From Tetraselmis striata (Eukaryota; Chlorophyta; Chlorodendrophyceae; Chlorodendrales; Chlorodendraceae), in NCBI GenBank assembly GCA_006384855.1, contig VCJN01002690.1:202216-266215 (forward strand): DNA of 64,000 nucleotides, written 5' to 3'. Both the position numbers and the translations under genes were made by a program. The number at the start of each line of letters is the position of its first letter. The first letter of the stretch is position 1. The notes under the pieces are model-generated. The model did not search any database. It was not told the DNA's origin and saw only the letters and a list, made by a program, of their open reading frames with translations. Of this stretch, positions 1 through 64,000 are shown one piece after another.

Positions 1-87
1 CGTGGTCAGAGGCGCTTGAACGGCAGGAGCAAGGTAGGGCAGGGTAGGGCATGCCAGGCACGCAGACGTGGCTGCAGCATCGCTCAC

Positions 88-1311
88 CTTGAACTTGCGG
101 TTGTCGCCATCCTCCCAGGACACACCGCTGCTGTGCGCCTTCACGCACTACAGGATCGGAGAGGAGGGGGGGGGGGGGGGTGACCTTGGGCAATATAACT
201 GCGGCCGGAAACAAGAAGCGCAAAGTGGCACCGTGGCTTTGGCTATGAAAACGATCACCACCGCCACCACAATATGCAAGCACAGCTCGGCATGGCTGTC
301 ACACAGTCCCCCAAAACAAGGTGCTCATATTCCGTACATCATTCTTTCGAGATGCCGAAACAATGCCACCGTACCACCGTAAACAATGCCACCATACATG
401 TTCATTACGACTTGGTGCTGCGAGTTATCCCGTTGTCCCTCGCGCAGTGCTCCAGCAGCGCAGAGCAAGCATGTCCCGAGAAACGCGCACATAGCCACCC
501 CTACTTGTAGCAGAACCAATCACTTACCTTGAACTCGCACTCCGCACCAGGAGCCATCTGCAGCGTGGTTTTCCACACGTGCCCGTCGTTCCAGCCCATG
601 CCGACTGCGCCGTCGGGGTTCCAGTTGCCCATGGCATCGGTGCTACCCACGAGCTTGTGCGACTCGCCGAAAGATAGCTGACGGAGGGGTTGTGCATTGG
701 ACAGGTAAGGGTGTGTTGGGGGATGTGAGCCGGCAGGGGGGGGGGGGGGGGGTTCAGGAGAACGAAAAGTTGTGAATGATGCCAGTCAGTTATGGTAGCG
801 TCTTAGGGGTGCGGATGTGTGCAATTGCTGCCAATGGGTACTGGTGGGGGTCACTGCGACAGGCCCGTGTGCAGGGCTGGCTCCATGTCTGGCTGGATAT
901 GTGTGCCCCTGCTGGCTGGGTGATGGGGTTGCGGCGGGTGTCCCACCTCCTTGACGACAGAAAACTCCACATCCACGTCAGCGCGGACCTGCGCCCACCC
1001 CGGCAAGGTGGCATCAAAACTTCAGGTCTGGGAGATGGGGGGTAGGCGTGTGGTTGTTTGGGAGTCTGCAGGGAAGAGGGGGGGGGGGGGGGGGGCACCT
1101 GCAGAGCGCCGCCGCGGGCACGAGGAGTGGGCATGATCGGCCTGCTGAGCTGCGCCGGCAGCGCGCGCCAGGAGGGCGCCAGGCGGGGCGAGGGACTCTG
1201 GCGCGCTCGGCGCGCTGTGCCAGCCACGGGGGGCAGCGCTGGCCTGGTGGTGCGGCTCGCGGCGCAGGGCGCGGCGGCCGCAGCGCGAAGCAGGGTGCAT
1301 GGGGGCGCCAT
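88..1311 (-). CDS. CBM20 starch-binding domain protein, 5' part (four exons; continues past the left edge)
   Basis: I assembled four exons on the minus strand: 1311-1099, 988-947, 677-528 and 147-88. All junctions are GT-AG and all are phase 0. Exon 1 starts at an ATG and encodes about 71 residues rich in Ala, Arg, Ser and Pro with almost no acidic residues, which looks like a plastid transit peptide. Exons 2-4 encode a family-20 carbohydrate-binding module: DVEFSVVKE, then FGESHKLVGS, GNWNPDGAVGMGWNDGHVW and finally SWEDGDNRKFK. The paired Trp residues and the W-E-x-G-D-N-R ending are the starch-contacting signature of CBM20. The last donor (positions 81-87) shows that the gene continues outside the window, so any catalytic domain (glucanotransferase, dikinase, phosphatase) is unseen. 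The introns hold poly(G) tracts. The CBM20 assignment is firm; the plastid location is inferred. Confidence 0.85.
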
Positions 1312-3455
1312 ACTGACGCGAGAGAGGGGCCTGCAGCGAAGCTGCAGCCGTATGATCACCCGAGTCAAGATAGGCTGGCAGAAGCAAGAGTTGCTTCATC
1401 CGACTCAAACCAAAGGGGGGTGATGGAGCGGCCGAGCGCATCGACACTTCTCTACTTTTCCTTGAGAAAGAAAACCTGTGAGCCGTTAGCGGTCCCTACA
1501 CCTGCTTTCGATACTGCGCTGCAACCCGTTGCAGTTAGCCAGTCCGAAACTACTTGGTGTTCTTGGCAGCCCCCCCCCCCCCCCCCCCCCCCCCCAAATC
1601 ACATACTTCCGCCCACCCAGGGCCCCACCAACTATTGGCAACCTCCCAAAATCGGCCGAAAAGTGGCACCTATGCTCTCACAGAAAAACCCGCGATGCGG
1701 CAGTTGAGGTTAGTGCCCCAAACGACATGACTGAGGCTAGTGTCGCACACACCGCACTTATCTCGACTGCCCCTCCGCGCGATCAGCCCATCTGTTCGCT
1801 TGACTGTGTTAGCAGCGGAGTTGGCGGGGCGCAGGGGCGAATTCAGCTACGGGGTGGCGGCGGGCCCCTTTCGCGATACCGGCACGACGGTAAGGATTAC
1901 TAGTACGGGCACTGGCGCGCATCAAGGGTGTCGCATCCTACACGCCGCTCCGCAGTACTTGTATATGCGAAGTTGCTATGGTGGCCAGCCGCTCGGGCGC
2001 CGACAGCACCGGCGGAGACCTCGCCCTCGCTCCTTCCACGGACGACAGTCCAAGCTTCCGGCCTAATAGCCGGGCCCTATTCGTACTCTCGAAGCTGGCC
2101 AGTCACTTATTCGTGGCAAGCATGTGAACGGCGAGACGCCCCGACCCCCGGCACGGCGTGACGTACGGGACGAACCCCTAAAATAATACATTCGCCGCGT
2201 CCGACACAGCACTCCTGATTTCGCAAAATGACGCCCGTACCTGTATCCGTCCGAGGCGGCAGCTTCGAGCCAGGCGGAGGGAACAAACCGCTTCGATTGC
2301 CTCCCACCTATGTAATTACAGGCCCGCGACAGCCTACGAGATCTGCATCAGAGGGGTGACACTGCGCGGCGATGGTGGTGGGGACGGGTCAATAAGCGAT
2401 GACGAGATCGCGAACTATATTGCTGATGGCACGTGACGCTGCCGCTTTACGCCCAAGGCAGTATACGAGATGCACCAGCGCCAACCCGCCACCGATGAAC
2501 GAGCCAAGGGGCCCCCGCCGCACGAGCGCCGATCGCCTCTTTCGAGTGAAAGGAAATTTACTAACCCGGCCAGCGCAGGGGCTGGCGAGGGTAGGGTGTC
2601 GGCCGGGGGGGGGGGGGGGGGGGGGGGGGTGGATACGGACCATATAGTAAATGAGGGCCATTACCTGGTACTCGTGCCGCTGATGTGAGCAGGCGGAGCT
2701 GCGACGGTGATCTGCGCCTGCAGAGTCTGCAGCAGCTGTCGAAGGTGGCGATCTGGCTATTAACACGAAACGCAGCCGGGAGTTGTCCGGAAATATGGTT
2801 GGCCGATAATCTTCCGCGCGTTGTGTGAGTTTGCGGGCTCCGCGTGAGGTTACAGGTTTGCGCGGGGCCGGGGGGGGGGGGGGGGGGGGGGGGGGTTCGG
2901 AAGTAGAATATGGACGGGGAGGCAGTCGGCGCGCTGTAATTGGTAGCGACGTAGCGACTATTGATCGGCCGTCGGCGTGCTACCTGTTGCAGTCGATGCT
3001 CGAGTCGCCGGGCTCGACGCGACCAGCAGCAAGGATTAGTCGCTACGAGTTGCCACCAGGATTTTGGAGATAGTAGCGACTAATATTTATATTAATTGAG
3101 CGCTTATTTCGACTCATCCTCATCCGTATTGTTCTGATCTAAACTATTTCATGCATGGGGTTGCCTGCTTTCCGCCCAGTAACCGCTTACTTAAGCTGTG
3201 CTGCTGGAGTGAAGCGAGAAATCCTTACCCTGGACGGGTCCCTCTACGTTTACGCGTAGCTGCGCCCCTTCATGTGCGCAGCACGCGAGCAGACATAAAA
3301 GCAGCATCAGCCGATTCAAACATGAAATCGTCTGGTTCTGCCAAAAAAGGTGCAAAGATTTTTACACGGACGAAGACATTTTATTATGGCTGCTACTGGT
3401 GTGAATTACAAAAAGGGCAGTTCTCCAGAATTAGAAAATCAACACAGCAAGCCGC
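1312..3455. other. Gene-poor host DNA with poly(G)/poly(C) tracts
   Basis: I recognise no gene here. The open frames are short, run through homopolymers and show no protein-like pattern. The stretch holds a C tract near 1,570-1,595 and G tracts near 2,606-2,629 and 2,870-2,895. The proximal part may contain the promoter and 5' UTR of the CBM20 gene, which starts at 1311 on the minus strand. Short TAGCGAC-type words recur around 2,945-3,080, possibly a degraded repeat. Confidence 0.5.
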
Positions 3456-4157
3456 CTAAAAGCGGCCCGCATCCCGCATAAGGCGGGATGGATGAGTGAT
3501 GCGCACACGGTTCAGAGTCCGGGCCACGCGAGCACGTGTGTGTGTAGGTGATCCTCGGACGTGCTGTGCAGCTTCAGCAACGGGATGGGAGACGAATCTG
3601 CGCCGTCTGATGAGGCAGCGACCACGCTCTCGAGCGGCCACCAAGCTCAGGACCCCGAGGAAATCTCTTGCGAGCAAGGCCTCCTGGTGAGCCCGGGTGA
3701 TGCACCGAGTGCCCCGCGATGAGAGGGCACCCTGGTCCGCAGCCAAGCATGCGATACCACGCACTGTGCGGTGCACCCCCTTGCTCACCTCACCCACTGT
3801 GCCGAAGACCATGCCCGTGTACTCCGACATATCCAGGATGTCTCGAAGAGGACCCTTCTGTCCGGGCTCCGTGTTGTGCCACGCCGCGTCCCGCGCAGCC
3901 AACCCCCGTTGTATGTCGCCCAACAGGGAGCGCTCAAACCGATCCACAGCTGTGGCCCGGGGCACCGAAGTGTACTTGACCCCGTACCGCATAGTCTTGA
4001 ACTCTAGCAGCGTGGACTTCAAGCTCCGGGGATCATAGCTCCCGGTCACGACGTTGAACGCCGGAAGGGAGAGCTCTGCGTCCGGCACTAGGTCCTTGAG
4101 TTCATCCCGGGGTACGGTGTTGCCGAGAGGCACTGCCTGCTGGAACAAGTCATCCAC
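3456..4157 (-). pseudogene. Retroelement-derived ORF with a PD-(D/E)XK-like endonuclease motif (remnant)
   Basis: An open frame of 233 codons with no ATG start (it opens at a GTG) and no upstream extension. Near residues 40-55 it contains GSYDP followed by LLEFKTMRYG, that is D-x9-E-x-K, the catalytic spacing of restriction-like nucleases. It continues with AVDRFE, a D-I-x-x-G-L block and VFGTVGEVSKGVH. The same general layout (an acidic residue, then E-x-x-K, then a long helical tail) is seen in the remnant at 23.1-24.0 kb, so both probably come from the C-terminus of a non-LTR-type retroelement polyprotein. The last 60 or so codons are Arg-rich and probably read through non-coding sequence. 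Family membership is inferred. Confidence 0.4.
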
Positions 4158-5990
4158 CTCCCGCCGTACCGCGATACCTAGGTCGTGAACACAGTGATCG
4201 CGGAAGGCATCTGCGATAGCGTCGTGCTGTACACGCCAGTGAGCGTCTACTGGTAGGAAGGCTAGCCGAAAGCTCCATTTCGACTCTGGAGCATGCTGAC
4301 ATCATCCCTTTACTTGTATGGTGACAGTGGCGGCGAAATGATGTTTCAATGCAAGACAGGCAAGGGAGATAAGCCTACTTAAGTGCGCAGGCTTAGTTAC
4401 ATGGAAAGGGCGGGGTAAGGATTACTTGCGGCAAAGAGCGCAACAAAAAAGGGAAGGCTGGGCGGGTTGGTCAGGAGGTCAGGAGGTCAGGAGGTCAGCA
4501 CAAAACTAAGAGTGGCCAAGTCTAGCAGGTGATGATGGTTGTATGAGATTTGATGGGCACCAATTGACCATAACCAATTGACCATGGGTGACCGATGTTT
4601 TTGCCGCGGGCGCCACGTTAAGTGCCGCAGATCGGCATTTCAGTGCCGGAGCACCGTGACTGCCCGCGGTGGATTATTAGCGACTACAGGTACTACTGGC
4701 GTGGTGCATCGGCCGCGGGTAGCCGGTGTCGACAACCCGCACACCCTAGGGCGGAGGGAGGGACAACGAAACCCCAAGAACACAGCTCTAAACATTTCAA
4801 AGGTAGGTAGGCAAGGAATACTAGCCACTTCGGTCTTCATGACTGCGGATGGGGGCGGGGCGGCGCCCAATGGGGCGGGGGGCGCGGGTGAGAAGGATGC
4901 AAAGGACACCGTGGTGGAGAGCCAGCCGAGCAGACACGCGGCGGTGCGGGTAGAAAGCGTTGTCGGGTCGATGTAGTCGTTGATTACCGCACAATTTATA
5001 GTCTAGCCGCCCCAATGGCGGATTCCGTCCTAGGGCACGCTAGCTGCGTTTGCGCCAGACGTCGCGTCCTTTCGTAAGGAGTGCGAGCCAGGTCCACACG
5101 AATACTTCGGGGCGGGGGGGGGGGGGGGGTGGCGGCCCGCGCGCGTGAGCTAGTCGCCAAGGGTGGAGGCGTTCCACATAAGGGGCGGGTAACTCCGTTG
5201 CCGGGGAGTGCCTAGGATCGGTCAGATTGCTTGGCGGAGGGGTCTGCTCGGAACGCCGCGTCGTGGTAGGTGATGAAGCGGCATAGAAGAGCTGTTCAAG
5301 TGGGCATGGCGATTTTGTAGTTCAAGCTACCGGCCATCCTCCTGTGTGTCCTAGCCGCTCTTCCCTCCAACGGGCTGTAGCTAGGACAACATCGCCCCCA
5401 TGCAGTCCTTACCTACATTTGTCCTATCCCAGTCAGAGCTCAACAAGTAGGATTACGCCATCAGCCAGCTAGCGACGGGCGTCCCAACTACAACTACGTG
5501 AGACGGGGGAAGAGAGCAAGCCTGAATCGCTATGTGATGCTCAGTATTTATCCACCGCTGAGCCGGCTAGTAGGGTTTTGAGGCGGCTGCGATTCCCTCC
5601 AACATGGTAATGGGGTGTTGTCATAATCGGAATAATTGAAATCTGCTGCGATTCTCAGCAACGTACTCATACCACGCATCGGGGCAGTGCAGTTATAATC
5701 GCGGACAATTATTATTATATATTCGCAATACCGGCCCCATGGGTTGGTATGTAGTGACCGGAGTTCTTGTGATATATGGCTGGCTTGCCTATCGCGTCGG
5801 CGGACCGCGAGGCCACTACTGCTTATGCGAGTTGCCAGACGGGCGGGCTGTCGCATCGTCTGTTTTCCACTCGCTTTCAGAGTCGCGAGCACCAGCAGAG
5901 ACACACGGGTTGCTACTCGTGCTGCGGGTTTGGGCGGCGTTGCCAGGGGGGCTGCGGTCTCGGGCGGCTCCTTCAGCTTGCGATGTCCAG
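4158..5990. other. Gene-poor host DNA
   Basis: No convincing gene. The stretch contains a short tandem run of the 9-base word GGTCAGGAG at about 4,470-4,500, a G tract at about 5,116-5,129 and a 60-90 codon open frame in each direction without protein-like pattern. Confidence 0.45.
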
Positions 5991-6020
5991 GTGCGGCTAC
6001 CTTGCCTTTTCTATTCGGCA

Positions 6021-6066
6021 GGTTTTTAGGGTTTTAAAAACCCAAAAAACCCTAAACCCTAAACCT
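6021..6066. repeat. Interstitial telomere-like repeat (TTTAGGG type), partly palindromic
   Basis: The sequence reads TTTTTAGGG, a TTTTAAAAA centre, ACCC, and then CCCTAAACCCTAAACC. It therefore holds plant/green-algal telomere units in head-to-head orientation around a short palindrome. Unique-looking sequence flanks both sides, so this is not a chromosome end. Such blocks arise by telomere-mediated break repair or end fusion. Confidence 0.7.
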
Positions 6067-6650
6067 GTGGGGGGGTGCTCGATCTGGATCCAGCGGCGTT
6101 GGGGGTTGCGCAGGCGGTGCGATTCCGCCGCGAGCCGGGCAAGCTCGCCCCCGAGTGCGGACTTGCTGGCTGGGGAGGACAGCTCGAGCAGCTCGGCTGT
6201 ATTGGTGGTGAGGTGCTGGATCTGGACCAGTCTTTCAGTCGTGCCGTCGGGGATGCCTTCGCGGAACGTGCGCTGGGACGGACAACGTTGGGGGACTCGA
6301 GGGTAACGTCGGCCATACTTGGTACTTTTGTTGCCCCGCGGTCGTCCACGTCCATTGTGTTGTCGTTTTACACGTAGTTCAGTTCGAGCTCGTCCTCGCC
6401 ATAGGCATATATCGCCGCCAAGGGGGGTCGCTCCCGGGGCGGGGACGGGTGGTGTGGTGGATGCGTGGGCTGCGCCAGGGATTTGCGCCACGACGGCCTG
6501 GCGTTGGTCGAAGGCTGCGACGGCGGTAGGGACCACCATGCGCCTCGGCGCCGCATGTTCGAGCTCATGTGGGGGAGGAGGGGGGGGGGGGGGGGGCGCG
6601 CCTTGCTGGGTTGGCATGGGTTATTGGGATCGCCGTGGGTGGCGGGTTGG

Positions 6651-7250
6651 CTAGACCAGCTTGCTCTGGCGCCGACGCGCTGCGTCGGTTGGTTGCTCCT
6701 CGGCCGTCGCCGTAGGTAGCGCTGCCTTGACCCTCTCGCTCGCCATCAATATCGTCTTGCCCCACTGCTCCGTTTTGTCCGTGGCCCGGGTGCGATTGAT
6801 GGTAGGCTGTGATGGTAGGCAGTCAGCTGTATGCTGGGGGTGTAGATCGGGCGCTAGTCGACTTGGAGAGCGAGGGATGTTGGGGGGGTCTTCCGAGCCT
6901 TCTAGCGGAGGCTCAGCGCCATGCATCAGAGCTGGTTGCGGCCGGTGTTGCTGGTTGTGACGGAGTTTGCGGACCGCGTCTGGCTGAAGGGGTAGGTGTA
7001 CGTGCAGCTCCGAGGGATCGAACCCGGACTCCGTGAGGTAGATGACTGTGGTGCGAAGGCGGACCGCACGTAGTAGGGCGGCGGGGGTGAGGGCCACAGC
7101 CAATAGCTGGGTGGCTGCGGACCCCTCGTCCTCTTTGCCGAGCGACATGGCGCAGAGGTTGTCGGCCCCCACGCGTAGCAGCTTCGGCTCATGGCAGTGT
7201 TGCGCCATGTCGGCGCCAGCAGCCGCCATTGTGTCTGTCAGGCGAGCCAC
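6651..7250 (-). CDS. Hypothetical protein (199 codons), doubtful
   Basis: An open frame with varied composition, including LGKEDEGSAATQLLAVALTPAALLRAVRLRT and HVHLPLQPDAVRKLRH-like stretches, and no extended homopolymer read-through. It could be an exon or a gag-like remnant. A second frame downstream on the same strand (6617-5997) is rich in Pro and Gln and may belong to the same eroded unit. I recognise no domain. Confidence 0.2.
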   Translation of the reverse strand: MARLTDTMAAAGADMAQHCHEPKLLRVGADNLCAMSLGKEDEGSAATQLLAVALTPAALLRAVRLRTTVIYLTESGFDPSELHVHLPLQPDAVRKLRHNQQHRPQPALMHGAEPPLEGSEDPPNIPRSPSRLAPDLHPQHTADCLPSQPTINRTRATDKTEQWGKTILMASERVKAALPTATAEEQPTDAARRRQSKLV

Positions 7251-10200
7251 TAGGCGTGCAACAGCTCCAGGAGAGGGGTCATGGTGCGTTGGCTTTGTTG
7301 ATGTGGCGGCGACCGCTCGACCGCCGCCGATCGTTGTGCCCTCTCTTGTCCACTGGGTCGGTAGGGCGGTGGCGGTTGTCTCTCGGCGGCGAGTCAGCCT
7401 CAGAATGACAGACCCAGTGGTAGTAGTGGATGCCTAGTGCCGCTTGAGGGGGCGGGCGCCCACTCAAAAATGTGCTGGTAGGATTTGAACTCCGATTTTG
7501 GGGCTGAGGGTGCGGAATGATTAGGTTTCAAACAGTACGGCTGCGCGACTCCTTGTCCATCGCTTGGTGTTAGACCACCTGGTCGCCAAACATCATAGCC
7601 ACGTGTGTGGCATCGTCCGAGCCGGCAGGGAGACCGGTTACGAGCAGGAGGGACAGGCGCTTCAGTACGCGCGGAGGTGGCGGCGGGTATGTAGCAAATG
7701 GGATTTGGATTCCTGCGAAATTGTTCGTTGCGATGAGTGTGCGGATTGCGGACTGTGGGACTCTGCCGCCCCGCAGGGCGCGCGAGAAAGGTGCCGAGAA
7801 AGGTCTTGGCCTCGTGTTACTCCTTGGGTCTGGCGACGTCCATGGTGGGTGCGATGTTGTGCTAATGGGGGGAATGCTCCTCACGCCGCTGTGGGCGCAG
7901 GCTGGCAGCATGGTGAAGGGTCGTTTGATCGTCGGACGGTCCACCGTTTTGCAGGAGGATTGCACTACCCGTTTTGGTAGCCGCGCCGGCTCGCCGGATT
8001 TAGTACATACGCAGTGCTGTACTTAAACGGCTTAAGCTTCTCGGGCAACTCCAGGGAGTGGAAGTACGACGCAGTCAAGTCCAAGTTTCGATACCCTATG
8101 TCATTGCGCACAACACAGGTTTTTGTGACACTGACAACACAGTGCACGGACACGGGGGATAGCGACTGTCTGCTGTGTATTGTTACAACATCGAAAATAC
8201 GAAATGCCCCCGAGATAATACGGATATCGACACGAAAGAAAACTGAAAGCCACACTATGGCTCCTCAGACGATTACATAAATAGCCATGAAATCCTGATG
8301 CAATTATGCATGTTACTTCAAACGGGCGTGTAAAAAATTCTTAAAATATATATCCGAATACTTCACGGATTGATCACGGACCGTAGCTTAAGACGTCGGG
8401 CGATTATCCACATCCGTGCGTTGCACAATTTGCAACAACTATTGTTCCAGAAATGAAGAGGACACTATCAACATGGCCCATCTCGGATTCAAACCTATAT
8501 ATTGTTGCTTAGCATATCACAAAATATACTCTTATCATTGGCAATTGGTACGGGCGTGTGTCTATAGTAGTCGTGCACTGATTGTTAAAAACTGACGCCC
8601 TTTGAGTGTAAGCAAGTACAGTGGTTTTGAGTAGGCCGCCCCACACACAACGCGGTGCTCATGGCCCCAGCAAACGGCCCGCTGCGCACCGCCGTCACCG
8701 CCGCTGCCAGAAGTGTGTGTAACATTACGTTCACCTCAAACAACTGAGGCCTTGTCTTCGTTCCATTACTGCACACCTCTTTTGTCGTGTCTACAAGGCT
8801 GGAGACTGTCCCATGTGTCATGCGTTTACGTCTCTTTTTGAACGCCCGTTGATGCATCAACAGCAGCGGCCACTGGCCTGTGCCGCCTAGCGCGGCGGCC
8901 GCAAGGCGCGATGGCTGACCCGGTGAGCGTGCGCGCGGCCAGGAGTTTGAGTTTGTGTTCAAAAGGTCGCAGCCTGCCGGGGGCGCAAAGAAGCGGAGGC
9001 GCTGACGCCGCCGAAGAGGATGCTAGCCAGGGCTGCCACGGTTCATGCGAGTGTTGTGTGGGGCGTGGCGCAACTGTGCGCCAATGGCCTTGAGCACACG
9101 GCGCAAGGCAGGCCCCCACGCACAGAGGATGCCCGTGATTTAAAAGGATGTTCCTCTCCGCCACTGTTCTCCGCCACCGGCACGGAGGCGGAGGGACAAG
9201 GCACAAGGCGGGCGGGGGAGAGGGGATTTAACTACGTCAAATGCTGCGCGCTTGAGACCCATGTTGTGCCAAGTGCCTGCGCCGGAAAGTGTGCGAATAT
9301 CAATGAATGGCTCTACCAAATGCACCGGATTTGCTGTGCACATGGGACGCAAGGGGGGGGAGGGGGGGGGGGGGGGGGGGGGGAGGCAGCACCGTACATC
9401 GCCGCCGCACGCTTTGTGACAGGACGGCGCGTATGTTGGAGTCCACGGCGCTTTGCCAAACATCATGATTCGGAGCGCGTGTGGACGCCAAATAACATGA
9501 AGACACTACGCATCCATGACTGACCGCATGATGACCACAACGTATTGCATTCTGACATTGCTGCAACCGTCAACCACAGTTCTCATCAAGAATGGCAGCA
9601 CGAATACAGATCATTCTGATTTTGCCATTGAGTATCCAGAAGGGATCGGATTTGCCCAGTATTTACGACTGGCAGCAGCAGCACCAAAAGCGCTGCAGAA
9701 ACGTGCTGTCGAGTGGCGACTGCAAACCATAATGCGCAGAGAATCAGCATATCAGCAACAGTGCATAGCGCCCGCCCCAGCAACATGCTGCTGATACATC
9801 CCTCCAAATACTAAGAAACAGTTGTATTCTGTCCAATGCATTGCTGATGCGCACATCTAGCAACAGTTGTGCCATCAACGCGCCTGTTTATATTCATCAC
9901 TGCGAGGACATGTTTCCTCCCATGATGCACCGGGTGGCTCCTTGCCAAGTTGGACACCTGACGCTACTGGGAATAAGATCCTGTTCTGCCCATCAGAGGT
10001 CAAAAAATAACGAAATTATAGCGGAAAATAGCGAATAATGCTCGTGTCATAGGTTGCATGTACGCTCAATCTGAGGCGAACAACAAATATGATCTCCTGT
10101 AGTAGTCAGGAAAGTGCGGTTTCTACAGCGTAGTTGAAAGCATGCAAGCCCTGCTATAATCATGCATACATGCAGACGCCCACTGATGGCCCCAAATTTG

Positions 10201-10961
10201 GCGACAATATATCAAAGGAATAAATTGAATCCGGGGCTAAAATTTGGGTCAAACAATTGCGGCACTGCCTGGGTGATAATTTATATACGCTGATCATCGT
10301 GAAGCACTTAGGGGGTCATATACAGGTTCCCCACTTCCCCGTGATATAGCCCGCCAGACTTATAATAATATATATACAATCACGGGCGGGGGTGATTGAT
10401 ATAACATACTTACAGGCAGATACAACAAGATTGTCGTCTGATGTACAATAACAATATCCGACGTTCCATTTGCCTAAGACTTAGGTTACTACTATGGGCA
10501 GCAATTCCAGTGCAAGTAGTGCCGAGGCCATGAAAACCTCAATTATAAGGCAGTCATACCTGCTGCCTATCCCGAGTAGGTGTGAACTATCGATTACACC
10601 TGGCAGAGTTGCTGTTGTTCATATTAGATACATCAAGTACTCCTCCACGGGAATTATGCCGCGTGCTCATGACGTGCCCGGCATCGATGCGGCAACATGA
10701 ATTTCCCATGTCGGTCCATCCTCTCCGGGGCTTCGGGACTTGGCCTTCCAGGGCGACGTCCACCAAAGTTAGCTAACCCCAGACGGGTTAATAAAGGCAG
10801 CCCTTTGTACGCTAGCTAGCATGCGTTGCTGCCCGGGAAGAACGCGTCCCATTTTCTGTGATTGCGGGCGATTATAAACACTGACCTATGCACAGAATGT
10901 CGCGGGCACAACAGCCCAGTGAAGCGGCACATGCCGCCGATTTGTCGCGGCCGGAAGCACC
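7251..10961. other. Gene-poor host DNA downstream of the SET-domain gene
   Basis: No gene can be supported. From about 8,000 to 10,900 the DNA is noticeably more AT-rich than its surroundings, with G tracts at about 9,353-9,383. All frames are short and broken. Confidence 0.45.
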
Positions 10962-11529
10962 TTAACCTTGTTGTTTTGCCTTTTTGAGTGGAGGCCGCAC
11001 CGCCCCCTTGCTCCCCCCGGAGCTCAAGCTTGCCGAGTCGCCACTGCTTCCATCGCTGCTCTCCCCTTCACTGGGTGCCGCATCACGCCCGCCTTCGCCT
11101 TCCCCCCCCTCCGCATCTTCCTCCTCACAGCTCTCGCTGACCCTCTCTTCCTCATCGGAGCTGCCGGCCTCCGAGTCGCTCTGCAAGGGGGAGTGAACCG
11201 CCAGCAGCCCTCATCAAACGTCCATTCCCATATCCCATGCCAACACAATATTGCTTTCACTTTGTTGCCTATCAACTACATGTTTATCTCTTGCATTTTT
11301 GTCATCTTGCGAAAGGGAGTCATGCTTTCGTCGGATAAAAAAGGGGAGACCGACATGCAGACTGCACTGTCGCCAACTACAAGTGCACCAAGACAGTCAC
11401 GGATACACCATTGCTCTTTTCTGGGAACAGGGCTGTACTCTGGTTTTGGGTTCGCTATGTATATGAATATTTACATATACATATAAATGTATGTATATAT
11501 ATGAATACATACATCTGTATGCGTGTGTA

Positions 11530-11565
<36 letters not shown>

Positions 11566-14500
11566 TTTGCCACTTGCGAAGACGGCAACACTAAACTAAT
11601 TTAGACAAGTATCCAATGCACCACAAACGCAGCATGGAATATCTGCCTCGGTATGCGACAAATGGAGCCTCGATATGGAGTCGCTGCTTGAGTGATCTGC
11701 AACCCGAGTACTGCAGGAGCCATAGTGACGCGATCACAACCTGTCCATGCTGTGTAGCTTAACATGATGAGGCACCAGCAAACACCACATGGAGCCATGG
11801 AGGACCGCACCGCGCCCTGCCAGAGCACGAGGTGCTGCAGCACCGCCTTCTTGAACAAAACAAATAGCGCGCGCTCCGTCTGCGCCACATGCCGGGCGCA
11901 CTTCTCCCGGTACGGCATGTCGCCCGGTGCCCCTGCCGGCTCCTCCCTGCCGCCATATGCCGGACCCATCAGGCCCCCACAGAGGCAGAGTCAGCATCAC
12001 CCCAAAACAGCAACAACCGGAACCACTCACGGAGCCGACACAAGAGGCACATCTGCAAACTCTGCCGTGACGCCTATCTGCCATGACGCGTTTGATAGCT
12101 CTAACATTCGCAACATCAGACAACAGTGCCTATTGCCGTGCACGTAAGAAGCAGCACGTTGACAATGAACGGCCGTAGGGCACACGAGTGCCGGCGCGTC
12201 TATGCGGCCCCGAAGCGTGAGCCTAACATAGGGGCCCTATGCGGGCGACAGCAGCAGTTGCGAAGTAGGTTCGCCTATGTGTGACCTCTGGCAGGCTGGG
12301 CCTTGTCAGAAGTGTCTTACTCCGTAGGCGCTCGTGGCTGATACACAAATTAGGCCTAAGTAACACGCCAATATTGCAGTGTGCGTTTCGAGGCCTCAAT
12401 GAGCCATTGGTTTGCACAGTATAGAGACGATCGTGGCGTAGCCGACAGCGCAGCAGGCCACCCGGCGCTGTTGAGACCTGCCATAGAGACTTGAGCTGCC
12501 TATCGCAGAGACCGTACTTGGCATTGCTCAGGTTGACGACAAACCACAAATTACCGGATGCCCCAATCTTGCCGGCGACACGAGTGCGTGCGCATGACAG
12601 TATCGTACTTAACATGCCTTGGGCATCTGTTGAGGCACGGGGGGGGGGGGCTGTTTGGGGTCGGCAAGGGTTGCTGTGCCCGTGAATCGGCTGAATGGCT
12701 CGAGCTGCCGTGGTCCAGCGAGCGACGCGCATTGCCAGCCACGCAGTCGCCGGCACACGGCAGCCCGGCCGACGGCGCCGCTGAGGGCGCCAAACAGCGG
12801 CAACAGGTTGTCGCTGCAACAGAGTGCAGAATCAGCAGCCGGCCTTGCCTGTCCAGCTCCCTAATGTGGGTGTCAAAGAGCCGGGTGAGCATGCCCATCA
12901 TCGCCCGGAACGCCTCCTCCTCCATGTACTGGAAGTAGTCCTCGCCCAGGCGCAGCGGGCCGCTGCCGTGGAGGGCGGGCGCGGCCAGCTCGGTCTTGGC
13001 GTCCTGAAAATGCTCTTCTGGCATGTGCAGCACCTACCGCAACATACAGTTTGGTCAGCGGATCACATAAATTATGGAACGCCTGTTTTGCTCCACCATT
13101 CTGCTCCACTAAATCCGGAGATTCTGGATTCTACTGGTGATGTATCTGGATATAGTTTGAGGGATATGCGGGCAAAGCGGGTTCCATGCCCAATGTGGCG
13201 GGTCAGCCTCCGCAACTGTGGTGGTAATCGCAGTGGCAGGTTCGGCGGGGTGGACGGCGATCGGCGCCTGCAGGGAAGGGGAGGAGGTGAAGCTCACAAT
13301 CATGGCGGTGACCATGTCGTCAGGGAGCCTGGCAGCGGCCGACCCGTCCGGCGGCATGCCCAGCGTAAACACCGGCCCTGTCAGCCCGATCTCAGCCAGC
13401 AGTTGCTCCTTCTCCTCCATAGCCTCGTCAGCGCCCACTGCGCCACGAAGCATCCCCGCGCCCGATGCCGTCACGACCCACCCAATGTGTGGCGGCTGGC
13501 CATCTGGGTGCTGAGTGCTGTTCGCCAAAGCAGGCAGCCCATGCGGGAAGGGATCAACGCGCCCACAGTCGCCGGGCTGTTGCTGGGGTACGGGTCCGCC
13601 AGGGGTGCGGCCAAGGCCGCCGCACCTTCGCTCACCGAGGTGCGGCACGCAACGAGCAGCTCGTTGTAGGTGATCAGGACCTTGGAATGCGGGTTGGCAA
13701 ACCCGTCTGGGTGCTGCTCCACAAAGCCGTACATGCGCAGCAGCTCCGAGTCGCCCAGTGGGCCGTACGACAGCAGCAGCTCCTCGCCTGCCGCGGGCAG
13801 CAGCACCGCCCTGCCTCAGCCTCCGTTGCCCCCATTCCTCGCTTATATAGGGCTGCCATCAGTTTGCCTGAACTCACACACCATATACCTTTTGGCAAGC
13901 TAAGCAATGTGTGTTGCACGGTGTATGGGCTGGCAACAAGGCCATCAACTCAGATCCCCCCCCCCCCCCCCCCCTCGTGCTGTGGCATGCCACGTCCCCC
14001 CTCGCTCTCCCGTCGTGGGTGGGTGGTTGCTGCCGCAGGCAGCGGATGGACCTTCCCGGATGTCTCGTGCCGCCGTGACTCCAAAGAAGCCGGTGAACTC
14101 CGCGCGCTCTCCGCTCGGCAAGTCAATGGACATGGTATCGTCGATCTTGGCCAGCTCAGTGTTGATGCGCTCCGGACGTGAGGAGTGGTTGAGCATGTCG
14201 ATGGCGCAGAGCAGGTAGAGCTCGTCCCCTGTAGAGAGAGTGAATCCCCACGCTGGTGTTTTAGACTGCATTTGCACTGCCATACACATACACATGTACA
14301 TGCGCATGTACATGTACATGTACATGTGCATACACATTTACATACCTACCACCGTGCGGTTACGGGTACTGCTGTTGTACACATATGTGGCAATAATGTG
14401 AACAAGTAGCAGACGATAAATGTTCTACTAGTAGACAAGGGCTTTACGCTCGATTATTGACCCCCGCTACGTAGGCACCAGGAGCGAAACTCAGACTACT

Positions 14501-17500
14501 CGGATACTCGTGACTATCCCGCGGTGGTGGTCGTATGCATAATCCATAATCTTCTGCCGCCAGTGCTACATTCATTGTAATTGCCGCAAGTAGTCGTTGT
14601 CATGATCACGCAATTTCACGGTCATTCATCTCTTGCAACGATTAATGACTACAGGTACAATTTTCGACCCGATATCACTTTATTGTACCCACAACGGAAC
14701 GGTGACACGTATGCATACACACACACAGAATTGCGGGCGTCGGCATGGTGATATGAACATTACTTATAAGAACGTGCCATGCCTGTTTGCCATTGAATAG
14801 GCCCGCTCAGTGACAATAAGTACTTTAAGAGCCTGCCGTGCCTCTATCGTCCATCACTACCGCCCGCACGCGGAGCGGTTGTCCGTGGCAGCGCACTACT
14901 ATTATATACTGCTCGCTACTGGTACGACGCTTCTCGTCCGCTTATTTCTCCGCTGTTAAGACTTCTCACTTTCTCTATCTCTCTCTATTCGCTGCGGCGG
15001 ACTGTCGGTATCCAGCCTGTCGGTGCCGATCCAGCAGACGGCCTTTTGGCGGCCTTCGCGGCGGGCGATATTAGACCGTCACGGGTATGGGTACGGGTAC
15101 GGGCAAATGTAACATAGAAATGTCGGGGGTTCTTACTAATACGGCATCCGTGAATCTCACACCTATAAGAACACTTTGCCGGAACCCCAATTCTGGGAAT
15201 GAAACTGCAGGTTCTTATAACCGCGCCAGCGTAATATACATGCACATATACATACACATTCAGAGGCGCATATACATGTACATACACATATGCATATACA
15301 TAGTATACATAAGCAGATACATATACATAAAAATACACATAGCGCCGGTATGTCCCGGTACATATAAATATATATGTATATAAACACGCCCCCGGCGCAT
15401 GCCCCAAGTAAAGCTGATTTTCTAGTTGGCGAGTATCTGTTCGGTGCTGCAAATGCAACCGGCATTCCGAGTATGACAGGGGAAGTACGTTGCCCTGGTT
15501 TGTTTTGTTGTTTTCTTGCGATGTCAGTGTCTGCTTGCATGTCCTACTCCAAATCGGTTTGTAAAACACAACCGAGGGTATGAAGGTGGGTGCCCTGCCG
15601 AGTGCCCTGCCTGGGTAGTGGGAAGGGGGGGAGAGTGAGGGGCTGTTGCCCGTGTGTTGCGGCTGTCGGGCCATGTGCCTGTCCCGCATGTGTAACACGG
15701 TGGCCAAAGGTTGGGGGGTTTGTTTGAAAGTTGGCAAAATCTTACTCGCTATCTTTTTATGCCTTCTTTCTCCTCAGCATCAGCCCGTACCCGGCGTGGC
15801 ATCTGCCGCCCTACAGTGTCACTTTCCATTGGTGATGCGGGAGCATCAATCCCCTCCGCATTGTAAGAACATGTTACATACACATATACATCATACTTTT
15901 GTAGTTGATTGTCCTTCAGTACATGTAGCATATGCGTGGGCGTTACATGCATGTACATGCATGTACACACACGCGCAGGGGCGCATGGGGGGCTCGGCTG
16001 TAAAGCCCGGGGGCGGACATGCTCTATACGCACATGTCAGCGAACTCTCTCATTCTCCCAGACAGACATGTGTGACACCGCTGGACTCTGAACATACTGT
16101 CTGCTCCCAATTCCGATGCATACCCCCGGGGAGGGAGTTCACCGTCTTATTTGGATTGGTAGGATGGCGATTACGGACCGCTGACGTGCTGCACCAGCGG
16201 GTGTGGACTGCCCCAATGCCGACCACGCGCCCTGCCTCTGCATGCAAGGGGGGGGGGGGGGGGGTGGGGGCACCACCACCCGCACGCACCTTGTGACACC
16301 TCCCCCGTCACCCAGTTCTCTTGCTGCATGCGGAAGCCGCGCGACTGCACCAGCCCGTACGCGTGCCGGAACGCCTCAAACGTGCGCTGCGTCGGCGGCC
16401 AGAGGTCGCCACCGCCTGCCAGCAGCGGCGACACGTCCTCCTCAAAGATGCCCTGTAGCGCCACGTCCGCGGCGGCGATGCTGGTGCCTGCGGGCCAGCC
16501 ACGCAGCATGGGGCGGTGACCGTTGGTGCAGTTGCTGTTGGTAGTGAGTAGGCAGAGAGCAGGCATCCCCTCCGGGGGGGGGGGGGGGGGGGGGGGGGGG
16601 GAATTACTGCACCTGCCAGAGCTCTGCGCTCCGCTGCCGACCAGCTCGCCAGATTGCCGACCTCTTCCGGAAGCGTGGCTAGATACGGCTGCCGGGGCGC
16701 ACTAGCTCCTGCACGTGTGTGTGGAAGGGGGGGGGGGGGGGGGGGGAGGCAACGGGGGGTGAGCGCGGGGCAGGGTGGGACATTGCAGCACGAGTGCGGA
16801 TTTGCAGATGCTGGCGGGGCTGGGTGTGTATCGCTCCACGGTGGTTGGCAAAGGGGGAGGGTCGATTAGGCTGGTGCACCAATCCCCCTGCTGAACAGCA
16901 CACCCCCTCCCCTGACCGCCGTACTTTCCTGATGCTGCAAATGCAGAAGTTTGTCAGGGAAAGTGTGTTATTAAAAAATGTATATCAATCTCCGAAGGTG
17001 GTGGCTTGGTTATCTTTTGGGTTCCGTTTGGTCGCCCCCGGTTATTCTTCACGGATGCTCGACCCTTTGGTAAGGTTCGTTGTTTGTCACTTTTAAAGGA
17101 CTACGACGATTATGCGTTGCTCCTAGCACATGCAGTCAACACTTCCAAAAGTTATGAAGAAGACAATTGAGCGCCTGCGAAACTGAACATTGCCGCTGTA
17201 GGCTGGGGGGGGAGGGGGGGGGGGACTAGGGCGCTGTGTAGCCGGCCGTTCACTGCCCGTAGATGCTGCGAGCCAGCGTCGTGCGGGGTGGAGAGGGCGC
17301 CTTCGGCAGCGGACCTTTGCCCGCCTCGTGCATAAGGAGCAGCGTGGTCGCCAGGAAGGGGTTTAACCCGGTGGCAGCGGCCCGCAGGTACGAGCCCGCC
17401 GCGACAAAGTCGCCCTCGGTGTCGGGAATGAACGACGAGGCGCCGGTAGTGCAGGGGTCGCTTCCAGGCGGGGGCATGAATATGCACAGCCGCTGCGGGA

Positions 17501-17660
17501 CGACGCACAGCTGCTGGCCAGCGCGGATTGCTGAAACGGCCCGCACGCCGCGCTCGCCGCCGCCCAGCTCGGCCATCAGCGACACTGCGGGGGACACATA
17601 GCCGCCTGCCGCCTGCACCCAGCCGCGCAGCGCCGCCTCCACGCCACTAGCGTCTCCCAT
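10962..17660 (-). CDS. SET-domain protein lysine methyltransferase, RuBisCO LSMT / SETD3 family (nine exons)
   Basis: Exons on the minus strand: 17660-17315, 16708-16613, 16487-16290, 14228-14052, 13787-13626, 13437-13298, 13033-12849, 11946-11829 and 11180-10962. Phases match throughout and the total is 546 codons plus a stop. The ATG at 17660 precedes GYVSPAVSL and RGVRAVSAIRAGQ, the split-SET N-terminal block. PYLATLPEEV and the iSET region follow. The cofactor pocket is IDMLNHSS, and GEELLLSYG carries the catalytic Tyr. The C-terminal substrate-binding domain includes YREKCARHVAQTERAL. This family methylates lysines or histidines of non-histone targets such as RuBisCO, aldolase or actin; the substrate here is unknown. 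The last exon adds an unusual 72-residue Glu/Ser-rich tail ending in KKAKQQG. The exon 7 donor appears to be GC rather than GT. Introns carry microsatellites and G tracts. The family call is firm; exons 6-8 are less certain. Confidence 0.85.
11534..11564. repeat. (TG)n microsatellite in the last intron of the SET gene
   Basis: About 15 uninterrupted TG units, preceded by an alternating TATATG/CATATA stretch from about 11,455 to 11,533. Confidence 0.9.
14276..14345. repeat. ACATGT-type microsatellite in a SET-gene intron
   Basis: A run of overlapping CATACACATGTACATG units follows exon 4 on the 5' side of the minus-strand gene. A related ATACAT-rich block lies at about 15,230-15,390 in the same 2.06-kb intron. 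Confidence 0.8.
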
Positions 17661-19108
17661 CAAGCAATACGGCTGGAGAACAGGTTTCTGTACGGGACAC
17701 GAGATGATGCACGGGGTGCGAGAGCGGGTGGTTGGTTTTCGAAGGGCAGGCCAGAGCGCGGCAACTGACGCACATGCTGGTATTATACTGATAGTCGCTA
17801 TAATGCTATATTATCAGGATTTATGCATATATATCTCTTGGTGGACAGGATCAGGGCCACGTCCTGGCAGGGACGATATTTCTGCCGGTATGCAGATATT
17901 TTATCGACTAATCATTACAGGGTAGCGACTACGGGTGCCTGTACATGAATATGTGTATCTATAAAATGGAATCGGTACTCGTATGCTGATGCCGCCGCCG
18001 CGTAGCATAGGTGTTGATTTATCTTAATTTGGTTTCGGAGCACACATATAATATATGAAACGACCCACACATAGACCCCATAGTCAATATCAGGATGCGT
18101 CGCCTACATACGCGCCGCCTGGGCGGCCTGTCGCGTGCGCGGCGACGGGAACATAGATGGCACAGACACACACATAGACAGAAACAAAGGCAGCCACACA
18201 GACACACACGCTTTCCACATATAGCCATGTACTAGGTGCTGTTTTTTCAGGGTTTATTGACATTTCCTAAAACACATTCGACAGCGCGTTATATAAGGAT
18301 TAAGATTATTATATAGTATGAGGTATACGTGTACGTTAATGTTGCCGTGTATAGGTACGTAGGGCGAGTACTAATAACAACACGCATACTGATCATTTTG
18401 GGGCCGCCTATACCGTGCACCGCCATATCACCCTACTCTCATAGCCCCCCATCGTCTGCGTACGCAGCCAATCTGTGCCTATTGCTGCATGACAACCACT
18501 AGGACGGCCATGAGGTCATCCGCCATCACATGTCCATGGAGGCAGAAATGCCATGCAATCCTTTGATGCTGGCGGATATTTCTTATTCGGCACACATGTA
18601 TATATGGTTGGATTTTAATGCGCAGATGGGCTCTCGATATGTGCCCAACAGATAGAATAAGAATAAAAAAGTGGGACAATAGGTATTTTGTACGGGTACA
18701 GACTTGCCAATGATGGTAAGTATCGTTTTCTATATAAGAGCGCAAAATAAGAAGAAAAGATCACGGATGCACGGCACACGCAGCTCTCGTCAAAGTGCTG
18801 AAACACCGATTCTGGGAGCACACACAGGTGGTCTTCACGCCGCGGCAGCATCCGTACAGCCATCGCGCCGTTCACCACCCGCGTGACATCCATCGCGCCA
18901 TGCCACCCATATTGAGATCTGCAGCGGCTTCATCTACTGCGGCATCATTGCGGCGTCAACATATTCACCCGCATGGTTGTCATGTTGACTCAGAGTGTGC
19001 ATACCGATGTGCTTATCCAGGATCCTGCGCGATCTTTGTTCGCCAGATATCATGAATCCTGGATATGCAGTGCTACTCCCTCCAGTTCTGCTCCCGCCCC
19101 CCCCCTCC

Positions 19109-19154
<46 letters not shown>

Positions 19155-19810
19155 GTAAGGAATTGAGGAGAGGTCTTCAATGGTGATGGTGACTGGACCG
19201 TTACTGCTAATAAGCGGGAAGGAATAACACGGTTTCGTGGCGTGATGATGAAATGATATTCTTTCTCACACGGAGCAGAGGATGTATCTGAAGGAGTCGC
19301 AGTGTACCGCTGCACTTGCAGGGGATACTACATGTTGTCTGCATATGAATGATTTATTTCTGTGTAGGATGGGACACTGCCGGCAAGCCTGAGAAGGTGC
19401 AGGAAGGGGGTGCTGGTGGTTTGTGCGTGCCAACCAGCTGCAGACACCAAGAGTTGGGAACGCGGCGTTGGCCCCAGGCATGTCCTCGCAGCCGTCCTCA
19501 TCCTTCTCCGCAGGTAAGGCGGCCAGGGTGGTCACAGTAGCGCCACGCCCTGTGAGGCCACTCCGTGCACACTAGCGCTAAGAATGCACGCGGATGTGCC
19601 TTACCCTGTGATGCTATGGCAGCGCAGAGCCTAGCGTGCCGCGGCTGCTGGGACTGTGGTTTGGACAACTGTCGAAGCGGGAAGCGATAAGGACTTGATG
19701 TTTCAAAGGAAGCATATTACACGGGCGTCGATGCTAGTTGCACATGTTGGGTGTCAGGCGAATAGGTGTCTAAGCTGTCACGTGGGGTTGAGAGAGGGGA
19801 AGGGGGTGGC
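17661..19810. other. Intergenic host DNA with a (CA)n microsatellite
   Basis: This is the space between the SET gene start (17,660) and the PRA1 gene stop (19,811). It holds AT-rich sequence, a CACACA-rich patch at 18,150-18,200 and a (CA)n run at 19,113-19,151 next to a short C tract. The part just above 17,660 should contain the SET gene promoter. No gene can be supported. Confidence 0.5.
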
Positions 19811-20571
19811 TTAGGCGCTTGCGGTGACCTGCGCCATCGCGTTCTGCAGGCTGACGGCGGTGCTCTGTGGCAGGAAGCTAGAGGACTCGACATCGTCTAG
19901 GAAGAGCTCGTCCGGCGCGCGGAAGGCGCCATGCGCGGCGATGATGGCGCTGCTGACCACCAGCGCGTAGATTAGCTCGCTACCGACGCTGGTCAGGAAA
20001 AAGACGACCAGCACAGACACGCCGACGCATGCCAGCAGCTGCTCTCTCGCCGACAGCGTGCGCCCGCTAACCGTAAGCGGCTCCTTGCGCACAATGTACA
20101 GGTAAAACCACATTGTGGCCAGCGCCGCGAGCCACACCAGTGACCCGGGGTGGCTGATAAAGGTGAGGGCGGTCACGAGGAAGGATAGCGTGAGGTAGTT
20201 GAACTTGAAATAAGCCACATTCTTGCGCAGCCGGCCCAGTGCCTCGCTCACGCTCTCCGGCTTGGACAGTGCCTCGCGGTCCACCATCTCACTCCAGGGC
20301 TTCATCTGCCGGGCCGCGCAAGCCGGGATAAGATGCGATCGTCCCTCGCTGCAGGGGACGGTGGGCGGGAGGGCGATTCCCTTGCGCGGACCTGCGAAAC
20401 GACGTGCGCCCCAAGCTCCTTGGCGCGCCCCGCCAGGGCCGACAGCTTGCCGCGCGCGCCTGACGCCGCTTCAACCTCGCCACCATCCGCTGCAGCGGGC
20501 GTGGAGATGGGGATCCCAATCACTGGGGGCGCCGCGTCCATCTTGCCCTCCACGCTGCTGGTCTCAGCCAT
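19811..20571 (-). CDS. PRA1-family (prenylated Rab acceptor) membrane protein, two exons
   Basis: Exon 1 is 20571-20392 (ATG, 60 codons, phase 0, donor GTCCGC). Exon 2 is 20305-19811, with the acceptor CAG directly before ATGAAGCCC. The product is 224 residues, normal for the family. After a polar N-terminal 60 residues comes the PRA1 signature: KPWSEMVDRE, then SVSEALGRLRKNVAYFKFNY. Two hydrophobic double-spanning blocks follow: LTLSFLVTALTFISHP / LVWLAALATMWFYLYIV and LLACVGVSVLVVFFLTSV / LIYALVVSSAIIAAHGAF. A DELFLDDVES acidic motif lies near the C-terminus. PRA1 proteins sit in ER, Golgi or endosomal membranes and act in Rab GTPase membrane recruitment and vesicle trafficking. The family call is confident; the cellular compartment is not visible. 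Confidence 0.9.
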
Positions 20572-21248
20572 GGCCGTGGTTCTGCCGACGCTAGGTGCAC
20601 AGATTGATTCTGCTGGAGTTCTGCGCAACCGACCTGTGATGATCCGAAATGTAAGCGGATTAATTACGCAATCATGAGAGTTAAACAGATTCGTCCGGTC
20701 ATACTACTGCCGAGGGTGATGCCGGGCGCGTGAGAGCTGGCCTGGCCTTGCCTGGCCTGGGTGTCTGCCCGCCCAAGCGAGGGAAGAACTGGTGAAACCT
20801 GCTGATTGACGGACTCCACCAGCGCGCGCGTAAGCGTGGGGCTACGGACAGGCGGCGGGAGCGAGGGCGAGACAAGCACAGTACCTGTGGAGCTGCTGCA
20901 GTGGTGTGGACAATAAAAGGTCGCCGACTAGCTAGCGGCGTGTGCTGCGTGGAAGAGACGCCGGTTGACGGGTTTGGTTACACGGGTAGCGACGTCGGGC
21001 GCGCGAAGGCACCGGGCGAAGAGGTAGTCCGCACGTCAGCACCTCGGTTCGTCGTTGATCTAGCAGGGTTGCATTTTGGTCAGATTGGTAAGAAGGATTA
21101 CAGAGGTTTGATTTCACCGGGCTAATGGTAAAGTTCGCCCCGGGATCGGGACGACATCGGCCGAAGCCGGCCGCCCAGCACTTGGCCTCTTGCGCCAGGT
21201 CTGGCATAGCCCGTAGACCATTGCCTCATTCGAACCCCGAAAGGCTAA
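20572..21248. other. Upstream region of the PRA1 gene
   Basis: This should contain the PRA1 promoter and 5' UTR. The CCTGGCCTTGCCTGGCC repeat at about 20,740 is the only structure seen. No gene can be supported. Confidence 0.4.
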
Positions 21249-22181
21249 AGCCAGTAAGAATTGTAAGTGTGTTTTAGGTGCCATATGTCGCTCAAAACAG
21301 GGGGGGGGGGATTTGTAGGGGGGGGGGGGGGGAATTTTGCAGTAGCTGGGCAAAGTTTGGTAGCTAGTACTTTCCGCTTTTCTTACAGGCTCCAACTAAC
21401 CGCCGTACCGTACGCACCGCACAACCCTCGCCAGCACTGCCGCCGCCGCGCTAGGCCGGCAGGCTGTTGCCCCGAGCGCAAATACCTATCAGTCCACAAC
21501 CACGCCTACCTCACGTCGCCAGCCTTCGGCTTGGGTAGCTGACACCATGTCGGTATCCACCAGGCACACCGTGAAGGGGGAGGTGAAGTGGGACGGAGTT
21601 TTCGGGTTTTCCGTTAAGCCTGTGCTCTACCCCCTAGAGCAGGATTGGCTAGAGGCCTGTACCGTGTGCAGCATGCTATAGAGTATGCAGTGAACGACCT
21701 GGACCCTAGCCTATTCTTTGAGCTCGTTGAACACATTGTAGTGGTCGTCGAGGAGTATGAGCTGTTCAGCTCGCCATCCTCGGGCAACAAGAGGCGGCAT
21801 GTGACCGGCGAGTCCGGTGGCAGCCGCATGCTCCAAGACAACCTAACCTGTGGGATGCGATGGAAGAGGTGCCCACTCGGTTCCACTTCGAGTTCGCCTG
21901 GTAGGCACACGCCAGAGGGGGCAGGGGCAGCCATAGAACACTACTGCCGCATAATCGTGTGCTTTGTGCTCCCAATGCTGCCCTCACGCCTTGGTATGCG
22001 CACCCACGTGTGTGGCAGCTGCCTCCTACACAATATATGGACAATTGCAGCACTTTTCCCGCTATGGACACCGATGTTGATAGTACTTTACACTGTATAT
22101 CAGCCAGCTATAAAACTTGTGGAGTGGCGGATCAGATTAGGGGGGGGGGTACCTAAGACACACTACCAATTCTTACTGGCC
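21249..22181. mobile_element. Small DNA transposon with TIRs and a TAA target duplication (PIF/Harbinger-like, probably non-autonomous)
   Basis: The left end (21249-21281) begins AGCCAGTAAGAATT and continues with AAGTGTGTTTTAGG. The right end (22149-22181), read on the other strand, begins GGCCAGTAAGAATT and continues with TAGTGTGTCTTAGG. The two ends are therefore imperfect inverted repeats of about 33 bp. TAA flanks both ends (21246-21248 and 22182-22184). A 3-bp TAA/TTA duplication is typical of PIF/Harbinger elements and Tourist-like MITEs. The 933-bp interior has G tracts at 21,301-21,332 and short ORFs. The longest useful one (21,645-21,930) reads VNDLDPSLFFELVEHIVVVV-like sequence, but no transposase motif is seen. 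Confidence 0.65.
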
Positions 22182-22190
22182 TAATAATAC

Positions 22191-23107
22191 GGGGTATTTG
22201 CGGCAAATTGGAGAGGATTTTGGAGTGGCACGTCAGCATCCCCGCGCCACGTAAGCGCGCACACCCTCGCGTACGCCAAAATTTGGCGCGATATTGGAGA
22301 GGCGCGACCAAATTGGAGAGGCGTTATCAACCGGTGATTTCAAATTGGGCTGGCGGATCCCCGTCCCGCTGTAGTCACGGCCCGCGCATCCTCCGTCGCG
22401 CGTTTCAAAAACCGACCCACCACCTCATCCTTGGAGCGACTACCATGTTCGCACGCCCCCCCGGTGCCTGACTATGGCGGGCATTGACGAAGTCCCCACG
22501 ACTGAGGGGGCGAAGGCTACCGCAGTATCCTCGCTAGAATGGAAGCGCCGCTGGGAGCGGGACGTGGAGTGGATCTTGGCGCTGTTGCACGCCGAGATGC
22601 CGCGGATATAATATGCGACTACTTGACGGCGGACAGTCAACACGGGAAGAAGGGCAAGCTGCAAGACAAGCTGCGAAAGGAAATGGGGCAGTTTCGCTCT
22701 GACTCTGGTACGGCGGTCTTGCCCGAGGGGCCGGTGCTGGTCAAGCGCATCGAGCATATCGTCCGCCATGGTCGGCTGGTGATGCTCGAAAGAGCAAGGA
22801 CGCCTGAACTGCGGCATGTGGCAGGCGTTGTTGCCGCATCTGTGCTCGGAGGACGCGTTGCTGAAGGGCAAGGCCGGGTACAAGCAGTGGTCGGAGCTAC
22901 GGGAGTACTTCTTCCTGGTGGATCCGATCTGCCGGACGGCCATCCGCTGCAGCCGGATGAGGCCGTCACCGAGACGGTGGCGGGCGGTACCGTGCCCGGG
23001 CGACGATGACTCCCATGTAACGATTACATACTGACGTTGGCCGGTGCGCGACGTGGCGGTATATCAAGCCATTCCAATATCCTCTCCAATTTCACGCAAA
23101 GACCCCC
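22191..23107. mobile_element. Small inverted-repeat element, 0.9 kb, superfamily unknown
   Basis: The left end GGGGTATTTGCGGCAAATTG followed by GAGAGGATTTTGG (22191-22223) matches the complement of 23074-23107, which reads GGGGGTCTTTGCGTGAAATT then GGAGAGGATATTGG. The word TTGGAGAGG recurs subterminally at about 22,291 and 22,313. The interior has short ORFs. One of about 46 codons from 22,471 is charged (EWKRRWERDVEWILALLHAE), and another around 22,840 reads EDALLKGKAGYKQWSELREY. I see no target-site duplication. The element starts 9 bases after the Harbinger-like element. Confidence 0.5.
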
Positions 23108-23114
23108 GAATGCA

Positions 23115-24045
23115 TTATTTACATGAGCTAGCAACATAAGGCGATATTAGGAAATCACCAGAAAAGGACAATCGGAAAGGTCCTCTACAACTGTACTGCG
23201 AGGTGGAAGCAGTAGCAGGAGAAGATGCACAATAATGGGCACGAGCCCATGCATCAGACTTGGCCATATGCACACCGGCATAGAGAATGCCGCCCAGGGT
23301 GCCATGCACGCAAGCAGAGACCCGCTGCAACAGCCCCCGCCGTGTGCGCGACAGGTGACCGCGGAACTCGGCAGGTTGGCTAGCGACAAAGTTCCGAAGT
23401 GCCTGAACGGACTGACCACGAAGGAAGCATGAGGTCGGGGGAGAAGGACCGCCAGGGAAGTCGCGCACATCCCGCAACACCGCGAAGATGTAGACCACCG
23501 TCAAAGCGAACTTCCCGTGACGGCCGCGGTCCTCACCCACAAAAGTGTAGTACCGGTGAACACCCTGCACTAGGGCGGAAGACGCCCGGTCCGCTGCCAA
23601 CTTACCATGCTCTGCCTCGGTCGCCGCGGTCCCCGGGGTGCACCAGCGGGGGTCGTTGCTCCAAGTGGGGGTCGTGGAGGACACGCACGCGAAGTCGATC
23701 ATGTAATCGCACGCCGCCCCACCCCGCGAGCGTAAAGTCCGACGGCCGCGAGCAGACCGCTGGGCGCAGCCCACTCGTCTCAAGGGTCAAGTCGCCGGCT
23801 CCCGAGCGGTCCCGGTCAAGCACCGCCCCCGCATCAATTGCCACAGATGCCCACAGATTCTTCAAAGCGGTATGCATGCGGTGCTTGTAGTTCGCTACAT
23901 GGCAGATGGGTAGATGATCCACAATGAACTCCGTAGCGCTCCGGTTCGAGCCATCCGTAGAGCGAAGCCATAAGGGCTCATTACCACACGCGGGGAGATG
24001 GCAAGTGACAAGCGCGGAACCTCCGCGCGGGCAAAGGCCCAGCAC
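23115..24045 (-). pseudogene. Retroelement polyprotein C-terminus, frameshifted
   Basis: Two overlapping minus-strand frames join near 23,715. The upstream frame (from 24,045) contains C-x-L-x-A-C-G, then DHLPICHVANYKHRMHTALK and a GAGDLTLE block. The downstream frame contains DYMIDFACVSSTTPTW and GTAATEAEHGKLAADRAS. This order (a Cys/His cluster, RH-x-x-L, a G-D-L block, then an acidic residue and E-A-E-x-x-K) is that of the zinc-plus-nuclease-like tail found behind reverse transcriptases of non-LTR elements. No RT core is present nearby. The frame change and the missing 5' part mean it is dead. A further frame at 24,529-24,272 may be related. Confidence 0.45.
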
Positions 24046-25400
24046 CCGCGGAGCGGCGGCCGAATAAGCAGCGTGGGGAATCTTGCGGGCTGACTCGTGA
24101 TCCGACTAGGAAAGCGATAGGGCGCCCGGCCCGCATGCGATGTACAAGCGCAGGGTATCAAGTCGCGAGGCCGCGGCACTAGTACGCTGGAAGCTGAGAT
24201 CGAGGGCCACCAAGTCACGCAAGCGAATCGCACGGCTGAGGTGGCGTTGGACAACCATGGTCATGGGGTGATCATCTGGGGCCGCATCCGAACCCGTACC
24301 CGAGGGCGGAGCAGTAGAACTTGGCAGCGATTCTGGGAGGGAAACCGTTGCTGCTGACGGAGGGCGTGCCACTAAATCGCCAGGCGACGGTATCTACATA
24401 GCTACAAAAGTGCATGTAGTAACGGTATTGGCCTAATGCATCAACCGGGCAGACACCCATGCCAGGACGCGCCGGAACGATATTATTGCCAAAATACATC
24501 GGGAAGGAAACGATACCGGGACCTCTCACGTACGAGACGACCGCTCAACCAAGCGGACAAGGTGTGAGGATATACCCTCACTAGCCCTAATCATCATAGC
24601 ACATTATTAGGCGCGTAGTGCGCGCCCGTCTGATGACGGGCTGCGCCCGCGCCCTGTCGGCCACATCGCGCCACTTGATATATCAGGCACGGCGCTTGTC
24701 GGCATGTAAGCGTATCATACTCCACCATCACACCAGTGGAATAGCACTCACTCTCTCCACTACGCGCACCTTCCCTCACATTTGGTGCTTCTACCTACTC
24801 GATCGCTCCCTCGCGAGCTCTTTCCAACCATACCATATATACGCGCCTGTAGCGTGGCCACCGCGGGGGCCGGCAATTACCCCGCTGCAAACCATAATAG
24901 GCAATCGTCCTGCCGTATACCGTTTCGCAACCACTCTGCCAAGAGGCAGTATCATATAATCGAACCTTCTCAACCACTGAGTCGACCACGGCATAACTCT
25001 GCCCTTCACAAGGAGGACGCATATACCATACATTTCCTACTTTTTGCGCAACCTCGGCGCTACTACCATACTCGGATCTTGGAGATTACCGGGGCGCGAC
25101 GCTTCCTGCGGAACTCGGAGCGTCACTTTTCTTCTTCTTGTATGAGCCGAATTGAGATTAGTGGCCTATCAGGTAAGCCATTCCCACCCCAAACCCACCT
25201 TTAGTTATCCCCCACCGCAACATATTGACAACATAACGACCATAGAACGTCCGCACATTGTCATAAACTGTTCACTTTTGCGTCGCTTACGATGACCCAA
25301 ACCATATTGAGCCCAAAGAGGCCTGAAATTAAAACCATATCCAGCAGGTTTAACCCTGACTGTGCCGACTATATATATCCTGAACAATATCGTTGCCTGA
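24046..25400. other. Host/transposon-derived DNA without a supportable gene
   Basis: Composition falls from GC-rich to AT-rich across this stretch. A minus-strand frame at 24,529-24,272 (85 codons, MHFCSYVDTVAWRF and similar) looks protein-like but has no recognised domain. Confidence 0.35.
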
Positions 25401-27155
25401 ATGGCAGCTGCGGACGAAATGATACACAATCAACCCACCGGGGTTTACTACGGTAACTCCTCAATGAGTGGGGATGAACAACCACCATCATATGTTGCTG
25501 TCGTTTTGCATAATACGACAGGCGACAATGTTGACAAACAACTCAAGTTGCTATTGTACCGTATTCCCACGAGGGCCGTTCATTTTACCGGTTACCGTAT
25601 GCTCGGACGGATCCATAGGGAACGACAATCGATACAGCAATCGATAGTATCTGTCTGGCACAACTGAATTTAACATTCTTAGAACATCATCTTTGCCTCA
25701 TTGTTAGTCAGACGGTTGACATAACAAACGATGATATATCTCAGCGAGAAAAAAGCCTTAATCCATGGCCCGACAAGTTATTCATTACGATATATGGCCT
25801 GAGTTTACAATCCAATATTTTTTACCGATTGGTGCCCAGAAGGGCCGACGCGAATATCCTGTGATCGCGTCGACTCGAATGCGAGAGCCGACCTCTGCAA
25901 TACGTTACCATATATCATCGCGAAAACTGTTTCATACTGTGTTCCACCGTTACGATAATGACATATACTTTAATGGTGAAATGCACCAAAGATTTGATCG
26001 GATCATAGAAAGCTTTGCAAACTATATTTACCAAATTGATCAACTCTTCTTTTACAATTATATGCCTTTCTTTAGTCAGGCTGTTTTTCCAGCCTACTCA
26101 CGGTACCTGCTAAATATGCAGGATGGAACATAATCCAATTGAACATATTCCTCATTTCAGGCACAGCAATTTCCTGATGTATCGCAGATAGGTCACGCTA
26201 TGCCTGACCTGTCTGCATTGCAACATTGCAACATAATGCATGCCAACCTGAGGGTCTCTTTGGCGAGCAAATGCTGAGGGGGGGGACGAGATAATGTCAT
26301 AACCCACCCACGATCAACATAATGAACCGGCTGGTGAGCAGTCACAGCCTGGTGAACAAACCATAAATGTCAACGATATGTTCCCATCTGGATACTTACA
26401 TATTCTATTATGCTGGGGGATGACAGCGACCATATTCAAAAAACAATATCCTGGGTTTTCAATCCAGTGAATCAAACGATAACATACTTAAACTCAGACA
26501 AGCGGGCGGGCTAGTCCTTCCTTATGCGGACTCAGACCTCGCACCGTACAAAGATATGGCGGTGAGCATTGAACATAACGAGGGCTGGAATGCCGGCCTT
26601 GTGGACAAACTGGCCGAGTTTGTTAAAGACTGGACAGACAATATCCCGACGTAGTATCATAGGCTACGCAAGCCTGCGGGGGCAGAAGATCCCCAGCAAA
26701 TAATATTGTTGCAGTTGCAATACATTGACAGTGTGCTTGCGATTGCAACACCAAAGCCAGCCAGTACTGCTCTCATAATGTTCCCAGGGGCGTTCTTGTA
26801 TCAGCTCCATGTGTTGACATATTGTAAGATATTCTTGTTGGCGTACAAACCAGACTCCAAAACAGATTGGGTCACGAAATACATTAACCAGCTGACACTT
26901 CATCCAGAGGCTTGGAAGCTAATATACTATAACGAGGTTCAAAGAATGTTCCCAAATTGCGCTAACATATTTCCTGCACTATCATATCCTACAAAGCAGT
27001 TTGCAAACCAACCAATGGGTTTGCCGTTCTACTCTGCTATTCAAAACATAGTGACTCAAACGTCACATCAGCAACATGTTGTGAACCCTCAAAACAGAGG
27101 TAAAGCGCCGATGGATATTGCTCCGGTGCCACAACATAACCCAGCATGTGCATGA
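25401..27155 (+). pseudogene. AT-rich foreign island with successive broken plus-strand ORFs
   Basis: All protein-like frames run on the plus strand but change frame repeatedly: 25401-25667 (MAAADEMIHNQPTGVYYG), 25765-26133, about 26,300-26,470 (GEQSQPGEQTINVNDMFPSG), about 26,470-26,655 in another frame (GGLVLPYADSDLAPYKDMAV) and 26706-27155 without an ATG. Base composition is clearly AT-richer than both flanks and homopolymer tracts are absent. This is the pattern of one decayed coding region of foreign origin, such as a retroelement gag or a viral fragment. No family is recognised. Confidence 0.4.
25765..26133 (+). CDS. Hypothetical protein fragment (122 codons) in the AT-rich island
   Basis: The longest ATG-started frame of the island. 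It is rich in aromatic residues (HYDIWPEFTIQYFLPIGAQK, FNGEMHQRFDRIIESFANYI, FFYNYMPFFSQAVFPAYSRY). The composition resembles a real, structured protein. It has no recognised domain and ends at TAA, after which related sequence continues in other frames. Confidence 0.3.
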   Translation: MARQVIHYDIWPEFTIQYFLPIGAQKGRREYPVIASTRMREPTSAIRYHISSRKLFHTVFHRYDNDIYFNGEMHQRFDRIIESFANYIYQIDQLFFYNYMPFFSQAVFPAYSRYLLNMQDGT

Positions 27156-28289
27156 CAATCCTACCATAAAACAAATAAACGCCCATCTTATCCTCCGGTT
27201 GCAGAGCCAGACAAAAGTCACCCAAGCATGAAGGCCCACGTCCGGTGAGTGGCTAGCCTGAACTGAGCCCAACATATGCTACCGTGGTTGGACAACAACC
27301 ACCTTTGCAACTCAAACTGACTCCTTAAATAGGGCAGGAGAAGTTGCATGCCATCACTGTGAGATTCAGATGTGACGTAAATGTCCCCTATTGGTGACGA
27401 ACGACGACATACGGGGACGATACGGGACGTACGAGGGACGTGGATTTCATACTAGTAGCGACGACTATCTCGCGCGACGTGTAAAGTACTATATGAATTT
27501 CTCGTTTCGATAATTTCATCAAATTGATATGCGCACGCGGGCTCGCGGGTCGCGCGCCGACGCGGAGCACCCGGGCTAAATACAGGCGATTGCACGTACT
27601 CGATGCACATCGCTGTACAACGCGGGGTCGCTGGCGTCGCGGTGCGCCACGCTGGCGGGCCGCGCCCCCGGCCCCTACCAAGGAGTAATCACGCTAAGTA
27701 CTGGCACGGTGCGGCGGCCGACTCTCGCGAAGCCCGTGCCCTCACAACATTGGTGCTTAGTTCGCGCGTAGCATCGCGGCACCGCATGCATGTGCCGGCA
27801 GGCTGCCGGCATGCGATCATGGCTTGCGCGGCAGTCCCGGCGGAGGTGTGGGCCGGTGTCGCGAGGCGCTGGGCCAGTGGATGCCGCCGTGACGACCTGG
27901 TGCAGTGCCGCGCGCGCGCCCGCACGACGTATGTGCGGCACGTTGTGCGGCGATGTGCCGGCGGCACGTTGTGCGGCGTTGTGCAGCACGACGGGCGGAG
28001 GTGTGGGCGGATGTAGGTGGTACGGTAGGTGGTAGGCGGTAGGTGGTGTTCGTAGGTGCGCGTTTAAATGCAGCCGCCCTAACTGCTGATGATTGTGTAA
28101 CGCCCCAGCACGGGCATGAAGTACGGGGTCGCTTGACGGTCACCGCCGCTCACCACTGAACCAAGCGCAGGCAGCCGCGCACTCGCATCTGTGCTGCCTG
28201 CCGGTGGTGGGCTACATCCCCCCCAACTCTCAGACCCCCCTCCCCCCCCCTCCGGGCGCGCGGCAGCATGCATGCCGGGAAAGGGATGG

Positions 28290-30247
28290 ATATCGCTCGA
28301 GTGTGTCGAAGGATGGCGTGTACACATGCAAGCACTGCCGGGGCTGGGTGACGGGCACTAGTGATAAGACGGCGCGAGAGCGGCACTTCCTAAAATACCC
28401 GAACTGTAGCCACTCGTTGAAGCGTGCGGGCAAGTTGCGCCGCAAGGCCGCCTTACTACAAGCAGCAGCAGCAGGGGCGGCAGCAGCAGCAGCAGCAGCA
28501 GCAGGGGCGGCAGCAGCGGCAAGGGCAGCAGCAGGAGCAGCAGCAGCCGTCGGAAACTGTGCGCACGGGCGCGAGCTGCCTCCTGCTCTCCGGCGACCAA
28601 ATGCTGGAGCAGATGGGCGACATCGGCAAGATAGAGGAGGACTTGGCCAAGTCGGACCTCGATGGGGATGAGGACGGCGAACTGAGCCCCGTTGCCCGGC
28701 GTGCGTTCAACACAACCCGGCTAGCGGAGGCCAAGCCACTGGACACTGGCTGCCATGGTCAATCTCTTCCCCCTCGCGCCGTGCCACCTGTTTTTTTTGG
28801 CTTGGGAAAGGACTTCTGGAGGAACTTCGTTCCCGTGCTGGGCCACGTTGGATTCCGGGCTATGAAGCAGGAAGACCGGCGCCAGGCTTTAGTCATGATT
28901 CCAGCAACTTTGGACGCGGGTTGCGCCCTTCGTTTGCGGTATCCAAGAAGTCGAAAGGTATCCCCCCCCCCCCCCCCCCGCTGGGCGTGGGCGTGGGCGT
29001 GGGCGTGGGCGTGGGCGTGCGCGTGGGCGTGCGCGTGGGCGTGGGCGTGGGCGTGACGGCATTCCCCTTCATGAATGCAGGGTCAGGCAAGGTGACGGTG
29101 CAGTCCGGTTGGGTCATGGAGGACTACTGGCACCACATGGAAACGTTTTCCCTTCTTACCGCCGGTCCGTTGTTCGAGGAGGCCCGGGTGAAGGTGATAA
29201 TGACCGAGAAGGAGCTCGCGTCCCCAGCGGTGATGCGTGCGGTGTCGCAGCTGGCGGTGCTTGGGCACATGTACAAGCGCATGCAAGGGGCTGCGTGGTT
29301 CGTCACGCGGTGGGGGTTGCAGAACATGATGACGGAGGAGGACGGCCCCGAGCGCAAGGCGCAGGTGGACGCGCTCACCAGGGAGGGGAGGACTCGATAC
29401 CTAGCGGACATCACCGTGTATGCCCGCCTGGCTGAGGGAAACGGCTTCGTGTCGCTCCTCGTCTCCAACTTGCACTCGGCGGTGTGCCGCATGATCTGCC
29501 AGACGCTGGCTTGCGGGCACCCGCTTGCGGAGCTGTGGATGGAGAACCTCGTGGGCTTCTTGAAGGCGGGCGCCAAGCGCGTGCTGCCGAAGAATGTCTG
29601 CAAGACCATAATGAGGGATCTCCTTTTCGCGCAGCAAATCCACCGCATGAAGGCGCATCGCCTCTACCGGGAACCCAACCCCAACAAGAAGGTCCCCCCC
29701 CCCCCCTCTTGCTGCCTCCTCAGCCACGTGCACCCACACCCACCCACCCCCACACACACACTCACACTCGCACTCACAGCGACCCATCCACACACACAAG
29801 GGTATATGGCCCCAGACGACGCTGGCCCAGGCGCCGTGGAGACGCCCATCCGGTTGGTTGGGAGCGCATCCGCTGCGTGGGAGGACGCGGTGGACTTCAA
29901 GGACCATTTGGAGAAGATGCTGGACGACGTCCGACATACCGTGCACTCGTATGCACCCATACTCGCGGGGTGGGGTGTGGTTTTGCTGGGCCGGGCCCCC
30001 AGCGGTGGCGCTGGGGGGCTCCTGGCCTACAAGGCGGCGTCGCTTCGCAACGGCGACAAGCCCCGGCTTCACCGGGGAGGGGGGGGGGGGGGCAGGACGG
30101 GGAGACGTCAAGAGACAACACCTTTTTGTGTACAATATGTTGAAGCAAGTCCCCGACGCCGACCCACCCCCCTACACCACCGAGGAGCTGGAGAGCGAGG
30201 AGGAGCTGCCGAGAAACCTGCTGGCGGAGCGCGAAGACACCAAGTAA
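28290..30247 (+). pseudogene. Transposon-encoded protein with a BED-like zinc finger (spliced transposase candidate)
   Basis: The N-terminal block VYTCKHCRGWVTGTSDKTAR followed by ERHFLKYPNC has the C-x2-C ... H-x5-C layout of BED fingers in hAT-type transposases. A (CAG)n tract (28,455-28,545) and an acidic stretch follow. Then come FWRNFVPVLGHVGFRAMKQE, GWVMEDYWHHMETFSLL and SNLHSAVCRMICQTLACG with WMENLVGFLKAG. Two likely introns have GT-AG ends: 28,959-29,081 (poly-C plus GGGCGT repeats) and about 29,690-29,799 (poly-C plus CACACA). An unspliced reading hides the frame. The superfamily is uncertain. The N-H-x-x-V-C-R ... W-M-E-N pattern recalls large plant/algal transposases, but I see no complete DDE triad. 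A following frame (30254-30580) may be a last exon. Confidence 0.45.
28984..29054 (+). repeat. (GGGCGT)n minisatellite beside a poly(C) tract
   Basis: About eleven six-base units within a probable intron. The shorter version in the other arm lies at about 40,733-40,757. Confidence 0.9.
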
Positions 30248-30817
30248 ACCACCATGATCGCGCGAGCTCAACACTTCTACCTTGCCACGCCGCCGCCCCC
30301 GCCGGGGGATGACTCGGACGACAGCCGTGCCAGCGCGCGGCCCATTCGGGCTGCATTGTGTACGGTGTGGACGCCGGAACGAGCCCACACTGCCGTGGGC
30401 TTGGACTTGTGGAGAGTGCCGGGCGGCGGCGGTGGTTCCGGCGGGGAGGAGGCCCTTGTCCTCCTAGACGGTCCGAGCATCCGCAAGGTGGCTGATCTCA
30501 TGGCCCCTGCCCACATGTCCTCCGCGAAGGCTGCCGACTTGGGCGTCGACGCCGGGGAGCTGCTGGTGGCGGGGATCCACGCGAGGTCGCAGGACGGTGC
30601 GCGAGGGGGGGGGGGGGGGGGGGGGGAGGGGGGGGGGCAGAGGCTGTGGGATAGGCGGGGCAGCAGTTGCTACCGAGTGAGGATTAGCATCGTTTGCAGT
30701 AGCAACGCAGCCTTTCCGGTTGCATAGTGTGACGCCGCCTGGATGTAACCCAGCAGTACGCGCAAAGTGCAAGTGTTACACGCCCGTGTGCCCCACCCAA
30801 TAACATTGCGCCCGACC

Positions 30818-31030
30818 TCACTGACGGCATGTCTCGCTCTCCATCATCTCCCGGGCCATCCGCCGCCTCACCCTGCGCACCCTACCAGCCGCGCGTGCCT
30901 TCTCGGAGGCCGTACACACGACGGCGCGAGTCGCGTCGTGGAACGCGTCCCTGACATGGCGGAACTCCTCCCTCGCCGCGGCCGTGGTTGGGCAGGGGAC
31001 TGCCCGTTGATGTCGATGGTAGATTAGCAA
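30818..31030 (-). pseudogene. C-terminal fragment of the Cys-rich piggyBac-like protein (left-arm copy)
   Basis: This minus-strand frame ends with AGRVRRVRRRMAREMMESET and a stop at 30818-30820. It is the mirror copy of the end of the plus-strand ORF at 38.3-39.3 kb. The Cys-rich part is missing because the arm ends at about 31,030. Confidence 0.5.
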
Positions 31031-31942
31031 CGCCGCAATAGGAGTACCGGATACCACTGATTAGATCGCTTAGATGTACTAGCTATTCTACCACTGATTA
31101 GATGTGCGCTCATCGCGCATATGAGCCTCATTAGCGCGCTGCGCGCGCCTGAGCTCGGAGCTCGAAGCACGCAGAGTGAAGCTCGGAGCTCGGAGCTGGG
31201 CGCACGCATACCGCGGAGCGCCTCAGCTATTGTAATCACTTCTTTATTTCCAGCAACTCATCGCCTCACCCTCCGCCCCTGCACTCACGCACACCCAAGA
31301 GCCGACGTCTAATTCCGCGCTCTAACAGGTTATGGTTGCCCTCGCGTCACAGTGAGGGTGAGGCAGTCCTCGATCACTTAGGACACGCTGAGAAGTCTGC
31401 GCGTAACGAGCCCGCTGTTGAACAAGGCTTGGCAACTACTCAAGGCGACTAATTCGCTGCGAGCCCCCCCCCCCCCCCTCTCCCACCCCACCCTGACTCG
31501 ATCACTCGAGTCACATCCACGAATCCTCCCGAGGCGTCTTGTCAGCGTTATCCGCCTGGACCAGCTGCACGAGTCAGCAGCACACAGGTACCGGAGCGTG
31601 GCACAGGTACATGAGCCTTACGGGGCGTTGCGAGCGTTGTACGATACAGGTACCGGAGCGATACGGAGCGTTGCGAGCGGCGCGAGCTGTGACGGCGCAT
31701 CTCACACGTGCACGACAACCGGATACCCTCAGGGACAGCTGGGACAGCCCCAGCGTCCCGGTAGTGCCCCACAACTGGGTGGAGGACTCGGAAAAGGGAG
31801 AGCTTAGGGCCATCTCTTAGGCTTCAGAGCCGGGAGGTGGTGGGTCTCTCGACCCAACCTTTCTCAACCCGCCGTAGGCACTGCCGCGACGAGTGGTGTT
31901 CACCACTCCTTGTACTGCTTCGTCATCACCGGCCCACCCACG

Positions 31943-34900
31943 ATGTCCGAGGACGACCGGGCCGGATCACCAGAGGCGAACGCCCAGTCCAACATCTGGC
32001 GAGGCGACGACTCACATAGCGCGCATCTCATGACCCAACTCCTATCGCAGCAAGCAGAGATGCAGGGACAGATGTCCCACCAGTATGACGAGCTCTATTC
32101 ATGCCTGATGGAGCTCAACACTAGGCTGGAAGCCCACAAGAAGCGGAGCGCATCTGAAAAGATGGTTGCAGAGACAGCAGCTCCTGCCTCTCGCGCGGCG
32201 ACCGAGAGGGCGGCTTTCGGGGACGGCCGTCGGGTTGGACAACCACCTTGGCCCCGAGACACATCCACCGGCTACAGACGCCGGGAGAGCATCAGTCCAG
32301 TCGAAGTTAAGCGGGCGAACGCGCAGGCTCGGCAACTGGGGCAGACCCTAGCGGATGTGACCAGGAGCGTTCGGCTTCATGAGACGCCGACGCTAGTCAA
32401 TGGGCAGCTCTTCAAAAACTTCAAGGCCTCCTTTCTTTCCTATCTTGGCATGAAAGCCCCTGCCCTCATCACTCATGCCATGATGGGTCCCACTGACCCG
32501 CATCTGGACGCATGCATGCAGATGTACTTATCCAACTTGCTATTCCAAATCACTCGAAAGCATACCATTGCCCTCTCTGAATTGACATTGTTGTCTAACC
32601 AAAACATCAGCAACAAGGGGGCTGTGGCATGGCATAAGCTGAATCAAAAGCTCGACCGCACCAGCTTTCCAAAGATAGTGGAACTACTCACCGACGTGGT
32701 GACTAAGCAGCCCGCAGGCACCAGCATGGAGGAGTTTGTTTCAGCGAAACGCAAACTCATCTCAGACATGAATGACCACCTCAGGTATATGGATGGCATC
32801 CCCCAGCTGGGGGACATGATGTTGGGGGTGTTAGTCATTGGGTTGATGGATGTCTCTGCCCCAACCGCTACCACAACTCGCTCCATCGTCCTTGCTGAGA
32901 ATAACATGGACTCCCATGGCCCACTGGACTCCGAGAAGATCTGCTCCGAAATCATCTTTCAGACAGAAAATTCCAGCAATCCAACGGAACATGGAAAGCC
33001 CCTTGACCATGGGACAGCCACATCCTACGCATTTTTGACTGGCGGGAGCAAACCCGGCAGCAGCACCAGACCTGGAGGCAGGTCCGGCAATGGCAAGCCC
33101 GGTTGTGGCAAACCATCGTTCGCCCGTGTGTATGGCTTCTGCGGATCGGAGGATCACAAGTCTCATGCATGCGGGGCATCAGATCAAATGGTGATGGCAT
33201 ACATTCGGGCGAAGAAAAAGAGACTGCAAGCTAAATTTGGTGGCCATGCCGCAGTCAAGACTACCCTCCAGGCTGACTCCGGAGAGGCACAGCCCGAGCC
33301 AGAACCGGAGCAAGAGGCAGACCCATCACATGAGGACGCCACCGATCTGGACGAGGAGGTGCCCACTTCTACCCTCGCCCCATCTGTGACTGCATTTTTG
33401 GCTGATGATGAAACCCAACGTTGTACCTCACTCCCGAAACTAGATGATGGGCAGTGGATAGTGGATGGGGGATGCAATTGGACATGGACGGCGTATCCGC
33501 AAGATTTTGCTGAGGAGGAGTTAGAATTAATTACATCTACTGAATCGGTCGGCGGTGTCCGGACCACAGTGGCTGGCAAAGGCATGGTGGACATCACTAT
33601 CAATTTGCGTGAGGGTAGCCTCGCAGCCTTACCCCAGCCACATCAAGCCACAGTCATAGGTCACCGGACTATTCGGGTGCCATCACTATACACACCGTCT
33701 CTGCCATCCACAAATACAATGGGAGCAGGTTGGCTGCTCAGCCAATCATGGCTGCAGCATCATGGGCAATGTAGTTTCAAATTTAACGCTGGTGCTTATT
33801 GGGGCTGGATGGCCACTGACGCAGGACCAGTCTTGCTGAAGTCTCTGAACGGCCTTTACCTACTGGACGATGGACAGCCATCACCAGCCAAGACCCATGC
33901 CCCATTTGCTTTGCTTAGCCAGTCAGAGCTGGACGATGCTAAGCTCTGGCACATGCGCCTAGGCCATTTGCACACGGCGGGGATGCATGCGCAACACTCC
34001 CACGGTGTAGCGGATGTGCCCCACTTCCCTACCGTTGTAAGAGACATCCATTGCGAATCGTGTCACATGAATAAGGCAGTGGCCGCGAAGCGCAACAAGC
34101 AGCCAGCACGCAAACCCGATGGGGCATGCGAGCTGCTATCCGTGGATGGTTTTGGACCCGTTCACATCCCATCCGCACGGGGATTCCCATACTGCATTGG
34201 GGTCATTTGTCACTACATCGGATTCGAATGGCTACGTTTCCTTAAGCATAAAAGTGACAGTGCCCATGCCATGCGGTCAATCATGCAGGAAGTTCGACAT
34301 TTCTTTCTTCATTATTGGTCAGAAGGGGGGAGGCAGTTTGCCCCGCGGGTCAGATTCGACCGGGACACCGTGTTTGAGACAGATGATATGGATGACATCA
34401 TCGGGAGTTTTGGTGGTAAGATAGAATGGACTGCACCGTACCACCATCATCAGCATGGCAAGGTGAAGTGACCCTGGCGCACACTGCGGGACTCGGCATG
34501 CGCCATGATGCATGAAATGTCGGTGCCCAGCCGCATGTGGACCACCGCCATCCATACTGCTAACTGGCTCAAATGCATGTGGTACTCACCTGCCAATGGC
34601 CCCGCGGGTGGGGTGCCCATCACCCTGCTGACCAAGGGCGCCATTGTCCCTGACCTCTCAGGATGCAAAGTATACGGGTGCCAAGCATATGTCAAACTGC
34701 CGGAGGGGGTCAGGCGCAAACTAGAGTGCAAGGCATTCAAGGGGGTCATGGTAGGCTATGCGGACATGTCACCGGGTTACAGAATTTATAACCCGACAAC
34801 GGGCAGACTCACTGTCACCGTTCATGTTGCGTTTAACGAAGCCCTATCTGGCTTTGGGAGGGGCCCATCAACGCAGTCCGCCATCATTGGGAGGATCCAC

Positions 34901-35068
34901 CGGATGCGGGGCCCAGCACACGTGACACCGCCCTCACCGGGCAGGGTGATGACCTACACGACAATCCTCATGATGGCATCTCAGATCACACCATCATGTC
35001 ACCTGCCGCAGACCCGGTGGAAATCATTAGAAGCTCATCACGATGCCGCAAACCCCCGGATCGTCTAA
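31943..35068 (+). pseudogene. Ty1/copia retrotransposon gag-pol, inactivated and truncated
   Basis: The frame opens at the ATG at 31943 and runs to a TGA at 34469-34471. It continues in the same frame to about 35,068. In order: a gag domain (with LMTQLLSQQAEMQGQMSHQY); a zinc knuckle YGFCGSEDHKSHAC whose first Cys has become Tyr; a protease-like site WIVDGGCNW where DSG would be expected; the GAG-pre-integrase block LWHMRLGHLHTAG; and the integrase core with the His/Cys pair H...C-E-S-C-H, LLSVDGFGP and the second Asp region. After the nonsense codon come PWRTLRDSACAMM and the integrase tail up to YADMSPGYRIYNPTTGRLTV. Reverse transcriptase and RNase H are absent. The element is cut at 35,213 by another transposon end. 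Confidence 0.85.
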
Positions 35069-35213
35069 TAGCATCCATGCATGGCTCAGACAAGCATCTG
35101 CTGTGACATGCAAACCGATGACATGCTGCCAGACATGGTGGGCAAACCACCGGATATATCACATGCTGCGCTAATTACGCAAGACAGCGGCATGCAAGGC
35201 TAGCCCCATTATC

Positions 35214-35255
35214 CACTGTGAGATTCAGATGTGACATACGGGTGACGAAGCACTA
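35214..35255 (+). repeat. Third copy of the CACTGTGAGATTCAGATGTG transposon terminus
   Basis: CACTGTGAGATTCAGATGTG followed by ACATACGGGTGACGAA matches the outer end of the 15-kb structure at 27,355. It lies exactly where the copia sequence stops. No matching second end was found before 39 kb. Confidence 0.65.
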
Positions 35256-35943
35256 CCGTACCGGTACCACTATTATCCGTGAAAGCTGCTGTTGGTGGCG
35301 GCATGTCCATCCAGTTACGTGCGAGTACATCCGGCGTTATTGCCGGCGGGCGATAAATCCTTTTTGTCATCATTCTGGTAATCGTACTAGCCCGGTGAAT
35401 TGTTACATGGCACTGACGTATAAGGTACAAGGTTGTCCGTGTGGTACCGGGTAGAACCGGGTGGTACCGGGTAGTACGCAATATATTTATTAAGCCGGTA
35501 CCGGGTATCTAGTACGAAACGGGCGCGATGGCTCTAGTCGTCCTGTGGATAACTACGACTATTAGTACATGGGAGCGCAAATCTCAGCCGTACTATTTGG
35601 CCAAAGTGGGGAATTTTGTGTACATTATAGCAAGTACTGCTGAACGGGCCTGCCAGCCGTCCGATCAAAGGTCATCAGATGGGCGGTTTGGCTGCCATGT
35701 TCTGCCAAAGAGTGCTCACGTTACATAAATATTCGCGAGGGGGAGGGAGGGGGCAGGCAGCGGTTTGCCGAAGAATGATTGAATTACAATATTCGCGACA
35801 GCTGCCATCGGGGAATGTGGCCCGGGGGGGGGGGGGGTGCGGGGGCGGGGGGACCACGCCCGCCCCGCCCCCCCCCCCCCGCCCCCCCTCGCCGCCAGCC
35901 GCTCCCGCCTGGGGGTGGGGGGGGGGGGGTAAGGGGGCGGGGG

Positions 35944-36603
35944 CTACTGCTTGTTCTTGTTCTTGCGTGCCCGGGGGACCCTCCGCTTCGACGATCTCGC
36001 TGCCTCCGCCTCTGCCTCCGCCTCCGCCTCCGCCTGCGCCTCCGACTCCGCCTCCGACTCCGCGAGCGTCAGTTTCTTACCTCGGCGTTTCTTCACTGGC
36101 CTCTTCCGCTTCTTGTCATCCGTCAGTGTCTTCACCACCCCGGGAGGCTGTGCCGTCGACGACGCCGCCATGAGCTTCCTTACCTTCGCGTCGGGACGCC
36201 CCCTGTGCCCAGACACCCACAACAAGCCACAATCGTTTCGCCTTAAAGCGGCTGAGGATGCGGCCTCCTCGGCCACCACGAGTTGCGCCGCTGGCACTGT
36301 GGAAGCCTTGGCGTTGAGGTGGGCCTTACGGCGCTCCCGGACGAACCTGCGCGCGGCACAAGTTAGCCACGAGTGGGTGCGTGCTAATGTGGAGGATGGA
36401 GTGTTTTGTTGCGCGCTCACCTTGTCACGCGTTTCCTCATGTCTTTCTCGTCCTCCTCGATGCCGGCGGCGCGGACACGCGAGACAACAAGGCTCGCCGC
36501 CCACTTTTGCCCGGGGGGGCGAGGTCGGCCATGGCGCTGTGAGCGGTGAAGGGGGGGGGGGGCGGGGGTGGGGGGGGGGCGGCCGAGGTGGAGAAACTAA
36601 CAC
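35944..36603 (-). CDS. Hypothetical Lys/Arg/Glu-rich protein or gene tail
   Basis: An open frame of 219 codons. The first 50 codons are low-complexity Pro. The middle reads FVRERRKAHLNAKAST and VVAEEAASSAALRRND. The end has KKRKRPVKKRRGKKLTLAES, then (EAEA)n encoded by a CTCCGC repeat, then a Lys-rich terminus. This could be a nuclear-localised tail exon or a chance frame through a microsatellite. It belongs to no recognised family and is not present in the other transposon arm. Confidence 0.25.
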   Translation of the reverse strand: MLVSPPRPPPPHPRPPPPSPLTAPWPTSPPRAKVGGEPCCLACPRRRHRGGRERHEETRDKVSAQQNTPSSTLARTHSWLTCAARRFVRERRKAHLNAKASTVPAAQLVVAEEAASSAALRRNDCGLLWVSGHRGRPDAKVRKLMAASSTAQPPGVVKTLTDDKKRKRPVKKRRGKKLTLAESEAESEAQAEAEAEAEAEAARSSKRRVPRARKNKNKQ

Positions 36604-36972
36604 CCAGTCGACGACCGCCTTCCGCAGCAGTCAACGACACATCGGAGGCGAGGAGCAGCGCGCCACTACTATTTATATGCACGTATTGTCAAGAGCTAGT
36701 CGGTGCGGCATTGTGTCGGTGTAATTTCGCAATGTTTATTGTTGAAGTAGCACGGCGTAATGGATACGGCGAGTGAATCCGGGATAATGTGTGCGACGAA
36801 TGTGCGCGCGCAGCGTTGTGCGGCGGTGTGCGGCGGTGTGCGGCGGTGTGCACCGATGTTAATATAGTGTGAATATTATATCGGCCGTAGACGATCAGGT
36901 CTGGCAGCACCGCCCGTGCTTGTAAATAAGCGACAATGGATCTAGTCTCCCGCTAGTCTGTGCACCGCCAGT

Positions 36973-37755
36973 GCACTCCGCAAGCCTCGCCTCCATCCGC
37001 GTCGGAACCGGTAGTAAGTGTTGTTGTGTGCGCACATCGTGACAACATTACACGGTGGCAATTGCAATTATTAGCGGTGGATAATGTGAAGGCGTTTTCG
37101 AAATCGACAGAGAATGAGGCGGTGCTGGCGGAGTGCATTGGCGGTGCATAGAATAGCGTGTTGCTGTGGTTTTGGCTGCATCGGACGCCGTATTCCCACC
37201 CATCCGGCACGGAATGTCCGGTTTTCACACATTTGTGTGTTAATAAAGCAGTGTGAATATTACGCGTCTTTTACGCCGGGTGGATGGGCATCCGGCGTCC
37301 GATGCACCCCAATTATTTGCAGCACGCTACTCTACGCACCCCCAACGCACTCCGCAAGCCTCGCCTCCATCCGCGTCGGAACCGGTAGTAAGTGTTGTTG
37401 TGTGCGCACATCGTGACAACATTACACGGTGGCAATTGCAATTTGCGGTGGATAATGTGAAGGCGTTTTCGAAATCGACAGAGAATGAGGCGGTGCTGGC
37501 GGAGTGCATTGGCGGTGCACAGAATAGCGTGTTGCTGGGGTTTTGGCTGCATCGGACGCCGTATTCCCACCCATCCGGCACGGAATGTCCGGTTTTCACA
37601 CATTTGCGTGTGAATATATATAGTGTGAATATTACGTACGCGTCTTTTACGCTGGGTGGATGGGCATCCGGCGTCCGATGCACCCCGAATCTCACCAACA
37701 CGCTACTCTACGCACCCCCAACGCACTCCGCCAGCCCCGCCTCTTTCCGCGCAGG
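36973..37755 (+). repeat. 374-376 bp tandem duplication with a partial third unit
   Basis: GCACTCCGCAAGCCTCGCC starts at 36,973 and 37,347, and a diverged copy starts at 37,723. The units share GGTAGTAAGTGTTGTTGTGT, GGTGGATAATGTGAAGGCG and GGCATCCGGCGTCCGATGCA at the same offsets. They differ by a few indels (ATTAGC, the TATATA block). No protein signal is convincing. Confidence 0.85.
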
Positions 37756-38254
37756 TCCTACGTTCCATTGTATGTATATACATACGTACATGTACTGCTC
37801 CGAAACCAGCCCAAACTTAATGAGTGCACAAGTGTAAATTGGGGGGGGGGGGGGGGGGGGGGGGATGTGGCGGCGGGGCATCCACTCACACATACCCCGG
37901 CGATGCATGACAGATATTACATGCCGTGGCGGGTCGGCGGGCCGACCCGGCGGGGGGGGGGGGGGGGGGGGGGGGGGCGTCTATTCAACTACACGTGCGA
38001 CAGTGTCGTTTCGTGGAGCAGTATATGTGCCCGGCCTCATTTATACCGCCCCCTACCTGCGCTGCATGGTCTACCCCTACGAATTACTTAGCACAAACCG
38101 CCATTACTTAATAGGAACCTAGCACAGCCAGGCTTATATGCCCGCTTTGGCGATCAACTTCTACGCACTTTCCGTCCCTCAACCGCCGGACATGGGGGTT
38201 AAGCCGCCAGCCTCGGCAGTTGCTTAGCCAGACTTGGCATCCCGTACCGTGTCC

Positions 38255-39340
38255 ATGGCTTCGCAGCTCTGCCGCTGGCACACGCCGAGTCCGGCGCTTG
38301 CTGCCGCGGGGTTGCGCACGCATGCACGCACGGTAATACGCCGCCGACGCCGCCACGCTTACTTCCACCACCTTCGCCAGCCGCAGCTTCGCACGCCTTT
38401 CCGCCGACATACGAAACGCACGAATCCCCCCCCCCCCGTCCCCGAGTCATGTATATTATATTCGAGGCGACTATGCGGGGCGCAGCACACGCCGCGGCGT
38501 GGGTCGGCGGAGCGGCAGGCGGCGGGAGCCCTAATGGCCGGGCAGTATCCACACCCACACAGGCACCGCCGCTCACCTCCGACGCGGATGAACCGCCTCC
38601 CAAAGGAAACATGCCGGTTGGTGGTAAGCCCAGCAGGCGTGGGGTGCCGGCGCCGGTACTGGTGCGACGGAGCTGTCGCGTCAGGAACCGCACCGCATGT
38701 GGAGCAACACATGGCGGTGCCGGCCCCACCTATGTCTAGGGCCACCTCCTCACAACACCCCGCCACGACGGCGTCGGCCACCGCCGATGGCGCCGTTGCG
38801 GGGGGGGACGCCCTGCCAGGCGACGATGATGCGCATGGTGCGCCGCGTCAGGAGGCGGAGGAGGCCGTGGTCGAGGCGACTGATCGGGCTGAGGGGGTTG
38901 TCGAGGCGAGCGAGGCTGCGCTCGCGCCACCCGCCCCGCAGCCACCTGCGGGACATGCCGACTTGCTCGTCGCCATGTTGACCGGAGCACTAGGAGCAGT
39001 GGCGGGAGGCGGCCACATGCACTATCATGTGCGTGTCCTGGCCGGACGCCCGTCATGCGTGGACTGCGGCCAACGGACGGACTGGGAGTGTTGCTGCGAC
39101 GGCACCCCGGCTTTGTGCGGCCCCAAGTACCCATGCATGGCGACCCATCAGCGGGCAGTCCCCTGCCCGACCACGGCCACGGTGAGGGCGGAGTTCCGCC
39201 ATGTCAGGGACGCGTTCCACGACGCGACTCGCGCCGCCGTGTGTGAGGCTTCCGAGAAGGCACGCGCGGCTGGTAGGGTGCGCAGGGTGAGGCGGCGGAC
39301 GGCCCAGGAGCTGAAGGAGAGCGAGACATGCCGTCAGTGA
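38255..39340 (+). pseudogene. piggyBac-like transposase C-terminal region (Cys-rich domain)
   Basis: The last 110 codons contain RPSCVDCGQRTDWECCCDG followed by LCGPKYPCMATH. The CxxC ... C ... LC ... C ... H spacing resembles the Cys-rich zinc domain at the C-terminus of piggyBac transposases. A basic tail (AGRVRRVRRR) and ESETCRQ end the frame. The 5' two thirds is Arg/Pro-rich and probably reads through non-coding sequence. No catalytic DDD core is visible in the window, so this is a remnant. From 39,130 on it forms part of the right arm. Confidence 0.4.
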
Positions 39341-40290
39341 GGTCGGGCGCAATGTCATTGGGTGGGGCACACGGACGTGTAACACTTGCACTTTGCGCGT
39401 ACTGCTGGGTTACATCCAGGCTGCGTCACACTATGCAACCGGAAAGGCTGCGTTGCTACTGCAAACGATGCGACGCATCACTCTGTAGCAACCGCTGCCG
39501 CGCCTATCCCACGGCCGCTGCCCCCCCCCCCCCCCCCCCCCCCCCCCGCGCGGGATCCCCGCCATCAGCAGCTTGCACTTGCACTTTGCGCGTACTGCTG
39601 GGTTACATCCAGGCGGCGTCACACCGGAAAGGCTGCGTTGCTACTGCAAACGATGCTACGCCTCACTCGGTAGCAACCGCTGCCCCGCCCATCCCACTCG
39701 GGATGCTGAGAGCAGCTAAAGGGCACCGGGGGCGGGGCAAGAGGGAGCAGGACCAATGATTGTGGAAGAGCGGGGACCCGCTTGCATGCCATCATATTAT
39801 ATCTTGCACAATATCTGTTGCTGCACTCATATCTCACATCACTAGCTTAGCTATAGTGATTCCCCCCCCCCCCCCCCCCCGCACCGCGTACGCACAAGCC
39901 TGGGTATACGCATCAAATGCCCGCCGGGATGAGAAACTGGTATTGGTAGTGTGTCTGTGGGGTGGAGGGGGGGCAAAAGAGCTGCCAATTGCTGCCAAGC
40001 TGGTGCGTTACATTGGGGCAGGCGCTGGGCAGACAATTGGGGCTCGCTTCAGAGCATTGTCTAGTGCCTATGCGGCTGCGCCGCCTCCGCCGCATGCAGA
40101 CTCTGCGGGCTCACCAGCACCGCCACCTCAGTCATGCGGCCCTGCATCCCGCAGCCCGCCGCCGTCAGCCAGATTAGAGGTATCCAGAAGCCAGTGCTGG
40201 GGTTGTTGCGGCATGACCGCATAGTTTTCAGCGGCTGCCGTCCACAGCTTGTAATGCATCCCTTTCCGCCGATTCCGCTGTATGCGCTGC

Positions 40291-40410
40291 CCCGGCCGCC
40301 GCGCCTTGGCGCCGCGCTGCCCCGGCCGCCGCGCCTTGGCGCCGCGCTGCCCCGGCCGCCGCGCCTTGGCGCCGCGCTGCCCCGGCCGCCGCGCCTTGGC
40401 GCCGCGCTGG
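40291..40410 (+). repeat. Four near-perfect 30-bp tandem units
   Basis: The unit begins CCCGGCCGCCGCGCCTTGGC and ends GCCGCGCTGC. There are four copies, and only the last base of the fourth differs. The repeat lies at the deletion point of the transposase copy in the right arm. Confidence 0.95.
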
Positions 40411-41872
40411 GTATCGAGTCCTCCCCTCCCTAGTGAGCGCGTCCACCTGCGCCTTGCGCTCGGGGCCGTCCTCCTCCGTCACCACATTCTGCAACCCCCA
40501 TCGCGTGACGAACCACGCAGCTCCTTGCATGCGCTTGTACATGTGCCCAAGCACCGCCTGGGGACGCGAAGCTCCTTCTCGGTCATGATCGCCTTCACCC
40601 GGGCCTCCTCGAGCAGCGGACCGGCGTTAAGAATGGAAAACGTTTCCATGTGGTGCAAGCAGTCCTCCATGACCCAGCCGGACTGCACCGTCACCTTGCC
40701 TGACCCTGCAGTCATGGAGGGGAATGCCGTCACGCCCACGCCCACGCCCACGCCCGGGGGGGGGGGGGGGGGGGGTTACCTTTCGATTCTTGGACACTGC
40801 AAACGAAGGGCGCAACCCGCGTTCAAAGTTGCTGGGTATCGGGACTAAAGCCTGGCGCCGGTCTTCCTGCTTCATAGCTCGGAATCCAATGTGGCCCTGC
40901 ACGGTGACAAATTTCCTCCAGAAGTCCCTTCCCAAGCCAAAAAAAACAGGTGGAACGGCGCGAGGGGGAAGAGGTTGATCATGCTGACATAGCCCAGGAC
41001 CACATGCACATGGCACACGCCATGGCAGCCAGTGTTCTGCTTGGCCTCCGCCAGCCGGGTTGTGTTGAACGCACGCCGGGCAAGGTGCGTGATTCACTGG
41101 ACAAGTCATCGCCTTGATGGACGGTTACCAAGCGAGCCTCCCCGTCCGCATCCACAGGGGGGTGCTCCTGGGCAGCCGCCATAGCCTCCACAACCTGCCA
41201 CGCCGACCGGGCGGGTGCGTGTGATTCCATACAACCTCAGTTGAGTGGTGCCACCAGCACGCATGCCGGGCCCACTCACCTCTGAACGCAGAAGGCCCAC
41301 AATGTCCCCGTCCTCGAAAACAGCGCGCCACTGGGTCGCCCCGCCGTAGTCCTCCAACACCCACTCGGTAACGACGCCGGTTATCACGCCGTAGTGCCAT
41401 ACTCCCCGGAACTTCTTGGCGATGACCTTCATGTAGAAGTCGCCGGGATCGCCTTTCCATATCACGCCCTCATCGCGGGTTCGACGCCCGTCGGCGGCCA
41501 CGCAGGCGCGTCGATGTCCATACCGTCTTCGCCAACGGGGTCCTCCCCCACGCCCATCACATCGTCCACCTTCGAGCCGCCGTCGTCCGAGACCGGCGCC
41601 GGCGGGCCGTTTCCGACGGCTGCAACTACTCCTGCTGGCGCCCCTGTTGTTGCTGCTGCTGCTGCTGCCGCCCCTGCTGCTGCTGCTTGTGATAAGGCGG
41701 CCTTGCGGCGCAACTTAGCCGCACGCTTCAACGAGTGGCTACAGTTCGGGAATTTTAGGAAGTGCCGCTCTCGCGCCATCTTATCACATGTGCCCGTCAC
41801 GTTGCCCCGGCAGTGCTTGCATGAGTACACGCCATCCTTCGACACACTCGCTATCCATCCCTTTGCCGGCAT
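40411..41872 (-). pseudogene. Deleted right-arm copy of the BED-finger transposon protein
   Basis: From the 41,872 side it reads VYSCKHCRGNVTGTCDKMAR with ERHFLKFPNC, then a middle region (EVSGPG; WRAVFEDGDIVGLLRSE; FRGVWHYGVITGVVTEWVLE) that the left copy lacks or has lost. FWRKFVTVQGHIGFRAMKQE and GWVMEDCLHHMETFSILNAG follow. It breaks off at GREGRTRY near 40,430. Frames are split at the poly-C intron and by deletions. The middle block shows that the ancestral protein was longer than the left copy suggests. Confidence 0.45.
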
Positions 41873-42474
41873 GCCTGCTGCCGCGCGCGGGGGGCGGGGG
41901 GGGGGGGGGGGGTTGAGAGTTGGGGTGGATGCAACCCACCACCGGCAGGCAACACAGATGCGAGTGCGCGGCTGTCCGCGCTTGATTCAACGGTGAGCGG
42001 CGGTGACCGTGAGGCGACCCCGTACTTCATGCGCGTGCTGGGGCGTTACACAATCATCAGCAGTTAGGGCGGCTGCATTAAAACGCGCACCTACGAACAC
42101 CACCTACCGCCTACCACCTACCGTACCACCTACATCCGCCCACACCTCCGCCCGTCGTGCCGCACATCGCGGCACACCGCGGGGTCAGCGGTCAGCGATG
42201 TGCGGTCAGCGATGTGCGGCGATGTGCAATGAACATCCGCCTGTACTTAGCCCGGGTGCTCCGCGTCGGCGGGCGACACGCGAGCCCGCGTGCGCATATC
42301 AATTTGATGAAATTATGGAAACGAGAAATTCATATAGTACTTTACAGGTCGCGCGCGATAGTCGTCGCTACTGGGTATGAAATCCACGTCCCTCGTCCGT
42401 CCCGTATCGTCCCCGTATGTCGTCGTTCGTCACCAGTAGGGCACATTTACGTCACATATGAATCTCACAGTGAT

Positions 42475-43229
42475 CGCGATCCCATGACCACGATGGCCCA
42501 GGCAGCACAGAATTCCCCCCTACTGGACAGATTCGGCATGACGGCGTGCAACGCATCCTGTAGGCTTTAAGTAGGAGGCTTTAGTGAAGAGGAGGAAAAG
42601 GCGTGTAGCAAAGGTTATTGTTACAGTGTACTGAGGCGTACACGGCTTTATACAGCTATTGGCATGACAGCCGGTTGCAAGCAGGTGCTAGGCTTGGAGA
42701 TGCGATCTGGTCTTGAAGTCATCGGGGGTTGCTGCAAACAGCCTCGGGCATTGGTAGAAGCATGCGAGCGTAACGTGGCCGTACGTCTATAAGACGTGTA
42801 ATAGGTACTGGTGGCGTGCGGGCATTGAGCAGATGTCGGGTAGTACAGAAATGAGTATATACATATACATATATATAGTATATATTTCTGGCTGTGTATA
42901 TGCTGTGTATATGCTATGTATTTGCTTGGAAAATAAAAACAAAAACGAAAACGAAAAGCGAAAAACGAAAATGATTTGAGTTTCGCAAATCGCGACGATT
43001 TGCTATATAGCAGCTTCGGAACGATTATAGCAGCTTGGGAACGATTATAGCAGCTTGGAAATCGTTATAGCATAATCATCGTCGCATGATCATTATCGCA
43101 TAACGCGCAAACGCGTCGGGTTTTGTCGGGTTGTTGCGAGTGCTTTGGCGTGGGCGTGGTGGAAATGACGCTGCACCCGGTGCCCGCGCGCTTTTATATG
43201 GATTTCCGCGTGCTCCGCGCGCCATTCTC
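42475..43229. other. Host DNA between the transposon and the provirus
   Basis: No gene is seen. The stretch contains TATACATATA alternation at about 42,850-42,905, an A-rich purine run (AAACGAAAACGAAAAGCG) at about 42,925-42,975, and the 20-bp triplication listed separately. Confidence 0.45.
43011..43070 (+). repeat. Three 20-bp tandem units next to the virus insertion
   Basis: CAGCTTCGGAACGATTATAG, CAGCTTGGGAACGATTATAG and CAGCTTGGAAATCGTTATAG follow one another directly, 160 bp left of the inferred viral end. Confidence 0.9.
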
Positions 43230-44291
<1,062 letters not shown>

Positions 44292-44299
<8 letters not shown>

Positions 44300-44720
44300 G
44301 TTTTACGATAATGAAGGGAAAATCGTTTGCATCAGATGGGCGAACGTCGCTGCTGCTCGCTTGGTGCTTCTTTCGCTCCGTGTTGCACGAGAAACACTCG
44401 AAGTAGTCCGCGCGGATCTTCGCGCCACACTTGCACGACTTTGTCTTCTCGGCTTCGCGCTTGCGATAACACGGGAAGCACATCGCGTAGTCGCCTTTGA
44501 CCTCGCGCTTGCGACAGACTTGGCACCTCGCGGGCATTTGATCTACCTCGCGAAGAATATCCTCGCGGCACCGACGACAGTAGCTGGACGTATATATAGT
44601 CACGCGAACGCAGCGCGGACACAACCGAGCGCGGCGCGACGATGCGGAGCCCGCGGAGGCGGCGGTGTCGTCGGCGCCGGAATCGCTGAAGGAGACGGTG
44701 ACTGAGACGGACGATGGCAT
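44292..44720 (-). CDS. Viral protein with three Cys4 zinc-ribbon-like modules (142 aa)
   Basis: Three pairs of cysteine knuckles are visible: CPRC...CRRC (residues 34-51), CQVC...CFPC (66-84) and CKC...CFSC (96-112). Each is separated by 10-12 residues, consistent with three stacked zinc-binding modules. The N-terminal 30 residues are Ser/Ala-rich and the C-terminus is polar. Such small ribbons in viruses usually bind nucleic acid or RNA polymerase, or act as transcription regulators; which applies here is unknown. The gene lies beside the replication gene on the opposite strand. The ATG at 44718-44720 is the first in the frame. Confidence 0.75.
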
Positions 44721-44820
44721 TCTGCAGACTCTCGCTCAGCGCCGCGTTTCGCTTGGCTTAAGTGTGTCACGCAAGTGCAGATAAAAACGGACGCTAGATA
44801 AAAGGAACGCCGCGCGCAAG

Positions 44821-45078
44821 ATGGGCCGGCGCCGCGTTTTCAGCGACGAGGAGCGCGCGGAGCGAATTAAGATCTCGAAGAAGAAATGGCGCGACAATAA
44901 CCGGGAGCGTATCCGCGAGTACCGCGCGGAGTATGATAAGGCGAACCGCGAGCGTGTGCGCGAGTATCATAGGCAGTACTACCGCGCCAACGCGGAGCAC
45001 GTCCGCGAGATCCAGCGCGAGCGATACCGCCGCCGCGTTGCCCGGCTTAAGACGGAGGCCGCGGATAGCCCTCTGTAA
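44821..45078 (+). CDS. Small highly charged helical viral protein (85 aa)
   Basis: It begins MGRRRVFSDEERAERIKISK and consists of Arg/Glu/Tyr-rich repeats of the form NRERxREYRxxYxxAN, which would form one long amphipathic helix or coiled coil. Comparable basic helical proteins are frequent in large algal viruses, often of unknown role, possibly nucleic-acid binding. It lies 30 bases upstream of the polymerase-helicase gene in the same direction and is preceded by an A-rich AGATAAAAGG stretch. Confidence 0.65.
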   Translation: MGRRRVFSDEERAERIKISKKKWRDNNRERIREYRAEYDKANRERVREYHRQYYRANAEHVREIQRERYRRRVARLKTEAADSPL

Positions 45079-45107
45079 GAAAGTTCTCTGCTATAGCCAA
45101 CCCAATC

Positions 45108-47609
45108 ATGCCGAGGTCCAATGCTTCGCGGAAATTTTACGCCGAGCCCATGGCCCGGGAAGCTCTAAAGTACATCATTGACCACGAACTGCCCACTATG
45201 CAATTCAACAAGCGCGACAAGGGCATGGACGTCCGTGTGCAACGCATGATCTCTTTTGTGGACGAGAGCGGTGTTCTCAAGGTGTGGTACAAAAAGAAGT
45301 TGAGCGACAAAGCCGGGAACACGTACGGTCGTGATTACACCTCGTTGCCGCTGTCGATTCAAAATCTCCATCGCCCGATCCGCAACGCCATGTTAAACTA
45401 CTACATGGAGACCTCCGGGAAGCGGTGCGTGGATATAGACATCGTCAACTGCCACCCGGTGCTGCTGCTTCAGCTCATCGAGCAACACAAGGTCCAAGCG
45501 AAGTATGACACGATCGTGACCTACGTCAACGACAGAAAGGGGATATTGGAGTCCGCGCAACGGGATTTCAATTGCAATCGCGACAACGCGAAGTCTCTGC
45601 TCCTGTCCCTCATCAACTGCGGCACCTTTCAAGGGTGGGCCTACAAGAACGATGTCGAGATTCCGGAGGGTATCGAGAAAACGCCGATCTACGACTATCT
45701 CGTTCGGTATGGCGAGCAGTTCCATGCATGCATGGACGAGTTGATGGCCGCCATGCCCAAAATGGTTGAAGTCGCGGAGGAGAGCCTTGCCGTCCAAGAC
45801 AAGCCGTGCACCCCTATCAGCCTCAAGAAGCGTTTCATGCACGTCCTTATCACCGAGGCGGAGGACAAAATCTTGCATGCTATGCTCGATTACGTGGTCA
45901 CCAAGCACAAGCAAGCGAGGGTCATCGCAAAGATGTTTGACGGCTGTATTGTCGAGTGCGAGGATGATATCGACTGCGAGCTCGTCCGCCGCTTCGTTGT
46001 GCAGAAGACCGGCTTCGTGCTCAACTTCGAAATCAAGCCCTTCGCGACGCACATTAAAATCCCGACTAACCTCCCGCCGATCGACGACAAGGCAGACGGC
46101 AACAACGCGACGTTGGTCACGCGACTAGACTTCGCGGAGCTATTGTGGTCTCGCAACAAGGATGTGCTCGAAAAGTTGAAGCTGGATGGCATGTCGCAGA
46201 CCTTCTACCGCTTTACCGCCGGCGTTTGGTCCGAGATCAGCCGCAACGAGGTTAACAAGCTCTTCATCGAGGCCGGGCAGAATTGCGACGAGGAGATGGG
46301 CGAGAAGGCCTGCCGGCTTTGGAACAACCTCGACAAGATCGTCAACCTCGTGGTGAATCTGCATTGCGTCGAGGACGGTTTCTCCGACAAGCTGGACACC
46401 TCGCTCGACATCTTCCCCTTCAAGAACTGCTGCTATGATTTTGCGATTAAAGCATTCCGCGACATACGCATGGGCGACTACGTCTCTCAGACCACCGGGT
46501 ACGACTACACGCCGGGCCAAAGCAAGGACGGGGTGAGGGGGTTCCTCGAGCAAGTGTTCCCCGTGGAGGTCGAGCGTCGCGCGTTCATCGCCATTGGTCG
46601 CTACATCGTCACTCCGAGGAAGGACAGGAAGATCATGCCGGTGCTGACGGACGCGACGGACGGGTGGAACGCAAAGACGGAGCTCATGAAACTCCTCAAC
46701 AAAATGGTGGGGAAGCTCGCGATTCAGGGCGAGAGCGCAAAGAAGATGATGATCAAGGACTCCACGAACAACAAGAATGGACACGACGCGTGCATGGAAA
46801 AGCTCAACGGCAAGTTTCTGATTTCCGCCGACGAGATGAGCGGCAGCTTGCAGCTCGCGACGCACACGCTCAAGGAACTCACCTCCTTCCCGATGGTGAC
46901 CGGGCGCCGATTCGGTATGAGCAGCACGTTCGAGTTCCGATGCAAGGCGCTGCCGCTATTCAGCTTCAATAAGGGGCAGATGCCCATGATGGGCCAGGAC
47001 TCGGTGTTCTACGATCGCATGCTCTTCTTCCATCACCGGTCCAAGTTCATCCCGGCGGCCACCGACGAGGAGTTCAAGAAGAAGGCGAAGGGCTACGAAT
47101 ACCCCTTTCGCGTGGATCCTCTCATCGGGCAAAAGCTGCAGGGTTGGCTTTCGGCCACGTTCGACCTCTTCGTGGAGGCGGGCGAAGAGTGCATGAGTAT
47201 CCTTAACGACCCGCCCGAGTCTCTCATCGAGTTCCGCGCGGAGCTCACACAAGACGACAACCCCATGACCGAGTTCTTCGACGCCCACTTTGAGATAACA
47301 CGCAACGAGGACGACTACGTTCAGGTCGGCGAAATCAATGTGTACATTGGGAAGCTCGACGATAAAGCGGTGAGAGGGCTGCCGGGGTCCATCCGCTTCC
47401 GGAAGAACTGCTTTGAGACGTACCTCAAGACACGTGGCATCCGCGTCGTCAGCCGAACATGGGTGGACGGGGAGCATAAGAGGAACGTCGCGAGGGGCGT
47501 GAAGTTCAAGGCCGACGATTGCCCTTTCATCGAAGAGCCCGCAAACGCCGTCCGCGCCCCGCCGAGGGTGTACAAGGGGACCGCCAGCTACTTCATGCGC
47601 GGCTGTTGA
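45108..47609 (+). CDS. TVpol-type DNA polymerase fused to SF3 helicase (833 aa)
   Basis: N-terminal half: VDIDIVNCHP (residues 108-117), AKSLLLSLINCG (161-172) and MFDGCIVE (276-283) fit motifs A, B and C of the transposon-virophage polymerase (TVpol) branch of family-A-like polymerases. C-terminal half: an SF3 helicase with a Walker A-like TDGWNAKTEL (517-526), Walker B KFLISADEM (569-577), a motif C region LPLFSFNKG (615-623) and the DR arginine finger (636-637). This fusion is the usual replication protein of many virophages and PLVs, and it would copy the viral DNA. The P-loop is unusual, with NAKT in place of NGKS/T. The ATG at 45108 is the first in frame. The stop at 47607-47609 runs directly into the internal TIR copy. 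Confidence 0.88.
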   Translation: MPRSNASRKFYAEPMAREALKYIIDHELPTMQFNKRDKGMDVRVQRMISFVDESGVLKVWYKKKLSDKAGNTYGRDYTSLPLSIQNLHRPIRNAMLNYYMETSGKRCVDIDIVNCHPVLLLQLIEQHKVQAKYDTIVTYVNDRKGILESAQRDFNCNRDNAKSLLLSLINCGTFQGWAYKNDVEIPEGIEKTPIYDYLVRYGEQFHACMDELMAAMPKMVEVAEESLAVQDKPCTPISLKKRFMHVLITEAEDKILHAMLDYVVTKHKQARVIAKMFDGCIVECEDDIDCELVRRFVVQKTGFVLNFEIKPFATHIKIPTNLPPIDDKADGNNATLVTRLDFAELLWSRNKDVLEKLKLDGMSQTFYRFTAGVWSEISRNEVNKLFIEAGQNCDEEMGEKACRLWNNLDKIVNLVVNLHCVEDGFSDKLDTSLDIFPFKNCCYDFAIKAFRDIRMGDYVSQTTGYDYTPGQSKDGVRGFLEQVFPVEVERRAFIAIGRYIVTPRKDRKIMPVLTDATDGWNAKTELMKLLNKMVGKLAIQGESAKKMMIKDSTNNKNGHDACMEKLNGKFLISADEMSGSLQLATHTLKELTSFPMVTGRRFGMSSTFEFRCKALPLFSFNKGQMPMMGQDSVFYDRMLFFHHRSKFIPAATDEEFKKKAKGYEYPFRVDPLIGQKLQGWLSATFDLFVEAGEECMSILNDPPESLIEFRAELTQDDNPMTEFFDAHFEITRNEDDYVQVGEINVYIGKLDDKAVRGLPGSIRFRKNCFETYLKTRGIRVVSRTWVDGEHKRNVARGVKFKADDCPFIEEPANAVRAPPRVYKGTASYFMRGC

Positions 47610-47940
47610 AAGTGGCACCTAGTGCCACTTTAGTGCCAGTTAAAGTGGCACTACGGAACATGCTAGAAAGCACGTTGTTGCTATCTCTAAAGTACTGTTT
47701 TCCAGCTGTTAGTGCCACTAGTGCCACTTTTTTTAATATGATAGCGTCACTATACAGTACTATTGTACCTCTCGGTACATACATGCGCGTAGAACAGCGG
47801 CCACCTCGGATCGCAAAGTGGCACTAAGGGGGGTGGAGAGGCCGTGGAACATTCGCGTGGTTTCCCACGTGGTCCCGCGGGGGTGTGGACGTGAAAATGA
47901 TAGTGCCACTTTGCAAACTGGCACTATGGCCGACCGGGAT
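47609..47940 (+). repeat. Internal, diverged direct copy of the left TIR
   Basis: It aligns with 43,230-43,545 in the same orientation. Shared landmarks at the same spacing are AAAGTGGCA, TTTTCCAGCT, AGTGCCACTAGTGCCACTTT, ATAGCGTCACTATACA (ATAGCATCACTATACA in the TIR), the TGTACC....GGTACA palindrome, CACGTGGT and the final AGTGCCA...TGGCA pair. It has diverged by roughly a quarter of positions. It separates the polymerase-helicase from the zinc-finger nuclease gene. Confidence 0.85.
47763..47780. promoter_or_regulatory. Internal copy of the TIR palindrome
   Basis: TTGTACC-TCTC-GGTACAT. The arms are kept except for the outermost pair, and the loop differs by one base. It lies 205 bp upstream of the zinc-finger nuclease start. 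Confidence 0.55.
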
Positions 47941-47984
47941 AAAGGGGACTCGCGGCGGGCACGGGGTACCATACGGCGGCCACC

Positions 47985-48953
47985 ATGGCGGACTCGGAGA
48001 AGGAGCACCGGTGCACGTGGGAGGGTTGTGGGTTTGCGACAAAATGGCCGCAATGTCTGACCGTGCATATGCGAACCCACACGGGCGAGAAGCCTTTCAA
48101 ATGTACATGGGACGGGTGCAACGCCGCGTTTGCGGAGTCCGGAAAATTGTCAAACCACGTGCGAACCCACACGGGCAAGAAGCCTTTCAAATGTACGTGG
48201 GAGGGCTGCGGCGCGGCGTTCACAACATCCGGAAACGTGACAACCCACGTGCGAACCCACACGGGCGAGAAGCCTTTCGAATGTACATGGGACGGGTGCA
48301 ACGCCGCGTTCGCGCAGTCCGGAGTCTTGACAACCCACGCACGCTCTCACACGGGCGAGAAGCCTTTCAAATGCACATGGGAAGGGTGCAACGCCGCGTT
48401 TGCACATCCTTACAGTTTGACATACCACGCGCGGACTCACACCCCGGAATATTGGGCCCGGAAGAAGCAGGAGGAGGAACGCGTGCGCACGGTTCTCGCC
48501 AAGCGGGGCTTTGACTTCAAGAGCGAACACCATATCGATTTCTCGTGTATCGACAACGGCGCCTTCTGTCGCATCGACGTGCTCTTGCAGCTAAACGGCG
48601 GCGTGATCATGCTGGAGATCGACGAGGACCAGCACAAGTTTGGCGACTACACGGTCGGGTGCGATATGCGTCGCATGGCCAAGGTGATGGAGACGCTGGC
48701 CTTGGAGGGCAACACGCTCCCGATCTATTGGCTTCGCTACAACCCCGGCGCGTATAGCGAGGACGGCGCGAAGCGCAAGCGACTCAAGGTTATGCGAGAA
48801 CAGATGCTTTTAAAGCACATCGAGAGCGTGAAGTTCGACCGCCCCTTTTGGGTGCACCACATGTTCTACGACGTGACGGGCGGGTGCTTGAACGCGACAC
48901 TAGACCCGGAGTACCACGATTGGATCGCGGAGTGCACTTCGTACACCTTGTAA
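47985..48953 (+). CDS. Five C2H2 zinc fingers fused to a PD-(D/E)XK / Vsr-like nuclease domain (322 aa)
   Basis: Five TFIIIA-type fingers (C-x4-C-x12-H-x3-H) repeat with an exact 30-residue period at residues 10-32, 40-62, 70-92, 100-122 and 130-152, joined by TGEKPF linkers. Frameworks of fingers 2-5 are nearly identical, but the contact positions (-1, 2, 3, 6) differ: E,G,K,N; T,G,N,T; Q,G,V,T; H,Y,S,Y. Finger 1 has W,Q,C,V. The C-terminal domain has RIDVLLQ (Asp198) and MLEIDEDQHKFG (Glu211, Asp213, His217), then YWLRYNPGAY. This is the layout of Vsr/DUF559/EDxHD-type nucleases. The likely role is sequence-specific DNA cutting, for element mobility, competitor exclusion or regulation. The gene follows the internal TIR copy, whose AGTGCCAC repeats form part of its upstream region. 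The finger call is certain; nuclease activity is inferred. Confidence 0.88.
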   Translation: MADSEKEHRCTWEGCGFATKWPQCLTVHMRTHTGEKPFKCTWDGCNAAFAESGKLSNHVRTHTGKKPFKCTWEGCGAAFTTSGNVTTHVRTHTGEKPFECTWDGCNAAFAQSGVLTTHARSHTGEKPFKCTWEGCNAAFAHPYSLTYHARTHTPEYWARKKQEEERVRTVLAKRGFDFKSEHHIDFSCIDNGAFCRIDVLLQLNGGVIMLEIDEDQHKFGDYTVGCDMRRMAKVMETLALEGNTLPIYWLRYNPGAYSEDGAKRKRLKVMREQMLLKHIESVKFDRPFWVHHMFYDVTGGCLNATLDPEYHDWIAECTSYTL

Positions 48954-48954
48954 C

Positions 48955-49143
48955 TCATTTCGTATGAATTGCACGGGCCAATGCGGGGGCTCTGTTCTCG
49001 ATTTTCATCGAGGTTGGGAGCGATAGAAAGCTCGATGGGCGAATTATTGCCGCGCCGCCCTTTGGCACGGTCGCCCGGGCCGTTGCTAGAGCCATTCCGC
49101 CGCCACGCTTCTTCGCATTCTTCTTCGCACTAGGTTTCGCCAT
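48955..49143 (-). CDS. Small Lys-rich viral protein (62 aa)
   Basis: It begins MAKPSAKKNAKKRGGGMALA and ends APALARAIHTK. It starts divergently 22 bases from the next plus-strand gene, and its ATG has the same AT-rich leader (CATATTAAA) as other viral genes. Its stop lies directly after that of the nuclease gene, tail to tail. It is basic and perhaps DNA-binding. The small size makes it less certain. Confidence 0.5.
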   Translation of the reverse strand: MAKPSAKKNAKKRGGGMALATARATVPKGGAAIIRPSSFLSLPTSMKIENRAPALARAIHTK

Positions 49144-49165
49144 TTTAATATGAAAGGAACATAAA

Positions 49166-50029
49166 ATGACGAGCTTTCAGTGTCACCTCGACAGCAAATT
49201 CGCGGACATGCACTTCTCCACAAACGCTTGCGTGTTCTACCTCGCGGACCCGCTAACCCTCCCTTCGCAAGATTACGAGTGGCTTGTAGCGGTGCCGCAC
49301 GCGACAATCCCGCTTTCGCATTGGGTTATCGATGAATCGAACAACCTGCTCGAGCTAGTATACTCCGACGAGTCACGATACATATCGCTACCTTTAGGCA
49401 ATCGAAGCGTGGACGAGATCGTCGTGTACCTCAACGACAGGCTTTTGCACGGATACACCGCCGCCTACGACGAAGCGATAAACCGTATCGTATTCAGCTC
49501 CGAGGTGCTTGGCGAAAGCCTCGCGATCGGAGAAATGAGTACGTGTGGAAGGTTGTTGGGCGTGGAAGCGGGAGACGCGGCGGTGGACGGCGTGCTCATC
49601 CCGCCGCGCGGCGTCGATCTCGCGGGTACCTCGTCGATATTCATCCGAAGCAACCTTTCGACTCGTAATCGCGATCCGGTGTCGAAGGCGACAAGCGATA
49701 TTCTCGCCAAAGTGCACGTTTCGCAGAACTTTAACGAGATCGAGTATCACTCGTCTTCGCTCAAGTTCCCGATAGCTGATCGAAACGTGTCGCTCATCAT
49801 CATCTATCTCACCGACGACTTCCAACGACACATGGACTTCCACGCCGCGGACTTCTCGCTGACCATTGAGTTTACGCTTCGTCGAAAAGAAACCATCTCG
49901 CACGCCGTAGATTATCGATTAACTGGTGTTATGAATAACGATGTTAGCCCGGCGAAGAGAGACGCTGAGGCCGCGAAGCCTTCCGATGCGTCGGGGGATC
50001 CAAGTGGACCTAAGCGAAGTGAACGATAG
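49166..50029 (+). CDS. Putative virion structural protein upstream of the fibre (287 aa)
   Basis: The leader AACATAAAATG is shared with the discoidin-type gene at 62,367. The protein looks beta-rich: ADMHFSTNACVFYLADPLTL, then WLVAVPHATIPLSHWVIDES, LPLGNRSVDEIVVYLNDRLL and FSLTIEFTLRRKE. The GNRS-x-x-E-I-V-x-x-L-N pattern recalls minor capsid or fibre-base proteins in algal viruses, which often read GNYS-x-x-E-L. The C-terminus is a charged tail (AKRDAEAAKPSDAS). It directly precedes and overlaps the fibre gene, so it may anchor the fibre. The function is inferred. Confidence 0.65.
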   Translation: MTSFQCHLDSKFADMHFSTNACVFYLADPLTLPSQDYEWLVAVPHATIPLSHWVIDESNNLLELVYSDESRYISLPLGNRSVDEIVVYLNDRLLHGYTAAYDEAINRIVFSSEVLGESLAIGEMSTCGRLLGVEAGDAAVDGVLIPPRGVDLAGTSSIFIRSNLSTRNRDPVSKATSDILAKVHVSQNFNEIEYHSSSLKFPIADRNVSLIIIYLTDDFQRHMDFHAADFSLTIEFTLRRKETISHAVDYRLTGVMNNDVSPAKRDAEAAKPSDASGDPSGPKRSER

Positions 50030-53000
50030 TATCGCGGAGCTCGAAGCGAAACACGACATCGATACCGAGAACTTGGAGGCCGGTCTCGGGGAAACACAAT
50101 CAAATGTGGAAGGCCTCTCCAACGCCGCCGCCGCCGCCGCGGATGCGCTATCGTCGCTCGAGGACGATATCGTCGCTCTATCGAACTTCGCTCACGAGTG
50201 CTGCGAAACCGCCGAATCGAACATCGCGGCCCTTAGCGAAGAGCTAGCGGCTATCGATACCTCGTCGTATATCCCTCAAAGCGAGAAGTCGCGATTTATC
50301 GTGGACCTCGTCGAGCCTTTCGCGATAGGAGCGCACGCGGACAACGCCGGCCGGATTGACATTTTCGGGACACTTCGCAGCCCCCTTGGCCCTCTATTCG
50401 ATCTCGGCGAGCCTTCGAACCCTTGGCGCGAAGTGTACGCCGAGGGGCTGACTCTTTCGGACACATCAAATCTGAAATTTACACACTTTCAAGGCGCGGA
50501 AGGCGATTTCAACCTCGACGACGTTATCGAATACGCGGTATCCCTCGTCACGACTCCCGATCACCCAACCACGGTTTCGCTTGAGCGCATCAACGAAGTC
50601 AGTTTTAACAACGGAATTGTCGTCAAGGGCGATCTGATACCGTACGAAGAAAACGCCGGGTTCCCCCCATTATCGCGCGTGGGAAATCTGACTTATCCGT
50701 TCTTGGAGGGGCACTTCACGAACCTCTTCGCGGGCAACATTTACGGCCTCGACGAAGGCGGCTCGACACGTCGTGTCCTCCTCGAAGGGGACGCCGCGGC
50801 GACCCCTCAGTGGATAACGGACCTTCAAAGTGATGTAAACATTTCGGGCTTTAATCTCGACGTCGACTTCACGGGCCCACGAGGCCCGGCGGGCGCCGAT
50901 GGCGCCGATGGCGCAGACGCCGTGTTGCCTTCGTGGGTCGCCTCTTCGCAAAGCGCGATACCTCTTAGCGGCTTCGCAAACGATCTCGTGCTCACCGCGG
51001 ACAGTGTGGCATGGGAAAACGTCCTCAACAAGCCAACATTTTTCAGCGGGAGCTACAATGACCTTACAAACACGCCGACGATCCCTTCGCTAGCCGGCTA
51101 TGCTACCGAATCGTGGGTGTCGTCGCAGGGGTTCATCACCGATGCGGCGAGTTTGCCTTCGTGGGTCGCCACCTCGCAAAGCGCGATACCTCTTAGCGGC
51201 TTTGCAAACGATCTCGTGCTCACCGCGGACAATGTTGAGTGGGCGGATGTGTTGAACAAGCCAACATTTTTCAGCGGGAGCTACAACGACCTTACAAACA
51301 CGCCGACGATCCCTTCGCTAGCCGGCTATGCTACCGAATCGTGGGTGTCGTCGCAGGGGTTCATCACCGATGCGGCGAGTTTGCCTTCGTGGGTCGCCAC
51401 CTCGCAAAGCGCGATACCTCTTAGCGGCTTTGCAAACGATCTCGTGCTCACCGCGGACAATGTTGAGTGGGCGGATGTGTTGAACAAGCCAACATTTTTC
51501 AGCGGGAGCTACAACGACCTTACAAACACGCCGACGATCCCTTCGCTAGCCGGCTATGCTACCGAATCGTGGGTGTCGTCGCAAGGGTTCATCACCGAGG
51601 CGGCAAATTTGCCTTCGTGGGTGGCCACTTCGCAAAGCGCGATACCTCTTAGCGGCTTCGCAAACGATCTCGTGCTCACCGCGGACAGTGTGGCATGGGA
51701 AAACGTCCTCAACAAGCCAACATTTTTCAGCGGGAGCTACAATGACCTTACAAACACGCCGACGATCCCTTCGCTAGCCGGCTATGCTACCGAATCGTGG
51801 GTGTCGTCGCAGGGGTTCATCACCGATGCGGCGAGTTTGCCTTCGTGGGTCGCCACCTCGCAAAGCGCGATACCTCTTAGCGGCTTTGCAAACGATCTCG
51901 TGCTCACCGCGGACAATGTTGAGTGGGCGGATGTGTTGAACAAGCCAACATTTTTCAGCGGGAGCTACAACGACCTTACAAACACGCCGACGATCCCTTC
52001 GCTAGCCGGCTATGCTACCGAATCGTGGGTGTCGTCGCAAGGGTTCATCACCGAGGCGGCAAGTTTGCCTTCGTGGGTGGCCACTTCGCAAAGCGCGATA
52101 CCTCTTAGCGGCTTCGCAAACGATCTCGTGCTTACCGCGGATAATGTTGAGTGGGCGGATGTGTTGAACAAGCCAACATTTTTCAGCGGGAGCTACAACG
52201 ACCTTACAAACACGCCAACGATCCCTTCGCTAGTCGGCTATGCGACGGAGGCATGGGTTACTTCGCAAGATTTTGGAGCCGATGCCGATTGGGCCTCGTT
52301 GTCCGGCCGCCCGCTTTGGACCGACAAGTTCATATACACGCAAAATGTCGGTCCCCAGATGTACCCAACAGCCTCCGAGAATTACGACATCGTCCTTCTC
52401 GACAGCATAACGCCTACCACCAACGACGTGTATAACTTGGGCCAAGATGGATTGCGATGGAAATTCGTGTACGCCATGAGCGGTCGGTTTGCGACGGATA
52501 TCCATGTTGGCGAAATCACCAACCATGCGAGATTCACGTACAACACGGCCTCGAACCTCGTGTCGGTGAGCCGCCCCTTGCTCCTTCCTCGGTCGCCCGA
52601 GGTGAGTAACGAGGCCGCGACCAAGGGCTATGTCGATGCGGTAGTCGCGGGCGGGGGCAACCACGACCACCCCGAGTACGAGCCGGCTAAATTTATGAAG
52701 GTAGTCGAAGAATTCGGGGAGTTTTACATAATCCCCAACTACGAATACGCTCGTACGCTAGACGAAGACGCGATATTAACACTTGGAACCTACTATGACT
52801 ATGCGACCGAATCCAACAACGACGATTTGCGATGGACCGAAATTTGGGCCGAAGATATCCACGCCTACTATGTCCGCGCCGAAAACCGACTTGTCCTAGG
52901 CGAGCTAGTAACCAACGCAAGCATGTCATATGTAAAGTCGATAGAATCCATCGAGTTCTCGAAAAGCATCGTACCCAAAACCCACGACTCCCTTGATTTG

Positions 53001-54122
53001 GGGAAATCGGATCTCGCGTGGAAACATGTGTACGCCACCGACATTGAGGTTGAGGACGACATCAAGATCGGCAACGATATCCGATTCGTCGATTCGAGCG
53101 GCAACAACGTTTGTCGCCTCAAGTACCACCCCGACGGGTGCGAGGTCGACGGGCACATGTTCCCCGACGGCACGAGGGAATTCGATCTCGGAAAGGCTGG
53201 CGACGAGTGGCGCGACATATACGCGCAGTTTGCGACGATTAGCGGCGGCGCGTCAATAGGCTCTTTGGAGACGCCGCTGCTCAACGTCACGGGCGTGATG
53301 TCGTTGAACGGGAATAAAATCACGCAGGTCGGGGCTCCGGACACTGGCACCGATGTCGTCAACAAGTCGTATATCGATACCGCGATTGCTAATGTCACGA
53401 TCGATTGGGACAATATCGGCGGCGAGACAAAGCCTGCGATATTCAAAGACGAGGTGGATTACAACGTTTCGTCGGAAACTTTCATTCCAGCTCTGAACTA
53501 CGTGTACGATCTCGGAACCACGAGCTCGAGATGGGGGACCCTCCACGCGTACGGCGTCAACGCGTACCTTGCCCCGATCAACGCCTTTGAGGGCGTGGAC
53601 GCGAAAGGCAAAGCGATAGTGGACGTCGCCGCCCCTACCGACAGCGCCGACGCGGCTAACAAGGCGTACGTGGACGCCGAGGTGCTTAATGTGCAGATAC
53701 GAGCATCGCTAGCGCTCGGGATGCTCGGCTTTGCGCACATACGGGTTGACAAGTTGTCGGAAACCGAAACCAACGTGAGTTTCCGCCTGTCGCAAATATG
53801 CGTGACATGCAACTCGGCGGACGAGTACTCCTCGCCAACCCTACGCGCCACGGTACTGAAGAACGCGAGTTTTCCTCACACGCTAGGGAGGACCATAACG
53901 GCGACGCCGGCGTCGAGCTCAGTCGGGGCGTTCGAGTCCACCTACACGTTTGCAAATATCGACCTAGACTACACCTTTGCGGACGGGTACAACGCGATGG
54001 CTCCGGTCATCAAATTTTGGATTACACGAAACGCGACAAGGGCGGGAATCGGAATGAGCGCGACGATCGCCGAGCACGCATACTACCACAGCACACTAAC
54101 GCCGCAAGACGTGTACTTCTAG
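49986..54122 (+). CDS. Giant repeat fibre / receptor-binding protein (1,378 aa from the ATG at 49986)
   Basis: An upstream ATG at 49941 would add 15 residues inside the previous gene; 49986 overlaps it by only 44 bases and looks the better start. The N-terminus is a coiled coil (VNDSIAELEAKHDIDTENLE...). A short collagen-like GPRGPAGADGADGAD stretch follows, and then six 76-residue units (SWVATSQSAIPLSGFANDLV ... NKPTFFSGSYNDLTNTPT). The C-terminal 600 residues carry phage-tail-fibre motifs, repeatedly DLG-x-x-x-x-x-W-x-x-x-Y (NLGQDGLRWKFVYA, DLGKAGDEWRDIYA, DLGTTSSRWGTLHA), and three A-A-x-K-x-Y-V-D signatures (NEAATKGYVDA, ADAANKAYVDA and a variant VNKSYID). It is expected to trimerise on the virion and contact the host surface. 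The repeat DNA is nearly identical between units. Confidence 0.85.
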   Translation: MRRGIQVDLSEVNDSIAELEAKHDIDTENLEAGLGETQSNVEGLSNAAAAAADALSSLEDDIVALSNFAHECCETAESNIAALSEELAAIDTSSYIPQSEKSRFIVDLVEPFAIGAHADNAGRIDIFGTLRSPLGPLFDLGEPSNPWREVYAEGLTLSDTSNLKFTHFQGAEGDFNLDDVIEYAVSLVTTPDHPTTVSLERINEVSFNNGIVVKGDLIPYEENAGFPPLSRVGNLTYPFLEGHFTNLFAGNIYGLDEGGSTRRVLLEGDAAATPQWITDLQSDVNISGFNLDVDFTGPRGPAGADGADGADAVLPSWVASSQSAIPLSGFANDLVLTADSVAWENVLNKPTFFSGSYNDLTNTPTIPSLAGYATESWVSSQGFITDAASLPSWVATSQSAIPLSGFANDLVLTADNVEWADVLNKPTFFSGSYNDLTNTPTIPSLAGYATESWVSSQGFITDAASLPSWVATSQSAIPLSGFANDLVLTADNVEWADVLNKPTFFSGSYNDLTNTPTIPSLAGYATESWVSSQGFITEAANLPSWVATSQSAIPLSGFANDLVLTADSVAWENVLNKPTFFSGSYNDLTNTPTIPSLAGYATESWVSSQGFITDAASLPSWVATSQSAIPLSGFANDLVLTADNVEWADVLNKPTFFSGSYNDLTNTPTIPSLAGYATESWVSSQGFITEAASLPSWVATSQSAIPLSGFANDLVLTADNVEWADVLNKPTFFSGSYNDLTNTPTIPSLVGYATEAWVTSQDFGADADWASLSGRPLWTDKFIYTQNVGPQMYPTASENYDIVLLDSITPTTNDVYNLGQDGLRWKFVYAMSGRFATDIHVGEITNHARFTYNTASNLVSVSRPLLLPRSPEVSNEAATKGYVDAVVAGGGNHDHPEYEPAKFMKVVEEFGEFYIIPNYEYARTLDEDAILTLGTYYDYATESNNDDLRWTEIWAEDIHAYYVRAENRLVLGELVTNASMSYVKSIESIEFSKSIVPKTHDSLDLGKSDLAWKHVYATDIEVEDDIKIGNDIRFVDSSGNNVCRLKYHPDGCEVDGHMFPDGTREFDLGKAGDEWRDIYAQFATISGGASIGSLETPLLNVTGVMSLNGNKITQVGAPDTGTDVVNKSYIDTAIANVTIDWDNIGGETKPAIFKDEVDYNVSSETFIPALNYVYDLGTTSSRWGTLHAYGVNAYLAPINAFEGVDAKGKAIVDVAAPTDSADAANKAYVDAEVLNVQIRASLALGMLGFAHIRVDKLSETETNVSFRLSQICVTCNSADEYSSPTLRATVLKNASFPHTLGRTITATPASSSVGAFESTYTFANIDLDYTFADGYNAMAPVIKFWITRNATRAGIGMSATIAEHAYYHSTLTPQDVYF
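50925..52292 (+). repeat. Six 228-bp in-frame repeats forming a 684-bp block duplication
   Basis: TTGCCTTCGTGGGT starts at 50,925, 51,153, 51,381, 51,609, 51,837 and 52,065, exactly 228 bp apart. Units 1 and 4 share the variant SVAWENVL, and units 2, 3, 5 and 6 share NVEWADVL. The order A-B-B-A-B-B shows that one three-unit block was duplicated. The end of unit 6 diverges. Confidence 0.97.
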
Positions 54123-55427
54123 ACATCGGTATCCTCCGTGGGGATCACGGTGTCTCGCCAATAGCTGAGCGTCGTTGCCAACGAGTGTCGATGGCAATCC
54201 GCGACTCTTTGCACCTTGGCCAACGAGTAGTTATTCGGGTCTTCGGTCTTGAGCATGTCCGAGATCCTCGAGTGACGTATGTCGTTGACGGCGACGCCGA
54301 GCCCCTTCTTCAGGATCGCGCCCGTGTTGTCGACGCTCTTCCCCATGAGCAGATAAGCTCGCGGGCGAGCGACCAACGAGGCCTCGACTTGTCGCTTGAG
54401 GGACTCGTTAAGAGGGAATGTGTACGGCTTGTCGGGAAACTGTTGCATGGTCTTGAACTTTCGCACGACGAGCTTGCCTTCGGGGCGCAGATAGTAGTTG
54501 GGGTAGGTTCTCGCTTGCGACTCGCGATTGATGACCTTGACGGTGCCCAGCTCGGCGCGAAGCCCCCATAGGTTGGTTTGCAGGAGCGCCGCGATGTACT
54601 CCGCCGACGCGGCCCCGAACTTCTCCTTGACAGCCGGAACCCGCGACTTGATGACGCTGATGTCCAGCACCGTCCCGGTGACCGTGCGCTGCGTGGTTTC
54701 CTCGCCGACCTTCTTGGCGTGCACGAGCATGCGAGCGTGGTACTTTGCGAGGGCCTCCTCGCCGATCGCGGCCTTGTACTCCGGGATGTACTTGCTCGGC
54801 GAGTAGATGCGGTTGAAATAGTCTCGCTTGGTGCTCGAGTTGGTGTACCGGCTCTCGATGGCGCGCACGACCTTGTCGCCCTCCCGCAAGCACTTGACGA
54901 GGTCGTTTGGGGAGCATTTCATGACCACTTTGACGACGCGCCTCATCGTGGTGATGTAGTTGTTGATCGTCGTCTGGCTGAGCGTCTTCGCGGTTGTGAC
55001 CCCGTGGGCATTGATTTGCCGACGCCCGGTAAGTGCCTCTATCTTTGCAATAATCTCCTCGAGGGTCATGTCGCGCCCGCGATTCGGCTCGGGCTCCTCC
55101 GCAGGGGGCTCGGGCTCCTCCGCGGGGGGGGAGGGCTCGGGCTCCTCCGCGGGGGGGGGGGGGATCCGCCCGATTGCGCGTGCACGGCGGGGCGGCGTCG
55201 TGGGGGCTCGGCACGGGCGCAAGACCGTTATCGGTGCGAATGCGATTGAAATCATCGGGAGTCATGTTGTACTTCTCGAGCGTGTATAGCTGCATGCGCG
55301 ACACGGCGCCGGTGGCGATTCGCTTGCAATAGCGCTTCTTGTTGTGACGATCGGCATTGCGATGGTACGACTCGAGGTTGGCGGCGCGGCGCTTGCGGAG
55401 CTCCGCGGAGGCGCGGGTGCGAGGCAT
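54119..55427 (-). CDS. Tyrosine recombinase (viral integrase), frame-broken at a 13-base homopolymer
   Basis: The N-terminus starts at the ATG at 55427 (MPRTRASAELRKRRAANLES; basic, with YNMTPDDFNRIRTDNG). It runs into a run of 13 C (plus-strand G at 55,151-55,163). Beyond it the homologous frame is a different one, with AEEPEP repeats and then the catalytic domain to the stop at 54,119. Catalytic residues are visible: Arg in WGLRAELGTVKV, Lys in VRKFKTMQ, His-x-x-Arg in NDIRHSRISDML, His in DCHRHSLATTL and Tyr in TLSYWRD. Tyrosine recombinases integrate many PLVs. The break could be true inactivation, length polymorphism, programmed slippage or a sequencing error. It overlaps the fibre gene stop by 4 bases, tail to tail. 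Confidence 0.85.
55151..55163. repeat. G13 homopolymer inside the recombinase gene
   Basis: The only long G/C homopolymer inside the provirus coding regions. A run whose length is a multiple of three would keep one reading frame across it; 13 does not. Confidence 0.85.
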
Positions 55428-55518
55428 GGTGTCCGGCGATTTAGTAAATACTCTAGCAAATAATCTATCGCCTTAAGCGAGGCGCGCGAAGCGTGAAACT
55501 TTTTCGCGCGGGATATAA
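55428..55518. promoter_or_regulatory. Divergent 91-bp promoter region between the recombinase and the methyltransferase
   Basis: AT-rich segments lie on both sides: TTTAGTAAATACTCTAGCAA towards the recombinase and GGGATATAAATG at the methyltransferase start. It must serve both divergent genes, as there is no other space. Confidence 0.5.
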
Positions 55519-56250
55519 ATGCGCCCTCTTCGCGTTCTCGACCTGTGCTGCGGGACGCAGAGCGTGGGCGCGGCTCTGCGCGGGATGTTTGGCGACCGGG
55601 CGGTCGAGTACGTGTCGCTGGATGCCGACCCCTCTTCGCGCGCCGCGATAACGCTCGACGTGCGCGAATGGGACTACGCCGCGGCCTACCCGCGCGGGCA
55701 CTTCGACGTGATATGGGCCAGCCCGCCGTGCACGGAGTACTCGATGGCAAAGACGCGCGGGGTGCGCAAGCTCGAGCTCGCGGATTCCATCGCGAAGAAG
55801 TGTCTCGAGATCATCGAGTGGTACCGGCCGCGGTACTGGTTCATCGAGAACCCCTTCACCGGCATGCTCAAGCGGCGCGATTTCATGCAGCCCCTCGCGC
55901 CCTTTCTGCGCCGCTGCACCTACTGCAAGTACGGCCGCGACTTCAAGAAGCCCACCGCGGTGTGGACCAACAAGCCGGGCCTCGACCTCAAGTTCTGCGA
56001 GCGCGACCCTTGCGCTTACAAGCGGGAGCACGGCGTCCACTACGCGTGCGCGCAGAGCGGTCCCCGCGGCACGCTGTATCGCAGGAGCGCGGGCAGCGCC
56101 GAGACGTATCAAATCCCGAAGGAGTTGCTCGCCGAGTTATTCGCCGGCATCGGTGTTGGGGCGGATGAGGAGGTTGCCGCTCCAGTGGCTGATAGTCGCC
56201 CCTTCTTCGAGGTCCGGGAAGGCGACGTTGATGCGGCTGAACGCCCCTAG
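55519..56250 (+). CDS. DNA (cytosine-5) methyltransferase (243 aa)
   Basis: Motif I is VLDLCCGTQSVG (residues 6-17). The catalytic motif IV is WASPPCTEYSMAK with the Pro-Cys nucleophile. Motif VI is FIENPFTGML (ENP rather than the common ENV). A motif VIII-like KPTAVWTNKPG follows, with a short target-recognition part after it. The protein is compact compared with the 300-400 residues of typical bacterial Dcm enzymes. It probably modifies viral DNA or marks it against host or viral nucleases. The ATG at 55519 sits in ATATAAATG. The last 35 codons overlap an antisense ORF, so the functional end may be near KELLAELFAGIG. Confidence 0.88.
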   Translation: MRPLRVLDLCCGTQSVGAALRGMFGDRAVEYVSLDADPSSRAAITLDVREWDYAAAYPRGHFDVIWASPPCTEYSMAKTRGVRKLELADSIAKKCLEIIEWYRPRYWFIENPFTGMLKRRDFMQPLAPFLRRCTYCKYGRDFKKPTAVWTNKPGLDLKFCERDPCAYKREHGVHYACAQSGPRGTLYRRSAGSAETYQIPKELLAELFAGIGVGADEEVAAPVADSRPFFEVREGDVDAAERP

Positions 56251-56409
56251 GCTGGGAACGGGGTAGCCGATATGGTCCTCGAGTATGCGGCTGCCGAGAC
56301 AATCGTACGAGCCCGCGACAAAGCCGTTGTACAGGTTCTCGTTGAGGTGCGAGAAGGGGAACTCGGAAAACTCCGGGATCAGGACGGTGGTGTCCACGCG
56401 AGCCGGCAT
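56137..56409 (-). CDS. Small viral protein, unknown (90 aa), antisense overlap with the methyltransferase end
   Basis: It begins MPARVDTTVLIPEFSEFPFS and continues HLNENLYNGFVAGSYDCLGS. The composition is that of a folded protein, not of a shadow frame. It overlaps the methyltransferase tail by 114 bases on the other strand and has the orientation of the following structural genes. Unrecognised. Confidence 0.5.
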   Translation of the reverse strand: MPARVDTTVLIPEFSEFPFSHLNENLYNGFVAGSYDCLGSRILEDHIGYPVPSLGAFSRINVAFPDLEEGATISHWSGNLLIRPNTDAGE

Positions 56410-56492
56410 CGATCCGCGCCGTGTTACTAAGAGCGCCCAAAAAGAAGCGCGGGGGATCGGGCGAAGCCCTCCCCGCCGAAGGCGGCGGAAGG

Positions 56493-57413
56493 CTATGCAT
56501 CGGAGATGGTCAGCGAGATGCTTACCTGCGACTCCGCGTCCGTGCCGGCCACGAGACTAAACGAGTCGACGGTCGGGGCGGTGGTATCGGCATTGGTGGT
56601 TTTGGTATGGGGGCCTTCGATGACCGACTCGTTCCCGACTTGATCTTTGGCCATGACCCATGTGTAGTAGGTTGTGTTGGGGGTCAACCCCGTGTAGGTG
56701 TGCGAAGTCGTGCCGCCGGCAAACGCATCGCCGATGGTTTTGAGGAGCGCCGGCCCGGGGTTGGTGTCCTGCGTGTCATTTAGTAACACGTAGATGGTCT
56801 GAACGGCGTCGTTGTCCGTCACGTCGAGTAACACTTGGAGAGACGTGGTCGGAGGCGTGCCGAGAAGTACAGCGACCTCCCTGATAACCGGGGGTGTGTT
56901 GTCCTCCGTGGTGTACACGCCGAGCGGGGTGATGGACGAGTTTGCGTTGTCATCAATCAACTCCACCCAAAAGTAGCGAGCGGCGTTTGGCGCCCCGATA
57001 TCGTACTCCCACGTGAGATTGGAGCCGCTGATGCCGCTGGTGATGTTCGCGGTGGAGGTGCCCGGGATGGTGTTGGTGGAGTTTACGTACAGCAGCGCCG
57101 AGGATATCGTCATTTCGGGTTTGATTAACACGGAGATTAAAGCTTGTAGCTCCGCGTTGGTGCCCGCCCCCACGCCCGCGAAGTCGATCCACGAGTTTTC
57201 TAGCAGCCTCCGCCCCAACGACGAAGCCCCCGCGTCGCGATGGATAGCGCTAACGTTTTCGAGGAACACCTCGATCGGGCCGCCGCGGCGGATTGGGCTA
57301 CGCCCTCCCCCCATGTGGGGGAAGTGGGTGCTCAGCAAGGCGCCGTCAAAGGCCGCTTGCACGGCGCTCTTGTCCGAGGAGCCGATAGAGCTGACGAATG
57401 CGCGATGGGACAT
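56493..57413 (-). CDS. Virion surface protein with fibronectin-III/Ig-like modules (306 aa)
   Basis: The leader ACCAAGTAAATG abuts the preceding gene's stop. The N-terminal 90 residues (MSHRAFVSSIGSSDKSAVQA ...) are unrecognised. They are followed by repeated beta-sandwich modules, for example ITPLGVYTTEDNTPPVIREV and GLTPNTTYYTWVMAKDQVGN with ESVIEGPHTKTT, the usual end of an FnIII domain. The same module occurs at the start of the protein encoded at 62,367-63,643. It probably decorates the capsid or fibre. The C-terminus stops soon after TAPTVDSFSLVAGTDAES, inside what looks like a further module. Confidence 0.75.
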   Translation of the reverse strand: MSHRAFVSSIGSSDKSAVQAAFDGALLSTHFPHMGGGRSPIRRGGPIEVFLENVSAIHRDAGASSLGRRLLENSWIDFAGVGAGTNAELQALISVLIKPEMTISSALLYVNSTNTIPGTSTANITSGISGSNLTWEYDIGAPNAARYFWVELIDDNANSSITPLGVYTTEDNTPPVIREVAVLLGTPPTTSLQVLLDVTDNDAVQTIYVLLNDTQDTNPGPALLKTIGDAFAGGTTSHTYTGLTPNTTYYTWVMAKDQVGNESVIEGPHTKTTNADTTAPTVDSFSLVAGTDAESQVSISLTISDA

Positions 57414-58412
57414 TTACTTGGTTCGGTAGAAAACTAACGACATCACATAGCCCGGCTGAAACTCGAGCGGATCAAGCAGAGCGAGGCTGACGGCGTCTCG
57501 CAATTGCAGGTGAAGCTCCGTGAGCGAGTCGATGCTCACGCGAAGCTCGTGCCCCGCGACGTCCCGGCTGCCCGGCTTTATGGAGTATCGCTGCCCGTAC
57601 ATGGACTCTTCGCCCGTTCTGTACGATTTGCCGAGGTGGCCTAGAATGTGGCGATCGTCGGAGTCGACGAGTGTGGGACAAGCGAGCACGACGGAATGCG
57701 GCTGATCGGCGGGATCCTTTGTGCATAGGAGGGGCGTGTAAAACTCTAGCGCCACCATCCACTTGCCCTCCGAGGTGTCCACCGAACGGCTCGTGTTCAG
57801 CATCACCGGTATGCGACAATCCACGATAGACCCTCGCCCCTGCTCCGACGATACCCACGCTCGGAAGAAATCGTATGCAAACGGTTGCATGAGCAGGCAC
57901 TTGCACGGCTCCCAAAACACAAGTTGGAACGCCCATGCCTCCAAGTCGTCGCTTTCGCTGACGAGGGAGAAGTCGTCGCCGGCCCCAAACTCAGAGGCGC
58001 ATCGGCGCAGCCGGAAGCGCATGCTCCCGAGGCGCTTCACAAAGTCAAAGTCCACCTCGACGCCGATGTGCTTGCGACGCACGTACGGTACGTCGTGTGC
58101 GAGGCCGTACACGCCCGCGGTGGCGTAATTCTGCAGGAGGGTTAGCGCGCAGCTCGAGTTCCCGCTCCAGCTTTCATACGAATTAGCCGCTCGCAGGTCC
58201 GGCGCCTCGAGAAGGAGGCCCGACGAGTTTGCGGGGTTGGCCACGTAGCCGTCCCCCTCGCTCGTGTATCTAACGACATCGCAGAATTCCACGGCGCACA
58301 TCACCCGCCTCGAGTCGAATCGCGCGAACTCCTTCGAGGTGTCTACGACGAAGTCCCCGCGGTGGCCGGATGTGCGCTGCTCGGAGCTAACGAAGATGCG
58401 GTGGACCGTCAT
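57414..58412 (-). CDS. Probable penton / minor capsid protein (332 aa)
   Basis: It lies directly next to the major capsid gene, the usual place of the penton in PLVs and virophages. The N-terminus MTVHRIFVSSEQRTSGHRGD with FVVDTSKEF resembles the D/E-x-R-x-x-G-x-x-x-D-F-x-V opening of viral jelly-roll minor capsid proteins. The C-terminus ends in a beta-hairpin-like LHLQLRDAVSLALLDPLEFQ and GYVMSLVFYRTK. The length fits a single-jelly-roll penton. The next gene begins at the following base (57413). The assignment rests on position and pattern, not on a diagnostic motif. Confidence 0.65.
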   Translation of the reverse strand: MTVHRIFVSSEQRTSGHRGDFVVDTSKEFARFDSRRVMCAVEFCDVVRYTSEGDGYVANPANSSGLLLEAPDLRAANSYESWSGNSSCALTLLQNYATAGVYGLAHDVPYVRRKHIGVEVDFDFVKRLGSMRFRLRRCASEFGAGDDFSLVSESDDLEAWAFQLVFWEPCKCLLMQPFAYDFFRAWVSSEQGRGSIVDCRIPVMLNTSRSVDTSEGKWMVALEFYTPLLCTKDPADQPHSVVLACPTLVDSDDRHILGHLGKSYRTGEESMYGQRYSIKPGSRDVAGHELRVSIDSLTELHLQLRDAVSLALLDPLEFQPGYVMSLVFYRTK

Positions 58413-58456
58413 CCGCCTGCGAGTTTACTAGAAGTGGGCAAAAGATTTCGCCCGGA

Positions 58457-59677
58457 TCAAAATGCAGAAGTTGCGACACCGTTCTCGATGATCAATACCG
58501 CGTCGAAATGTGCGTACGTGCTGATCTGGTACGCGGCGCTTCCAGTGGTCACGCTCCCGAGCAAGTAGCAGTTGGTGTTGAGGGTGTTCTTGCCGCTCTC
58601 GGTCAGCGTGCTCTTGTGGCTGAGCACCTCGAGGTTCTGGCCTATGGCGAAGGCGTTATCGGCGGAGCCGCCCGCCGTGCCCGTGTAATTGGCGAGGCTG
58701 AAAATGGAGTTGTTGTCCGCGCTTCCAAATACGTGGAGAGCCTTTTGCAGCTCCGCGAAACTTTCCACGTTTTCGCGAACGGGTGTTTGCGGGATGTTTT
58801 CGCCGGACACCGAGTAATACCAATTCTTGAGCCCGCACGTTGGGCGCGAGGTTACGGACTTGGACGCGGCGGCGGTAAGGTCCGTCTGCTTGCGGAAGAT
58901 CGTGTAGAGGGTTTTGAGGGAGGAGAACCGCGCGGGGATGAGCTTGTTAATTTGGCCCTCGGCGGACTCGATAGAGTTGGTGTAGTTGGCGAAAGACTCG
59001 TACGAGATGACGTACCGCGGGTTGGCCTGCTGAATCATGCGATCCACCTCGCTTGTTACCTCCACGAACTCGAGCTGCAGCTCGACGTTGCCGATCTCCC
59101 AATCGGGAGCCGTGCCTACCACGGCGGCGTTGGTGGCGGCGAGAGTGAGTTCGAGGCGCAGATCACCGCCGGTCATTGCGCCAGTTGGCAGGTACTTGGA
59201 CTGCAGCCCGCCGATTATGCCCGACATGAGCGGAATGCAAAAGTAGGTGGTGGAGCCCGCCGCAAGGGTGGCCCCTTCGCGCTTGGTGGTTCCACTGGTT
59301 CCGTACAGAATGTTCCCCGCACCGATGAGTTCCTCGAACGAACCCTGCAGGTCCATGAAAAGATGAAAGAGAGCGTTGTACTCGTGAATCTGCTCAAGGA
59401 GATTCGCGCCGTGGTACAGCGACAAGGATTGGATAAACGACGCCGCCGTGTAATCGGGCTGGAAGGTATTGGCGGTGTCTTTGTTCTTCACGGAAAACCG
59501 CAGGTACGACATGCGGGTGTTGAGGTAGTGCCCGCGGCGGCCGCACGGGATGTTGATGAGGATGGTCTGTTGACCCCCGAACGTGGTGCCATTGTAGGCG
59601 GGCACGGTCTGCCGGTGGGTGGTGCCGGCGATAGAGGCGGGCTTGGGCTTGAAGACGAGGGAATCGCTGACTGACAT
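58457..59677 (-). CDS. Major capsid protein, double jelly-roll type (406 aa)
   Basis: It starts at ATTTAAAATG. Typical PLV major capsid features are QQTILINIPCGRRGHYLNTR near the N-terminus, FIQSLSLYHGANLLEQIHEY, YFCIPLMSGIIGGLQSKYLP and GDLRLELTLA closing the first barrel. A second barrel follows with RYVISYESFANYTNSIESAE, LKTLYTIFRKQ and AYQISTYAHFDAVLIIENG. The length is within the short end of the family. It forms the pseudo-hexameric capsomers of an icosahedral shell. It is the third gene of the minus-strand morphogenesis block, after the pVI-like gene and before the penton. Confidence 0.88.
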   Translation of the reverse strand: MSVSDSLVFKPKPASIAGTTHRQTVPAYNGTTFGGQQTILINIPCGRRGHYLNTRMSYLRFSVKNKDTANTFQPDYTAASFIQSLSLYHGANLLEQIHEYNALFHLFMDLQGSFEELIGAGNILYGTSGTTKREGATLAAGSTTYFCIPLMSGIIGGLQSKYLPTGAMTGGDLRLELTLAATNAAVVGTAPDWEIGNVELQLEFVEVTSEVDRMIQQANPRYVISYESFANYTNSIESAEGQINKLIPARFSSLKTLYTIFRKQTDLTAAASKSVTSRPTCGLKNWYYSVSGENIPQTPVRENVESFAELQKALHVFGSADNNSIFSLANYTGTAGGSADNAFAIGQNLEVLSHKSTLTESGKNTLNTNCYLLGSVTTGSAAYQISTYAHFDAVLIIENGVATSAF

Positions 59678-59709
59678 TTTAAATAATGCTGAGAACTTTA
59701 TTTTAGCGA

Positions 59710-59805
59710 GGCGGGGCTAGCGCCTAGGGGCCTCGCCGCCCCTACGGGCGAGGTGGTTTAAGGCGTAGGATCGGAGATAAGCCCGCGCGGGGGGCTAGCC
59801 CCGCC
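59710..59805. terminator. GC-rich inverted repeat pair between the pVI-like and capsid genes
   Basis: GGCGGGGCTAGC (59,710-59,721) is repeated inverted at 59,794-59,805. It encloses a second hairpin, CCTCGCC...GGCGAGG (about 59,731-59,753). The outer arm contains the stop codon of the pVI-like gene. It may end or attenuate the upstream transcript. The function is inferred from structure only. Confidence 0.35.
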
Positions 59806-60136
59806 GCTCTAATCCGCTACGATTTGAGCCGCTTTGGTACGCCGCTTTGATGCTGTGCATGCCCCCCTTGACTTGGCCGTAGGCCGCTTTCGCTTGGCCG
59901 AAGTCCACGCCCCCGCCGGAGAGGGCCTTCTTGCCGACGTCGCCGAGCACGCCAATGCCTTGCGCCGCCGCCCCGGCCGCCGCAAACCCGGCCCCGACTG
60001 TTGGGCTGAGCACCGAGATCGCGGGCGCGAGAGTCATGAGCCCGCTGCCCACCTTGTGCCCCAAGTAGGAGGCCGCGCCGGCGACTTTGCTCCCGAAGGC
60101 TTTGAAAGTGTGTCCAAGCTTGCCAAAGAACGTCAT
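59795..60136 (-). CDS. Small Gly/Ala-rich hydrophobic virion protein, pVI-like (113 aa)
   Basis: MTFFGKLGHTFKAFGSKVAG begins an amphipathic N-terminal helix. Then come GLMTLAPAISVLSPTVGAGF and AAAGAAAQGIGVLGDVGKKA, a hydrophobic Gly/Ala stretch, and a basic tail (YQSGSNRSGLERRG). PLVs, virophages and adenoviruses encode such membrane-active minor proteins next to the capsid genes, with a role in capsid assembly or membrane passage. The leader GATCGTAAATACAG is shared with the neighbouring gene. Homology is inferred from composition and position. Confidence 0.6.
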   Translation of the reverse strand: MTFFGKLGHTFKAFGSKVAGAASYLGHKVGSGLMTLAPAISVLSPTVGAGFAAAGAAAQGIGVLGDVGKKALSGGGVDFGQAKAAYGQVKGGMHSIKAAYQSGSNRSGLERRG

Positions 60137-60182
60137 CTGTATTTACGATCATTGCAGAAAATTAGCGTTGCGGTAAAAAACA

Positions 60183-61193
60183 CTACTTCTTGTTCCGCCT
60201 CCTCTTATCCTCCTTCACTAGCCGGCGTGCCTCTTGGAGTTTCTTTATTTTCTGGTTATACGCTCTATTCGCCGAGTATTCCGATGAGAATTTCTCCACT
60301 AGAGCTGGAACATTCACACTTTCCTCGCTCGATGGCCCACGCCTGGGAATATCAAGCCGGGAGCGACTCCGGGACGGGACGCTAGGAGGTCTGTTTAGTA
60401 TGGATTCGGTACCGGCGGGGGAATGAAACGACCGTGCCGGGCGCCGCAAGTCGTTCTGTTGCGTAGCCGCCGACATCGAGCTGAGGCCCGGTTCCGATTT
60501 AATCGAGCCATGCTTTCGCGATGTAGCACTCTCGGCTATGGATTCGCCGCTAGAGGATGCGCGCGGCGTCTCTTGGACGCCGTGCATAGGAACGGATGGC
60601 TCTTGCAACCTTTTCGGAGACCATGACCCCCGCGAGGAGCTCGGCATGCTCGTGTCAGACACCATATCCAACGGGGCGGATGGCTGCTTGGAATACATGG
60701 AAATTTGGGTGGAATCCACAGACATGCCCGCGGTGGAAGGGGGTGCTATCGACCCGTCTGCGGAGCCACGGAAGAATTTGTCCAGAATTTCGCTTTTGCC
60801 AACATCGGTTTGCGATCCATAGAACGTGGACGAAGGAGGGGGCTTCGGCGGCCCCGGGGGCGGGGGGTTGCCCCCTCCGCCAAAGTCGCTCGGCTGAAAA
60901 GAGCCGTCCGGCAGCTTTGTCACTCGCACGGGGTGGCCCATCGAGTAGGTTGCGAAGCTGTGCGAGGGATAGGATATGCCCCCGCCGCCGCCCGCACCGC
61001 CGCCGCCGCCCGCACCGCCGCCTCCCCCGGGTCCGCCTCGGCCGCCCGACACGCGCACGGTGACATTCTGAGTCACGCTCTGGTTCTTCCTGCCGCCGGC
61101 CTTGGATCCCTGCTTGCGTTTACCTCCCCGCGCCGCCGCCTTCTTCTTCGGCTCCGCTTTGCGATTGCTGGATTTCGTTGTCTTCCTCGGCAT
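60183..61193 (-). CDS. Basic, Gly/Pro-rich virion or core protein (336 aa)
   Basis: It starts at GATCGTATTAACTTAAATG. The N-terminal 38 residues are Lys/Arg-rich (MPRKTTKSSNRKAEPKKKAA), suited to DNA binding. They are followed by QSVTQNVTVRVSGG and a Gly-rich stretch, then NPPPPGPPKPPPSST and a long Ser/Pro-rich region. A charged C-terminal helix (EYSANRAYNQKIKKLQEARR ... KEDKRRRNKK) ends the protein. The Q-S-V-T-Q-x-V-x-V-x-V strand followed by low complexity is seen in other PLV gene sets beside the ATPase. It is probably a genome-packaging or internal virion protein. The start overlaps the ATPase end by 74 bases. Confidence 0.7.
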   Translation of the reverse strand: MPRKTTKSSNRKAEPKKKAAARGGKRKQGSKAGGRKNQSVTQNVTVRVSGGRGGPGGGGGAGGGGGAGGGGGISYPSHSFATYSMGHPVRVTKLPDGSFQPSDFGGGGNPPPPGPPKPPPSSTFYGSQTDVGKSEILDKFFRGSADGSIAPPSTAGMSVDSTQISMYSKQPSAPLDMVSDTSMPSSSRGSWSPKRLQEPSVPMHGVQETPRASSSGESIAESATSRKHGSIKSEPGLSSMSAATQQNDLRRPARSFHSPAGTESILNRPPSVPSRSRSRLDIPRRGPSSEESVNVPALVEKFSSEYSANRAYNQKIKKLQEARRLVKEDKRRRNKK

Positions 61194-61887
61194 TTAAGTT
61201 AATACGATCAAATTTCTTGTAGAATAAGCTTTTCTCGACATCGCAGAACAGGAAGTCGTACCTTTCCCTGAACACGAAGCGCATGAGGTTGTCCGCGGTG
61301 TGAGGGTCGAGGAATATCAGCTCCTTGAATATGGCCTCGTACTCGCGCTTGTTACGGGGTTTCAGCATGGCAAAGTGCGAGATGGTTTTTCGCACGGGCA
61401 GCGGGATGGCGTTAAAGCTCTGTACGAGCATCAATATCGAAGTGCGAAGGTGGCGACGATTGTAGATTATCAGCTTCATGAGCCGCTGCACGTCCCTATC
61501 TTTGAGCGCCGCCGTCTGGTCGTCTATCACGAGGAGCGAGAACTCTTCCTCGTCCGAAGCCGTCTTCAGTTTCTCGTGAATGCCATCGAGGGTGGACCAA
61601 TCCAGCTCGTCGTAGCACTTGTCGTGCTTTTTGAATATTTTGACATCGAGCGAGGCAAGCGAATGGGGCGGCATGACGAGGTGCACGTGCTTGAACGCCT
61701 GGAAGTACATCTGCGGGCTCCGCAGCATGTTGACCATCAACGACGTCTTCCCGCTCCCCGCGCTCCCGATGAGCGTCATGAAGAACGACTTGTCGGGCAA
61801 GGGGCTCTGGATTTGAGGGTGGATCTTAACGTCGCACTTGAACTTTGGGGGCTTCATTACAATCTTCGACCGTTTGTCGATGTGCAT
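61120..61887 (-). CDS. Genome-packaging ATPase, FtsK/HerA-A32 type (255 aa)
   Basis: Walker A is GSAGSGKTS (residues 41-49), preceded by FFMTLI. Walker B is FSLLVIDDQ (116-124). A following sensor-like stretch is TSILMLVQSFNAIPLPVRKT, the A32 pattern of a polar residue after hydrophobic strand 4. The length is usual for PLV ATPases. It pumps DNA into preformed capsids. The C-terminal Glu/Gly-rich tail overlaps the next gene. The ATG at 61887 is preceded by AAACTAAAATAAGGC. Confidence 0.92.
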   Translation of the reverse strand: MHIDKRSKIVMKPPKFKCDVKIHPQIQSPLPDKSFFMTLIGSAGSGKTSLMVNMLRSPQMYFQAFKHVHLVMPPHSLASLDVKIFKKHDKCYDELDWSTLDGIHEKLKTASDEEEFSLLVIDDQTAALKDRDVQRLMKLIIYNRRHLRTSILMLVQSFNAIPLPVRKTISHFAMLKPRNKREYEAIFKELIFLDPHTADNLMRFVFRERYDFLFCDVEKSLFYKKFDRINLNAEEDNEIQQSQSGAEEEGGGAGR

Positions 61888-61904
61888 GCCTTATTTTAGT
61901 TTAA

Positions 61905-62339
61905 TCAAACGATTATCACCGAGTCGTAAAAGTCAGCTCGCTCTTCATACCGCGGCACCGGCTCGCTGGGCTCCTCCTGCCGCTTCGGCTTGGTCGCCCT
62001 AGGCGGCGCCCGCGGCTTCCGCTTGCGGGGCGGCTCTGGCTCCCCCGCGGGGGGCGAGGGCTTCTTCTTCCACGCCCCGCTCTTGAAAAACTCGGACTCG
62101 ATAAACTCGTCTATCGCGCTTAGGCCACCCTGAGGCGGTCGAGAAGCCCTAGCTGCCACCTGCTTGTCTCCCTCGCCTGCTGAAGCTCCGCCTTTGCTTC
62201 CTGGAGCTCCGCCTCTCTTTTTCGGAGCTCTGCGCTTTGCGACAACATGCTTTTGCGGTATTTCCAGACCGTCGTCAGATAGCTCGCTATCCCGATCGCT
62301 TGGAGGGTCTTGACAAGCCAACTCATCATCATATTGCAT
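61905..62339 (-). CDS. Basic Pro-rich viral protein (144 aa), overlapping another ORF
   Basis: It begins MQYDDELACQDPPSDRDSEL. Lys/Arg- and Pro-rich low complexity follows (AKRRAPKKRGGAPGSKGG, EPPRKRKPRAPPRATK), with one ordered-looking motif, LSAIDEFIESEFFKSGAWKK. It ends PRYEERADFYDSVIIV, 18 bases before the ATPase start. The first 70 codons overlap the membrane/coiled-coil frame at 62,120-62,332. It could be a virion core or scaffold protein. Confidence 0.6.
   Translation of the reverse strand: MQYDDELACQDPPSDRDSELSDDGLEIPQKHVVAKRRAPKKRGGAPGSKGGASAGEGDKQVAARASRPPQGGLSAIDEFIESEFFKSGAWKKKPSPPAGEPEPPRKRKPRAPPRATKPKRQEEPSEPVPRYEERADFYDSVIIV
62120..62332 (-). CDS. Small membrane-anchored coiled-coil protein (70 aa), nested in another frame
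   Basis: It starts MMMSWLVKTLQAIGIASYLT with a probable N-terminal transmembrane helix. A heptad-like helix (SAELRKREAELQEAKAELQQ) and LGLLDRLRVA follow. Its ATG triplet lies 7 bases inside the 144-codon gene, on the same strand. A clean membrane-plus-coil pattern rarely arises by chance in an alternative frame, so both frames may be used. Confidence 0.5.
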   Translation of the reverse strand: MMMSWLVKTLQAIGIASYLTTVWKYRKSMLSQSAELRKREAELQEAKAELQQARETSRWQLGLLDRLRVA

Positions 62340-62366
62340 CGATATTTGATCTCACGAAACATAAAA

Positions 62367-63643
62367 TGGCGTCCGGGATCGGCGAAGTGCGGCTCTACCA
62401 CAACACGGCCAACACCATCCCCGTGGGGGTCTATGACGATATCACCTCGCAATTCACCGTCGGGTCGACGAGCGACACCGGGAGCCTCGTGAAGGGGGGG
62501 CTCGGCCCGGGGACAAAGTATTGGTTCTGGGTGGAGGTAATCGATGTCGCGGGGAACGAGTCCGCCATTCTGCCGCTCGGGAGCATAACAACGACGGGTG
62601 ACGTCCCCCTCCCGGTTCCCGCCCTCACAGCGGACGTTGACCAGGGGTATGTAGTGACCGCATCGAGCGTTTTCAGGGACGGCGATTACAACGGGTTTTT
62701 TGCTTTCGATCGCTTTAACGGGAATTACAAGGGAGGCTGGGTCGCGGGAAATGTTAATCCGCCTCAGCACATTGCTATTCAACTACCATCGCCCGCCTTG
62801 GTGAACTCTATCAGGGTATGGACCGCGGGGACGAGAGACCATAAGAGGGTAACGTCCTCGCGGCTGGAGGGTAGCAACGACGGCTCGAGCTGGACAGAAT
62901 TGGCGGTTTACGCCAACATGCCACACGAAACTATTGCTTCAATGAGTAAGGCAAGCCATGTCCATTTTCAGAACGATTTTGACACAGATGATGAGCCCGC
63001 GGAGAGCGTGTTGTTGTTTGAGGGGGATGTCACAAGCCCGGGTGTCTACACACACTACAAGCTCGTTGTTACCGCTTGCGCGAGTAACCCCGTCAGCATA
63101 TCGGAGCTTGTGTTGTTACCCCCTCTAATTCCCCTTCCGATTCCCGCCCTTACGGCGAACTTCGACCAAGGGTATGGGGTTCTTACCTCGAGCACTTTCT
63201 CGAGCGCCTACGAAGGGTATCACCTATTCGATCGGAGCCACGGCTCTTTACAAGCAGGTTGGGCGTCAAGTGAAACCGCCGCGCCTCATTTCATGGTAAT
63301 ATTCTTGCCATCGGCCGCAACTGTAACCTCGTTCCGATTATGGGGTACCGGGGGCTGGGATAAGAAGCTACCCGCGGCAATACAATTGGATGCTAGCAAC
63401 GACGGTACCAACTGGACGCAAATGGCAGTTTATACAAACATGACGTTCATAACGATCACCTCCGTGGATAAAGCGACCAACCCCGTTTTCCAATCCGATT
63501 TCGACACCGATACAAAGCCCGGGGAATATGCAAAAGTGTTTCAGGGGAACATCACGAGCCCGGGATCGTATAACCGCTATAGGCTTACCATAACAGATGT
63601 CAATGACACGTTCACCTCCCTATCGGAATTTGTGTTGCTTTGA
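62367..63643 (+). CDS. Fibronectin-III plus two discoidin-like (F5/8C) domains, surface/adhesion protein (425 aa)
   Basis: The ATG sits in AACATAAAATG, 27 bases from the divergent gene. Residues 1-80 form an FnIII module (GLGPGTKYWFWVEVIDVAGN). Two related beta-sandwich domains follow. The first has FFAFDRFNGNYKGGWVAG, IAIQLPSPALVNSIRVW and LEGSNDGSSWTELAVY. The second has YHLFDRSHGSLQAGWASS, FMVIFLPSAATVTSFRLW and LDASNDGTNWTQMAVY. The S-N-D-G-x-x-W signature and layout fit F5/8 type C (discoidin) glycan-binding domains. It is probably a virion attachment protein. It is the last gene before the right TIR. Confidence 0.8.
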
Positions 63644-63644
63644 G

Positions 63645-64000
63645 GTGCGTTTGAGAGTCTCGCGCGGTGCGTTTGAGAGTCTCGCGCGGTGCGTTTGAGA
63701 GTCTCGGTGCGTTTGAGAGTCTCGGTGTGTTCTGCCTAAGTACTGCACCGAGTCACGCGCTCTTCGGCTCAAGGACCGAGCGAGCCCGGCGGCGCGGCGA
63801 GCGAGCGAGCGAAAGAGCGAGCACCCAATATTGCCACTTTCAAACTGGCACTAGACCCCCCCACGTCATGGGGCGGCGAGACCACGTGGGAAACCGCGTG
63901 GATGATGCCGCCACCGAAAACCCCCCGTAGTGCCACTGTGCGTGACAAGGCCGCCCCCCGTTATCGCTCGCTTGTACCGTGAGGTACAAAAGTTATTGTA
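63645..64000 (-). repeat. Right terminal inverted repeat, cut by the window end
   Basis: Inverted copy of 43,375-43,712. It starts two bases after the discoidin gene stop with three to four units of GTGCGTTTGAGAGTCTCG, one more than the left TIR. The match runs to the last base, so the true element end lies outside. Confidence 0.95.
63972..63989. promoter_or_regulatory. Palindrome in the right TIR
   Basis: TTGTACC-GTGA-GGTACAA, the mirror image of the left-TIR palindrome. Confidence 0.6.

Follow-up and report, generated by a model that had tools for sequence, protein, structure and literature searches.

A probable natural zinc-finger nuclease with changing DNA-contact residues on a polinton-like element of Tetraselmis striata

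The stretch of DNA analysed here (the window; 64,000 nucleotides) corresponds to C2171:202216-266215 in the 224-Mb genome of Tetraselmis striata. A polinton-like element spans from ~42870 to beyond position 64000, where the contig ends. Its left terminal inverted repeat (TIR; 42870..43714) has an outer boundary taken from alignment with sister copies, and the inner part of this repeat (43375-43714) pairs at 98% with 63660-64000 in a repeat search, the latter being the right TIR (63660..64000), cut by the contig end. The element encodes an 833-aa D5-type primase-helicase on the + strand (45108..47609; PF08706 D5_N, E 1.2e-7) and an A32-type ATPase at 61120-61887 (Pox_A32, E 7.7e-17). The presence of TIRs, a primase-helicase and a packaging ATPase on ~20 kb fits a polinton-like virus (PLV). 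Among the 15 ORFs scanned in the element, Pfam identified neither a major capsid protein nor an integrase family. Two further ORFs of the element were annotated in passing. The first (49941-54122) is fibre-like, with 1393 aa and a 76-residue repeat with six starts; DUF1353 passes its cut-off in this ORF only when summed over the repeats and by no single stretch. The second (55519-56250) weakly matches C-5 cytosine methylases (PF00145, 23.0 bits; cut-off 22).

The gene of interest shares a replication cassette with the primase-helicase. It is a 322-aa ORF on the + strand with an ATG start (47985..48953), delimited from the ORF list, Pfam and its homologues, and consists of C2H2 fingers followed by a C-terminal domain of ~165 residues. 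Between the two genes lies a TIR-like stretch (47609..47878, + strand) that aligns at 73.6% over 276 columns with TIR positions 43230-43498 and is likely a promoter or replication signal. Residues ~10-152 of the ORF match C2H2 fingers in Pfam (zf-H2C2_2, E 5.8e-28; zf-C2H2, 3.7e-18). Taking C-x2/4-C-x12-H-x3-H units above the Pfam cut-off as the definition of the class, PF00096 scores 65.3 bits (cut-off 25.2) and PF13465 scores 96 (cut-off 40). The fingers are joined by TGEKP-type linkers and lie, all on the + strand, at 48012..48080, 48102..48170, 48192..48260, 48282..48350 and 48372..48440, with helices (positions -1..6) reading WPQCLTV, ESGKLSN, TSGNVTT, QSGVLTT and HPYSLTY, respectively. 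A preliminary description of this DNA had claimed five tandem fingers, and the exact 90-bp spacing and Pfam scores far above cut-off bear this out. Fingers 1 and 5 have unusual residues (W, Y) at contact positions, and their DNA binding may be weak.

The C-terminal domain (residues 158-322; 48456..48950, + strand) was compared with its homologues in an alignment of 124 rows (A2), comprising the window sequence and 123 of 125 homologues (P0123 and P0125 omitted). Identity to the window domain ranges from 24 to 94% and is mostly 35-45%. Asp198 (48576..48578) is D in all 123 rows with a letter at this column. The motif Glu211-x-Asp213-Glu214-x-Gln216-His217 (48615..48635) follows, in which E211, D213, E214 and H217 are invariant (124/124), as is Arg230 (48672..48674; all three features on the + strand); E181 is kept in 123/124 rows. 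The preliminary description had pointed to Asp198 and Glu211 at these same positions and had named, as one result that would speak against its reading, homologues in which the acidic residues are lost; no such loss is seen at D198, E211 or D213. The conserved D198 and E211-x-D213 constitute a PD-(D/E)XK-like motif, with Asp rather than Lys as its third residue, as is also the case for DUF559 (ELD in YcjD). In another reading, the nuclease fold is dead and the protein acts as a transcription factor or repressor. Most C2H2 arrays have regulatory roles, and the contact residues of vertebrate KRAB zinc-finger proteins diversify too, so such a role would have precedent; against it stands an acidic motif that is invariant in 124/124 rows despite the low identity of most of them, and we regard a purely regulatory protein as unlikely.

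In an hhalign comparison, the domain matched a 44-sequence DUF559 profile (PF04480; E. coli YcjD) with a probability of 82.5 (P 9.9e-6, score 39.2, 82 columns), the match being centred around E-x-D-x-x-Q-H and placing LEIDEDQH of the domain opposite ELDGGQH. Control comparisons scored lower: column shuffles reached at most 19.8 (n=150), block shuffles at most 33.9 (n=100) and the reversed profile 14.8, and the DUF559 score was attained by 0/150 column and 0/100 block shuffles. Compared with YcjD alone, the domain gave 79.7%. The EsV-1-7-type branch of the domain described below reached only 20% against DUF559, which somewhat weakens the assignment. DUF559 is a member of the PD-(D/E)XK superfamily, and it is through profile comparison only that a domain of PD-(D/E)XK type is supported.

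Searches against curated collections returned little. The window domain has no Pfam match above cut-off and no match in NCBIfam, and neither a single query nor a profile found a relative above cut-off among PDB sequences; a PDB search using an alignment with the fingers still included gave zinc fingers only as its best 60 matches. The curated Pfam cut-off for PF04480 was passed by no member tested, and the same holds for NERD (PF08378), for which 6/21 domain members tested gave sub-cut-off matches. A PF04480 search across the whole genome yielded 0 matches. What distinguishes the window domain from DUF559 and NERD is a C-terminus of greater length and two signatures, E-x-D-E-x-Q-H and R-Y-N-P. 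The domain had been called Vsr/EDxHD-like PD-(D/E)XK. The PD-(D/E)XK part of this label agrees with the DUF559 comparison; Vsr membership found no support, E. coli Vsr (a single sequence used without a profile) giving a probability of 2.1. DUF559, rather than Vsr, is the nearest named relative found. The accessible text of PMC6083498 presents EDxHD as a homing endonuclease family, and the Vsr comparison and the PDB profile search without a match set the window domain apart from the Vsr/EDxHD homing endonucleases.

The same domain occurs in 125 distinct homologues, drawn from two overlapping listings of 14 and 119. One or more fingers detected by regular expression precede the motif in 112 of these proteins and are lacking in 13, and a finger C-terminal of the motif was detected in 0/125; P0047 is the one homologue that misses the motif expression. 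That 125 distinct proteins share the domain, 112 of them with N-terminal fingers, indicates that the fusion is not a product of chance. Two homologues bear Tetstr1 gene names; the 119 of the larger listing sit on contigs of up to 485 kb and are named unrevealingly. Scans of viral contigs gave one locus, L017, an IMG/VR contig with the same fusion, the neighbours of which reach no Pfam cut-off.

Within the T. striata genome, the domain has at least 16 matches. They comprise nine close copies of full length together with C696 (94-100% identity); a second piece of C696; two copies at 73-74% (C427 and C2417; L011/L012); two pieces of a decayed C2208 copy; and one 35% relative (C2385; L016). The ATPase of the element has at least 29 full-length genome matches at 90% or more. 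A frame open from ATG through the fingers to the stop is retained in eight close copies (C2171, C2052, C1946, C1728, C2679, C2696, C229 and C1890); the C454 and C696 copies are frameshifted and that of C2208 is decayed. Pieces of ~9.8 kb around the C427 and C2417 copies contain no match to the TIR, the D5 gene or the 287-aa gene. In these two copies the fingers are split over two frames, and one of them matches a Tetstr1 gene model (P0002). A host repeat found at window 41000-42473 recurs at 97% identity in L050:60-1546 (C2417), so that the same repeat adjoins both the window element and the C2417 nuclease copy, which is divergent and stands alone; the query was started at 41000 and the repeat is possibly longer.

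Comparison of nine close copies with the window shows where the gene varies. Identities are 96.0-99.9% for D5, 95.8-98.5% for the nuclease DNA and 87.7-98.7% for the stretch before the gene. The finger DNA is 95.1-99.3% identical in three of the copies (C2052, C454 and C1728) and 74.5-83.6% identical in the other six, the latter values covering the best BLAST piece only. Sister copies carry six array types of 4, 5, 6 or 12 fingers. C2171, C2052 and C454 have an identical type of five-finger array, and C1728 has five fingers with two alike. The four-finger arrays are of two types (C1946 = C2696 and C2679 = C696). The C1890 array has six fingers and that of C229 has twelve, one being degenerate in each case; in C229, Tandem Repeats Finder (TRF) counts a 90-bp unit 11.3 times. 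The arrays of different copies differ in length by 90-bp units.

Substitutions were counted along a minimum spanning tree of 38 distinct finger sequences. These derive from 9 copies with 47 fingers in all, counting only fingers with a C-x-W start, so that C1890 contributes four. Contact codons have undergone 80.3 nonsynonymous (N) to 11.7 synonymous (S) changes and framework codons 76.0 to 81.0 (Fisher p 4.6e-10), bearing in mind that tree edges join paralogous fingers, that arrays have probably exchanged units and that the Fisher test assumes independent changes. The nuclease domain has an N:S ratio of 28.5:43.5 (8 copies), from which the contacts likewise differ (p 1e-10). Across the 23 codons of the unit, nonsynonymous changes are most frequent at helix positions 3 (29), 6 (21.5), -1 (16) and 2 (13.8), the next value being 13.0. 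The imbalance is retained when only short edges are used, with contacts at 48.5:5.5 and framework at 45.3:56.7 for edges of at most 12 nt (p 2e-8), and 26:1 and 24:26 for edges of at most 8 nt (p 1e-5). Edges of at most 5 nt give 7:0 and 10.5:7.5, which is not significant (p 0.057). Synonymous change per site is 0.121 at contacts and 0.194 in the framework; as it is not raised at contacts, there is no sign of a mutation hotspot there, and selection is likelier than local mutation.

By plain pair counts, first fingers, which can be compared position by position, have a pN/pS of 1.49 at contacts and 0.13 in the framework. The values are 1.12 and 0.30 for inner fingers and 1.07 and 0.41 for last fingers, so that the contact values for these two classes are only slightly above 1. 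Contacts also vary more than the framework in 73 of 74 homologues with at least four canonical fingers; this is expected for C2H2 arrays generally and proves less. The nuclease domain itself is under purifying selection, with a dN/dS of 0.18-0.21 against the 73-74% identical copies C427 and C2417 (dN 0.18-0.19, dS 0.85-1.02) and of 0.06-0.47 among nine close copies, where few changes are available. Taken together, these counts support the hypothesis that the contact residues change under diversifying selection. The suggestion that selection acts to change the target, made from the window array before any copies were compared, is supported by N/S counts that are highest at helix 3, 6, -1 and 2.

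The gene is not a fixed component of these elements. The D5 primase-helicase and the gene that follows it (window 45108-48953; L020-L039) swap between elements as a cassette, the right edge of which lies at 48942..48953 (+ strand): eight of 20 gene-less elements rejoin the window at 48942-48949, within the last codons of the nuclease gene. In three of the 20 (C2765, C1860 and C2646) the D5 is the same one (98.4-98.7%) and 47972-48906 is missing. Their junction is a CGG(G/A)GTACCA microhomology, the left copy of which is at 47962..47971 (+ strand) and the right copy near 48907-48916, and the end of the gene is retained; the gene has been lost here by microhomology deletion, probably in a single event. 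Slot contents of the remaining gene-less elements were assigned by eye from ORF starts. They comprise another D5 with a 239-aa gene in 4/20 (the single one tested has a SET domain, E 6.7e-8), a 112-117-aa gene in 5/20, a 155/202-aa pair or part thereof in 4/20 and a 198-aa gene or its like in 2/20, with one ambiguous case and one with retroelement-like ORFs making up the last two. Four other gene types occupy the nuclease slot, and the nuclease is thus the accessory gene of one exchanged replication cassette. It is evidently dispensable, as three elements have lost it and the C454, C696 and C2208 copies are frameshifted or decayed.

These exchanges are the basis of the main rival to a target-tracking nuclease, namely a homing-type driver that would cut elements with another replication cassette (a different D5 allele or helicase together with a SET-domain or other small gene), whereupon repair would copy in D5 together with the nuclease gene. 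The position of the gene in a swappable cassette, the shared rejoining point and the four other gene types in the slot speak for homing. Cassettes can, however, be swapped without a nuclease. The target of a homing enzyme is usually a conserved site at the insertion point, unlike what would be expected from arrays that diverge as these do, and we consider homing of the cassette rather improbable.

Sequences of the element that the array might recognise were also inspected. Behind a TA run, the terminal sequence GGCTGTGTATATGC is exact in 17 of 19 element ends and has one mismatch in the other two; the 19 ends cover four array types and gene-less elements (C1860, C1638 and C951). The 20 bases just outside the element are at least 75% AT in 10/19 ends, and no array-specific flank was seen among the 19. 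An integration-site chooser, in which the nuclease would open host DNA for insertion, could account for an element in whose 15 scanned ORFs Pfam found no integrase family. The same terminal sequence accompanies the four array types and the gene-less elements alike, and no influence of the array on the insertion site is therefore visible; integration-site choice was rejected as the main function, and we hold it to be very improbable.

Telomere resolution, replication-origin activity and packaging are functions in which the nuclease would process or bind the element's own DNA. The gene adjoins the primase-helicase and has the TIR-like stretch just upstream. Moreover, AGTGCCACT, counted in either orientation, occurs six times in 47609-47984 and four times in the left TIR (42870-43714), with 0 occurrences in 1-42800, 43715-47608 and 49000-63600. 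The TIR-like stretch and the six upstream sites would also fit binding of own DNA, and it is the TIR-like stretch that keeps self-processing alive. It is disfavoured by the divergence of the arrays: the TIRs of gene-bearing elements are 96-100% like those of the window, yet wholly different arrays are found on them, which makes a conserved own target unlikely, and gene-less elements with TIRs exist (C1860 and C1638). We therefore give a role on own DNA little credence. By our own estimate, recognition-code prediction would be of little use here, as each array would yield only ~7 informative bases, a motif that turns up by chance in any 20-kb element.

Combined, the array and a DUF559-like domain with an intact acidic motif support the natural zinc-finger nuclease architecture proposed in the preliminary description. 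We put a probability of about 60% on a natural zinc-finger nuclease that is carried by a virus, has a target undergoing change and is probably aimed at competing elements. The fingers would bind a site of ~12-36 bp, given 4 to 12 fingers at 3 bp each, and cleavage by the C-terminal domain would fall beside it. With less certainty, the target would lie not in the conserved parts of the element itself but in a changing opponent. Most likely this opponent would be polinton-like elements that compete within one cell, among them those whose replication cassette at this locus is a rival one, or a co-infecting giant virus; its escape would be tracked by the array. A point against this target-tracking reading is that contacts vary in C2H2 arrays generally. 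If it is correct, virus-against-virus targeting in eukaryotic cells becomes directly testable, since six arrays on nearly identical nucleases occur in one algal genome.

Engineered zinc-finger nucleases, a genome-editing tool, join a C2H2 array to FokI, the domain of which is of PD-(D/E)XK type. The window protein resembles them in having a tandem C2H2 head fused to a PD-(D/E)XK-type domain, and differs in being natural, in a cutter that is DUF559-like rather than FokI and in array length and contacts that differ between natural copies. A natural family with intact catalytic residues and heads under strong diversifying selection would be a source of new catalytic domains, coupled to arrays of 4-12 fingers that evolved in nature. 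In PRDM9, finger units differ in number between alleles and contact positions are under diversifying selection, both features shared with the window family; PRDM9 marks chromatin and a separate enzyme cuts, whereas the putative nuclease of the window family is in the same protein as the fingers. Searches of the literature on PLVs and related viruses, as far as its text was accessible, found no description of such a finger-nuclease fusion; the paper by Chase and colleagues (2022) on Tetraselmis PLVs could describe the gene. The terms 'zinc finger' and 'zinc' are absent from the accessible main text of the PLV-related papers searched by term. PLVs carry GIY-YIG and HNH homing endonucleases (PMC12220804), which are also PLV-borne nucleases but belong to other families, and finger arrays go unmentioned in the accessible part of that source. 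The available text of PMC12085832 reports a giant virus with one MYM-type zinc finger protein, unlike the window gene.

The 35% relative, L016 (C2385:273576-276908), has EsV-1-7 motifs followed by a nuclease domain that belongs to this family (frame 118-2097), with PF19114 matching in 7 stretches (E 9e-96). Of its 81 listed relatives (P0128-P0208), 75 have PF19114 and one has PF02498. The latter, P0205, has its nuclease domain beside PF02498 (Bro-N). Finger-type and EsV-type nuclease domains match each other at 99.8% in hhalign (P 1.4e-28). The EsV-1-7 proteins therefore have the same domain as the window protein under a head of EsV-1-7 repeats (PF19114) rather than C2H2 fingers, and this sharing offers a lead to the function of the repeats, which the accessible text of PMC12477816 treats as possibly an uncharacterised zinc finger class, encountered for the most part in giant viruses.

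When near-identical EsV-1-7 repeats were paired (34 pairs, 10 proteins), differences were most frequent at positions 10 (20 pairs) and 8 (19), the next value being 14. Residues Q/R/I prevail at position 8 and S/T/N/V at position 10, both in the K-x-P-x motif; this variation is reminiscent of a reading code. Tentatively, algal viruses and satellites may possess one nuclease chassis, used in virus-virus conflict, with interchangeable, evolvable heads, C2H2 or EsV-1-7, in which a small set of hypervariable residues (helix -1, 2, 3 and 6; positions 8 and 10) would read DNA while the framework stays constant. We think this broader proposal could well be wrong; if true, it would define a protein-coded, retargetable nuclease class and make EsV-1-7 a second natural DNA-reading code. 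In L016 alone, position 17 changes most (12), followed by positions 10 (11) and 8 (9).
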